DNA from: Triglochin maritima
Lineage: Eukaryota; Streptophyta; Magnoliopsida; Alismatales; Juncaginaceae
DNA: 64,000 nt
Assembly: GCA_963682175.1 (NCBI GenBank)
Contig: OY821772.1
Location: forward strand, 17,786,743-17,850,742
Reading direction: 5' to 3'
Positions 1 through 64,000 of the stretch are shown here, one piece after another; the stretch's first letter is position 1, and each line of letters begins with the position of its first letter. The translations under genes and the position numbers were made by a program. The notes below the pieces were generated by a model that was not told where the DNA came from, ran no database searches, and worked only from the letters and a program-made list of their open reading frames with translations.

Positions 1-1775
1 TTTCCAAACATGACATGAAACCATTTTCAAATGTTATAGATCAAATAATATTTACATTGTGGATGTTTATAATATTAGCAATATGGATGTTGAAACTTGT
101 GTAGTTGCCTCACATGATGACAAAGTTTGGTTATGGTATAACCGTTTGGGATATATTAGTATGTCATAATTGCACAAATTATCTAAACTTGAATTGGTTA
201 GAGGACAACCAAAAATTGATTTCAAAAACGACAAGCTTTGTGATGCATGCCAATTTGCAAAAGAATTTAAATCTTCTTTCAAATCTTTAAATGTGGTGTC
301 AACTTGAAAACTTCTTGAACTTTTGCATTTAGATCTTTTTGGACCCTCACAGACCGTAAATCTTGGTGGGACAATATATTCTTATGTTATTGTTAATGAC
401 TTCTCAAGATTCAATTGGGTTTTATTTTTAGCAAACAAACATGATGTCTTTGAAAGATTTAAAAGTTTTTGCAAACGTGTTCAAATGGAAAAAGCTTCCA
501 ACATAATCGCTATTCATAGTGATCATAGAGAAGAATTTGAAAATGATTCGTTTCAAAAACAATGTGAAAAATATGGAATTGAGCATAACTTTTTTTCCTC
601 ATGCTCCTCAACAAAATGGGGTAGTTGAGAGGAAAAATAGTCCACTACAAGAAATGGCAAGAACCATGCTCGTGGAAAAAGGTCTTCCAAAATATTTTTG
701 GTGCGCAACCGTTAATATGTATTGCTATGTTTTAAATCGTGTTCTCATTCAACCCATTTTGAAGAAAACCCTCTAAAGCTTTGGCATAATCGTATTCCTA
801 AAATCTCTTACTTCAAAGCTTTTGGTTCAAAATGTTTTGACCTCAACACTAAAGACAATTTGGATAAATTTGACGTGAAATGCGATGAGGTCATCTTTTT
901 AGGGTATTCTGATAGGAGTAAAGCTTATAGAGTCTACAATAAACAAACTAGTTGTGTCGAGGAATCTCTACACGTCAATTTTGATGAATTAACATGTGTA
1001 GACAATTCCTCTCTTGATGATGATTGCAAGGATATCATTAGACATGTATCATCACAAGATGCCTTACTTGAGTCTCACCAAGTACCTCCAAGTTCTCCGC
1101 AAGAGGACAAAGAGGAACTTCCCAAGGATTGGACCTATAGAAAGGACCATCCGAAGGACTTTGTAAGAGGAGATGTTTCTCAAGGTGTGACAACACGTTC
1201 TAGAGCTCATGTAGTTTGTGACTCTTATGCATTTATCTCCACATTAGAACCCAAGAAAGTAGAACAAGCCATGTGATGATGAGTTTTGGCTAATGACTAT
1301 GCATGAAGAGCTAAATCAATTTGTTCGAAACAATGTTTAGGAACTTGTCGAAAAACCAACTAATCAAATCGTAATTGGAACTAAGTGGATATTTCGAAAC
1401 AAACTTGATGAAGACGGGAATGTAGTTAGAAAGAAAGCTAGACTCGTTGCTCAAGGCCACCGCCAAGAGGAGGGGATAGACCTTGATGAAATTTACGCTC
1501 ATGTTGCTCGCATGGAAGTCATTCACATGTTGTTAGCATATTCATCTTTTATGGATATAAAACTATTTCAAATGGATGTCAAAAGTGTTTTCTTAAATGG
1601 CTTTATTATTGAAGAAGTTTATGTTGCACAACCCCCCGGTTTTGTAAATGAAACTTACCCAAACCACGTACACTCAAAAAGGCTTTTATGGACTCAAGTA
1701 AGCTCCTAGAGTTTAGTATGAGAGGTTAAAGAACTTTTTGATTGATAAAGGTTTCTCAACATGTAAAGTGGATAC
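1..1775 (+). mobile_element. Ty1/copia (SIRE-like) pol remnant, truncated at both ends
   Basis: Conceptual translation, with frame changes, gives the copia pol order. First comes a GAG-pre-integrase segment (WYNRLGYISM, then CDACQFAKEF, about 140-280). Next is the integrase core (LHLDLFGP, VIVNDFSRF, IHSDH, APQQNGVVERKN, about 320-700) and the integrase C-terminal region (FGSKCF...FLGYSDRSKAYRVYN, about 820-960). Last is the start of reverse transcriptase (TKWIFRNKLDEDGNV, LDEIYAHVARMEVI, FQMDVKSVFLNG, VYVAQPPGF, about 1380-1660). Stops and frameshifts near 305, 600 and 775, among others, break it, so it is not functional. The RT reading GFSTCKVDT stops abruptly at 1775, where an LTR begins. 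The catalytic RT box and RNase H are absent, and the missing half was not found elsewhere in the window. SIRE lineage assignment rests on the wording of the integrase region and is an inference. Confidence 0.9.
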
Positions 1776-3188
1776 TGTTGAACGTTTTAATTAAACTGCA
1801 AATGCACGGCCGCGATGAAGCGGTGGAAAGTACGGGTCGTCCTCAGGGAGGTGAGCAGTCTCTTGCTTGTACGAAATCAAGTGGCAAAAATAGGGGGAGA
1901 AAGATGTTTATGCTACTCTACTCTATACTACGCTAAGAAGTAGGAAATGCGAAAGGAAGAACCAAACAATGAAATAATAACTAAGCTAAGAACAAAGGAA
2001 GAATGCTGGAATACAGAAATGGGAAAAGCCCTAAGGGGTGGAGTGAGTGCACACATGCAAAGAGGTGGGTGTAGAATACATTCTTTAAGCACATGAAGGT
2101 GGTGTTATCAAGCATAGGAAGTGTCTAAATGTTAAGGCAAAACCTATCAATCTATTCACCAACTTAGTTGATTAACATTTACATATGCAAGTTGTTTATT
2201 TCAGAACCTAAACAAGCATGAGAGGTGTCTAATCATTTTGGCAAAACTCATCAGGTTATAAATTCTATCCTAAACAAGCAAGCATACATTCATGTTTTAT
2301 CAACACATCAAAAAATAAAGGATTCATCCCATTCTCTAATGCATGTATGTACATCTACTCCACCCCCCAAAGGGGATGGAACTACTCACTAAACATTACA
2401 CTAATTTTTAAACTAAGCAAAAAAAAGTATATTAAAACTAAGCTAGAAATAAAAAACGATTAAACTAAAACATGCACAAACAATAAAAGAAGCATAAACA
2501 AACAATGAAAGAAACACAAAACTTTATTGATAAAATGACTCACATTTCAAGTAGCATCCTCCTACTTTAGTGTGTGCTTCAAGGCCTCACTTCTAGTAGG
2601 AAGAATAGTCACTTAAAATATGGAGTGATTACAAAAGGAGGTGAAGAGTTCTATTTATAGGCATGGAAAAAGCTAATACGGGACAATCCCCCGATGTGGG
2701 ACTAAACCAATACCAAAAATAGCCTAAACAAACATTAATACACGTCCAGGACTAAACTTGGCGGATTTGGGCCAAAACAGACCGCCAATTAGCGGTCTTG
2801 GACCGCCAATTGGTGGTCAAAAAGGTCCGGATCCAGTTGAATCTTGTTCTGGGCTTTTCTTTGTGTATTTGGTGGTCTTGGATGCATCTACTTTGTTTAT
2901 TGGAGCTCCGACCTGAATCCAATTGCTAAAATACTCCCCATGATGGTGTGGAGTATTCTGTTTTGCTCTTAGGTCCTTCTGTCTTGTGTTCAGGTCCTTC
3001 TCCCTTGCATTTTGGTCCCCATATCTCACAATCCAGTCCTTTTTCCCAGCTTTTGGGTCCTTTTTTTGTTTCATTTCTTCAAACCTATTTATTCCTGAAA
3101 ACTAAACATAAAACTCGTAACATAGCATTGTTTAGGTGAAAGATAATGGATATAAGATACAAATATAAGCATGAAATGATGTCAATCA
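1776..3188 (-). repeat. 3' LTR of the older gag-only element
   Basis: On the plus strand the LTR begins TGTTGAACG at 1776 and ends GATGTCAATCA at 3188, so it has the TG...CA ends of an LTR. It is 1413 bp, against about 1570 bp for the younger relatives. It shares with them the GCACGGCCGCG word, the GACCGCCAATT palindrome block near 2780-2815, the CCCGATGTGGGAC block near 2690 and the CCCCATGATGGTGTGGAGTA block near 2936. The terminal GATGTCAATCA abuts the purine tract at 3190-3201. Confidence 0.85.
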
Positions 3189-4769
3189 AATACCCCCACA
3201 CCAAACTTTTGCTAGTCCCGAGCAAAACAAAGAAAGAGAAAAGCATACGAAAAACAAGAAATACTAACTCACTTTCGTAGGAATCACGGTTGCACTTAGC
3301 ACGTGCAACAAGCCGTTAAACCTCCTTGTCGCCAAGGAGGAGGAGTGTTGTCTCCTGAGGGTTTTCAACGGATATACCCAAAAAATTCGAACAAGATGCA
3401 TTAATCAATCTAGCTACACGACTCGTTGGACTCATATGTCGATCATGGGACGCGGTAATACTACGGGTCGACTCTATATATGTAATCGGTCCACACACCT
3501 AGCCTAATGAGTTATTCGTGCGAGTTAGTTAAGGACTTAAGTGAAAGACATGGGCAACCTTAACTTCTGAATGTGATACAATGTGTAAAGTCCATTTTGG
3601 TTCTTATTTGACTCTTTTTTTCTTTTCTTTTTTTTCTTTAGAGCATTTTATTGGTTGGTGTTTGATTCTCCCAGGGTCAGGTTTCGTGCATCATTGCCTA
3701 TGAGGACTTACACTATCACGTACACCTTCCCCCAAATCTCCACATAGGGCGATCCCTACCACCCGTGTAACGAGAGTTCAGTCGGTGCATCCCAAGTCAG
3801 ATGACTCGAAAGCACCAGGCACAAAGGCCCCTCAGACCTACTTTCCCGAGTGATAGGAGCCGTGCGAGAAGAGAGAACACCACTTATTTATTTATCTACA
3901 TGGGAACCAAAACCCCTACACTTAAGTTTCACAAAAAGAGAATAAGGGCCCTTGACCACGACAAACTTCCTTATACTAAAAGACACGAATTATTTGACTC
4001 ACTAGGTCCAGGGTGGACTTCTTTAAATGTTTGAGTGTTGTAACCCTACGATTACACGCCCCCCGAGGGAAAACCGGGGTGCATCCTAACGACTCGATAA
4101 GACCTAAAGCCAGTAAACTAGAAATCCTAATGCATCAAGTTCAAGACAATTTTGGGAGCTTTCTTTTTACTTTGCCTCTCAACGTTTTTGCACATGCTAA
4201 ACACACGCAAAACCTACAAAAACATTTTCTTTCGCAAACACAAGAAGATTTTTAAAGAAATGTGGAAATTTTAAAGCACTCAGCAAGCAAAAGAAGACAA
4301 GTCACCCAAGGATCATGGCAAGCAGATATATCGATATTAAATGCGGCACACTAACATTACCCTAGCAGTACACACAAAAGAAAACAAAACCAAAGGAAAA
4401 AGACTCGAATATGTACACACGTAAAACACCCCCCACACCTACCTCATGCATTGTCCTTAATGAATGCGAGCAAGATACTACATGGATATATGCATGAAAA
4501 AGGAGAGATCTCACCAACATGAAGTACAAAGGGACGTTCAGGGTCATGTTGATGGACACAAACCAAAATTCCCTCAAAACCTGTGAGATGCTAAAGAATG
4601 GAGATAAATACGTGAAGAAATGGGGCCCTAGTACACAAGGGTTGGGGCTCACAACAATCGATGCTCAGTGAAGGAGTCTTTTATTACACATTTTTTTTAA
4701 AAAAAAATTTCGTGTTTTTTTTTTTTACAACATATATACATCAACCAAGATATTCTCATAATCATTTGG

Positions 4770-5195
4770 TCAAGGAACATCAAATGAGAACATCAAGTTT
4801 TGAGTACTAGAGACTTGCCGAGATGGGCAAACTTCACTGGTACTCTGAGGTGTCATGAGGGGTGAAAGGTCAAAGCTGAAAGGCTCGAACCCCTCATGAT
4901 ATTGGTTGGGCGTGGGCAACAAAGAATGAAGTTGTGTTGCCTCACTAGGGTTTAATTGCTCATCGAAGAAAACCCTCCAACCAATAGGCGGGTGCATCGG
5001 AATGAGTTCCTCAGGCTCATTCGATGGATGCAGCAGACTTGCATCACTGAGAATGGGGCTTCTCCCCAAGTCATCCAACAAGGACCTCCCACCATCATTT
5101 AGATCATCAAGCATAAGCTCGGTCAAAGGTGGGTTCTTGTTGGAGTCAATATGAAGCTCAAATGGCTCAATGGCCATGGGTTTATAACCCAAGCA
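4770..5195 (-). pseudogene. C-terminal fragment of the gag-like ORF
   Basis: The minus frame ending at 4770 encodes about 141 residues similar to the end of the 496-residue ORF at 14402-15892. Paired segments include EPFELHIDSNKNPPL with EPHDLHFDPLKDPPL, PPIGWRVFFDE with QPVGWRVWIDD, and a final FPFQVH-like MFSFDVP. The open frame continues upstream to 5381, but that part lies in unrelated GC-rich sequence. Persistence of this C-terminal reading frame in two diverged copies suggests it was under some coding constraint. No enzyme motif is visible. Confidence 0.75.
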
Positions 5196-7187
5196 ACCCT
5201 TTCCCTTTCTTCTTTTCTTCTCCTTCCTTTCCCTCATTCCTTCCTTTCCTTGCTGGTGCGCGTGTTGGTGGAGCAGCTGCGGAGGCGTCGGGCGAGGAAG
5301 GTGCTCGTCCAGGAGAGGCGCGACGCGTGATCGAGGTCTACCGGAGGCGAGGCATAGGAGCTCCGGCACCGTCGACTTCACGCGGGTGAAAGGTATGTTG
5401 ACTCATTAGTGTGGTTTTGTGGTTCCTAACCCTTGTGGGAGGGTTGTGTTGGTCGGACGGGGAGGTCGGAGACCTCTCCGGCGTTGTTTTCATGGAAAAC
5501 CTCGGCTGGCGCGAGGTTGAAGACGACCAACGGTCGACCGGACCCTTCGGGCGGTCGACCGAATGCATGTATTTTGTCTGTCTGTTGTGTTTCGGTCGAC
5601 CGTGTCCTTGGGTTCGGTCGACCGGAACTTAAGTTTATTGGTTTATTATGCATGATGTTCGGACGTTGGTTTTTGTTCGGTCGACCGTTATATGATGTAG
5701 AATAATAGGTTGACCCTATCTGTTATCGGTTGACCGAGACCCCTGAGTCGGTCGACCGATAGTTTAAAATGATGTAGAAATGCCATGTTAGTTTTCGGTC
5801 GACCGGGACCCCTGAGTCGGTCGACCGATAGTTTGATTTTGATGTTGACCAGATTCCGGATTTTGACCTCGTTCGGTCGACCGGTTTTAGACCTTCGGTA
5901 GACCGTTGGGGATTGTGTTTTGAGCGCAGCGGTAGACCGTGTTAGGCGTACGGTCGACCGATTCCTTTAAGGAACCGGTCGACCGAATCACCTCTTTTGG
6001 TCGACCGTTTGGGCCCAGGACAGAATTCCTGGTTGCCTTTTTGAATGCCAACTTTGTCCACGGAAACCCGTGTCCTCGCCTTGTGCGTGAGCCGGGAGGT
6101 GACGGTAGGCGCGTTCCGCGTGCCTGCCCAGGGACCGCCGTTGGGAAGAGTGTGGGTGTTCGGGACGCGTCACCTCCATGTATGGAGCGTGACTAATGTG
6201 TTGGATGGATTGGACTTATTGTAGTATAGCAGGCCTGAGGGATCGCGGATCCCAATGTTGATGTTTGTGCGGGCACGCAACTGGCGTTGGGTGAGGTGAC
6301 TACCGACCTACGGGCTACGGAGGTCGCTGCCCTGCTTTTATAGCGGCGCGATTGGTGTTTGCGGCTCGTGGAGCCTGATGACCTGGCAGACTTCGGTCTG
6401 GACCCGTCCGATGTTGTGCCGGACGTTGTGATGGACCACCGATGTTGTGCCGGTGATGCCGCCGAGGTTGTGCCGGCGATGATGATTGTTGGGCGGAGGC
6501 TGTTCCGGCTATGTTGATTCCTCGACTGGCCACCTATCGAGATGTTGTTGTTATACCTTCCAGGCGACGGCCCCGTTGGTCCTAGTGGCTCCGACCATAG
6601 AGATTTGCAGATCTGTATTCTATCAGCGCGCAGGCGTGACAGATGCTCCCTGCCGAACCTTTGAGTAGTGTAGCCGCGTGTGGGGGGTGCGATGTCGCGT
6701 GCTGTAAGACTGCATGTGCCTGCAGTAGGTCTCCTCGGGAGACCCGATGTTGACTGTCGGACTGATGTCCTGTTTTACCCTTCGGGGGAACTGTTTTACT
6801 TTCTGTTGATGTCATGACATGCTACTAGTATGATAGGTTCATTTGTGTAATGCATGCATATAGGTGAGTTGGCATACGGGGTTTCCTTCTGGAAACTCAT
6901 GCATCGTTGTTATATATTGTTCAGGACCGCAGTAGGTCCAGTCGAGTGGTGATCGGTGGGCACGCGCATTTTGGAGTTGGATCCTCTTCTCGACCGCTGA
7001 GGTCGACATGATTACGTTTTATCTTCTGTTGTCATTTTGTTGTAATCATGTATCATTTTGACAAACTCTGATGTAATTTTGGTGCACCGCTATTTGTTTT
7101 ATGAGAAGTAACAGTCCCGTCTTTGATTATTGAGTTCCTGTGTCTTGATTATAAATTTTTAAATTTCCGCTGTTTCGGGATGTTACA
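5196..7187 (+). repeat. GC-rich LTR-like sequence, right end TTTCGGGATGTTACA
   Basis: This block is clearly richer in G and C than its surroundings and has no plausible gene. It ends at 7187 with GGGATGTTACA, a form typical of the 3' end of plant gypsy (chromovirus-type) LTRs, directly before LINE sequence. I could not find a matching left terminus or target duplication, so whether it is a solo LTR or a fragment is open. It holds the densest cluster of the CGGTCGACCG palindrome (see separate entry) and a short GTTGTGCCGG word repeated near 6410-6480. Open frames here are short and overlap on both strands, as expected from GC-rich DNA. Confidence 0.5.
5521..6008. repeat. Cluster of GGTCGACC palindromes
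   Basis: By eye, twelve exact GGTCGACC words lie within about 490 bp. Most are extended to the ten-base palindrome CGGTCGACCG, and close variants such as CGGTAGACCG and CGGTTGACCG lie between them. Spacing is irregular (about 20 to 75 bp), so this is not a simple tandem array. The same word recurs in other LTR-like repeats of the window at lower density. Confidence 0.85.
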
Positions 7188-7189
7188 GT

Positions 7190-8517
7190 AACTTCCAACC
7201 ATATCCCATTACTTCGACACAGCTAATCACCCAAAAGTAAAAGCTTCTTTTAGATTCAAAGATCGCTGGCTCTATAAGGCTACAATTAATAGCATCATAC
7301 AATCAACTGTCACAAACACCATACATAGACTCCCTCACAAAATCCTGAGGGAAATTAAGTTCAATGAGAAAAAATATTTCAAGACAAATCAAGCGGAAAA
7401 TCCTAACATCAAGCTAAGGCGGATTGAACAAGAAATCCTTGAACTTGATGTTAAAAAAACCAAAGATATACCCCCTCATTTGAGGATAAAAATAAATTAA
7501 TAGACCTTAAAAGAACACATGAAATGGTCCTAGATGACATGGAAATCCATTGGAGACAGAGATCTTGAATCCAGTGGCGGGAAGACGGTGATCAAAACAC
7601 CAAATTTTTCTATCGTATGGTGAATGCCAGAAGAAGACAAAACTACATCGCCTCTCTTAAAATAGACAGTACTACCTGTTACTATACAAACCGAATAAAC
7701 AAGGAAATTGACGATCATTTTACAAACCTGTTCAATGGTCCCCTCACATGAAGAATCCTCGTCTTCTGGGATATTGTCCTCCCTGAAAAATACCAATGTC
7801 GGACAATCTCATCCAAAAATTCACCGTAATGGAAAACAAACAAGCAGTGTTTAGGCTAAAACCAGGAAAAGCCTCGGATCATGACGGTTTTAATATAAAG
7901 TTCATTCACCAATACTGGACTGAGTTGAAATAACATATAATTGAACTCTTTGACAAAATGTCAGAAAACCAGCTAGGTAAACAAGTATTCCTAGACTTTA
8001 ACCACTGCTTTATAACATTAATCCCAAAAATTAGTTATTGAAACGATAAAGGACCTCCATCCGATATTGCTAATTTTGAGCATCTATAAAATTATCGCAA
8101 GAGTGTTGGTTACTCGACTAGGGGAAATTAAGGAAATAATTCCAAACACTCAAACTACCTTTCTCAAAGTAGACAAATTTCCGACACAATCACAACAACA
8201 CAAGAGATGGCCCACCAATTGCATAAGGGGATGATGGGGGAATTATCCTAAAGATTGACTTTGAAAAAGTATTTAATAAATTAGATTGGAATTTCCGTTT
8301 AGCAAACCTTCAAGGACTCGGATGTCCAAAACAATGGTGTGATTGGATCGAGCTGTGTATATACACCTCAAAGGATCCATTATAATCAATGGCAACCCGG
8401 AAGGTTACTTCAAAAAGCAAAAATGGGGTCCAACAAGGTGATCCACTCTCCCCTCTTCTATTCATTATAATGGCAAAAATTCTTAGTAATTTCATTCGAT
8501 TAGGGTTGCACAATGGA
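7190..8517 (+). pseudogene. LINE ORF2 remnant (endonuclease end to reverse transcriptase)
   Basis: Conceptual translation gives the order of a plant L1-type ORF2. An endonuclease end (SNHIPL, for SDHIPL) is followed by FRFKDRWL, then the connector with DGDQNTKFFYRMVNARRRQN (about 7577-7640). After that come the RT blocks FRLKPGKASDHDGFNIKFI (about 7848-7905), FITLIPKI (about 8010), YKIIARVLVTRLGEI (about 8090), IILKIDFEKVFNKLDW (about 8245-8290) and GVQQGDPLSPLLFIIMA (about 8426-8475). Several in-frame stops and frame changes are present, and the YxDD box is missing because the sequence is cut at 8517 by another repeat. It is non-functional. Confidence 0.88.
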
Positions 8518-9705
8518 TGTAGGATCGTATGACCCCTAATTAGTCTAATCAAATTTTACATAATGTCTACTTAATTCAATCAAAGATGCACTGGAAATAA
8601 ACAATAAAGGCAAGTAGAAAATAAGCAATGCAAACCACAAGGAAGACGTGGTTTTATAGAGGTTTGGCCACCCACATATTTTCTCTCTTGCAAGCTCCGC
8701 TCGACTCCACGAGCTCCGCCTACGTCTTCACTATCCACTCCCTATTCCGAGCCTGGAAAGAACGCCTTTACAATACGAACTCGTGAACAATCCTCGCCGA
8801 GCTCGATTTCTTCCTCTCACAATCCAAGATGGATGATTCGGGCTTTCATTGAAACCTTTGTTTCTTGACAATTGAAATGAGTGGATCAAACACTCTCTAA
8901 CTTGAGCACACTTTGACTAGAATGTGGAACTGATCGAATGTGTGAAGTTTAGGATCTTGAGTGTAGTATTGGGATTTTTGGAGTAGAGGATTTCTCTATA
9001 GTGTATGTATGAGTTTGGAGTGGGAGAGTTATTTGAATAAGGTGTGTGAACCTCCATTTATAAGCTACTAAAGGTTTGAAGCCGTTGGGGAAGATTTGCT
9101 TTAAGTTTGTGTACGATACACAAAACAAAATTCTAAGTTCAGCAAATTTGTTCGACCGATACGGGATAACGGTCGACCGTTTCCTTAAGAATAAGGAAAA
9201 CGTTCAAATCAACTTGAGCTACGGTCGAACCAATTGGGCTACAACTTAAGTCATCGGTCGAACCAAATGTGGGAGCGGTCGACCGAGTAGAGGGTTTGAC
9301 TAGGTAAAGGTTAAACTGTCGAATACAAGAAAAGTGTATGTTCGACCGAAATAACATGCACTTTTGCTAAACAAAAATGTCTTCAACCGGTCGACCGTGA
9401 GGAAGGCATCGTTCGACTGGTGGGCAAAAGTATTTAGGGGTTAAGGTAGATTTATATGAATACGATCGTTGTATAATTCGACAAGAATAACTACCATATA
9501 AAAATGTGTCAAACAATAGACCGAAAAGGTGAAATTGGTCGACCGATGGAGTTAGGTAAAATTACAGTTTGAGAAATCATTAACTATTAGAAACAGTCAA
9601 ACAGAAAACTCATTAAGTCGACCGTTCTGCATAGGTAGGCAGAAGTTTGGAATAAGTGATTTTCCTACTTATGTTTGGGTGACCTATTGAAGTCCAATCC
9701 GAAGA
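8518..9705 (+). repeat. LTR-like repeat, TGTAGGATCG family, 3'-truncated
   Basis: It starts TGTAGGATCG and aligns through most of its length with the copies starting at 46021 and 48524. Shared blocks are the GTTTTATAGAGGTTTGGCC region, GCAAGCTCCGCTCGACTCC, CTCTCTAACTTGAGCACAC, and a TATA-like CATTTATAAGCTAC (near 9054). The shared CCGTTGGGG block and a GGTCGACC-bearing stretch (about 9140-9620) follow, then GGGTGACCTATTGAAGTCCAAT (about 9678-9700). The conserved 3' end (GGCCAA...CCAACA) is absent, and sequence changes to another repeat at about 9705. It is inserted in LINE sequence. Confidence 0.75.
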
Positions 9706-9900
9706 TTGCATGGGGAAACCAAGGGTTGCGTTGGGAAAGTAAAAGTTGCATGAGAAACCAAACGTTGCAGTGAGAAATGAATATTGCATTGGGAAATTAA
9801 AGGTTGCATATGACATAAACATGTTATTAAATTAATTTCTCTGCTGAATGGACTGACCACGTCAGGTGCGTCCCGGACGCCCACGCCCATGTATCATGAC
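9705..9900 (+). repeat. Fragment related to the right end of the 32.86-34.80 kb element
   Basis: The run of GGGAAACCAA...GTTGCATGAGAAACC...AACATGTTATTAAAT...CTGACCACGTCA at 9705-9870 aligns in direct orientation with 34595-34770. That is the right-hand terminal region of a non-autonomous Mutator-type element. The copy here lacks the GC-rich terminus seen there, so it is a fragment. Confidence 0.65.
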
Positions 9901-11226
9901 CCCAGAAATGTGGGCGCACATCCTCTAAGCCATGTTGAGGTGGAGGAAATATTTTTGTTTAAGAAATAGCATTGCAAAATTGTGTCACATATATAGAAAA
10001 ACTACATAAATGACCTCGACATGTATTAATCTCACTAATTCTTCTAGTGTTTGAAATTTTATTATTAATTTATTACATCATGTTTTTTCCATTCTAAGTA
10101 TATATAGCTCATAATATCAAATTCTTATTTTATTGAATATGCATTGACAACCTATGTACTTCATATTTTATTGAAAAACGTACTTAAAGTCCTAACAATC
10201 ATATTTATGTAAACATATTTTATTCCTTCAAAGGATAAGTTTAGTTGTGATCCACTAAATCATTTTGAAAATCTAATTTAGAATGGTAATCATAACCAAA
10301 TGGTGAATTTTGTTATCGGTTTTGAAGTTTTGCTTAACTCAGGCTTGAGGATCAATGGAAGCACCTTTTGGAACAACCACAATGTTTAGGAAATAGATTT
10401 TCATATCCGTTGGGTGAAGGTTTTGTTATCATAAATACAAAAAAAAAAAAAATTAATTTCTTAAGATCATCGTAAAACATATACTCTCTTATTATTTAAG
10501 TTTTGTTTAGCATTTGATTGAAAAACATACACATTTAATTTAGGGCTAATGGTATAGTTTTTCATATTTGTTTACATTTGATGTTTGACACAGAAACTTT
10601 ACTCCTATACATTTACTATTTTCAATGTAAGATCTAAGTGGTATAAATTTCCTAATGCCCGTGGATTGCATAGGTTTAACGTACGCCAGTAAGAACATAA
10701 ACTATGCAATGAAGCTCGATTGAAGAGAGGTCCTTTTCTCTTTATTTCAGTCCTAAGGAAGTCAAAACAAAATATAACAAATTGCTGTTGGAATTCTCAA
10801 CACACTCTAGAACATCATATGATCAATCAGTACAAAAACACTTCCAATCGATACTTAGATTCAACTCAAACTTGACAAAGACAACAAATTACTTGTTGAA
10901 AAATGTGGGTGACCATGATAGTCTTCCGATGTTTAATAAAACATTTGTTTGTTTGTGTTACAAACATCATATTTGAATTTATGTTAATTTCGTCGATTCA
11001 CAATTCAAGTACCGACTCCAAGTCGTTGAAAAAAGACTAGTTAGTTGTCTGATAAAAAGTTGTTTATCCAAACAAATCTCTGAGACTTCAAGTTCCATGA
11101 TTATAAGTCATGATTACTAGTTGCATCAACTACTATCATAGATTGTAGTTGAGAGTCGTCGTGGGCTAAAATGATATAGGTCGTGGTTGAATGGTCTTTC
11201 GAACCATGGTTTCAGGTTAAAACAAG
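9901..11226. other. AT-rich stretch with no recognisable gene
   Basis: The sequence is AT-rich with short poly-A or poly-T runs (for example near 10440) and only short open frames. I see no conserved protein motif, RNA gene or terminal repeat. It is presumably old intergenic or transposon-derived DNA. Confidence 0.5.
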
Positions 11227-11694
11227 GAAAAAAATTCAAAATAATATTTTTTTAAAAACATTTGCCAAAATAAACTTTCATCAAAAGTATTTCTCAAACT
11301 AGACCCGCTGTCACCACGGGGTGACACGTGGCGGCGGCGAGTTTTGTTTTTTTGTGCATAGAGAACTCGGCATCACCAGTGCCGAGTTCATCTTTTGAGA
11401 ACTCGGCACTGGTGACGCCGAGTTCAACTTTGGTTTTTTATTGGCCAACACTTGAAATTTTCACTCAGGATGTGACACTTGGTAGAACTCGGCACTGTTG
11501 ATTCCGAGTTGTACCAAAGAAAACTCGACATCACCAGTGTCGAGTTCTATCTGGGAGTATTGCCTACCACTTCATATTCCACTCGACAGTTGTTGCCAGG
11601 AGAGGTGACAGATAGAACTCGACATCCCCAATGTCGAGTTCTATTTGGACATGTTCTCCTGACACTCAAATCATGTGTGAAATGGGTGGACGGC
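11227..11694 (+). repeat. Left terminal inverted repeat of the PMD-carrying MULE
   Basis: The outer 100 bp or so match the right end in reverse. Further in lie successive hairpin words such as AACTCGGCATCACCAGTGCC followed by its mirror, with word pairs at about 11370-11435, 11484-11512, 11523-11550 and 11615-11643. The array continues past the inserted LTR element (19092-19165, AACTCGGCATCTATAGTGACGAGTT region). The retroelement therefore landed inside the terminal repeat. Confidence 0.82.
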
Positions 11695-12062
11695 TGATTG
11701 ACATCATTTCATGCTCATATTTGTATCTTATATCCATTATCTTACACCTAAGCAATGCTACGTGACGAGTTTTATGTTTAGTTTTCAGGAATAAAGAGGT
11801 TTGAAGAGAAGAGCCATGAAAGGACCCAAAAGCTGGGAAAAAGGACTGAATGGTGAGATCTAGGGACCAAGATGCAAGGGAGAAGGACCTGAATGTAAGA
11901 CAGAAGGACCTAAGAGCAAAACAGAATACTCCACACCATCATGGGGAGTATTTTACCAATTCTATTCGGGTCGGAGCTCCAACAAGTCGAGTAACCGCAT
12001 CAAAGACCAACAATACCAGAAAGCAAAGCCCACAACAAATTCCAACACGATCCGACAATTTT

Positions 12063-12103
12063 GGACCGCCAATTGGCGGTCTTGGACCGCTAATTGGCGG
12101 TCC
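12063..12103. promoter_or_regulatory. Tandem palindromes ACCGCCAATTGGCGGT in U3
   Basis: A perfect 16-base palindrome (GACCGCCAATTGGCGGTC core) is followed at once by a one-mismatch copy, about 120 bp upstream of the TATA box. Equivalent palindromes are kept in the 3' LTR (17881-17921), the solo LTR (about 24472-24510) and the older LTR (about 2780-2818). A further pair lies just inside the element near 13427-13470. The position suggests a protein-binding promoter element; that role is inference. Confidence 0.55.
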
Positions 12104-12222
12104 ATATTGCTCAGGATCCGTCGAAATTTCTCCTGGACTTGTATTAATGTTCGTTTAGGCTATTTTTGGTATTGGTTTAGTCCCACATCGGGGGATTGTC
12201 CCCGATTAGCTTTTTCCATGCT

Positions 12223-12230
12223 TATAAATA
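12223..12230 (+). promoter_or_regulatory. LTR TATA box
   Basis: TATAAATA follows CCATGCT and lies about 530 bp into the LTR, upstream of the AATAAA-type sequence near 12351. This order fits a U3-R boundary about 30 bp downstream. The same TATAAATA is present at 18041-18048 in the 3' LTR. Confidence 0.6.
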
Positions 12231-13274
12231 GAACTCTTCACCCTCCATTGTAATTACCCATTGCTTGGTGGCATTCTCTCTACTAAGGAGTGAGCCTTGA
12301 AGCAAAAACTCAAGGTGGAGAAGAATGCTACCTTCAATGTGAGTCATTTTGTTAATAAAATAATTCTTCTAGTTTCTTTAAATCTTGTCTTTTAATTTGT
12401 GCATGTTTGTTTAGTCTTTCCTTTCCTTTTATGTTTCTTTAATGCTTCTTGCCTTCTTAGTTAACTTTCATTTCAGTATTATGCTTTCTTTGCTTAGTCT
12501 AATCAGTAGTGTAATGAGTAGTGAGTAGTTCCATCCCCATTTGGGGGGTGGAGAAATATGTGATATAATCATGTAGTGTATTAAGTGTGTGTTATTTTTA
12601 TCCCTTGAGCTTTATATGATTTCCATAACCATCTAATGGGTCTCCACTCTTATCTTTGATAGGCTAATGCTCTTGAATGAAGCTTAGCTTATGCTTTGAT
12701 TAGTGGACCTATTTTATGGGGAATGATAAGGTTAGGATATGGATGAAGTTAATGTTGGAAACACAATTTGTAGTGTATGTGCTCTTGTTGCCTTTACCTT
12801 AGCTAATGTCTTGTATGTTTTAATGATGTAGTGAAATCTTAATTCATGTAGAGGCATAGTAGGGTATAGTCTTTATACTTGAGTTCATGTAGCTTCATTC
12901 CAATTATTGTCTTGTATGTTTTAATGATGTAGTCTTATCTTAATTCATGTAGAGGCAAAGTTGGATGTAGTTTTATGATTTCATGCACTACATGTTGTGA
13001 GGAGCTTAATGAACACACACACACTTCTTTATGTTCACATTATTTCTCTACCCCCTTTGGGGTTTAGTTTATTGCTTATCTCCATTTCCTTTTGCATTTC
13101 ATTTCAGCTTTGTAGTTTAGATTAGTGTAATACATCTTTCTCCCTTCTTTTTACCTCTCGCCTTCGAATAAACCAAGTGTCGACACACCTCCCAGTGGAC
13201 GACCCGTATTTGCCACCGCTTCAACGCGGCCGTGCACTTGCGGTAGAAATATAAAACGAGATCAATCAAGTTTT

Positions 13275-13292
13275 TGGCGCCGTTGCCGGGGA
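13275..13292 (+). other. Primer-binding site, Asp-tRNA type
   Basis: TGGCGCCGTTGCCGGGGA is complementary to the 3' end of plant Asp-tRNA (ending CCCCGGCAACGGCGCCA). It starts six bases after the LTR end at 13268. It would prime minus-strand DNA synthesis. Confidence 0.92.
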
Positions 13293-14401
13293 GGTGCTCT
13301 GTCCAGACGTTGGTTTGGACGATTCGAGGGGTTTTTAATTTTTTGTTTTCAGTTTTTCTTAGTGGCAGGGAACCTGAGGATCAAGGGGAAGTGACTGGAG
13401 TAATTGGAGAGCAAAAGACCCCAAAGTGACCGTCAATCAGCGGTCTGGGACCGCCAATTGGCGGCCTGGTGAGCCTCAATTGCTCTCAAATTTGTTCCAG
13501 TTGTTATGTTGTTCACTTTAGTTATCTGGGAGCCCAATTTTGCATGTTGTGATCTTTAGTTTGCTCCCAGATTTAATTTCAATCCCCTTTAATCAACTTG
13601 GACCATAAAACTCAAAGCAAAAGATTAGACTTCTTGCCATCTAGGTCATGCATCATATGTAGACCTTGCATGCATCTTTCTTTTCTTTGCTTTACATTTT
13701 GTCGTTGATTGCTGGAGCGAGGTACGCATTCCTTATCACTCATTCACGCATTAGGACATTCATTAGTGAGTAAGGTTTGCATCGAAACAAGAGTGAGGTG
13801 AGTGCTTGTTTGGTGAGTTGCTTGCTAGCCTAAGATTTCAAAACATCTTTAAGGGGCATCACCTATAGACTTCAAAGATAAGGTGGGGGATTTCATCACC
13901 CCTCCCTTAGCCCCAAAAAGCACACTCAAGTAAAGCCTTAACTAAAAGCAAGTAGACATTGGCCCTAGGATTGCGGGCGCACTAGGAGAGTAATCTAGTT
14001 GAGACCGTCATGACCTGATCGGCGTTGCCTACCTTGTCGATAGTAGGAGGTACTGGATCTCCGGATCTGGTATCACTTGCTGGGCATTGTGGTCCTCGTT
14101 GTAGGGAGGTGAGGCGTGTCGAGGCTAGTGACCTCGAAGTTAGGCGTCGTCTAGCCTAAGGACCCATTGCCTTACATTGTTTGAGCCTTGCTTGCTAGTT
14201 AGGCTTCTACCTTCACCCTGTACCCTCGCTAGCTCTAGGGATTCTTCCCTTCTCCTCTGAGTCATCTTCTTCTCACCTTCTTCTACGTTATAGTCTCCTC
14301 CCCTTTACACTCTCTGTTAGCGTTTTAGGGTCGAGTCGAGCACTTTTTGCGAGCTTAGCCTCGTGGTGGTGAGAGTGATCGACTCGAGAGTTTTTCTTGT
14401 G

Positions 14402-15892
14402 ATGGATGGTTACATGGGCGACCATCCATATCATTGTTGGGACCAGGACGATTCTCCCTGGTACTCCGGACCCATGCAACCTGGGGTGGCTCAGACTAAC
14501 ACCCCGTATGGTTGGGATGATCGCAATTTTGTGACTGAGCAGTCTTCATATTGGGGTAACATGAGAGAGGCACCGACTGCTAGACCACAATCTAGTTATG
14601 CCGGATCATATGCTGGTCAACAAACTGAGACATTACAACAAACTTTGGCCTCTTTCATGCGTATGGCAGACGACATGAGTGCCCCGGTGGCTCCAGTAGC
14701 CGTACCGTGCGACTGTTGTGGGTTGAGTGGTCATGTTATCGGGGAATGTCCTTATGTTCCCCCTGAGCCTGAGTATGAGCACACATTTTCCCAAAATGCT
14801 CATTATGACCATTACGCATCCGCGTACAACCCGAGAGTGATGGATTCATGGGGAGACAAATCTTATCCAAATTCTTATACCTCATTTTCACCCCCGTATC
14901 CTCCTCCCGAATACCCAGAATTCTACCAGCACCCCACTCCAAATCATTGGACTCATTCTCAGCCCATCAATACCCAACCACAAAATTTCCCAAGCTCTGA
15001 CTTGGACCTCATCGTTGACCGCATACCTGATTCCTTGAAACAAACTTTCCTTACGTTCATGGAAACCACTCAACAGTCCATACAAAATATGACACTGCAA
15101 GTGAGTCAAATGTCGCAGAAATTACGTGAATGTGAGGAAAGTAACCTTTCTTGTCAACATGAGGATTCTTCTTTTGATATCGAACCACCACCACATCCAC
15201 AAATTCAAAGCACAACCTTTCAAAGTCAAACTCCTAGTCAGTCTGAGGGACTTGGGGTTTCAATTCACGATCACTTAGTGGAGGATTCGATTCAAATTGA
15301 GAATAACTTGGACCAGTTCTATTATGAGTCGGCACAGGATTGTGCCTTACCTTTTTGTCCCGTGGCCCTTGAGCCACATGATCTTCATTTTGATCCTCTT
15401 AAGGACCCACCTCTGGTGGAGCAAGAGCTCCCTAGTACCCTCAATTTCAAACAACCTGATGAGAGTTTGCCTCTCACTATTGTTCCTGATCATCTTGGAA
15501 ATGATGGAACATCAAACAACCACATTGCTCATGAGGGTATTAGGAGTTCCTTGGAGGATACCTTGGGTATGAGACCCACTTCCTGTTCTCCTGGTGAGTT
15601 GGACATGCATAACGAGGTGCTTGACCTCGTTCCGACCCACCAGCCTGTTGGTTGGAGAGTTTGGATTGATGATCATGACTTCAGTTCCGCAACGGGAGAT
15701 ATTTTTCTTCCGTTGCCCCTTATTTCCCAAACTCTTGAGAGGTTCAAGCTCTTTCAGTTTGATCCTTTGAATGAGACGCCTTTGCGTCCAATTCATGAAC
15801 CTCTCATTTCATCTGGTGCTCTTTGTGAAGGGGGCCCACGCATGCGTATTCTGGCCCCGCGTGGTGTCATGTTCCCTTTCCAAGTGCATTGA
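14402..15892 (+). CDS. Gag-like structural protein of the non-autonomous LTR element (496 aa)
   Basis: This is a single uninterrupted frame. I take the ATG at 14402 (MDGYMGDHPYH) as start; the same frame is open to 14363 but only through a GTG. The protein is rich in P, S, Q, D and H. Around residues 105-120 it has a CX2CX4HX4C zinc knuckle (CDCCGLSGHVIGEC), the usual nucleic-acid-binding motif of Gag nucleocapsids. Around residues 215-255 a predicted helix (FLTFMETTQQSIQNMTLQVS) resembles the coiled segment of Athila-type Gag proteins. No protease DTG or RT motif is present. The C-terminal third is conserved in the older copy at 4770-5195, including GWRV. Its likely role is packaging element RNA into particles made with a partner element's Gag-Pol. 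The protein is a recognised type but not a named family to me. Confidence 0.75.
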   Translation: MDGYMGDHPYHCWDQDDSPWYSGPMQPGVAQTNTPYGWDDRNFVTEQSSYWGNMREAPTARPQSSYAGSYAGQQTETLQQTLASFMRMADDMSAPVAPVAVPCDCCGLSGHVIGECPYVPPEPEYEHTFSQNAHYDHYASAYNPRVMDSWGDKSYPNSYTSFSPPYPPPEYPEFYQHPTPNHWTHSQPINTQPQNFPSSDLDLIVDRIPDSLKQTFLTFMETTQQSIQNMTLQVSQMSQKLRECEESNLSCQHEDSSFDIEPPPHPQIQSTTFQSQTPSQSEGLGVSIHDHLVEDSIQIENNLDQFYYESAQDCALPFCPVALEPHDLHFDPLKDPPLVEQELPSTLNFKQPDESLPLTIVPDHLGNDGTSNNHIAHEGIRSSLEDTLGMRPTSCSPGELDMHNEVLDLVPTHQPVGWRVWIDDHDFSSATGDIFLPLPLISQTLERFKLFQFDPLNETPLRPIHEPLISSGALCEGGPRMRILAPRGVMFPFQVH

Positions 15893-17498
15893 CCCACTCT
15901 TGAGGTTCCCATTTGATGTCTTTTGACAAATGAAGATGGGAACTTATGATTGTACATAGTTATATAAAAAAAAAAAAAAAAAAAAGAAGTTCAATAAAAG
16001 ACTCCTTCAGTGAGCATCGATTGTTGTGAGCCCCAACCCTTGTGTATTTGGGCTCCATTTCTTTCACGTATTTGTATCCCTTCTTTAGCATCTCACAGGT
16101 TTTGAGGGAATTCGGGTTATGTCCATCAACATGACCTTGCACTTCCCTTTGTACTTCATGTTGGTGAGATCTCTCCTTTTTATGCATCAATCCATGTAGT
16201 ATCTTGCTTGCATTCATTGAGGACAATGCATGAAGTAGGTGTGGGGGGGTGTTTTACGTGTGTACATAGTTTAGTCTTTTTTCCTTTGATTTTGTTTTCT
16301 TTTGTTTGCATTGTTAGGGTCATGATAGTGTGCTGCATTTAATATCGATGTATTTGCTTGCCATGATCCTTGGGTGACTTGTCTTCTTTTGCTTGCCTAG
16401 TGCTTCAAAATTTTCACATTTCTTTCAAAATCTTCATGTGTTTTCGAAAGAAAATGTTTTGTGGGTTTTGCGTGTGTTTAGCATGTGCAAAACCGTTGAG
16501 AGGCAAAGTAAAAAGAAAGCTCCCAAAATTGTCTTGAACTTGATGCATTAGGATATCTAGTACGTGGCTTTAGGATTTATCGAGTCGTTAGGATGCACCC
16601 CAGTTTTCCTTTGGGGGTGAGTAATCATAGGGTTTCAGTGCTCAAACATTCAAAGAAGTCCACCCTGAACCTAGTGAGTCAATAATTCGTGTTTGTTAAT
16701 ATAGGAAGTTTGTTGTAGTCAAGGACCCTCTAAATCTTGTTGTGAGACAGTAGTGTAGGGGTTTTGGTTCATGTGTAGATAAGAAATAAGTGAGTACGTG
16801 TTCTCTCTTCTCGCACGGCTCCTATCACTCGGGAAAGTAGGTCTGAGGGGACTTTGTGCCTGGTGCTTTCGAGTCATCTGACTTGGGATGCGCCGACCGA
16901 ACTCCCGTTACACGGGTGGTAGGGATTGCCCTATGTGGAGATTTGGGGAAAGGTGTACGTGATAGTGTAAGTCCTCATGGGCAATGATGCACGAAACCTG
17001 ACCCTGGGAGAATGAAGCTCCAACTAATAAAAAGAAAAAAAAGAAAAAAAATGTGTGAAAAGAAACAAAAAGAAAAAAAAATGTTAATGCAAATAAGAAC
17101 CTTAATGGACCTTACACTTTGTATCACTTGAGGATCTTGAGGTTGTCCATGTCTTTCACTTAATTCCTTATTTAACTTGCACGAATGGTTCATTAGGGTA
17201 GAGGTGTGGACTGATCACCTATATAGAGTCGGCCCGTAGCATTACCGCGTCCATTAATCGACAAAATATTTCCAACGAGTCGAGGTCTAGATTGAATAAT
17301 GCATCTTGTTCGGATTTTGTGGGTATATCCGCTGAAAACCCTCAGGAGACAACACTCCTCCTCCTTGGCAACAAGGAGGTTTAACGGCTTGTTGCACGTG
17401 CTAAGTGCAACCGTGATTCCTACGAAAGTGAGTTAGGATTTCTTGTTTTTCGTTTGTTTTTCTCTTTCTTTGTTTTGCTCGGGACTAGCAAAAACTTA
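15893..17498 (+). other. Conserved non-coding 3' region of the gag-only element
   Basis: About 1.6 kb between the ORF and the purine tract has no credible coding frame. It nevertheless aligns almost throughout with the older copy (about 3200-4760, reversed). Shared blocks include GTGAGCATCGATTGTTGTGAG, AGGTGTGGGGGGGTGTTTTA, CACACGCAAAACC-type words and ACACTCCTCCTCCTTGGC. Conservation of long non-coding sequence in a parasite of another element suggests RNA packaging or replication signals. Poly-A near 15965-15984 and repeated AAAGAAAAAA near 17030 are simple-sequence stretches. Confidence 0.6.
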
Positions 17499-17510
17499 GG
17501 TGTGGGGGTA
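17499..17510 (+). other. Polypurine tract
   Basis: GGTGTGGGGGTA lies immediately before the 3' LTR (17513). The older minus-strand copy keeps the same tract at the same place. It would prime plus-strand DNA synthesis. Confidence 0.75.
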
Positions 17511-17512
17511 TT

Positions 17513-19086
17513 TGATTGACATCATTTCATGCTCATATTTGTATCTTATATCCATTATCTTACACCTAAGCAATGCTACGTGACGAGTTTTATGTTTAGT
17601 TTTCAGGAATAAAGAGGTTTGAAGAGAAGAGCCATGAAAGGACCCAAAAGCTGGGAAAAAGGACTGAATGGTGAGATCTAGGGACCAAGATGCAAGGGAG
17701 AAGGACCTGAATGTAAGACAGAAGGACCTAAGAGCAAAACAGAATACTCCACACCATCATGGGGAGTATTTTACCAATTCTATTCGGGTCGGAGCTCCAA
17801 CAAGTCGAGTAACCGCATCAAAGACCAACAATACCAGAAAGCAAAGCCCACAACAAATTCCAACACGATCCGACAATTTTGGACCGCCAATTGGCGGTCT
17901 TGGACCGCTAATTGGCGGTCCATATTGCTCAGGATCCGTCGAAATTTCTCCTGGACTTGTATTAATGTTCGTTTAGGCTATTTTTGGTATTGGTTTAGTC
18001 CCACATCGGGGGATTGTCCCCGATTAGCTTTTTCCATGCTTATAAATAGAACTCTTCACCCTCCATTGTAATTACCCATTGCTTGGTGGCATTCTCTCTA
18101 CTAAGGAGTGAGCCTTGAAGCAAAAACTCAAGGTGGAGAAGAATGCTACCTTCAATGTGAGTCATTTTGTTAATAAAATAATTCTTCTAGTTTCTTTAAA
18201 TCTTGTCTTTTAATTTGTGCATGTTTGTTTAGTCTTTCCTTTCCTTTTATGTTTCTTTAATGCTTCTTGCCTTCTTAGTTAACTTTCATTTCAGTATTAT
18301 GCTTTCTTTGCTTAGTCTAATCAGTAGTGTAATGAGTAGTGAGTAGTTCCATCCCCATTTGGGGGGTGGAGAAATATGTGATATAATCATGTAGTGTATT
18401 AAGTGTGTGTTATTTTTATCCCTTGAGCTTTATATGATTTCCATAACCATCTAATGGGTCTCCACTCTTATCTTTGATAGGCTAATGCTCTTGAATGAAG
18501 CTTAGCTTATGCTTTGATTAGTGGACCTATTTTATGGGGAATGATAAGGTTAGGATATGGATGAAGTTAATGTTGGAAACACAATTTGTAGTGTATGTGC
18601 TCTTGTTGCCTTTACCTTAGCTAATGTCTTGTATGTTTTAATGATGTAGTGAAATCTTAATTCATGTAGAGGCATAGTAGGGTATAGTCTTTATACTTGA
18701 GTTCATGTAGCTTCATTCCAATTATTGTCTTGTATGTTTTAATGATGTAGTCTTATCTTAATTCATGTAGAGGCAAAGTTGGATGTAGTTTTATGATTTC
18801 ATGCACTACATGTTGTGAGGAGCTTAATGAACACACACACACTTCTTTATGTTCACATTATTTCTCTACCCCCTTTGGGGTTTAGTTTATTGCTTATCTC
18901 CATTTCCTTTTGCATTTCATTTCAGCTTTGTAGTTTAGATTAGTGTAATACATCTTTCTCCCTTCTTTTTACCTCTCGCCTTCGAATAAACCAAGTGTCG
19001 ACACACCTCCCAGTGGACGACCCGTATTTGCCACCGCTTCAACGCGGCCGTGCACTTGCGGTAGAAATATAAAACGAGATCAATCA
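17513..19086 (+). repeat. 3' LTR of the young gag-only element
   Basis: It is a direct copy of 11695-13268, ending TCAATCA at 19086 and followed by the target duplication ACGGC (19087-19091). Confidence 0.93.
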
Positions 19087-19354
19087 ACGGCCAGGTCTAC
19101 AATAAAACTCGGCATCTATAGTGACGAGTTTAATAGGCATAAGTCGAGTTTAATAGGCTGAAGTATGCAAATTTGCGGTCCTAAAAAATACATTACATTC
19201 ATTCGTCTTACAATTAATCAACTCTTAAAAAGGATTTAAGTCGTACATTCATTCAAGTCATAACAAAATACATTACAAATACATTACAAGTCTTACAATT
19301 AATCAACTCTTACATTCATTCGTCTCACTAAATAGTTACATACAAAATATTTTC

Positions 19355-20423
19355 CTATATAGGTTCCGTGCATCGCTTTCGGTTATGTCCTATACCGCCG
19401 CATCTCCCACACATTACCCTTCTTCCAGAGTGTTCGTCCATCTCGTTTCGGATTCGCGTTGATTTAGGCCGACCGGGAGGTCTTTTGGTTTGGGGAGACT
19501 TCATTGTGATGATGCCTCGATCTGGCCAATACCTCACATCAGGAATTGGGATAAATATCGGTTTGTACGTCTCCCTATACATTTGAACCTCATAATACGG
19601 GGACACCAAATGTGAAGTGTTAACATTTGCATGTCTGCCACTGCAAACTACTAGTACATGTGAACATGGGACGTGCATTGCAATTATGTATCCACAAGTG
19701 CAAGTAATAACTCCTTCTTCAAATTTCGCGAGGTATTTTTTCTGGTCATTGGCTTCAACCTGGTACATTAGCTGGTAGTACCGAGTTACTGTATGTGTTC
19801 TGGCCAGATTACTGTTTGTCATCACCACGGTGTGGACTGTAATGCGTGGGTTCAAATTGCGACAAACCAGGATAAGGATTTGCACTGCTAGAAGGAATGT
19901 CACACGCATTTTCTGGCCATTCGTTGCCTGTTTGGAAGTTATGCGATTGGAAAAATGGAATTTGTTGGTATGCTGGAACTTCGGTTGTAGGATTTAGACT
20001 TATATTCAAATCTATTCTACAGTCCCAACTGGTCGACCTTACTGTACCATACTCCGGCGAATGAGTGTTCGTTGTCAGCGTAGGGTCGAGCACTTTAGGT
20101 TCAGCTTCTACATACACTCCAACCACAGACATCCGTTTAAACAAACGCATCAATCAATAAACCGACCTATCATTGGTTAATGGAACGTATGTCCAATCAT
20201 TGTTTAATGGCAATTTTGCCGTCAACTTGACATCAAACATACTGTGTGGATAAGAACATTCAGATCTTATAACATCCATTAAATCCTCATATTTGATGTT
20301 CAACGGAACAACTACCAATTTACGGCTAGATCCTGTGTATTCTGTCACATCTCCGTTACATTCTAATTTCCCGTTATACATGACCAACAAAGATCCTTCA
20401 TCATCTTTATCCATACCTAACAT
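19355..20423 (-). pseudogene. MULE (MuDR-type) transposase, central catalytic part deleted
   Basis: Reading from 20423, the N-terminal segment MDKDDEGSLLVMYNGKLECN resembles the start of plant MuDR-type transposases. A TGA at 20154-20156 follows SVY and precedes LMRLFKRM, most simply an Arg CGA changed to TGA. The same frame runs on to about 19809. Near 19810-19909 the coding sense switches frame and joins a C-terminal part. That part has a SWIM zinc finger (CTCGYIIAMHVPCSH), a KRPPGRPKSTR basic motif and a CX2CX4HX4C knuckle (CGRCGGIGHNRKRC) at the end. The DDE transposase domain that should lie between is missing. It therefore cannot encode an active enzyme, but keeps the DNA-binding ends. 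An upstream leader is shared with the PMD gene. Confidence 0.85.
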
Positions 20424-20879
20424 ATATTAAATGAATTTGAAAATGTGTTCAAGTGAGATGATTGTTCTTCATTACTAAATACTTAAAAAGTTGAAAATAC
20501 TGAAATGTTTTAGAAGTTACCTCAATCGAGTGTAGTAGCAAACGACTGTAAACGTCGAGCAATCTCTCCAATAAACAACGTTACGATCAATAAATGTTTA
20601 AGATACCGTAGACCTATAATCAACAAAACTAAATTCAATAATCAACTATCAAACAAGAAATAAAACGTTTTACCTAAAAACCCAAAATCGAATTCGAGTT
20701 TGCACCAAAACGGGTTCCTAAACCAACAAAAACACTACAATCATACATAAAACACCAATGTATATCATCCTAATACATAAAAAGGCAAGAAAACGGTGCA
20801 AAACGAAAACAAATCGAAACCCTAACCTTAAAATCGCGAGAACCCGGCGTGAGGGAGAGGGGGCATCTGGCTGCTTTTA
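20424..20879 (-). promoter_or_regulatory. Leader/promoter region shared by the two MULE genes (copy 1)
   Basis: About 450 bp upstream of the transposase start is a direct duplicate, with an internal deletion, of 24970-25690 upstream of the PMD gene. Shared blocks include CAATCGAGTGTAGTAGCAAACG, AACTATCAAACAAGAAATAAAACG, CGAATTCGAGTTTGCACC and GGCTGCTTTTATAG followed by the first CTCGGCG hairpin. The minus-strand sense of CTGCTTTTATAG gives CTATAAAAGCAG, a good TATA box (about 20871-20882). The two genes thus appear to use copies of one promoter. Confidence 0.65.
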
Positions 20880-21310
20880 TAGACCTCCAGAACTCGGCGT
20901 TGGTAACGCCGAGTTAGCTTTTTTAAGTGAACTCGGTGTTACCAACGTCGAATTATTACTTTAGAACTCGGCATCTAGGAGGCCGAGTTCTATTTAAGTA
21001 ACTGTTCTCCTAACGCGTCAATCGTCTCATGCACGATATGAGCCCCAGGAGAATAGTTATTCAAATAGAACTCGGCACGTAGAGTGCCGAGTTCTATTTG
21101 ATTCACTATTCTCCTGGCAACTCAAGTCGAGTGGAATATCAAGTGAGGCAATAAAAAACCCAAAACGAGCATAGAAATCGACACTGAAGATGCCGAGTTC
21201 TATTGGTGTGAACTCGGTACTGGTGATGTCGTGTTCACAACAACAGAACTCGGCATCCTCAGTGCCGAGTTCTCTTGTAGAGTTCATTGATTTAAGAACT
21301 CGAGTTTTTT
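20880..21310. repeat. Internal third array of CTCGGC hairpin words
   Basis: This array sits between the PMD and transposase genes and has the same order of hairpin words as the right terminal repeat. AACTCGGCGTTGGTAACGCC and its mirror come first, then CTCGGTGTTACC, then GTTCTCCTAACGCGTCAATC with its dyad around CATGCACGAT, and later CTCGGCATCCTCAGTGCCGA. It lacks the outermost 100 bp of the true ends. It looks like a duplicated inner part of the terminal repeat carried along with its promoter. Confidence 0.75.
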
Positions 21311-21335
21311 TTTTCATTTCCTGTTTCACAACAAA

Positions 21336-21425
21336 TACAATTCAACCACGACACAATCAACGAAAACACAATTCAACCACGACACACAATCAACGAAAAC
21401 ACAATTCAACCACGACACACAAACA
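21336..21425. repeat. Short tandem repeat, about 33-bp unit
   Basis: Roughly three copies of a unit built from ACAATCAACGAAAACACAAT and TCAACCACGACAC lie just left of the internal hairpin array. Nothing else is recognisable in them. Confidence 0.7.
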
Positions 21426-21533
21426 AGTACGATAAAACACAATACAACTATGAGTCGAATATGAAGTTCAACATTTTAACATACATCCAAAAGTATCATA
21501 TAAAAACAACCAAATAAGTTCACAACTAAATAT

Positions 21534-24500
21534 CTATCCTAAGTGACCTCTCAATCTCTTCTTCCTTTTAGGACGTGCTTGAGCACGTTCTCTCCCCCTG
21601 TCGCGTCCCCCTCCTCGTGCTGCATTCTCATTATCCTGAGTCAGACCGCCAACGTCTTCTTGAGAGTGTGAATCTTCTTCAACGACGCGATCCTGACTCA
21701 AATGTAATGTTGGTTCTTCAGCACCAAAACACATAAGCCAAACCTTCATTTTTTCTTTCAATTTTCTAACCATTGAAGAACTTGTCTTGTGATCTTTGAT
21801 CACCTCATGAATTTGATGGAGTTTTTCGTGGAACTCATAAACTCCGTGCACCTACAGATAATTAAAATTTAATGAAACACTAAACAAATTTTAAAACGTG
21901 GTAATTGTTTAAATAAATGTTTAAATCTTACCATCTCTCGCTCTCTACCCTCTCGAGGTCTGTATAAGTTATTATTCGGAGCCAAAGGGTGATGAACTAT
22001 CTAACGCACGGTGATGCTCCAGTACCATTCCATATACAGTCGTGTGCTCTCTTCAGGAGTGACACCTTGGAGTGGTCGCTCAAATTGTAGATGATCTCTT
22101 CTGTGCGACCAATGCTGAATGAATTGGTGATTTTCCGCCAACCAATTAACATCCGACCTTCCCTGAGCCGATTTCACTACATGTCTCTCCATCGGCTCTG
22201 GAATGTGCTGCTGTAGATCGAACTGTCTCATCACTCGGTCTGGACAATGCATAACCACCTCACCAAAATTTATAAGCCAAGTACGGCTCGTCCAGATCTC
22301 TGAACCTTCCGTACATAGTGGTGGTAACTGACTAAGATCCAAATTTGCATAAGGCTCCCAGATCACTTGATCGAATTCTTGCACGTCCAGCTCATTCCGA
22401 TAAAAATCAAGTGTCGTCGTCTTCGCACTACCCTTTATGTTTTTGGTCATCTCCAACGGGACCCTAATGGTGCTCTCTCCTCCTCCGGGTATAGTAATGG
22501 TCTGCTCTTCAAAGGTCTCCCAATGTGTAGATGTTCCCAGCACCACAACTATAGGAACGTAAGAAAACCACACAAATGTTTCGTCGGAATCAGTGAGGCT
22601 TCGTCTAACATGTGATATAAGTGGGTCAGAGCCGCACTACCCCAACTGTACTTCGATGCGACTGCCAAATCTCCGAGCAAAGACAGGTACTTCAAGTGAA
22701 CCATCATACCACTCTTATCTGCCAAAATACTACATCCCAGCTGGAACAGAATGAAGGCTCTGGTGTGTCGTGTAACTGTCTCCTCGTCAGCATCAAAAGG
22801 CAACTGCTGAAACTGAGCTTGCAACCAACCCAGAGTTACGGAACCCTTAATACCCAAGTCATCGGGGACCTGACTCAATAAATCCATACACACCACTAAC
22901 CAAACGTACTCCTGAGACTCACACACCGGCAAACCATCTACGTGCAAGCCGGTAATCATCGAGATGTCACGCAAGGTGCACGTGATCTCACCATGTCGCA
23001 AGTGAAATGAATGAGTCTCCAGTCTCCAACGCTCGACCATCGCCCCCAGCAAGGTATGATCCAACTGAACTCGGCACAACCGAGTGATTGTGTCAAACCC
23101 TGTCATATCTAGCAGAAACAACATCCTCTCATCAGTGATCTGTCGTTCGTTGAGCTTCGATCCATGCTCAACGCATTTTACACCATCAACATCCTTCTGC
23201 ATAAATTTAGAGAAATGTCAGAATATTGAAATTCACGTGCAAATATTTAACTTGAAAACGTAAAATACATACAAAATCTTTGAACAAGTCAGACTTGTGG
23301 TTGGCCTGCTGATTGATCGTTTTATATTTAACCGCAAGTGCACGGCCGCGTTGAAGCGGTGGCAAATACGGGTCGTCCACTGGGAGGTGTGTCGACACTT
23401 GGTTTGTTCGAATGCGAGAGGTAAAAGAATGATAGAAAGATGTCTTACACTAATCTAAACTACAAAGCTGAAATGAAATGGAGAAGAAACGATAAAACTA
23501 AACCCCAAAGGGGGTAGAGAAATAATGTGAACATAAAAGAGTGTGTGTGTGTGTGTGTGTTCATTAAGCTCCTCACAATATGTAGTGCATGAAATCATAA
23601 AACTACATCCAACTTTGCCTCCACATGAATTAAGATAAGACTACATCATTAAAACATACAAGACAATAATTGGAAAGAAGCTAAATGAACTCACATATAA
23701 AGACTAGACCCTACTATGCCTCCACATGAATCAAGATAATACTACATCATTAAAACATACAAGACATTAGCTAAGGTAAAGGCAACAAGAGTTCATACAC
23801 TACAACTTGTGTTTCCAATATTAATTCCTATCTATATTCTAACCTTATCATTCCCCATAAAATAGATCCACTAATCAAAGCATAAGCTAAGCTTCATTCA
23901 AGAGCATTAGCATATCAAAGATAAGAGTGAAAACTCATTAGATGGTTATGGAAATCATATAAAGCTCAAGGGATAAAGATAACACACACTTAATACACTA
24001 CATGATTATATCACATATTTCTCCACCCCCCAAATGGGGATGAAACTACTCACACATATTTTAACTAACTATTCTAACAAAAGAAAGCATTATACTGAAG
24101 TGAAACTACACTAATCAAGCAAGAAATATTAAAGAAGCAAAAAACAAAACAAACAAGCAAGCATGCATATGAAAGGAAATTAAACTAAGAGAGGAACAAC
24201 ACAATTAAAGGAAAACATCTATTATTAACTCACTCAATTACAAGTAGCCCTTCCTCCACCAGAGTTTTGCTTCAAGGCTTCACTCTTAGTAGGGAAGGTG
24301 GTCACCAAAGAGAGAGATAGATACAATGGGAGGTGAAGAGTTCTATTTATAAGGATGGAAAAAGCTAATCCGGGACAATCCCCCGATGTGGGACTAAACC
24401 AATACCAAAAATAGCCTAAACACATGATAATACAAGTCCAGGAGCGAGCTTAGCAAAGTTGGGCTCATCCAGACCGCCAATTGGCGGTTCCAGACCGCCA

Positions 24501-24963
24501 ATTGGCGGCCTAGGCCTAGATCTGTCTGGGTTTTGTGTTGGGCTTCTCTGGAAGCATTTCTTGGTCTTTGATGCATCTACTTGGTTTGTTGGAGCTCCGA
24601 CCCGAATCGAATTGCCAAAACACTCCCCATGATGGTGTGGAGTTTCCTGTTTTGCTCTTAGGTCCTTCGGTCTTACGATCAGGTCCTTCTCCCTTGCATC
24701 TTAGTCCCCAGGTCTCACAATTAAGTCATTTTTCCTGCTTTTGGGTCCTTTCATGGCTCTTCTCTTCAAACCTCTTTATTTCTGAAAATCAAACATAAAA
24801 CTCGTCACGTAGCATTGCTTAGGTGTAAGATAATGGATATAAGGTACAAATATAAGCATGAAATGATGTCAATCACCTGCAAAACCAACACTGATCTGTC
24901 TATTGACCCCTGTGAAGCGTAGCTACCTCTAACTGAACTAGTACTAGAACCACCAAACTTCAT
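21534..24963 (-). pseudogene. Plant mobile domain (PMD/MAIN-like) gene remnant inside the MULE
   Basis: Exon 1 starts at the ATG 24963-24961 (MKFGGSSTSSV) and continues DRSVLVLQANHKSDLFKDF. It is split by the solo LTR (23310-24875) and resumes at 23309, ending at 23273 before a GTATGT donor. The 76-base intron (23272-23197) ends TTATGCAG. Exon 2 (23196 down) encodes the PMD core: MLFLLDMTGFDTI, WRLETHSFHLRHGEITCTL, DISMITGLHVDGLPV and KHLCGFLTFL. A TAG then stands where the family has Gln (before LWCWEHLHIGRP). A frame change follows before FDQVIWEPYANLD. The region ends YMEWYWSITVR plus a stop. A last exon (21851-21534) encodes a basic tail (GRDRGRERAQARPKRKKR). PMD proteins (MAIN, MAIL1) act in the nucleus in silencing of repeats, and PMD genes are known passengers of plant transposons. 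This copy is broken. Confidence 0.88.
23310..24875 (-). mobile_element. Solo LTR of the gag-only family, minus orientation
   Basis: The plus strand reads TGATTGATCG at 23310 and ends GATGTCAATCA at 24875 (1566 bp), the reverse of the young element's LTR. The target duplication is CCTGC at 23305-23309 and 24876-24880. Removing the LTR and one duplicate restores the PMD exon 1 reading frame. It differs from the young LTR at many sites, including a longer GT repeat near 23550, so it is an independent and older insertion reduced to one LTR by recombination. Confidence 0.93.
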
Positions 24964-24969
24964 CTGTAC

Positions 24970-25690
24970 ATAACACGTTAACAAGTGAGATGGTTGTTCT
25001 TCATTACTAACTACTTAAAAAGTTGAGAATACTCTAATGTTTTAGAAATTACCTCAATCGAGTGTAGTAGCAAACGGCTGTAAATGTCGAACAATCTCTC
25101 CAATAAAACCAACTACAATAAACAACAATACGAATCATGTCAGATTTTTTTAAAAATTTTGACAGAACCTCTCCTATATTTTTCAAATTGGTAAATTTAA
25201 ACCTGCACGGTAGAACAAACTAACAATACTACAAAATTCAATTCTAACATACATTCAAACTCACATACATTTCAACTCAAATAAATCACTTTTAAGTTTA
25301 CATTCATTCAAATTAACATACATTCAAACCTAAATAACAACAAAAAATCTAATTTTAATCACAATAATCATACTTAAATTCAACTATTTTTAAGATGACT
25401 ACCGTCGACCTATAATCAACAAAACTAAATTCAATAATCAACTATCAAACAAGAAATAAAACGTTTTACCTAAAAACCCAAAATCGAATTCGAGTTTGCA
25501 CCAAAACGGGTTACTAAATCAAAAAAAACACTACAATCATACATAAAACAACAATGTATATCATCATAATACATAACAAATGCAAAAAAACGGTGGAAAA
25601 TGAAAAACAAATCGAAACTCTAACCTTAAAAACTCGGAAACTCGGTGGATGGGGAGAGGGGGGCGTCGGGCTGCTTTTATAGCCCAACGG
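24970..25690 (-). promoter_or_regulatory. Leader/promoter region shared by the two MULE genes (copy 2)
   Basis: This is the sequence upstream of the PMD gene. It duplicates 20424-20879, with about 280 bp extra in the middle (about 25110-25390). On minus, CTATAAAAGCAG (about 25671-25682) is the likely TATA box, placed directly inside the terminal repeat. The terminal repeat therefore probably supplies upstream promoter sequence. Confidence 0.6.
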
Positions 25691-26220
25691 AACTCGGCGT
25701 TAGTAACGCCGAGTTCCCTTTTTTTAAGTGAACTCGGTGTTACGAGCGCCGAGTTATTCCTTTAGAACTCGGCACTGAGAGAGCCGAGTTCCATTTAAGT
25801 AACTGTTCTCCTGGCGCGTCAATCGTCTCATGCACGATCTGAGCGTCAGGAGAACAGTTTCTTAAATATAACTCGGCACTCTCAGTGTCGAGTTCTATTT
25901 GAATCACCTCAATAAAATTGTCAAGTGTTGGCCAATAAAAAACCAAGTAGAACTCGACATCCCTCGTGTCGAGTTCTGCCAAGGAGAACTCGACATCACC
26001 CGTGCCGAGTTCTTCCAAGGAGAACTCGGCATCACCAGTGCCGAGTTCTCAAAAGATGAACTCGGCACTGGTGATGTCGAGTTCTCTATGCACAAAAAAA
26101 CAAAACCCGTCGCCGCCACGTGTCACCACGTGGTAGCAGCGGGTCTAGTTTGAGAAATATTTTTAATAGAAGTTTAGTTTGCCAAATTTTTAAAAAAAAA
26201 TATTATTTTGAAATTTTTTC
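25691..26220 (-). repeat. Right terminal inverted repeat of the PMD-carrying MULE
   Basis: It has successive hairpin words (for example AACTCGGCGTTAGTAACGCC with its mirror, then pairs at about 25765-25790, 25870-25897, 25951-25976, 25987-26011 and 26023-26048). The outer part ends GAAATTTTTTC at 26220 and mirrors the left end. Pairs of words flank a longer dyad around CATGCACGAT (about 25798-25860). Confidence 0.82.
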
Positions 26221-27945
26221 GAAAAGGAAGTTTTGTAAACATTATTTTAGGGCATGTTGGGTTTAAAAATGTATTTTCAAAGGCTGGTGGACGTGTCTTT
26301 TTTTACACGTTTGGAGACACACCACTAAGATCAAGCCACGTGTCTTGAGTTTTGGCTTAGAGCATTGATTTAGGGGGTTTGGAGGTGAGGTTTGCAAAAC
26401 GTGAAATCAAGTTTGGGTACCCTTGCTCAAAACGGAAACTTGGGTTTTGAATTCTTGTATGACTTGTTAGGTTTGCGTTGCGTTTTGGGCAATAAACCTT
26501 CATCAATGAGGAGCCAACAACTATATTTTGGACTTATCTTTATAATCTGAAGATATTCTCCCATCGATTCATCAAAATATCACCAACTTGTCTACTTGTT
26601 TAATCTTTGTTCAAAAAATATCAATCGTTTGTGATGAAATCCTAGGATGTGGTTGATATAAAATCTTAAAGTTTTCTAATGTTTAATTTATTTAATTTTA
26701 ATTTCTGAAGATGATTAACAAGTAAAATTTAGCAAAAAAAATTACTAACAACAAATTACATGTTATTTAAATATGACAATGAATAACTATCTAAAATTTA
26801 CAAACAACTAAAAATCCATCAAATTTCACTTACATAAAATCCACCACATACTCAAGATTCGTATTAAAGCCCATTGTTGGACAATTGTTTTAGAAAAGGT
26901 AAGTTTTCAAAAGAAAACAAAAATGTTGCGTTTTGATAAATCACGCAGATACACGAATTTTGACCCAAACAACAAAATTAGCAAAATATCTTCAAAGCTT
27001 GTTGGGGTCATTGGCTTGCAATTTTGGGAAAGCTTCAAGGGTAATGCTGTAATTTGAAGTTGTAATTGGAGAAATGGAGTTCGCATTTTGGAGAACTCTG
27101 GTATCTAGTTTGAGATTTCAAAACCTCTACTTTACATTATATCCAAAACGCAAAAATCCTAAACCTCAAAATTTCAAAACAGGTGGAGTTTTGGCGTCAC
27201 CATCCACCAAAACGCAAAACTCAAACTCAAAACTACCTTTTCAAACATACCCGACGACAAAGTACAATTTTGACCTCCCTCGTTAATGCTCCATTGCTAC
27301 CCTAAGCTCCTCTCTATTTTGATTTATTCTTGGTTTGAAGAGGAGTTGGACACTAATTTGAAAACATGTGTGTTTAAACAACAATGAAATTTAAAACCAA
27401 AAGGTTGGGAGGGAACCACTCTACATTTAAGTGTTAATGAACATTCTTAAAGTTTTTTTTCACTTCTGATTGGCTTTAAGTGTTAATAGACATTCATTTA
27501 AGTATAAATGGACATTCTTAAATTCTTCCAGCTTTTTTCACTTTATAAAAATCGAAGTTCATGGTGTTTGACTACTTGCGTTGTCTGATGTTTATTTTAC
27601 TATTTATTCATGTTGCACCTGAATTCGTGTGTTTTGTGTACTTATGGCCTTGGGTTCTTTTCTAGCAATTCGTTTATGTTTTCTCAAAATCTTTGCTTCA
27701 TTAAATGTTTTTAGTTTTTTTAAATCCCTAGCTATTGAATGTCCGGATGTTTATTTATTGAGGTTCACTTTTTTTATGACCGCAATTTTATCCCATCATT
27801 TATAGTTCCCACAGTTCATTTACTAAGTTGTTTTCATTGTTTCAAGTTCAATCTCAAACATAGCTTGTTTTTTTCGCACCCATTAAGTTTTTCTGATTAG
27901 ATTGTAGAAATTAAGTTGACACTAGTAGTAATTGACCGGACCTAT
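26221..27945. other. Intergenic AT-rich stretch, possible small DNA transposon
   Basis: No conserved protein motif is seen. GGGCATGTTGGGTTTAAAAA (26251) and the mirror-like CTTTTCAAACATACCCGAC (about 27237-27255) could be the degenerate ends of a 1-kb non-autonomous DNA element. The interior has AAAACGCAAA-type words on both sides. I could not find a target duplication. Confidence 0.3.
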
Positions 27946-28944
27946 TGTTTTGATTAAGTTTAAATCGCAAGTGCACGGTCACGATAAAGCGGTGGCAAGT
28001 ACCGGTCGAATCCACAAGGATGTGTATTGACTTTGGTTCCTTAGAAATCAAGTGAAAAATAAGAGGAGAAAAAAATTGATTTCACTAAACTAACAACTAA
28101 CAAATAAGAAAGATCACAACTCAAGATTAACTAAAACTAAACTAAGAAATTAACAAAGCGAGATGAAATTCAGTAAGGAAAACCGTTGAGGGGTAGAGTG
28201 TGTGTACACATGTAATAAGGTGGTGAAGAATGCATTCAATATGACACGCATAGATTGTGTTTTCATGCATAGGAAGTGTCTAATAGTTGTGGCAAAACCT
28301 ATTATTCCAATCACTAACTTAGTTGATTACCATGAGCATAAATAAGTTGGTTGTTAAGAACTCAAACAAGCATGGAAAGTGTCTAAAAGTTGTGGCAAAA
28401 CTCATCAAATTAAGTATTCTCATTTAAACAAACAAGTATACATTCACATTCATCACATATTACATAAGATAGAATTCATTTTCATTCTTTATTACATGTA
28501 TAAACATCATCTCCACCCCCAAATGGGGATGAAACTACTCACTACATATTAAGCTAACAATTATACTAAGAAAGAAAGACATTCTAACTAGTTATACTAA
28601 AATTAAAAAGTCTTCTTAAGTGCTTCAATTATTCACGTGGGTGCATCTTGGTTGGTTATTTGAGTCTGGACCTGAATCTAATTACCAAAATAGTCCCCAT
28701 GATGGTGTGAAGTTTCTCAATTTGCTATTTGGTCCTTTTAGCTTACGTCCAGATCCTTCCCTCTTGCAGATAGGTCAATAACTCTCACAGATCAATCCTT
28801 TTTTCTTGCGTTTTAGTCCTTTTGTGTCTTCTTCTTAAACAGGTTTATTCCTGAAACTTAAACGTCAAACTCGTTACATAGCATTGCTTAGACTCAAAAT
28901 AGAGGATATATGACTTGGATATATGCATGATATGATACTAATCA
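27946..28944 (-). mobile_element. Solo LTR of a related gypsy-type family
   Basis: It starts TGTTTTGATT and ends ATACTAATCA (999 bp). The perfect target duplication CCTAT lies at 27941-27945 and 28945-28949. It shares ordered words with the gag-only family LTRs: GCAAGTGCACGGTCACGATA near the left end, CTCCACCCCCAAATGGGGAT (about 28511), CCCCATGATGGTGTG (about 28696) and CTCGTTACATAGCATTGCTTA (about 28870). It is much more diverged and shorter, and the palindromic ACCGCCAATT block is missing. Confidence 0.88.
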
Positions 28945-28949
28945 CCTAT

Positions 28950-29963
28950 GTTTGCAAGATTAATACACAAGTCTAAGGTTGAGTGGTTGTCAGTAATGTA
29001 CACGAGATAAATGTTCACGACTTTTATATATCGGATTCGAATTTTGCAAAACTCATATATTTATTCCCAAATTGCTTAATCAACTTCCTTATTTCCACTC
29101 CATATCCTCAATTTTCATTCCAATATATGCCTTAAAATGTTTTGCTCACTTTGATTTCATAATTTATTTTTCTATAGTTTATAGAAATTCATGTTTGTTG
29201 TTTAATTTATAGATGTCTTACTTAGATGCTTGTATTAATGAGATTACTTTGATTTACTTGTGTGGATATTACTTTCTTAAATTTTGTTTTTGGTTGTTTA
29301 AAGTAAGGGAGTCTTGCTGGTTGGTTGGGTACATTGTAATAGGAGGTGGTTCCTTGGCCAATTCCAACCTAGTTCTTGTTGATTTATACTTCCTTTTTAC
29401 CTATGTGGCTGAGAGATTACTCTATGAACAAGAGCATAGAAATGAAATAACTTGAGTGATCATATGAATTTTTGAAGGGTGAGAGTTTGAGTTTTCCAAG
29501 TATTAAACATTGATTGCTTAATTATGTCGAGATAGCACCGGGTATTTTGTTGTTCTTATGAACTTAAATTGATTTCTTTATGATTTGATTTATGTTGTTG
29601 GCGGGGAATTACTTTAACTATAACCTAAATAACCTCATGATTCTTAGTTCTATGATAAACCAATGTTGAGATATGTGGTGTTTCAAAATTTAAATCCTAT
29701 GAACTTTATGGAATTCATATTTTTGATGACAATTTGTGTTTTAAGAAGAAAATATACCAATTAAAGTTTTTATATGAGATTCCTACGAGATTGTGGTAAT
29801 TTTTTGGTTTTAACTATAAACCATCGTCGAGTTTCCAGGGTGATTTAAATAATTTATATTTCTACTACGATATGACAACAATTTTGGTTTGTATGAGAAT
29901 AATATAATTTTGAGAGTTGTGATAAATGACATTTTTGAGACACCTGAGGCCCCCACAAGTAGG
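28950..29963. other. AT-rich stretch with no recognisable gene
   Basis: A short open frame at 29213-29455 would encode a hydrophobic 80-residue peptide, but it has no recognisable motif and no coding context. I see no repeats or RNA genes. Confidence 0.45.
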
Positions 29964-29966
29964 TGA

Positions 29967-31104
29967 CACTACTACAGAAAAGGGAATATTCGTCGGATAT
30001 AAGGGCATATACACGTCGGATATAAGCACACCCCCATCCGACGTATATGTGTGCGTCGTCTATACATAGACGTCGGCCATCGTATAGCCGACGTCTATAC
30101 CTAACGAATAGACGTCGGCTGTAATTAGACGCCGACGTGTATTCTTTAATGTATAGACGTCGGTTAATAAACATACGACGCCTATACTTTAGGGATAGAC
30201 GTCGGGTTAATAATATACGACGCCTATACTTTAGGGATAGACGTCGGCTGACATAGAAAGCCGACGTCTATTCTTTTCTTCAGAGGATTAGACGTCGGCT
30301 TATATAAACAGCCGACGTCTATTCCCAAACCTGGACAAAAAAAAATAAATAGGATCCGACGAAATTGTTTTTAGTCATCGTCGTCGTGTACATACAACTG
30401 CACCAAATTCGTTCACCTATAAATTTCATCCACATACATCCATATACATCCCACATACAATTGAATACAAGCATACATCCACATACATCCACAAGAATAT
30501 GTTAGAGAAAGATGAACTTAAAACAAGAAAAAACGAACTTAAAACCTACATGTGGAGAGAGACGGAGGAAGACGGAGGAAGAAGGAGAAGAGGGCCGGAG
30601 AAGTGGAGGAGCGCTTGGGAGCTCGCTGCGGTGCCGGAGACGGTGCGGATCGGTCGGAGGATGGTCGCGGAGGAGAGTTCGGTCGCGGGACGGCTAGGGT
30701 TTGGGTGGGTTTCGACTGAAAAGAATGAAAGAAAACGCGTCTGTCCGATTTCTTTAAGACCTATATACGTCGGATTTTCCATAACACCGACGTCTATACC
30801 TCGACGTCTATGTGGATAGACTATAGACGTCGGTCTTACATTACGTCCGACGTCTATAGGCCGACGTCTATACCCTATAGACGTCGGATTCACAAGGTAC
30901 TAAAACACCGACGTCTAAAGGTCGACGTCTATACACTATAGACGTCGGCTAAACGTGTTATTCCAAAACCCGACGTCTATAGTGTCACATAGACGTCGGC
31001 TTCCATTTCAGCCGACGTCTATTCTGTCCTCTCCACAATAGACGTCGGCTGTTGTAACAGCCGACGTCTATTGTGCGACGAGTAAAGCCAATTCTGCACT
31101 AGTG
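29967..31104 (+). mobile_element. Non-autonomous CACTA (En/Spm) element with GACGTCGG subterminal repeats
   Basis: It begins CACTACTACAGAAAAGGG at 29967 and ends CAATTCTGCACTAGTG at 31104, so both ends carry the CACTA terminus followed by a related CTGCAGAA-type word. The 3-bp target duplication is TGA at 29964-29966 and 31105-31107. Many copies of TAGACGTCGG and its complement lie in the outer 350 bp at each side, the usual form of transposase-binding repeats in this superfamily. At 1138 bp it has no transposase. A purine-rich middle (about 30490-30720) gives chance frames only. Confidence 0.93.
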
Positions 31105-31107
31105 TGA

Positions 31108-32851
31108 TGGGGGGTGTAGTACCTATCCAAAGTAGTGGATATGGTGAGTCTAGAGTAGTGGACAAGATTTTCCAATACAAAGTAGTGTATATGGGGGAAA
31201 ATGGCTAGTCGTGATATTCTCCAAACATTATTCAGTAACGCCCTACATACGAGACATGGAGGGTCATCAATAGAGATCTTGACTTGGGATGTGACTGGAT
31301 TTGGGTGGTCTTTCACGTGGTAGTGTAGGAAAGGATGTCTCTCGGGGCATCTGAGATTGATTCGAACCGTATGAAGGGAAACTCTCACGTACAATTTGTT
31401 TTGAGGAGAAGGAGCCCAACAGGGTCCTAGAGCGTGCTAGCGCGATGTTACTGGCCGACTTTAGCCTTTGTGACCTAAACTATGACCATCAGCATACCTC
31501 ATCCTTCAGCTAACATCTCCTACTCCGCTTCATTCATTGTATCGATCTGACTATACATTGCTTCCTTAAGACAAACTTCTTATGTATCTTACCATCAGAG
31601 GTCAACCTTTCCTTTGGTATTTGAACCAACCCAATCAAGACCCAGAATGGGTACAATTGATCTCCCTCTTGAAACCCCTGTAAAGTAAACAACCATGGGC
31701 CAGTTTGATTTCCCAATCAAATAATAAGTCATACCCAGATAACCTTCGACAAAACTGGTCTACTCTAGAAGACGTATCAAGGAAGATCAGGACGGGCACA
31801 AGTATTTCATGGTCTTTGTTACTACATCCCGAAGTATATTGGCTTTGTCTTTATTTTACACTAAAATGTGTCCAATTGCTCAGGAGCTCGTGTAGAACCG
31901 TCAGATTTCTAGTGGGAAAGCAGCACAACCGAAAAAAGATGATCAGTTCCTCTACTACGTTTCCACGTAACTGGAAAGGGTTGCTTCCTTTAACACTCCT
32001 GAGAAGGCTATTCATAATCCAGTCTAGTAGGGATAGAGAGAATTTAGCCGTATGAGGCAGAATATCACGCCCCAACTCCTCAAGTAGGAAGTGTGTCAGC
32101 ACAAGTCACTAACTTCATCGAGTTGCTGGAACTTGATCAACATCTTCCCTCTCTCCCAACTTAGTTAGAATGCTAAATAGTGTATTCTCACACACGCAAA
32201 GGGACACTTGAGAGGTTTGCCCAATATGCGACTGTACTATTCACAAAGATTGATTTACTACACTTGTTTACAAATACACACATTGAGTGACTTAAACTCT
32301 TAGCCTATAGAGATCGAGTTCCACACTCATCAAGATTGAGTCATACCCACACCTTGCGTTTTTCTCTATATTTCAATGCTTTTCGAAAGAGCGGATGAGA
32401 CATCTTTATATATGAGAGGCTCCCTAGTACACAAAAGGAGTTTGTTCTTCTCCTTTATGTAGATCCCAACATTTGTCCCTACTTATAGTACACAAATGCA
32501 CTTCTACTTCCTTGGATATTTTAACTATACAACAAATATCACTCAAGTACCCAATATGTATTTGGTCTCAAGCTAGCAAATACGTAGTTTCTAAAATATT
32601 CTCACACATTCCATTTTTTGTCATATTAAGGAAGCAAAAGTTGTTTTGGAGTTATCGTTAGGAAGTCAAATTGTTTTTAACTTCTTCCTCTCCAATGGTT
32701 AGATATTTCTTTTAGGAATCAAAATTGATTTTGACTTCCTCATCCATCTTGGATTTTTCTTGAGGAAGTAAAGTATCATTTTGCTTCTTGATTTGGTAGG
32801 AGCGTTTCAGGAAGCTCCACGTACGGTTTTGCATCTCAACAACATACATGA
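31108..32851. other. Stretch with no confident gene
   Basis: Short frames on both strands give no clear family. A minus-strand reading near 32060-32000 and 31710-31640 (GPWLFTLQGFQ) is faintly like plant F-box/kelch proteins but too weak to call. The CCAAAGTAGTGGATATGG-like word is repeated near 31117, 31148 and 31180. Confidence 0.35.
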
Positions 32852-33229
32852 TTTTTTGGTGGGAAATGTTTTTTTGGCCACGGTGCGTCCGGGACACCGT
32901 CTGGTCAATCCAGTCAGCAGAAACCAAAGATTAATTAAATCACATATTATTTATTTATTTTGTGTCACATCACACGCACGCGGAACTATGTGACCTTTGG
33001 TTTCCAACATACATATATTCTCAAAACCTTCCATTATCCTCCCCAAAGCTTTCATTCTCTATCATTTTCCCCCGATGGAAGACGAGATCGGTAAGAGAGA
33101 TGTCGAGGAGATGACGCGGGAGTGAGTCTTAAGGAGGTTGGGACGCCGACGTCGTTGGTTAGGACGTCACGATGTAGTTGGTCGACGAGGAAGAGAAGGA
33201 AGTAATCGGCGTTGGAGTCTTTCTCGAGG

Positions 33230-33730
33230 CTAGGAGGAGGAGGAATGTGATTTTTTGTAGCTGATTTAAGTTTTTTGTATGATGTTTTTGGGGGAAAGTT
33301 TGGTTTTCGTAGCTGATTTGAAGTTTTTGGTTTTGTTATGTGATGGATTGGTCTTGGGTTTTTTTGAAAACGGGGTTCTTTGTAGCTGATTTGAGTTTTT
33401 TTGTGTTGCGTTTTTGCGGATGAGGAGGAATGTGGTTTTTTGTAGCTGATTTGAGTTTTTTGTGTGTTGTTTTTTTGGAGAAAGTTTGGTTTTTGTGGCT
33501 GATTTGAAGTTTTTGGTTTTGTTTTATGATTGATTGATCTTGATTTTTTTTGGAAGTGTGGTTTTTTGTAGCTGATTTGGGTTTTTTATGTAGAGTTTTT
33601 GAGGAAAAGTTTGTTTCTTTGTGGTTGATTTAAAGTTTTTGATTTTGTTATGTGATGAATCAATCTTGGTTTTTTGATGTTATTTTGAAAAAAAATTCTT
33701 TGTGGTGTTATTGTTTAAAGTTGGTTTCTT
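33230..33730. repeat. Degenerate tandem repeat, TTTGTAGCTGATTTGAGTTTT unit
   Basis: Words such as GTAGCTGATTTGAGTTTTTT and GTGGCTGATTTGAAGTTTTTG recur several times at roughly 60-130 bp spacing, with higher-order units containing GTTATGTGATGGATTGGTCTTG. The strand is strongly T- and G-rich. No protein is encoded. Confidence 0.75.
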
Positions 33731-33734
33731 TGTG

Positions 33735-34560
33735 GTTTGTTTAAAAAGGAACAAACATAACTTAAAAAAGAACAACAGAAAATTAAAAAGGATGAAACAA
33801 TACTTAAAAAGGAAAAACATGAACTTAAAAAGGATGAAGTAGTACCTAAAAAAGAACAACATAACTTAAAAAGGACGAAACAAAAATTAAAAAGGAAAAA
33901 CAAAAAATTAAAAAGGAAAAACAACAACTTAAAAAATAACAAATATAACTTAAAAATGAACAACAGAAAATTAAAAAGGAAAAAAACAGAAAATTAAATA
34001 GAAAAAACATCAACTTAAAAAGGAACAACGGAAAATTAAAAAGAAAAACAGAAAATTAAAAAGTAAAAACAACAACTTAAAAAGAAACAAACATAACTTA
34101 AAAAGAGACAACAGAAAAATAAAAAGGACGAAATAAAAATTAAAAAGGAAAAACAAAAAATTAAAAAGGAAAATGAACTTAAAAATGAACAAACATAACT
34201 TAAAAAGGAACAACAGAAAATTAAAAAAGAAAAACAGAAAATTAAAAAGTAAAAACATCAACTTAAAAAGGAACAACTGAAAATTAAAAAGTAAAACAAA
34301 AAATTAAAAAAGTAAAAACAAACTAAAAAAAACATAACTTAAAAATGAACAACAGAAAATTAAAAAGGAAAAATAGAAAATGAAAAATGAAACACAACAA
34401 CTTAAAAAGGAACAAACATAACTTAAAAAGGATGAAACAATACTTAAAAAGAGAAAACAAATCTTATGTTAAAAATGACAAAATCATACTTTAAAAGTTC
34501 AAACCGGTACTTAAAAATGAAAAACTCTTATGTTAAAAAGGACAGACGTAGATGTTAAAA
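33735..34560. repeat. AACTTAAAAAGGAACAA minisatellite
   Basis: About 800 bp of imperfect units built from ACTTAAAAAGGA, ACAACAGAAAATTAAAAAGG and AAAAACAAA-like words, with a period near 15-17 bp and higher-order pairs. The opposite strand gives long but meaningless F/L-rich frames. One strand is almost free of T-rich runs and C, so it is highly asymmetric. Confidence 0.85.
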
Positions 34561-34809
34561 ATGAACATATTTTGCCTTTTTAAGTTGTTATTTGGGGAAA
34601 CCAAAAGTTACGTTGGGAAAAATAAAAGTTGCATGCGGAAACCAAACGTTGCAGTGGGAAACTAATGTTACATTGAGAAACTAAAAGTTACATGTGACAC
34701 CAACATGTTATTAAATGAATTTCTCTGCTTACTGGATTACTGACTCAACTGACCACGTCAGCCGTGTCCGTAACGCGCGCGGCCGTATATAAAAACTCTT
34801 TTTTGGTGG

Positions 34810-36269
34810 TGCATGTGGGGACCAGAAAGCTCTGAGTCGGATCTAGTTATATTATATGAATTGATTTTGTATCAACCCAAATTCCACCTCCTTTGACATG
34901 CTTCCTCTTTTTTCCGCTTTCAGTCTCCAAGCGGTGAGGATCTGAAAGCAAAGATCAGATCGAAGTCTTCAGTATCCACTTGTAGCCATGAGGTGGAAGT
35001 CTTGGTCAAACTCTGAATCAATTTTTGATGAATTGTTTTATGAGAAGATTTTTCAGGACGTCTTTGGAAATGATTTTAAAATATCTGAGAATTTATTCTA
35101 ACAATGTTTCTGAATAATATGTAAAATGATTTTGAGGAGATTTTGAGAAATTTAGGGAAATCATTTCCGAGAAGAATTTGAGTATTTTATTTTTAAAGTT
35201 CTTATAATATATTTTATGCAGTGATGATATTTAAAATTTTCTTTGGTTCTTATGCGAATTATATTCAGAAACCAAACTTAACCAATAGGTGTAGCATACG
35301 GGACGAGTTGATAGCAAGAAAATTAGTACTTCCTACAAGGACGATCAACAGCGTTTGGTGTAGCACAATGATGAAGATTATGACACCGACTAAATTTTTA
35401 GATGAAATCCATGTTATTTTATGTCGTGTCGTTAAAGGTTGTAGCTTCACAAGTAAATGAAGCAGCTATTTTACGTACATTCGTAATGTTAAAATTAGTT
35501 ATTTACAAACAACGAAATCATGGCAGCAGTTTATCCTCTTCTAAGTCTATTCTTAACCAGAACGAAATCCTAGTAGCAATTTATCTTCTTCTAAGTCAAT
35601 TCTCAACTAGTACATAAATCACCTAAACAATTATATTTGGTTACGGACACTTCAACACAAATCACCTGATCTTAAGTCATATATCTTCAATGCATAAATA
35701 ACATAACATTTATCTTCAGTGCATAAATAACATGATCATATATGAGCGAAAAATTTACTAATTATTGTCATGATTTAAAAATTATGAACAAATTACTTAC
35801 AATTTTCATTACAATATAAACTGACAATCGTTCTCAAAATCTAAACGTGCACACTGGATCCTACAATACAAGGCATTACAATATCAACAAATTCACAGCA
35901 GTGCCGCCACTGCAAGGAGTTTTACATAATAACTCAAAACACTTATTTTTTTTTGACATAAATCCCAACATCATCTTGCTCGGGTCACATAAAATAAGGA
36001 AAATGATTAGTAGTCGCTGTTTAGGACGCTCGTTGAGGACGCTGCTGAGTTGGAGTGATCCATGTCAGCAAAACTTATAATCTTTTTTTTATTTTTTATT
36101 TTCACCTCCCGATGCGTTTCCAATCACATTAAATGCGTCTCAAATCAGTTCGTCCTCCCTCGTTTTGGCGCTCCTACGCAGGATACACATCTCATGGATT
36201 TTCTTCCTCCTTTTGTCTCCCTTTTGGCGCACTATCAACCATTTTCCTCCCTTCGTTCTTTGTACTCAA
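34810..36269. other. Upstream region of the FAR1-type transposase gene
   Basis: No conserved protein was recognised. Part of it probably belongs to the Mutator-type unit that starts near here, but I found no terminal inverted repeat pairing with the far side. ACGCTCGTTGAGGACGCTGC near 36028 and the C/T-rich tract at 36150-36260 precede the start codon at 36270. Confidence 0.4.
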
Positions 36270-39200
36270 ATGGAGGAGACCTCAAACGTTCCGAAGCAGC
36301 AGATGTTTTTCCGTTCTTTCGAAGACGCCAAAACATTTTACGTTGCCTATGCCGATTCATGTGGTTTTGGTGTTAAGATAAGGCAATCTCATTACGATCG
36401 TGGTGTTGTGATACGTGCCACACTGACTTGCTCCAAGGAGGGTCACGCTCCAGCAAACCAAGGAGAAGGGAAACTAAAGCATAGGTTATCCGGTAGGGTC
36501 CAGTGCACTGCTCGGATCAGGGTCTCTGGAAACCCAGCAAGAGGGTACCACATAAACTATGTTGATCTTCAACATAACCATGCCATGCTTGAGGACGATC
36601 AAATGCGTTTTCTCCGACAAAAACGAGTCGTCCCTGATGCCGCCAGAGCACGCATATCGTGCAATGATTCTGCTGGGATATCGGCTGCTAAGACCATGCA
36701 ATCTTTTGTGGTCGAGGCCGGAGGTCATGACAAATTGACTTTCAACGAGCGGGACCTAAGGTGTGTGTTATTTTTTGCGTAATTTAATTGAAGTTAAATA
36801 TTTTGCCCAGTCTTAAACATTGTTGTGTGCAGGAACGTTGTAAACGAAGTCAGAAATTTGAAGATGGGACCGGGCGATGCACAAACTCTTCAGAATTATT
36901 TCATCAGGATGCAGAAAATTGATTCTATGTTTTTTTATGTAATGAATATGGATGACGAAGGAAGACTACGAAACGTGTTCTGGGCTGACTGTCGTTCTAG
37001 AGTTGTGTACTCATACTTTGGAGACGCAATATGTTTCGACACAACCTACATTACCAACAAATACGACATGCCTTTTGCCCCATTTGTAGGAGTAAATCAC
37101 CATTTCGAATCGGTTTTGTTCGGTTGCGCTTTGCTGTCTTCTGAGACCACTAAAAATTACATCTGGTTGTTCCAAACTTGGTTGTCGTGCATGAACGGTA
37201 CGTATATACTTATTTAAGGTTCCGTGTCTGTCCGGTTTAAGTTGTACGTATGCCCGGAATAAGTTGTGGTTCTGTCCAGAATAAGTAATATGTATGTCCG
37301 GAATAAGGTCATTCTCTCTCTGGAATAAGATGTATGTATGTCCGGTTTAAGGTTTGAGTGTGTCCAGAATAAGTTCTGGTTGTATCCCGATAAAGTTGCT
37401 TGTCTGTCCGGAATAAGGTCCTCCTCTGTCCGGAATAAGACATATGTCTGTCCGAACTAAGATGTATGTCTGTCCGGATTAAGGTCCTTCTCTGTCCGGA
37501 ATAAGTAATATGTCTGTCCGGAATAAGGTCCTTCTCTGTCCGGAATAAGATGTATGTATGTCCGGTTTAAGGTTTGAGTGTGTCCAGAATAAGTTCTGGT
37601 CGTATCCCGATAAAGTTGCTTGTCTGTCCGGAATAAGGTCCTCCTCTGTCCGGAATAAGACATGTGTCTGTCCGGAATAAGATGTACGTCTGTCCGGATT
37701 AAGGTCCTTCTCTATCCGGAATAAGATGTATGTTAGTCCGGAATAAGGTCCTTCTCTGTCCGAAATAAGATGTATGTCTGTCCGGTTTAAGTTTTGAGTG
37801 TGTCCAGAATAAGTTCTGGTTCTATCCAGACAAAGTTGCTTGTCTGTCCGGAATAAGGTCCTCCTCTGTCCGGAATAAGACGTATGTCTGTCCGGAAGAA
37901 GTTCTGGGTGTGTCCGGAATACGGTTTGTTCGGAACAAGTTGGGTGTCTGTCCGGAACAAGTTGGGTGTCTGTCCGGAACAAGTTGGGTGTCTGTCCAGA
38001 ATAAGTTGGGTGTATGTCCAGAATAAGTTGTATGTCTGTCCGGATTAAGTCGTGTGTCTGTTCTGAATACTTTGTGGTTTTGTCCGTAATAAGTTGTGTT
38101 TGTCCAGATTAAGTTTTCAAAGTAGTTTTTCGTACCTTTGAATATATGACTCACTCATTTAAAATTGCCCCCGTCCATGCAGATATAAGTCCCCCAGCGA
38201 TCATAACAGATCGATGTGGCGCCATTACTGCTGCAGTGAGGAATGTCTTCCCAGACGCGAGGCACAGATTTTGTATATGCCACATAATGAACAAAGCTCC
38301 CGTGAAGTTGCCGACGCAGTATCGGAAACACATGCTATTTGATCTCAAATTGATTGTATTTGATTCCAAAACCCCATCAGAATTTGAGCGTAATTGGCAG
38401 GGGTTTCTTGGTGATTTTGACCTCCATAACCATAGTTGACTCCAATCGATTTATGCAATCTGAGGGTCCTGGATACCTGCATTTGTTGGAGATTGTTTCT
38501 TCGCAGGAATGGCATCTACTCAGAGAAGTGAGGGTATGAACGCCTTTTTCGACAAGTACCTGACATCTAAGACCACACTTACGCAGTTTGTTGGACAATA
38601 CGAACTCGCGCTCCGCCAGAAGTATGAGAAGGAAGCTCAATCCGATTTCGATTGTCTTCATAAGAGTCCCCAATTAGTTTCAATGTATTCGTTCGAGAGG
38701 CAGTTGAGCGAGTTGTATACGGTAGGGGTCTTCAAGAAAGTACAATTACAAATTGGGAAGATGATATACTCCGATATTACGGAGGAGTTCAATACGGGTG
38801 ACACATTCCATTACAAAGTATCTGAACGTGTATTATGTGGTGAGCAGCTACTGTCGAAACGTTTCCTAGTACAAATCAGATCTACGAACTTCACATGTGA
38901 TTGTAGAATGTTTCAGCACATTGGTCTTTTATGTTGCCACATTTTTGTTGTCATTGCACGCTTAGATCCTAATGCATTGCTCCCGGAGTCTTACATCATT
39001 AATCGATGGCGGAAGGATATTCGAAGGAGCCATCGAGAAAAGAGTTACCCAGAAGATGGCATAATGGAGAAGGATGCGCTTCGTCGTCACGACGACATAA
39101 TGGGTCGTCTCGTTTGGATCGCACAGGAAGCTTTCATTTCACACGCAAGGTATCTTGAGGCCGTTAAGTACATTGAATTTCTTAAGGTACGTATGCAAAG

Positions 39201-39477
39201 TACCCAACTCCCTATTGAACTTGCTGAACCTGGGACGACGGGTACATCTGTTCTCAATCCAGATAAGGTAAGACGTCCAGGAAGACCGCCGACTAGACGA
39301 CGAATTTCTTTAGCTGAGATGATAGTTAGAAGAAGCCATAAAAAGCACGACAAACAAGAAAAGAGAAAGTTCAAGGAGAAGGTTACATCGTCGTTGCACC
39401 CAGTCGCACCAAAACCGGGGGATGAAGATTTCGGTGATTGGGACATGAATCCGTATTACGATAAACTTCCTCCTTAA
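36270..39477 (+). pseudogene. FAR1/FRS-type MULE transposase, two in-frame stops
   Basis: The start is the ATG at 36270 (MEETSNVPKQQMFF); the frame opens further up only through non-ATG codons. Exons 36270-36760, 36833-37197 and 38183-39477 join in phase to 717 codons. The FAR1 DNA-binding (WRKY-GCM1-like) zinc finger spans about residues 15-115 (RSFEDAKTFYVAYA, TCSKEG, VQCTARIRV, HNH). The MULE transposase domain follows (ICFDTTY with the first Asp near 233, IITDRCGAI with the second near 295, a Glu near 354). Later come a SWIM finger (CDCRMFQHIGLLCCH) and a basic RRPGRPPTRRR. TGA codons at 38437-38439 (for Trp in HNHSWLQ) and 38461-38463 (for Arg before GSWIPAF) break exon 3. Both are explained by single transitions. 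Intron 2 (985 bp) consists mostly of tandem repeat. If repaired by nature it would be DNA-binding and catalytic; as it stands it is a very recent pseudogene. Confidence 0.92.
37215..38120. repeat. TGTCCGGAATAAG array inside the transposase intron
   Basis: About 900 bp of units near 24 bp long, each with TGTCCGGAATAAG or a variant (TGTCCGGTTTAAGG, TGTCCAGAATAAGTTCTGG), joined by short spacers such as GTCCTTCTC or ATGTATG. Longer higher-order units are visible (for example 37480-37660 closely repeats 37300-37480). The reverse strand gives long YSGQRRTLFRTD-like frames that are only translations of the repeat. It fills nearly the entire intron between codons for NG and DISPP. Confidence 0.92.
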
Positions 39478-39549
39478 TTTTAGATTTCCTGTTATTTTCC
39501 GTCTCTTGTAAAACTTATTAGTTGTGAAATGTGTTCCTTGTTTAAGTGG

Positions 39550-40275
39550 TTTAAGTGTCCGAATTACGTTCTGAATCTGTCCGGATTACGTTCTGCGTCT
39601 GTCCGGTTTAAGTGTTTTTTGTGTCCAGATTAAGTTCATGGTCTGTCCGGATTAAGGTTCTGTTATGTCCGGTTTACGTTTTGGATCTGTCCGGATTACG
39701 TTCTGCGTCTGTCCGGTTTAAGTGGATTTTGTGTCCAAATTTAGTACACGGTCTGTCCGGATTAATGTTCTGGTCTGTCCGGTTTACGTTCTGGATCTGT
39801 CCGGATTACGTTTTGGGTCTGTTCGGTTTAAGTGGATTTTTTGTCCAGATTAAGTTCACGGTCTGTCCGGATTAAGGTTGTGGTCTGTCCGGTTACGTTC
39901 TAGCTTGTACCAATTATGTTGTTCGTGTGTCCAGATTATGGTTCTAGTGTGTCCGGATTACGTTCAGGGTCTGTCCGATTTAAGTGTTTTTTGTGTCCAG
40001 ATTAAGTTCATGGTCTGTCCGGATTAAGGTTCTGGTCTGTCCGGTTTACGTTCTGGATCTGTCCGGATTACATTCTGCGTCTGTCCGGTTTAAGTGGATT
40101 TTTTGTCCAGATTAAGTTCACGGTCTGTCCGGATTAAGGTTGTAGTCTGTCCGGTTTACGTTCTAGCATGTACCAATTATGTTGCTCGTGTGTCCAGATT
40201 AGTTCAGGGTCTGTCCGGTTTAACTATTTTTTGTGTCCAGATTAAGTTCAGGGTCTGTCCGGATTACGTTCTTTT
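39550..40275. repeat. TGTCCGGATTA/GGTTTAAG array between the two genes
   Basis: The same repeat family as the intron array and in the same orientation, but with different spacers (CTGTCCGGATTACGTTCTG, CTGTCCGGTTTAAGTGGATT, TGTGTCCAGATTAAGTTCA). Larger units near 120-400 bp are repeated: 39605-39900 resembles 39985-40160. It starts about 75 bp after the transposase stop and lies downstream of both convergent genes. Confidence 0.9.
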
Positions 40276-40431
40276 TAAAGAAAACATTCCAAAAATGGAC
40301 TTTGTAATTTGTAATTTCCTATCTTTTAAAAAATAGAGTTTGTAATTACATCCTTTGTAATTCCCTATCTGTAAAAAATGAAGTTCGTAATTTGTACAGC
40401 TAAAAAAACATCACACTCCAGGAACTGGTGT

Positions 40432-42632
40432 TCAGATTTGCACACACAAACGGGGGTCCTTAAGCAACCAGAGCGCCAATTCGCCCCCGACAGAGTGAAT
40501 GACCTTCGGGTGCTTCTCCTTCGTTGGGTCAATATTTAGCATTAAGCACCTGATCCAGTATAAAACATACGCTCCACAATCGTTGCTCCCAGGTGATTGT
40601 CGTTGGCTTTGCTTCCGTAGGATTCTCAGTGGCCAATCAACCTTCAGTTTTTCCCTCCAGTATTTAGCCACCTCTGCTGATGCGCATTAATGTGCGCCAA
40701 CAAGGACGTCTGGATCTTCACCTCGATCTAGCACCCTAGACAAGCTGTTGAACTGCAGGAACTCCGCAGACGGGCCGTAGGCAACCACCAGATGCCAATG
40801 GCCTGCAGACCAGCATGGTTGTGCGATTACGGATTCTTTTGGAGACAATCCGTTAATTTTAGGGAGTACACAATCATCAATTGCTCCCCCTTGACCCTCC
40901 ACAATTCGTCCTGATTCGAATGCTGATATACATATAACCTTTCGGGCTTGTCGTCTTCCTTGGAGGACTGAAATCATCGCATCCATTGTTTCGTCGCTCA
41001 TATCCATCCCCGACGTTATTATTTCCTTCAAGTCGCGGCGTGTTAGACTACAGATGTCCCCTCTCCAGATCACCTCTGTCTGGTCCGTGCTTGGTGCGGT
41101 CAAGTTCAATAACACATTGACCTCATCAGCTGACAACGTCCCCAATGCGGCCATGTCAACATCAGGCCTCGTCGCCCCTAAGTGGACAACCAAGTTGTAA
41201 TTGTTGTCTTGTTTTTTCCCCTTTTTCGTTAGGCTCCTTTGGGCCACTCTGTCTTTTCTCTTTTGCTCCGCTTCCACCTTCTTCTTCTTAGCCCACTCTT
41301 CCTCATCTTTCCTCGAGCGTTGTCTTTTGACACCCCAGTTTGGTTTCTCCTCCTCTCTCTTCTTCTCCTCCCTCTTCCTCTCTTCTTCCTTCTCCTCCTC
41401 TCTCTTCTTCTCCTCCCTCTTCCTCTCTTCTTCCTTCTCCTCCTCTCTCCTCTTCTCCTCATTCCTCCTCTCTTCTTCCTTCTCCTCCTCTCTCCTCTTC
41501 ACCTCTCTCTTCCTCTCTTCTTCCTTCTCCTCCTCTCTCCTCTTCACCTCTCTCTTCCTCTCTTCTTCCTTCTCCTCCTCTCTCTCTTCACCTTCATCTT
41601 CCTCTCTTCTTCTTTCTCCTTCTCTCTCCTCTTCACCTCCCTCTTCCTCTCTTCTTCCTTCTCCTCCTCTCTCATCTTCTCCTCCCTCTTCCTCTCTTCT
41701 TCCTTCTCCTCCTCTCTCCTCTTCTCCTCCCTCTTCCTCTGTTCCGCATTCTCCTCCTCTCTCTTCTTCTCATCCCTCATCCTCTCTTCTTTCTTCTCCT
41801 CCTCTCTCTTCTTCTCCTCCCTCTTCCTCTCTTCTTCCTTCTCCTCCTCTCTCTTCTTCTCCTCCCTCTTCCTTTCTTCTTCCTTCTCCTCCTCTCTCCT
41901 CTTCTCATCCCTCTTCCTCTGTTCCGCATTCTCCGTCTGTCTCCTCTTTTCCACTCTCTTCCTTTCTTCTTCCTTTTCCTCCTCTTTTTTCCTCTGTTCC
42001 TCCTTCTCTTTCCTCTTCCTCTCCTTTTTTTTCTCCTCTTCCTTCTTCCTCTTTTCTGCCTTATGCTCTTCTCTCTTCCTCTCTTCTTCCTTCTCCTGCT
42101 CCTGATCCTCATCTATATTTACATATTGGGTCTTCTCCCCAATGTGAGTTTCACATGCCCCCATTCCTCGTAGAGACACAATCTCTTCGCTCAGCCTCCG
42201 ACACTCTTCGTGGGACATCCTTAGTTCTTCCTCCAGTCTGTTAACCTCTTCAGTCGCCTTCTTAAGGGCTGCTTCGGCTTGCAGCCATTTTGTCTTAACC
42301 TCACTCAGTTCCAACTCTTGTAGCAGCGGGTCCAATGGAATGCTGCAGTCTCTAAGTTGTAGCCTTGGCAGAGGGCATGTTGAAGCTGACCCCGTTGCTT
42401 TGTGCGACTCTTGAGCAAGATTTTGATCGGAAGTCATCAGTTTCCGTTCCCTTTCACTTAGTGATGGAGGCCCCTTCAGCTCGAATTTGCCGTTGTAAAT
42501 CTCGGCTAAGGTTATTCCACGTTCCTCCCATTTCCTCAGGGTTAAACGTTTCCCAAACATTTCCGTCCAACTTTTCGTCCGTGGATATGCTCGTCTGGGC
42601 TCCCCCAATTTGAATTTCTCACAAAGACACAC
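40432..42632 (-). pseudogene. Ulp1-like (C48) cysteine protease gene with a charged repeat domain
   Basis: The exon opens at about 42632 after a TTTGAAG acceptor (VCLCEKFKLGEPRRAYP). It continues through a coiled-coil segment (LELSEVKTKWLQAEAALKK, 42330-42200), a long K/R/E repeat (about 42100-41340), a basic linker (VKRQRSRKDEEEWAKKKK) and a protease domain. Catalytic-type motifs are GHWHLVV (His, about 40794-40814) and SNDCGAYVLYW (Cys after Q/N-D, about 40576). The usual Asp position reads FNSL, Asn instead of Asp. ISVLQGRR and CISAFESGRIV precede the domain. Breaks are a frame change in the charged repeat near 41584 and a TAA at 40687-40689 between VLVGAH and CASAEVAKYW. Ulp1 enzymes cleave SUMO from proteins, and transposon-borne members are known in plants. 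Earlier exons upstream of 42632 were not identified. Confidence 0.88.
41340..42100 (-). repeat. Coding minisatellite (EEKEEERKREEKKRE repeat)
   Basis: Units of about 60 bp (CTCCTCCCTCTTCCTCTCTT and TCTTCCTTCTCCTCCTCTCT on plus) recur more than ten times inside the Ulp1-like gene and encode alternating E- and K/R-rich helix sequence. The opposite strand has long S/L/P-rich open frames that are mirror artefacts. A frame change inside the array near 41584 fits slippage. Confidence 0.88.
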
Positions 42633-42689
42633 CTTCAAATGGGAAAGATTAAATGTTAATAAGCACTTCAAGACAGATAGACAAAAAAT

Positions 42690-43495
42690 TTATTCAAGAT
42701 AAAAGATCATACTATTCCGGACTGACAGACATCGTATTCTGGACAGACCTACGCCTGATTCCGGACAGCAACATAACGTATTCCGGACAGCCAAACATCT
42801 TATTCCGGACAGACCTACTCCTGATTCCGGACAACCAAACAACGTATTCCGGACAGACAAGAATCTTAATCTGGACAAAAGATCTTACTATTCCGGACAG
42901 ACAGACATCCTATTCCCGATAGACAATTTTTATTCAAGATAAAAGATCATACTATTCCGGACAGACAGACATCGTATTCTGGACAGACCTACGCCTGATT
43001 CCGAACAGCAACATAACGTATTCCGGATAGCCAAACATCTTATTCCGGACATACCTACTCCTGATTCCGGACAGCCAAACAACGTATTCCGGACAGACAA
43101 GAATCTTAATCCGGACAAAAGATCTTACTATTCCGGACAGACAGACATCCTATTCCCGATAGACAAATATTTTATTCAAGATAAAAGATCATACTATTCC
43201 GGACAGACAAACATCGTATTCTGGACAGACCTATGCCTGATTCCGGACAGAAACATAACGTATTCCGGACAACCAGACATCTTATTCCGGACATACCTAC
43301 TCCTGATTCCGGACAGCCAAACAACGTATTCCGGACAGACAAGAATCTTAATCCGGACAAAAGATCATACTATTCCGGATAGACAGACATCCTATTCTGG
43401 ACAGGCCTACGCCTCATTCCGGACAGCAACATAACGTATTCCGGACAGATATACATCTTATTCCGGACAGACAGACATCGTATTCCGGACATACA
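42690..43495. repeat. Reversed TCCGGACAGA array upstream of the Ulp1-like gene
   Basis: The repeat TATTCCGGACAGACA and variants occur in the opposite orientation to the two other arrays. They are organised as about three and a half copies of a 240-bp higher-order unit (boundaries near 42665, 42925 and 43165, each starting TTTATTCAAGATAAAAGATC). The array occupies the 5' side of the Ulp1-like exon, so relative to that gene it has the same orientation that the intron array has relative to the transposase gene. Confidence 0.92.
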
Positions 43496-43500
43496 CGACA

Positions 43501-45050
43501 CTGAATCGGTGTAGGTTTTTATCAGGAGCCCGAGTCGGACATCCCTTCCATTTCCTTTCTTCTCTAACACAACAAAACCTTAACTGTTGCTGACCCACGC
43601 CCGTCGCGCGCACCTCTGCTCGTCGCTCCACTGTCGTCTGTCGTCTCCTCCGTGCGCCTCCTCCTCGCCTGCACCTCCACGCTCGCCTCCTCTCTGGTAA
43701 CGCCTCACAGTACGGTCGACCCTCCTCCCCACCACCACCCTGACCTCCTCCTCCTCCCAAACGCCCTGACACTCCTCCCACCCACGTACGTACCCCACCT
43801 GCCCTGACCCTCCTTCCACCCGCGCACGTCCCCCACCTACCCCGACACGATCACCACCCTAATGCCCAACCCGACCCTAGCACCTCCATAATGCCTAACC
43901 CGAGCCCCTCATACCCAGCCTGACCCCCCACCCGACCCCAGTGCCTCATCCACCACCAAACCCTAGCCTGACCCCGCTCCACTACCAATCTGACCCACCA
44001 CAATGAAACCCCGACCACCACAACCCCACCTCCCCCACAGCCGCCTCACTTCCCCCTTTCCCCTTACACCACCACAAACCACTCCACACAGCCACCAAAA
44101 ACCACTATATACCACTCCAACAACTCACACAATTGTTTTTTTCGGAAATTTTTCTGATTTTTTTGAATCTTTTAATTTTTTTAATCGTAATCGTAATCGA
44201 TATATATATATATGTGTGAATATAAGTTGTATAATTTAATGTAGATTTTTATGATTAATTTGAAAGTTTATATGACTTAATGTTAAATTGAAATGAATGT
44301 CAAATTTATTGGTTTAGAAATTGTATTTTGTCGACAATTTGCTAGAAGTATATGATTCGAATTAGGTTGCATTTACATTTGAATGATTGATATAGATAAT
44401 TTGTATAGTTTAAACTAGATTAGTATGATTATTTTGAAATTTTATATGATTTAATGTTAGATTAAACTTAATATGAAGCTTAATTTGTTAGAATTTGCAT
44501 TACTAAAACAATGTATTGGATATATATGAAGTGTGTGATGTGTATGAAGTGATTGTGTATGCTATTGTTGTGAACCATACATATTGTTTTCTTGTCAATA
44601 CAAGATTAAAAAAAATTCAATATCAAAATTATAAGGGAGGTTCTGCCCAAATTCTTGTAAATTTTGGGTTTACGAATTGATTTAGGAATTGATTTAGGAA
44701 TCGTAAATTTTGGGTTTACTTTAGGATTATGGGTTTACTCTTGATTAGATTTTGGTTACAATTTAGATTTATGAATTGATATTAGATTTATGGATTGATA
44801 TTGGATTTGAGATTCGAGTTTGAATTTAAGATTTGAAATTGAACAACGTATTTGATTAGAATTTAGGATTTGATATTGGATTAAACAAAATGTATGTGCA
44901 AAAAGTGCAAGATTATTCAAGCACTTTTGTTGTGCCAAAAAAAGAGGGTGATGTTTATGTTTGACGAATTGAATGTTTGTCGTTTAAATAAATTTTGATG
45001 TGTTTGTGGTTTAGTAAATTGATTGGAATTTAAGATTTGAATTGAACTAC
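43501..45050. other. C-rich then AT-rich stretch with no confident gene
   Basis: From about 43600 to 44110 the plus strand is extremely C-rich (CCGACCCCAGTGCC and similar) and nearly free of G runs. From 44120 on it turns AT-rich with imperfect words such as TTTGGGTTTACGAATTGATT repeated near 44660-44720. A first exon of the Ulp1-like gene might lie near 43490-43560, but the reading has stops. No other feature is recognised. Confidence 0.45.
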
Positions 45051-45235
45051 GTTACACGAGTGCTCTGGAGCCCACACAGACAGACATGTGGATTAAACTC
45101 CACAACATTAACCATCTGGTAGCCGCTCAACTCATTGTAAGTTAATTACATGTATATTGATTTATAATTATTACTATGTTTCACGTTTCTATTGAAGTTT
45201 AACTCTTGAAATGTTTTATTTCAGCAACAGTTTGA

Positions 45236-45626
45236 GACTATGAGAGGATCAGGTGAGTTGAGCTCTCAGGGTTCTGTCACCTCGGTCGTTCCTGATGATC
45301 TGGTTGGCATCGTGTTGGGTGACAGACATAGACGGGTTCATATGTGTTCCAGTTATGTCATGCCTAAGGATATATACGGTGCTCGTGGGATGGCAAGCAT
45401 AGTAGAACGCACGTGGAGTGGAACAACGAAGCAACTGTGGAGTTGAAGCGTGTCAGCAGTGAGCACGCCATAACTCAAGATAAGCTGAAGATGGTGGAAT
45501 CCACGCTCAGTAAAATGCAGCTTCAAATGAACTTTTTGCTTGAGAAGGTAGGTTACATGAGCGAGGTATTCTCTACGTGTTGTTTGGTTAACTTTTTGCA
45601 TTTATTGGTTTATGTCAAATAATTTA
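45236..45626 (+). pseudogene. Ptta/En/Spm transposase C-terminal fragment
   Basis: After a TTTCAG acceptor the frame reads QQFETMRGSGELSS, then VVPDDLVGIVLGDRHRRVHM and YVMPKDIYGARG. These match in layout the VLGKxRxGRVRGxG block at the end of plant Ptta/En/Spm transposases. A frame change near 45400 leads to WNNEATVELKRVSSEH and a coiled segment (LKMVESTLSKMQLQMNFLLE), again as in that family. A preceding exon near 45055-45136 (TDMWIKLHNI) ends GTAAGTT. It is a non-functional remnant. Confidence 0.7.
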
Positions 45627-46020
45627 TATTGTTTATAACGTGCAGGATCATTACGTCACCCCTCTTTACACACCGCTACCACTGTCAAGACGAGATGACG
45701 ATCACATACCTACATGCGGAGCAGGGACGACAGGTTTTACGACTTGGTCGTTGCATTTTATATGTTTCTTTTATCATGTGTAAAATGAATGAATCAAACT
45801 CTTTTGTGAATCAAACTCATTTTTGAATGAAGGAATGTTTTATGAGTTGTTTAATTTGACTTGAGTTCTTGAATGGATGTGCGAATGGTTGTGTTGTTAT
45901 GAATGAATGGAAGACATTTGATTTTCTTTGAACAGGGAAAACTAGAATTTGGTAAAAGCCAAGAGACTCTTTTCGAATTTTGGGATGAGCGTACACTGAC
46001 GGATATCCGTCGGTGTATAC

Positions 46021-47525
46021 TGTGGGATCGAGAATACAACTTAGTTCTAATCACTTTTAAGCTTAAACCAACTCTACTTGCCTAATAATCAAAGATGTAG
46101 CGGAATTAAAAACAAAAACAAGTAAAAGAAGGAAATATGCAAACCACAAACGAAGACGGGAATTTTTATAGAGGTTCGGCTTCTGACGTACTTCCTCTCT
46201 TGTAAGCTCCGCTCGATCTCCCTTGAGCTCCGCTCACGACTTCACTAACCACTCCCTTTTTCGGGCCGGGAGAGAACACCTTTACAATCGTCAAACTCGC
46301 GAACAACCCTCGCCGAACTTGGCTCCTCCTCTCACAATCCAAGAGGGACGCTTTGGGCTTTCACTGAAACCTTTACTCGACTTTGACAGCAACAAACTTT
46401 AGTGGGACAATCACTCTCTAAACTTGAGCACACTTGAGAAAGATAAGAATTGATCTAAAGTGTGGAAATTGAGGCTTGAAGTGTTTGGAATGATCTCTCT
46501 AATGTAGGAGGCAAATATGTGTGGGAGAGTTCTGTGAAACGGTGTTAGACAAATCTCTTTATAAGCTCCTAAGGTGTTATAACCGTTGGGGTTAATTGGG
46601 TAAGTGTTTGTGTAAGATACACAAAATAGAAACCTACATGATGTAATTCTGAATATGTTCGGTGGACCGAATCGGGCAGAACGGTCGACCGTCGGGCAAT
46701 TTTGAACAAGGTTCGATCGACCGATAAAGGAATGGTCGACCGCGATAGGCTATAACTTAGGTACACTTAAGTTAATGGTCGAACACCGAATAGGGTTCGG
46801 TTGACCGAAAACTAACAGGCTCTACGGGGTTGGCAAAAAAGATCAAGTTCGGTCGACCGATCCAAAGTCTTCGGTCGACCGGAAACTTCCAGGAAGCTTC
46901 ACACTTTGGAGACAATTAAGTTCGGTCGACCGAAGCAGGTCCACGGTCAACCGATAGTCAATTTGTATTATGGGGTATTTGTGAATAATTCGAACACGAC
47001 CGTTGGTATAATACGACAACCCTAACGATCAGAAAACTATGTTGTTTCGGTTGACCAAAAAGGTCAGAATGGTCGACCGAATGTGGGCAGTCTAAGACAT
47101 TATAGGATAATTGATCACTCAGTCGACCGAAAGGCTTGGGTCGGTCGACCAAATGTGGGCAGACAGTTTTGGTCTAGTTTTAGTGTTTTCCGGTCTAAGT
47201 TTGGGTGATCTATTGAAGTCCAATTGGTGTGAAATTTTGTGTGTGACTTCTATAGGGAACCTAGTGTGTATGTGAGTTGATTTTAGTTCAAGTATGCTCA
47301 ATTTACACAATGTTCCTAAGACTCAAAAGAAATGCAAATTACATGTTTTCAAATGAGCTTGATTACATGTCTTGACTTGAATCCTTTATTCCTTGAGTCT
47401 TGATCACCTGTAGATGTTAGCACAAAGCAATATATATGCTATGCAATATGTGTGCTACTCTATATTGCAATTAAGATTAGGTTGATTAAATCATCAAAAC
47501 ATAGATTAAGGCCAAAAGGCCAACA
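46021..47525 (+). mobile_element. Solo LTR, TGTxGGATCG family, with TATAC target duplication
   Basis: It starts TGTGGGATCG and ends AAGGCCAAAAGGCCAACA (1505 bp), with TATAC at 46016-46020 and 47526-47530. Removing it restores CGGTGTATACGTCGTTC in the CACTA subterminal repeats. A TATA-like CTCTTTATAAGCTCC lies near 46554. A stretch with seven GGTCGACC words follows (46682-47150). No internal coding region is present, so it is an LTR left by recombination. Confidence 0.9.
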
Positions 47526-47953
47526 TATACGTCGTTCACTTTTCAGTACACCGTCGGATATCTGTCGATGTATATCTTTGATACTTTCACTGGCGGTAGG
47601 TATCCGTCGGTATATATTCTCATTCGTCGGATAACATCCTACAAATTTCTTTGTCGGTGTAGCTACACCGACGGACCCGTCCGTCGGACTAGTACACTGA
47701 TGGTGTATCCGTCGATGTATATCTGTCGGTGCTATCCACCCGACGAAAACAACAACCAAACAATTGGGGAGGGGGGAATTGGTGCCAAAACTATTCCGAC
47801 AGTGGTCATCTGCCGATGCTTCTGTCGGTGAAACTGTACACCGACGCCTTCAAGTCTGACAGATGAGTTTCCGTTGGTATATGGTATCATCGATTGATAC
47901 GTATATACACCGATGGATATTGTCCGTCGGTGAATCCTAGTTCTCCTATATTG

Positions 47954-48518
47954 TCATTTGGTGAAAATGACCCAGGTCGTTGGTGCGTTCCGTACAGGAC
48001 TGGTGCGTCCTAGCTCGTTTTCTGTTACCTCAAATCAGTAGTCTTCCATGTTCTTTATGAACCCATTAGGTTCCTAATTTATAAATTTCTTAAATATGAA
48101 AGTTTTGGGTCTCAAAAGATTCTTTGCAATGGGTCTTGAATTGCCTTATTTGGATATCAAAGGAGAGAGTTATGTACAAATTATTAATGATTTGTCGATT
48201 GTCCAGTTTCCAAATACGATGTCTTGACACATATTTTTCATCCTCGTATCATCAGAAATTGGCAAGTTGTAAGCGAATCAAATAAGTGCTCCTTAAAATT
48301 TTCTTTCCAACAATTTGGAATCATCAAATTTTGTATTTGGATGTAGATGTTATGAATAAAATGACCCCACTCGTTTGGTCAAATGACCCAACTTGTTTGG
48401 TGAAAACGACCTAGGTTGTTTGGTAATTTTTAAAACTCGTTTATCTTCATTCAATGTGTTTGTATAACAAGTTGGTTTGTCTCGTCTTAATGTTCGTGTG
48501 CATTCAAGTTGACATGTA
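47954..48518. repeat. Repeat block shared with 53905-54425 (direct)
   Basis: The order of words is the same in both blocks: GACCCAGGTCGTT...GACTGGTGCGTCC, CTCAAATCAGTAGTCTTCCA, CTCATTAGGTTCCTAAT-like, GTCGATTGTCCAGTTTCCAA, TCATCGTATCATCGGAA-like and ATGTTATGAATAAAATGACCC. They are imperfect direct copies of roughly 500 bp, about 5.9 kb apart. I do not recognise the family. Confidence 0.75.
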
Positions 48519-48523
48519 ACAAG

Positions 48524-49868
48524 TGTAGGATCGTGTGGGTCAGGTTAATCTAATCACTTTTACGTTAATCCCTAACTAATCAAACAATAAACGCAGCAGA
48601 AACAATTTAAAGACTAGTAGGGAAAGGAACAAGCAAACCACAAATTGACTCGGCGTTTTTATAGAGGTTCGGCACCCCACCCGGGTCCTAGTCCTCTCTT
48701 GCAAGCTTCGCTCGACTCCGCGAGCTCCGCCTACGACTTCACTATCCGCTCCCCGTTCCGGGCCGGGAGACAACGCCTTACAACCGTCAAACTCGCGAAC
48801 AACCCTCGCCGAGCTTGGAATCCTCTTCTCACAATCCGAGAAGGATCACTTCGGGCTTTCACCGAAGTCTATACTCTTTTGACAACCTTTGTAACTGAGT
48901 GAGATTCACTCTCTAATTGAGCACACTTTGAGTAGGATGAGTGATTGATCAAGTGTGTGTAGTTTAGGCTTATGTAGTGTAGAAATGTGAGCTTTGAGGA
49001 TTGAGGTTTCTCTCTAATGTATTGGGACAATTGGAGTTGGAGAGTTGTGTGTAAAACTGAGTTTGATCCTCTATTTATAAGCTCTAAGAGATTCCTAGCC
49101 GTTGGGGAAAGATTTGATTGATTTGTGTAAGAGATACACAAAACAGAATTCAAATTCAGCAAAAACTGTCTCCAACCGGTCGACCTAAAGTGGAACCGGT
49201 CGAACAGAACCTTACAAAAACTAATGGATCGGTTGAACAAATGGATGGTTCGGTCGAACGGTTGGGAATAGTGTTATGCGTATATGACCGTTGTATGAAT
49301 ACGACAAAATAAAACGGTCACATGAAAACCCGGAACGGTCGAACAAAATGGCAAAACCGGTCGGCCGTTTAGTCTGGGCAAAACACTACTGAAATCGGTT
49401 GAACTATGAGGCAAATCGGTTGAACAAAAATGGTCATGTAAAAACTCTAAATCTACTGAAACCGGTCGAACAAAAGGTCCAATCGGTCGAACGTTTTCGG
49501 ACGGGATTTAAGGTTTAGTTTTAGTGATTTTCCGACTATGTTTTGGATGACCTATCGAAGTCCGATTGATCTGAAATTTTGTGTGTGACTTCTCTAAGGA
49601 ACCTAGTGTGTGAATGCATGGATATTAGCTTAAGTTATGCTCAATTCACATATGTTCCTAAGACTCAAAGAAAAGTAAAATACATGTCTTCAATCCAGCT
49701 TGATTACATGTCTTGACTTGATTTTTCTTCTTTCTTGAGTCTTGATCACCTGTAGATGTAAGCAAAATACAACATATATACCATTATACTACATGTGCTA
49801 ATCTACATGTCCTAATTAAGATTAGGTTGAATTACATCATCAAAATATGGATGAAGGCCAAAAATCCA
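48524..49868 (+). mobile_element. LTR of the TGTxGGATCG family
   Basis: It starts TGTAGGATCG and runs to AAGGCCAAAAATCCA, followed by ACA. ACAAG stands at 48519-48523 and again at 49869-49873. This is a target duplication if the LTR ends at 49868, although the family end CCAACA would overlap it by three bases. A TATA-like CTATTTATAAGCTC lies near 49072. Its downstream stretch has one GGTCGACC and many GGTCGAAC variants, so the palindrome has largely decayed or never formed here. Confidence 0.8.
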
Positions 49869-52800
49869 ACAAGTTGGTTTGTGATGTTTTTAACTTGTTT
49901 GTCTTGATTGAATTTGAAGTCCTCCTCGCCCTTATTTTCAGTTGGTTTGACTGTATTTTAAGTTGGTTCGAATGTTTCCTTATTTTCATGGAAACGGTCA
50001 ACCATCTGTCCCGTGGCAGTCGACCGGTGTGGAACATAATTGTTGAACTTCAGTTTTTGAATTGTGTATCTTACACACAACTCTACCAAATCTTTCCCAA
50101 CGACTATATGTATAGGATTTCGTGCCCTATACTTGTGTATTTGTTTACATAAATTAACAATCATTTAGGATCGATTTTCATATTTTCAATAATTTTCATG
50201 TACAAAACATGGACTATACATTTTAATATATGTATCCTACATAAATATTAAATTGAATAGAGGAAAATCATACCCAAAAGGTTCGCTAAAACCTTTTCGA
50301 AGATTTGGAGTCGCGTTGCACTTGACTCACCTTGGAATTCCTCAAAGTGTTCACCAAACTCTAAATAAGATTTAGAGAAAAGAGCTAGTCAATCAATCTA
50401 TAATTCAAGGCTAGAATCTAGCTAATTACCCATTTGATGGTCTTGAGAATTTAATCTCACAATCACTCAACTAACAAGGGAATTTTCAGATGGATTCGGA
50501 GGAGAAAAATAGAGAGGAGAATTTTGTATTCATATATATTAACAATAAGGAAATGAGGGTCCTATTTATAGGACTTCCTTAAAACCTATTCATGTGCAAC
50601 CCACTTGTACACGATTTCTTGTTAATTGAAAGGAATGTGTTCTAAAAGTTTTAATTTTATATGTCAATTATTATGAAGTGGATGTGCAAACATTTTGTTC
50701 CTTGATTATGATATTCGTCTTTTAGAAGTGTTAATGAAGAGGCGCTTGGTCCTTAACCGTAGAGCTCTAAAAGATAATGATTTACATAAATCAAAAGTTA
50801 TTCACAATCATGGTAATTGACATGGAACATTAATCACCGAGATAAGATTGTCGTGTTGGTCATCGATTGTTGTAGTTCTATAAATAATTGACGACACTAA
50901 TATATAAAAGAGGAAAAGATTATTTATATATATTGAATACACCTAATAAGTAAAACATTATGGAATTGTGTTTCGTGTCATTAATGTTTTACTGTATCTT
51001 GGATCCAGGAGATATCTTGGGATATTTTCGGTAGACCGAATGTGACACGGTCGTCCGATGAAGATTCTCCAGGAGAAATTTTGGTGGGTCAACGGTCGAC
51101 CGGAGAAAGATGTGGATCGTTCGAATTTTTCCAGAGAATTTTTCTCATGCATATTCGGTCGACCGTCTAGCTCATGGTCCACCGAACATGTGTTAAAACT
51201 GAATGGTTCGGTTAACTGAGAAGAATTCTCGGTCAACCGAACAACACGATTTTTTCCTGAATTATTAAGAGAATAATTAGATCATGGGTTTGATTAATTC
51301 CAGATTTGATCAAACATTTTTTAGGATGCTTATGTGGCAATTTGAGATTAATTTAGGAGAGAATAAGCAAAAGATCATGACTAAAGAATAATTTTTGATA
51401 AGGATGTTTTGGGTGCCTATAAAAGGACCCATCATCCTACTTGTTTCTGTTAATGCATAAATTCTTTCTCTCATTAATCTCTGCCTTAATCACCACGAAA
51501 ATCTCTTAATAATTTTAAGTTTTGGAGATAGAAATCTCAGGATCTTAAAACGGGGTTATTAGCTAGAGAACATTTGGGTATGATCCTCTATGCTATTGTT
51601 TGTTTTAATATGTGTAGGAATGCCCAATATTAGAATAAACAAATACATGTACGTAAAATCAATGAAAATATGAAATCGATCTTCTATGTTTGTATTATTA
51701 TTTTTTTAAATATATACATACATAGGGACACGAAATCCTATAGTTAATAGCTCATCTAATCCAATCATATTTCGATTAATAATCATCTTTTAACCTCCTC
51801 TGACCGAATTAGAATAATTCCACCCATGATCAAAGAAGTTCTCTTATTAATTCAAGCACAACCGTGTAGCAACAGTCGACCAAAATTACCAATCAGTCGA
51901 CCGATCGATCAAAATTTGACACCATTGGTTGGACTGTGCTCCTAGGTTGTCGACCGAATCTTCACCAAGAAAGCTCCTGATAATTTCGGTCGAGCCACGA
52001 CCCACACCGGTCGACCGTTTCACAACAGAAAAAGTTCTCGTTATTTTCGGTCGAACCACACGTCCAACCGATCAAACATTTCCGAATTTAAAATTTACTG
52101 TTAAATTCGGTCGACCGATCCAAGCAAAACATTTGACCGTTTGCACTGTTTTTGCCTTTATCAAATTTTGGATTAATATCCAACAAAATCTGATCTTTGG
52201 GGTTTTGTAAATTTATATTTTATAATGTTACATATCACATTATACTATGTAACATATTATCATATATAATGTCAAACATTATACCCCATAATATATATTT
52301 ACATCTCATATAAATTTATTGATTATTCTAACCATGTCGTAATTACTACATATTTGATTTTAATATTTTACCACATGTATCTCAATACATCATCTAAAAT
52401 GTAAAATCAAATTTCTTGTTTTCCAGTTCTGTGGTGTGACCTATAGGAGGATCTAAGTTATGTTGACAATGATATAAAACACTTTATATCATAAACTATA
52501 AGTGGTATCTAGCTACACATTATAATTACTCAATTAACAAAGATATAATGCTCACTCGAACCAAACACGATCAATTTAATGATACGTAATATGACTTGTG
52601 TCTATCCTTTGCCTCTTGATATTGAGAATATTATACAAAGTAAAAATGTGTTATCTTTGTATTTTATATTCATTTCTTGATCTCTCAAGCTAATTATAAA
52701 TATGTAACTATACACAAGTTACATTCTGCACATTATAATTTCGCTTTATCAATGTGCCCAATAATATCGTCACTCAAGTCAAGAGAGACAATGATAATCT

Positions 52801-53300
52801 TTTTCCATCACAAGTTATGTATAACCAACTAATACATTTACCACTATACACATTGATAGTTTTTGATAATAATCAAATCATACACTCCTTATATGAAAAG
52901 ATATAAGTCTCATATCTTAGGATTCAAAGACACAATGAAACATTAATGACACAAACACAATTCCATAATGTTTCATTTGTTAGGTCAATTCAATATATGA
53001 AAGAAATATTTTCTATTTCATATACTCATGTTGTTAAATATTTGTAGAGCTACAATATCTCTTTTAACCAACACGACAATCTTAACTCGGCAATTAATGT
53101 CTCATGTTAATTACCATGATTATGAATTACTTTTGATTTATGTAAACCATTATCTTCTAGAGCTCTACGGTTAAGGACCAAAAGTCTCTTCCTTAACACT
53201 TCCAAAAGACGAATACATTAATCAAAGAACAAAATGTTCAATACATTCAATTCATAATAAAAGTCATTTAAAAGTAAATTTTTTAGAACACATTACTTTC
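49869..53300. repeat. Nest of inverted LTR-like sequences
   Basis: No gene is visible. 49980-50115 is a reversed fragment of the TGTxGGATCG-family LTR (TGTGTATCTTACACA and CTTTCCCAACGACTAT mirror its R region). 50105-50290 is the reverse complement of about 51560-51750. 50570-51000 (TATA-like CCTATTTATAGGAC, then GTCCTTAACCGTAGAGCTCTA) is the reverse complement of about 52920-53330. GGTCGACC words occur in both arms (51091 and 51154; 52008 and 52109). The arrangement suggests two or more LTR-like units inserted head to head, followed by divergence. Confidence 0.6.
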
Positions 53301-53903
53301 AATATGAGCTTTAGAGCCTATAAATAGAGCTTAGAACTAACCTCAAAGGTTCCAGACCAATCCTCACCCATCCTATCTATATGCTCTGAACCTCCTAGAA
53401 AGCTTTTTTGTGCTTCAAATTCCTCTTGAACCAATCATACTCTCATCAATTGTTCAAGTGCTTAAGCTAGAGTTATACTTATACTCAGTTGTTGTACAAG
53501 GCTTCCGGAGTGAAGCATCTTCTTGGATTGTGAGAAGGAAGGTCCAAGCTCGGCGAAGGTGTCCTTGGGCTTGCACTGTCTAAAGGCTTTGGTGGAAGCG
53601 TCCTTTTCCGGTTGTGAGAGAAGAAACCAAGCTCGACGAGAGTTTTTGCAACTTTGCTTTGTAATGGCCTGATCTCGGCCTGAAACATAGATCAGATTAG
53701 TGAAGTCACAAGCGAGGATCGTGGGATCGAGCGGGGCTTGCAAGAGAGGACTAGGACCCGGGTGGGGTGTCGAACCTCTATAAAATCTTTGTGTCTTTTG
53801 TGGTTTGCATTTCCTCTACTTTTTCTATTTTATTTCCGCTGCATATTACTTCTTGTTTAGAGTACTTAGCGATTAGATTTGGAGACCACCCATCGATCCA
53901 ACA
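53300..53903 (-). repeat. Start of a reversed TGTxGGATCG-family LTR
   Basis: The plus strand ends CACCCATCGATCCAACA at 53903, the mirror of TGTTGGATCG. Going left it shows the mirrored family order: GTTTGCATTTCC, the AACCTCTATAAA region, GGACCCGGGTGGGGTG-like, AAGCTCGACGAG, and a TATA-like CCTATAAATAGAGC (about 53317). Further left it passes into the inverted nest. Confidence 0.75.
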
Positions 53904-53904
53904 A

Positions 53905-54425
53905 AAATGACCCAGCTCGTTAGTGGGTCCCGTGTAAGACTGGTGCATACCCCGCAGACTGGAGCGTCCCAGCTCGTTTGGGGGAAAATAACTCATCCCG
54001 TTTGGTGGAAAAACGATCCAACTCGTTTTCTATTCTCTCAAATCAGTAGTCTTCCACACCCTTTATAAGCTCATTAGGTTCCTAATATAGAAATATGTAA
54101 AATATCAAAGTTTTTCTTCTCAAAATCTTCTGTGTAACGAGTCTTGAATCACCTTATTTGGATATTGGGGAAAAGAGATATTCACAAATTATTTAAGATC
54201 TGTCGATTGTCCAGTTTCCAAATATGATATGACTTGAGACACTTTTCATCATCGTATCATCGGAATTTGGCAAGTCATAAGAGAAACGAATATGTTCTCC
54301 TTTTAATTGTCTTTCCAACGAATTTGCAATCATCAAATTCCATATTTGGATGTGAATGTTATGAATAAAATGACCCAGCTCGTTTGGTCGAACGACCCAA
54401 AATGATCCAACTCATTTGGAAAAAA
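53905..54425. repeat. Repeat block shared with 47954-48518 (direct)
   Basis: Second copy of the block. It adds an internal expansion of the GACCCAGCTCGTTTGG-like word (53908-54030 and 54368-54420). These degenerate tandem words also occur near 48360-48420 in the first copy. Confidence 0.75.
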
Positions 54426-54749
54426 AATCAAGTTTTCCTTAATTTTATGAACGACAACCAATTCAAAAATCAAGTTTTCAAAATCAACAATAGTTTTTAG
54501 GTGTTTGGGATTTTGTATAAAAACACGGTTTTTAAAATTTATTCCAAAATTTAAGAGCCAAGAATTTATTACATGTGAAATTTGGTTTTAATTAGAAAAA
54601 AATTGAAATTGATTTTTCAAAGCTCAGTTTATTTTCGTTTCTAAACATCAACTTAAACTTTTGAAAACTCTATTGTTTGAAAACTAAGCTTTTTAGGCCT
54701 ATCGAAACGTTGATCTAAAATAAAGTTTTGAAAAATTAGATCTGATGTT
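54426..54749. other. AT-rich region upstream of the host gene
   Basis: The sequence is AT-rich with AAATCAAGTTTTC-like words repeated near 54430 and 54468. No TATA box stands out at a fixed distance. It presumably holds the promoter of the Rgp1-like gene. Confidence 0.4.
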
Positions 54750-54921
54750 TCACGCTGTGGCCTCTCTCATCCTCACGGCCTTACCTCTCCACCCTCAAAT
54801 CGCTCCCACCCTCAACGTCGAACCCTAATCCCCTTTTTCCACTCTTCCCCCCATTCGAATCCGACGATCTCAAATCAGGAGCAGGGATTCGTCTTCTTCC
54901 TCAAAATTTCGCCGACAATTG
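54750..54921 (+). other. Likely 5' UTR exon of the Rgp1-like gene
   Basis: A C/T-rich stretch of the kind common in plant leaders (CTCTCCACCCTCAAATCGCTC, CCCTAATCCCC, TCGTCTTCTTCCTC) ends CGACAATTG followed by GTATGG at 54922. That is a plausible donor for the 1.57-kb intron ending TTATGTTGCAG at 56489. The transcription start is a guess. Confidence 0.55.
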
Positions 54922-56590
54922 GTATGGATCGAGTATGGATCCGTAGTGGTTCGGTACGAGTGGGGAAAGCTAGGGTTTGGTTTTTCCGTGTTGATCCTGG
55001 AGCGAATTTGCTGGATTGGTCCATTGTCGTGAAGAAGTCGGATTTTTTCGTGGTTTTTGTTGAATTTTCGGGGATTTATTTGGGAGAAAAGTCCTTTTTC
55101 AGTGTTTGATTTAGTTCGATGGTTTATGTGTTGGTGGGAAGTTGTTTCTTTTGTTTTCTTAGTGGATTAAGATGAAAATGGCATTTTCATCTAAACACAT
55201 TTTTATTGGAAAACTTTGCTTTAATAATGAAGTATTTGAGATCTATGCCATATAAAAAACATAGGAATGTAAACGTAGGTATAAACTGGAGTTCAGTCCA
55301 AACGATACCTTCTGTGCTTTAATCAACATTTCCATAACCCAGCTGATCACTTCAATGATTGAATTGTCCATTGGTCGGTTTCCCCGACCCAGTCACCGAT
55401 TTCCAGATTCACAATGTGGACTGGTTTGTTTGACTGTTGGGCCTCTGGTGCATCATTACAGTGGGTGATTATGGATCTTAATTGATACTTATTAACTTGG
55501 AGAGAAATTAAACAATCCGAACCCTGGTTGGCCCTTGAGACATGCAATTCTGGTCAATAAAGCTCCTCATTCACCTAAAGATTAGACACATCTTTCTATC
55601 ATAACCCCCTCTGCAGCAGTTGACATTGTTGCTATCAACTTCCGTCACCATTTCCATTTATAACGAGCATTGATGTTGCACATATGTCATGTCCTCCTTT
55701 TGAGATTGCAAACTTTGTTTTGCTCCTTGGAATCAACACCTTCAATTCTCTTTTTCTCTTGGGATCTCAGTGAATCATAACATAAAGGTCATATGATCTG
55801 AGTTTTCCCTTCCTTTTGTTTAGGGGTATTTTGTTGATGTTTTAGGTCCGTAAATTGAAGGTGTCATCCTATTTTAATATTTTCTATTTCTGATAGAGAG
55901 ATGCACATGGTTTTTGTTTTTTTAGTGTTGCATATTCTGACTTTTTAATTTGATCACATCTATGAATTGTTATGTCACAGCTTGACGGGTTCTATAATCA
56001 GTTGAACTGGTTTAATCATTAAGTCGAGGGCATGGACAAACCCTATCTTATCTAATTAATTATTATGTTCACCTAGTGATTAAGCCTTAAATAGTTTAAG
56101 GTCTTGTTTGGGTCTGAAAACCATTCACACATGGTTTAACTGAGTCAGGGTCCAAAGTATTTTGCTACGCCAATTTCCAAGGCTCTTCATCTAAGCCACC
56201 CAATGACTGATGAATCAAAACCACTGAAAGGGTAACAATAAGGCGCACCCTATAAGGATCCACCTGCAGCAGTTTGTGTTACCGTAGCTGGAGTCGATGT
56301 CTTTTACTGTGTTTGAGTGTAAATCTTATTGAAAATGAAGTCTGGGCAATGGATTCCCGTATCCCAAAAATATTCACTTACTTCCCATTCATCTTGTTTT
56401 TTTTTCTGACCAAGACATGCAAAAGAATTTCGCTTTTGTTAGTTGTTGCTCTCTATATTTTCTGATTAATTTACTTAATTATGTTGCAGTTCAGAGATCG
56501 TGAGAATGGGCATATTTCTCGGGAGATGTTTATTGGGCCAATGAATTTCTGACAATTAGTTCATCTGCACGGGTGTTGCCAACTAAGCAA

Positions 56591-59500
56591 ATGTCATTTA
56601 GGCTTCCTCAAGGGTTCTCGTTATTTGGGGGTTCTGCTCCTGACCCGAGAAAGTCTGAAGCATCCAAGTTTCATGATGCTTCTCCTTCTATAAAACTGCA
56701 TGCAGACAAGGAAGTTTATAGGCCTGGTGATGTGATAACCATCACAATTGATATTGAAGTTCCTGAAGCTTCTGAGTCGCATGCAGAACCTTTTTTCATT
56801 GATAATGTGACGTTTGAAATTAAAGGAGTTGAAAAATTGGATTCTCAGTGGTTCGCCATTCAGAAATCACGGCCAGAATCAAAGCTAAAAAGAGGTAGTA
56901 TAATTTCACCGTGCTGAATCACTAATACTTTCAATCGTAATATGTCAACTAGATACCATTTATTAGTTCTAGCAGAGTTATTCGCGATAGGAGGGCATTG
57001 TTTTATTTTCTTCTTGAATTGAAACCTTTTTCAACATTGTCACCTGATTTAATGATTATTTATGAATTAAAAGTGAACATAAAATGTCCACTATTTTTGC
57101 TGTGTTGATAAAAAGAAGTGTACTATCTGCAATATATGAATTAACCTTTTCTTATCTTCTTCAATACCAAGGCCTATGTATTACCCATATTATATCAATC
57201 AACAGTGAGTATAAAATGCACTTTATGTGAACTGCATTTTATTGTTGTATTTTAGAAGAAAACAAGAGAAAACGGTCAAGGATATCTATTGTTACCTTTT
57301 TCATTACATATTTTGTTTAATCTATGTCTGCCATTATAAACTGAAGCTTTGGTGTTTATAGATTCAATCAGCATTTTCCTACTTTTGTCCTTGAATGTTA
57401 TTTAAGGTTGAGCTTCAGTTTAGTTGTATGTCACCCTGTAGATGTATAGAGTAACATGGTCGATGGGCCAAACTATCCACTCTGTAGGATCAATATGCTT
57501 CTTCACAATTGGTTAATTTTGTTATTTTCCCCATGCCATTACAGTCATCTTTGATGACATGGAAAGATGTCAGATCTACTGTTTGAAAATCATTACAGGC
57601 TCCACCTGTGTTTATTAAAATATACATTTGCAGGTGAACAGTTATTTCTAGACTGTACCACTACATCACTAGTTTCAAAAGTAATTGTCTCCCGTGGACG
57701 CTTAAAAACATGTAAGTGCATTGTTTTACTTCTTCTTTCCCAATGTAATTACATTACATGACAAAAAGCTTCCAATTTTTTGTTAGTGAACAATTTGTGT
57801 ACTACATATTAAGTCTCTCATTTTGTTCTTACTTTTCCTGTGTCTGCATTTCCTTAATCTTAGAGAATATAGTCTGGAATGACGACATTACTGTTTCTTC
57901 AATTTACCTAAAAAGATCTGTTTGGGTGTACATTTTGGATGATAATATTACCTCAATATGATTTATCGAGTTTCTAGTGTGTGCTTTCCATTCGACCTAC
58001 TTGGTGACCTGATGACCATGTGAAGTCTATAACAGTCCTTACAGTTAATTCATTAAGCTTGAAAAGCAATAATTAAATACCTAGTTGTTATACATAAGAA
58101 AGTATAGCCCTAGTAATAGCTTATAGAGCTTTTGTTAATTTAGGTTGAATTATCAATAATGTTTGGCACGACATAATAGGCATTCACTTTTGAAGCTATA
58201 TGTATGTTTTCACATAAGGGCGCAGATGACTAGACAGTAATAATCCAAATATTGGACTCGGAAATGGAGTTTGGTCTAGATCTAGTAAACAACTTGTGAG
58301 CTGTTGGAATGTGGACTTCATTTGGTGTGACCATTGTAAGCAAGTCTTCTTGTGTGAACAGTTGGTGCTGTCTATCAAAGTTCATTAGATCTTGGAACTT
58401 GGAAGGTGATCGAGATTTGGTGCTTTATGAATTCCTTTGATCCTTAATCTCATATCCCTAATGATATATGTATTTATAATATGTATATGTTTTTATTTGT
58501 TGGTAGTCCCATTTGTGATTGGTCGGCTAGAGATTCAGATGCTGCATGTTGTGGTATTTGATTGCTGGGTCCACTGGCTATTTGGTGGGACATTTGGTAA
58601 GGGAGAAATATGATTACACATCAAAACAAGATGCCGACTCCTAGGCATATTTGGCATGCAGTTACCAAATATACTAAACTCTGAGCTTCAGGGTTTGGGA
58701 AGTGGGCAAAAATCTTATGGAAATAGTGATTTGTGGAGTTGTATTAATAGAATGTGGGCGGGACTGGTCTAAGTTGATTTTTGCAGACTCAGTGACTCAC
58801 TAACTCAACCCCCCTCCCCCCCCCATTCTCCTTTTTATTGATAATTACTTTACTTAGGCCTATATACCGAGGGAGAGGTTTTGTCACATAGACTTATGTT
58901 ATAATCTTTTATTTCTATTTGTTTTCTGTTTTGGTACCTCTTTCTTTGCCTATTAAATTCTCCTTTTTAGTGATAAAATTACTTCGGCCTATATACTTAG
59001 GGAGGGGTTTGGTCACATAGACTTATGTTATAATATTTTAGGGTTAATTACAGTTTGCCCCCCTGAACTATGCATTGATATCACTTTGCCCCCCCTGAAC
59101 TTTCAAAGTTAACAGTTACCTCCCCTGAACTTTAATTTTGTAACACTTTGCTCCCCTGAACTTCAAAAGCTCATTATTTAACACACATTCAACGTTTTTT
59201 TCCTAATTTTTTTGTTGTATCCCTAATACACTCCTAAACCTATATTTACGTGAAAGTTTGGATCCAATCGGAGGTCGGATATGGTTGGAATTTGGGTTGG
59301 TTTGACACTCAATCCGACCCAAATTCCAACCATATCCGACCTCCGTTTGGATCCAAATTTTCACGTAAATATAGGTTTAGGAGTGTATTAGGGATACAAC
59401 AAAAAAAATTAAGAAAAAAAAAGTCGAATGTGTGTTAAATAATGAGTTTTTGAAGTTCAAGGGGGCAAAATGTTACAAAATTAAAGTTCAGGGGAGGTAA

Positions 59501-62500
59501 CTGTTAACTTTGAAAGTTCAGGGGGGCAAAGTGATACCAAGGTATAGTTCAGGGGGTTAAACTGTAATTAACCCAAGATTTTATTTCTATTTGTTTTCTG
59601 TTTTGGTACTTTGGTCGGACCTGTTGGTGTACTAATGAAATACGTTTCGTTTTGTAAATATTTTCCTTTTGATTTAATTTCATTTTGCCCAAAAAATATG
59701 ATATATGTATGGCATTTGGTTATTCATGCAGATCTGGTGCAGGCTGAGTTGCCAGAGGTTTTACCACCGTCTTATAGAGGGACCATTGTTCGTTATATTT
59801 ACTATGTTAAAAGCACATTATCAGGTCAATATATGGCGTTGGAGAACGGAAATCATAATGGAATTTCAAGAAGCAACATGAAACAAGTGGTATGTGTGCT
59901 TTCCTTTTCTGTTTTGTTGTTGGAATATTGTTGAAGTTTATCACTTTTGCTATTGTCCTACGAATGGTTGAACACCATTCATAAGATTACTTATAGATAT
60001 TAGTTAGAAAAGAATACAAAATAAAATGATTCCTCTTCGTAGACATTTGCAATTTGTGTAGTATGTGACTTGCTTCCTGCGCATTCTGTCTTGAACAAAG
60101 GTGCATTCATTACAGCAAGCATGAAAGGCAACGATCTATAAATTGTGAGGAAGGATAATTCTTAGTTCACTTGTCTTTGCCTATTGGCGTCTCATGTTTT
60201 CTTGGTCATGTTTGGGTTGGATTTATACTTTTCACTTATATAACTGATGAGTCAAAACCACTGCAGGAAGCCCGTATACCGCTGCAAATCTGGATCATGC
60301 AAAAGGGTACCATTTTGTTGAATGAAGAAGGCCAAACTGAGGGTGTGTTTTTCTTGATAGATGCAACACATCAGTCTGCATTGATATTTTCTTTCCTGTT
60401 TGCACATTGCTGTATTTTAGGTTGACTTGGTTCTTTTCTCTTTTCTAGAAACGTGAAAATGCCATTTTGTTTATATTTTCCTTTCAACTCTAATTGGTTT
60501 GATGTGGTGTAGAGAATGATAATCATTTTCCATGCAAACGACATGGATTAATTATGGCTCTTATTATCTGCAACTGTCTTTGGCAAATTTTTGATGTACA
60601 ACTGTACTGCAACGTGTATATTGTTTTCTGTGATCTGCAGACACATCTATTTTGAAATTCTTAGTACATCAACATGTTGCGTAGTTGTTGCACGGTTGCA
60701 TCCCACCTCCTGAGGTCTAGGCTTCATACATTGCATCCTATGTGATGTGTATGAGTTGTACTGTTGTAACATGTTCAGTGGTCTAGGCTTCACACCTTGG
60801 ATCCTTGGTGGTGTATACTTAGTTCCACTCGTTCTTCTATGCACCTAAGAATTTCAATGTTCTCTCTTCTCTTCTTTTCACCTTTACTTTAAATTCATAT
60901 AGAATTTAGCAGTTAACCAAATTACCTAAAAGCTTTGACCGACTTTCTATACGCTGAAGGCCTTTTGCATTGTGATAATTAAGTGGCATTTTTGCACCAA
61001 AAGCTTGTGATGGTCAGTCTGGCTTACAACATTGATGTATGCAGTCTCATGGACCTAATATATGATGTCTCGGACTTGTCCAAAAGTTTTGGTTCCTTGC
61101 ATTTGGATATTTGGAGATTTATGAGTCTGCCAATTTTGCAGATCTATTTCCAGCTCCAACCATTCAGATTGATGCATATTGGAGAGAGAAGGATGCAGAT
61201 TCGGAATGGGTAAGCTATTGCCATAACTCTTAAGTTCCTTCTGAAGGATTTCAAGATGTATGATAATTTTGAACGTTGGGGCTCTGTAGCATTCCCTACT
61301 TTCTTTTGAATGCCTGCATAGTGGATTAAGTTGTAGTTATACCTCATAGACATTTTCATGTCATGTTGACAATATTGAAGATAGAAGCCTATTATGTTAC
61401 ACTGCAATTTCTTTTCTTTATAAATAGTTTGGTATATTGTTGTTTGCCTCTTGTTTGTTTGCTGGGCCGTGTCTCTTTGTTCTCATCTCTTGAATTTTAT
61501 TTGTTAAATATGTTCGTTTTGTTGGTCAGATCTGTTTCTCTAATTATTGGTGGTCTGTCTTTTCTTCCGTGACATAATCTTTTGTCATGGTAGGTTAGAG
61601 CCAATGATGCATCTGATGGAATTGAAGAAGGATATGATAGTTCAAGAGATGAGACATCATCTATCTCATCTTACATTCCCTCTAAAAGTGTTGATATAGG
61701 ATTTAGGAACTCTGTAAGTCGGAATTCAATTGCGCCAAGGTATTCTACGAATGAAGCTCGAAATTCGCTAGGAGCCCAATCAAATTACCCCTCTTATCCT
61801 ACTCTTTCTCATCTTTCTGTAGCTGAAATCACAGAGGAGCCTTCTGGAGGTAAGTTTTTGTTTGGAAATCTGTCATATCCTTTCCTATATTCTGTATCTT
61901 TAGTTTTTTTTGGTTTGTGCTTTTATTTGGTAGCAAGTAGTAGGCTTCACCAGTCACTTGTTTCAGTTTGTCAATCTGTCACTTTGTACTTCTTATTGAG
62001 CTCCCTTTGTCCTGTTCGCTGAGTTCCTTCTTCTTTCAGGAATCTTGTCTCCCCAGAGAAGGATGGGTTCTAATGCTTCTGTTGTCCTTTCACCTAAGCA
62101 GCAGAGGGCTATTTTGAACTTTCCTTTCTCCTCTGATGATGATTCTGGAGGATGCCCTCCACCTGGACCTGTTGATCCTCCTACATGTAATTAATCTTTC
62201 TGTGCAATTGTAAAATTTTAAGCGTTGGTTCTCTTTTATTTGAAAAATACATTGAGCATTATTTTTTTTGCAGCAGAAGGCTTTATTCGAGGAAGATCAT
62301 ACAATGTAAGGATAGATGACCAGGTTTTACTCCGTTTCTCTCCAAGAAACTCTGACTCTACTTACTACTTTGGTGACATGGTTTGTCCATGCCTTTAACT
62401 TGCTAGAATATTTATATGGCATATGGACTGAGCTTTGGGCTGAGGGTTTCTTATCTATCTACAACAGATTGGAGGCACACTTACATTTTTCCATGGTGAT

Positions 62501-62728
62501 GGAGCGAGAAGATGCCTTGAGGTAGAAATTATAATCGTCTGACTAAAATGCAAAGACAATGGTGGTGAAATATTAATCTAATGGATCAAACATCTCTAGT
62601 ACTTGTAAGTTGTAATATTGTTGCCTATAAATAATGTTTTGTAGGTTGGAGTTACCCTAGAGGTTTTCGAAACAATCAGTCAGCAATACGTCCACCCCTC
62701 TCGGAGGAGTTCCCCTAAAATTACAAAG
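56591..62728 (+). CDS. Rgp1-like protein (Ric1-Rgp1 complex), 5' part; gene runs off the window
   Basis: Ten coding exons join in phase with GT-AG borders: 56591-56894, 57634-57711, 59732-59889, 60267-60342, 61142-61209, 61594-61849, 62040-62186, 62274-62380, 62468-62521 and 62645-62728, giving 444 residues without a stop. The start is the ATG of MSFRLPQGFSLFGG, the first in the exon after the leader intron; the frame opens slightly upstream only through TTG. An N-terminal beta-rich, arrestin-like segment (SIKLHADKEVYRPGDVITI) is followed by LFLDCTTTSLVSKVIVSRG. The Rgp1 signature region is LPEVLPPSYRGTIVRYIYYV, then ARIPLQIWIMQ and DLFPAPTIQIDAYW. A Ser-rich linker (about residues 230-345) precedes RGRSYNVRIDDQVLLRFSP and IGGTLTFFHGDGARRCLEV. 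In yeast and animals Rgp1 with Ric1 activates the Ypt6/Rab6 GTPase for Golgi retrieval; that role here is inferred from family. The remaining 3' exons lie beyond 64000. Confidence 0.88.
58826..59040. repeat. Tandem duplication of about 130 bp in an Rgp1-like intron
   Basis: TTCTCCTTTTTATTGATAAT (58826) to TTTTGGTAC (about 58939) is repeated from 58958 (TTCTCCTTTTTAGTGATAAA) with few changes. The second copy is interrupted by the foldback element and resumes at 59575 to about 59610. The duplication therefore came before the insertion. Confidence 0.85.
59041..59574. mobile_element. Foldback MITE, Mutator-type, in an Rgp1-like intron
   Basis: The 534-bp element is almost entirely a hairpin. GGGTTAATTACAGTTTGCCC at the left pairs with GTTAAACTGTAATTAACCC at the right. 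The arms continue through CCCCTGAACTTTCAAAGTTA, GTGTGTTAAATAATGAG-like and ATTTACGTGAAA words, meeting around a short loop near 59295-59310. The flanks are AATATTTTA (59032-59040) and AAGATTTTA (59575-59583), a 9-base duplication with one mismatch. The empty-site sequence is visible in the neighbouring tandem copy (AATCTTTTA at about 58903). It has no coding capacity. Confidence 0.9.
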
Positions 62729-64000
62729 GTATTTTTCTCTAGATGGTTGCTGGTTTCAAGAGTTTACATCTGTCATTTAATCTTTCCTTTGTAAGATTTT
62801 GCACTTCTTCTCCATGTCCATTAACATTGTAGGGATAGCCACTATTCTTCATATCATCTTTGCTTGAAACCTTTTCCCGCTTTAGATTTTCTTATATTTT
62901 TGAGGTAGTTCTGTTATTTCTCAAGTGAATTTACAAAATTTGTTGATAACCATCTTTGCCTTAGTTTTTTTTAATTATCTTTCTATGAAAAAAGTTGTTA
63001 ATAGTGAGCCTTGTGTGGCATGTGTTGCTTTTAAGAGTTGACATGGGGTGGGTTTTTAATCGTAGTACTTTCTGTTGCCTTTGGTCTTTTGGGAAAGCTA
63101 TACATGCATCATTGAATCTATTACGTTGGTCACTATTAAATCCTGCTCTAGCTGTATCTCTCTCATATTTGTGAACTTGAGTCTGCTGCGTATGACATCA
63201 TTTGGTATGCTGTCTGCACTGAGTTATATAGGTTAGGTCCCATAGGCAACGGTTAGGTCCCATATGCGACCACACACATTTGTGTGCGGCGTGCGGGTGG
63301 TCGCACCGCATATGCGACCACCCGATCAGGCGACCGCCTACCTGGACGTTGGTAAGTCATACCCAATTAAGAATGTGATAACCCATATATCTAAAAACAT
63401 GTACTTATTACCCATTTCTGTAACACCAACACCCACTATTAGGAGTAGCCGGCCCACCCAACCGCTTCTACCTCTGACCAATTTCAGTCAACTCTTGCCA
63501 CATATGATGGGTGAAGATTATTGAATGAATTGTTTTTCTTAAATTTATTCGAAATTTTAACTTACTTTGTCAAAGAAACTTATGTATCAATTGCTCTACA
63601 GATAGCCCTAATCTCATAGTTACTCAGAATTTAAGATTTATTGAGGATATCCGATAAAAAAAGAGATTTATTGAGGATATATCGTCTGTTGTGACGATTT
63701 ATCTCTTCTATTTCGATATTTCTATTTTCTCATACACGTGATTACTTTTTTTTGACAAAAATGTGAAAAGTTGAAAACTCAACGCTGCCCGAGTTGGTTT
63801 GATGTCTTACTATTCAGCCAGGTCTTCGACCGTCTGATACCAACTGATCGACGTGAAATCCTTGTTGAGAGCATATATGTGGAGATAAATTTTCTGGTAG
63901 TGAATTAAATTTACTGTAAGTTGTGTATTAGAAAGCTAACTAATTGTAATAAAATAAAATGAAATCCTTGTTTTGTGGCCTTTATCAGTGCCACTCAATT
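62729..64000 (+). other. Intron sequence of the Rgp1-like gene up to the window edge
   Basis: After the GTATTT donor at 62729 no further exon of the family was recognised. A short G/C-rich segment (63235-63360) holds inverted CATATGCGACCAC and GTGGTCGC words and two copies of GGTTAGGTCCCATA. The rest is AT-rich. The intron may have been lengthened by an unidentified insertion. Confidence 0.4.

What the first reader, a model, noticed from the sequence alone, without database searches (positions are those of the whole stretch)
36270..43500. FAR1-type transposase and Ulp1-like protease linked by three arrays of one TCCGGA repeat
A transposase gene and a SUMO-protease-like gene face each other. 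The same roughly 24-bp repeat (core TGTCCGGAATAAG) fills the transposase intron, the space between the genes and the region upstream of the protease gene. MULEs with Ulp1-like genes are known (Kaonashi type), but I know of no description of such repeat arrays tying the two genes together. Arrays could be transposase-binding sites, as subterminal repeats are in CACTA elements. Each array has the same orientation relative to its gene, which would fit a shared control.
Basis: partly seen in the sequence, partly recalled or inferred. Interest (0 to 1): 0.85.

Follow-up and report, generated by a model that had tools for sequence, protein, structure and literature searches.

The report
Jumping gene with likely anti-silencing arrays
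A decayed plant jumping gene carries three arrays of one short DNA motif in its non-coding parts, laid out like the landing sites that some Arabidopsis jumping genes use to avoid being switched off, but in a different branch of the family.

Summary
Three arrays of one 22-bp repeat (13-bp core TGTCCGGAATAAG plus a looser 9-bp spacer) lie in the transposase intron, between the two convergent genes, and 5' of the Ulp1-like gene. All 85 core hits (up to 2 mismatches) in the 64-kb window fall inside the arrays, each array on one strand. The core is kept and the spacer is not, even between duplicated blocks (mismatches 44/611 against 80/423), so the arrays look like protein-binding sites rather than plain satellite. 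The element is a FAR1+MULE+SWIM (Jittery-like) MULE with a convergent Ulp1-like gene; both genes are broken in this copy. I think this works like that system, with the Ulp1-gene product as likeliest binder. It is not filed as a VANDAL: the transposase is FAR1-type and no DUF1985 was found. No second copy of the element's DNA could be read, so recurrence is untested.

The parts
36270..36760 (+). Transposase exon 1, FAR1 DNA-binding domain
   Evidence: PF03101 E 3e-16; donor GT at 36761
36833..37197 (+). Transposase exon 2, first part of the MULE domain
   Evidence: PF10551 E 3.9e-16; donor GT at 37198
37198..38182 (+). Intron 2 of the transposase, 985 bp, filled by array A
   Evidence: GT..AG; gapless protein alignment over the junction
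37225..38115 (+). Array A of the 22-bp repeat; 37 core hits at up to 2 mismatches
38183..39477 (+). Transposase exon 3: rest of the MULE domain and SWIM zinc finger; two in-frame stops at 38437-38439 and 38461-38463
   Evidence: PF10551 E 1.1e-9 and PF04434 E 7.6e-5; stops; relative aligned on the far side of the stops
39556..40272 (+). Array B of the 22-bp repeat, between the convergent genes; 18 core hits at up to 2 mismatches
40432..42689 (-). Readable part of the accessory gene: conserved N-terminal part, Lys/Glu/Arg repeat, Ulp1-like C-terminus; one in-frame stop (40687-40689) and a frame change between 41544 and 41769. The true 5' end of the exon is not settled
   Evidence: PF02902 E 0.001 below cut-off; relative P0121
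41345..42083 (-). 45-bp coding repeat (15 residues) inside the accessory gene
42713..43500 (-). Array C of the 22-bp repeat, 5' of the readable accessory gene (promoter, leader or first intron, not settled); 30 core hits at up to 2 mismatches

Best explanation
This is a decayed plant MULE with a FAR1-type (Jittery-like) transposase and a convergent accessory gene whose product has a conserved N-terminal part, a long charged repeat and a Ulp1-like C-terminus. The three arrays are clustered binding sites for a protein that the element itself encodes, most likely the accessory protein. By analogy with VANC, many bound copies in the intron, the intergenic DNA and the 5' region would keep silencing marks off the element and keep both genes expressed, which ties the two genes into one self-supporting unit. 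Shown here: the anatomy, the restriction to non-coding DNA, one strand per array, and constraint on the core but not the spacer. Inferred: protein binding (I put this alone near 0.8), which protein binds, and the anti-silencing outcome.
For: 0 of 85 core hits lie outside the arrays and each array is on one strand, as described for VANC21 motifs in introns, intergenic and terminal non-coding DNA (PMC5735166). In 73 phased units the 13 core columns average 1.48 bits and the 9 spacer columns 0.56; between duplicated blocks core sites differ at 44 of 611, spacer sites at 80 of 423, and of 22 frames the core frame is the least changed. Neutral simulations with the same picking gave a spacer/core ratio of 1.06 (sd 0.24); 1 of 1942 reached the observed 2.63. 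The accessory protein has a long tandem peptide repeat, and VANC proteins are described with variable regions of tandem peptide motifs. No clear terminal inverted repeat was found, as in many VANDALs. Ulp1-bearing VANC genes are reported in a review passage.
Against: No DUF1985, the domain marked in VANC proteins, was found. The Ulp1 match is below Pfam's cut-off. Published VANC motifs are nearly absent from the arrays: one VANC6 AC-type match in A, no VANC21 or VANC6 CC-type match in any array. No codon-position bias between the units of the coding repeat. One spacer column (21) is also conserved at 1.35 bits, so the bound site may not be exactly the 13-bp core. No binding, expression or methylation data, and no second copy of the element.
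Confidence: 0.5

Rival explanations
1. The arrays are binding sites for the FAR1-type transposase itself, used for transposition or self-regulation, as subterminal repeats are in CACTA elements.
For: The element encodes a FAR1 DNA-binding domain (E 3e-16), and the same core conservation would be expected.
Against: Array A lies deep in an intron and B between the genes; the element's ends are unknown, so closeness to the ends cannot be judged. The FHY3/FAR1 site CACGCGC (recalled) does not occur in either orientation between 33000 and 47000, though a transposase need not share it.
Confidence: 0.15
2. The arrays are ordinary cis-regulatory clusters bound by a host transcription factor that drives both genes.
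For: Core conservation, and A and C are each in sense with the gene they sit in or beside.
Against: 85 core hits are far more than a usual enhancer holds, and array B lies downstream of both genes.
Confidence: 0.12
3. The arrays are neutral tandem repeats that spread within the element by slippage and copying, with no bound protein.
For: Higher-order copies show active slippage; A and B share a weak five-unit order, permutation p 0.02.
Against: Neutral growth predicts equal change in core and spacer; observed 44/611 against 80/423, reached in 1 of 1942 neutral simulations. A-C and B-C share no such five-unit order (p 0.97 and 0.96).
Confidence: 0.12
4. The arrays mainly feed small-RNA silencing: A and C are inverted relative to each other and a read-through transcript could fold back.
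For: Inverted pairs of up to 293 nt at 71% complementarity between A and C; RNA-directed DNA methylation targets the non-coding regions of VANDALs (PMC10398659 abstract).
Against: 71% pairing is imperfect, and this does not explain why the core alone is kept.
Confidence: 0.06

Closest known systems
VANDAL21 and VANDAL6 MULEs with VANC anti-silencing proteins (Arabidopsis; PMC5735166, PMC10398659)
   Same: Short element-specific motif in same-orientation tandem arrays in introns and intergenic DNA; accessory protein with tandem peptide repeats; no clear terminal inverted repeat.
   Different: Here the transposase is FAR1-type, no DUF1985 was found, and the motif differs. Binding and loss of methylation are shown for VANC, not here.
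Kaonashi (KIU) MULEs and Ulp1-bearing VANC genes (PMC13317346, PMC6117577, PMC2528002, passages)
   Same: A Ulp1-like gene in reverse orientation to the transposase.
   Different: Kaonashi elements have a mudrA-type transposase; the Ulp1 match here is below Pfam's cut-off.
Jittery-like MULEs, including melon and grapevine families with ULP sequence (PMC6446971, PMC2528002, passages)
   Same: FAR1 at the N-terminus and SWIM at the C-terminus of the transposase; ULP sequence downstream of the transposase in some families.
   Different: The passages that I saw describe no motif arrays; 'tandem' does not occur in the grapevine paper.
CACTA elements with subterminal repeats (recalled)
   Same: Many copies of a short element-specific motif.
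   Different: CACTA repeats lie near both ends (recalled); here the arrays are in an intron, between genes and 5' of a gene.

Membership tests
Jittery-type (FAR1) MULE | FAR1 domain at the N-terminus, MULE domain, SWIM or CCHC at the C-terminus | tested here: met
   PF03101, PF10551 and PF04434 all above their cut-offs; feature list from PMC6446971 table passage
Jittery-type (FAR1) MULE | Transposase falls in the Jittery clade of a tree | not tested
   No tree was built; best hits are plant FAR1-related proteins at about 45% identity (120 of 490 listed)
Jittery-type (FAR1) MULE | Terminal inverted repeats and 8-9 bp target duplication | tested here: inconclusive
   None convincing in the flanks searched; the table passage lists members without inverted repeats
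VANDAL / VANC system | Short motifs in dense same-orientation tandem arrays confined to non-coding DNA of the element | tested here: met
   85 of 85 core hits in three one-strand arrays in non-coding DNA; feature from PMC5735166
VANDAL / VANC system | Accessory protein with DUF1985 | tested here: not met
   No DUF1985 in the readable accessory gene or in seven - strand fragments 5' of it; the N-terminal exons are not resolved
VANDAL / VANC system | VANDAL-clade transposase (VANA) | tested here: inconclusive
   The transposase has an N-terminal FAR1 domain, not listed for VANDAL in the table passage; no tree was built
VANDAL / VANC system | Accessory protein binds the motif and removes DNA methylation | not testable with these tools
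   Needs binding and methylation data
Kaonashi (KIU) MULE | Ulp1 (C48) protease domain | tested here: inconclusive
   PF02902 E 0.001, 19.4 bits against a cut-off of 20.7; P0121 E 0.005, 17.1 bits; GHW and NDCG motifs shared by both proteins, their reading as catalytic His and Cys is recalled
Kaonashi (KIU) MULE | ULP gene in reverse orientation to the transposase | tested here: met
   Transposase on +, accessory gene on -
Kaonashi (KIU) MULE | mudrA-type transposase | tested here: not met
   FAR1-type transposase; mudrA stated for Kaonashi in PMC2528002

The most novel reading that the evidence does not exclude
Sequence-specific anti-silencing by motif arrays arose or was acquired a second time, in FAR1/Jittery-type MULEs, with a DUF1985-free, charged-repeat plus Ulp1-like protein as the array-binding factor; the module of arrays plus accessory gene is then portable between MULE branches.
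Probability: 0.3. Interest if true: 0.75.

Novelty: new variant of a known kind. Interest (0 to 1): 0.55.

Why it matters
How VANC proteins remove silencing after binding is called open in PMC5735166 (discussion), and the function of the Ulp1 domain in these elements is called unknown in PMC13317346 (passage). An element with the arrays and a Ulp1-like gene, but with no DUF1985 found and a different transposase, would let one ask which part of the accessory protein is essential, and would show that such self-protecting modules are shared across MULE branches. It also offers a short defined site for a binding test.

Tried and rejected
Element ends: inverted-repeat listing, BLAST of 28000-36400 against 43400-56000, and a paired search for 8-10 bp direct repeats with terminal complementarity (left 34800-36240, right 43520-47500) gave only weak, mostly A/T-rich pairs. 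A 77% match between 34593-34790 and 9711-9894 looks like another repeat, not an end of this element. Relatives of the accessory protein: one protein, P0121, at E up to 0.01 among 1806 candidates; a search from P0121 returned only itself among 1071 candidates. Structure: the model from two sequences had mean pLDDT 38, so no fold search was run. Solved structures: none at E up to 1 for the single sequence; with a two-row profile the best was cysteine protease S273R near the NDCG motif, E 0.61, not significant, the second a serine hydroxymethyltransferase, E 1. NCBIfam gave nothing useful. Viral contigs hold no exact match to the pattern of one full core plus the next core's start. Mismatches between units of the coding repeat at codon positions 1, 2, 3 were 22%, 20%, 24%: no sign of coding constraint there. 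My first reading of the transposase lesion as a frameshift was wrong; one search shows two in-frame stops.

Literature limits: Sasaki et al. 2022 and Fu et al. 2013 are not held, so the most relevant paper on Ulp1-bearing VANDALs was seen only through a review passage. That no FAR1-type MULE with such arrays is in print rests only on the searches. Recalled, from no call: CACTA repeat layout, the FHY3 site, the roles of the catalytic residues.
Full report
What is there. The window holds a plant MULE-type element that spans at least 36.27 to 43.5 kb. The transposase is on the + strand in three exons: FAR1, a MULE domain split by an intron, and a SWIM finger. The 985-bp second intron (37198-38182, GT..AG) is filled by array A, and the protein on both sides aligns without a gap over the junction to a relative. 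The best relatives of the transposase are plant FAR1-related proteins and unnamed metagenome proteins at about 45% identity (120 of 490 hits were listed). The second gene is on the - strand. Its readable product has an N-terminal part that matches P0121 (64 of 118 residues identical), a Lys/Glu/Arg repeat of 15-residue units and a Ulp1-like C-terminus (PF02902 at E 0.001, below the curated cut-off). P0121, 669 residues from a 4146-bp contig, shares that layout and was the only relative at E up to 0.01 among 1806 candidates; a search from P0121 found only itself among 1071. Both genes are broken in this copy: two in-frame stops in transposase exon 3, and one in-frame stop plus a frame change in the other gene.

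The arrays. A, B and C cover 37225-38115, 39556-40272 and 42713-43500. The unit is 22 bp, not about 24. Core hits at up to 2 mismatches number 85, with 1.16 expected: 37, 18 and 30 in A, B and C, none elsewhere, each array on one strand; at up to 3 mismatches 10 scattered hits appear outside. A is sense to the transposase, C sense to the protease gene, and B sense to the transposase and antisense to the protease gene. Whether C lies in a promoter, a leader or a first intron is not settled.

Why they look like binding sites. I took the longest uninterrupted phased run of each array (32, 15 and 26 units: 73 of the 107 units found at up to 4 mismatches, or slightly degenerate ones within the runs). 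Thirteen adjacent columns average 1.48 bits and the other nine 0.56; a contiguous block that good arose in 0.065% of column permutations. One spacer column (21) is also high, at 1.35 bits, so the true site may extend past the 13-bp core. Between arrays, core identity is 0.75-0.81 and spacer identity 0.39-0.45. Between higher-order copies within arrays (lags of 10, 5 and 11 units, 47 pairs), core sites differ at 44 of 611 and spacer sites at 80 of 423, and of 22 possible frames the core frame is the least changed. The pairs are not independent, so the Fisher value of 1.8e-8 overstates the certainty. Because units were picked by core similarity, I simulated neutral arrays under the same picking, with divergence values that I chose: the spacer/core ratio was 1.06 (sd 0.24), and 1 of 1942 runs reached the observed 2.63 (58 of 2000 runs were dropped by a preset filter). 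A and B share a weak five-unit order (p 0.02); A-C and B-C do not.

What it works like. Hosaka et al. 2017 (PMC5735166; results and discussion read) report that VANC21 binds a nine-base motif arrayed in one orientation at high density in introns, intergenic and terminal non-coding DNA of VANDAL21, that the targets evolve by tandem repeat formation, and that VANC proteins have variable regions with tandem peptide motifs; VANC6 uses other motifs. Sasaki et al. 2023 (PMC10398659; abstract, introduction and passages) add that RNA-directed DNA methylation attacks the same regions. A 2026 review (PMC13317346; passages) states that some VANDALs carry a VANC gene with a captured Ulp1 domain (KIU) and act on motifs in other such VANDALs. 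A grapevine survey (PMC2528002; passages and one section) reports ULP sequence in some Jittery-like MULEs. A MULE survey (PMC6446971; passages) lists FAR1 at the N-terminus and SWIM or CCHC at the C-terminus for the plant Jittery subgroup. Each ingredient is thus known; the combination of FAR1-type transposase, Ulp1-like gene and arrays was not found in the searches.

What it is not shown to be. DUF1985 was not found in the readable gene or in the fragments tested 5' of it, although the N-terminal exons are unresolved. The transposase is FAR1-type, not the mudrA type stated for Kaonashi elements. Of the published VANC motifs, one VANC6 AC-type match lies in array A and no VANC21 or VANC6 CC-type match lies in any array. 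So I file it as a Jittery-like MULE that probably works like a VANC system, not as a VANDAL or a Kaonashi element.

Limits. No plant genome could be searched: the own-genome search did not complete in seven tries. The element's ends are unknown. The structure model is unusable. All function is inferred from anatomy and precedent.

Noticed in passing
11695-13269 and 17513-19087: Two direct copies of 1575 bp that are 100% identical, probably the two LTRs of a young retrotransposon; the 523-residue ORF between them (14321-15889) has no Pfam match above a cut-off.
   Followed up: partly
22004-23217, - strand: Two overlapping ORFs match the plant mobile domain PMD (PF10536, E 4.5e-23 and 8.9e-42), one with a weak DUF1985 match (E 0.0058, below cut-off).
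   Followed up: partly
33741-34466: Another tandem array, A-rich, period about 21 bp (TTAAAAAGGAAAAACAAAAC), unrelated in sequence to the 22-bp repeat.
   Followed up: no
9711-9894 and 34593-34790: Two copies of a short region with degenerate 20-bp repeats, 77% alike.
   Followed up: partly
12061-12102, 17879-17920, 24468-24508: Two-copy 21-bp repeats built on GACCGCCAATTGGCGGTC, itself a palindrome, in three places.
   Followed up: no
716-1273, + strand: ORF with a retroviral-polymerase SH3-like domain (PF25597, E 1.2e-20), a retrotransposon remnant.
   Followed up: no
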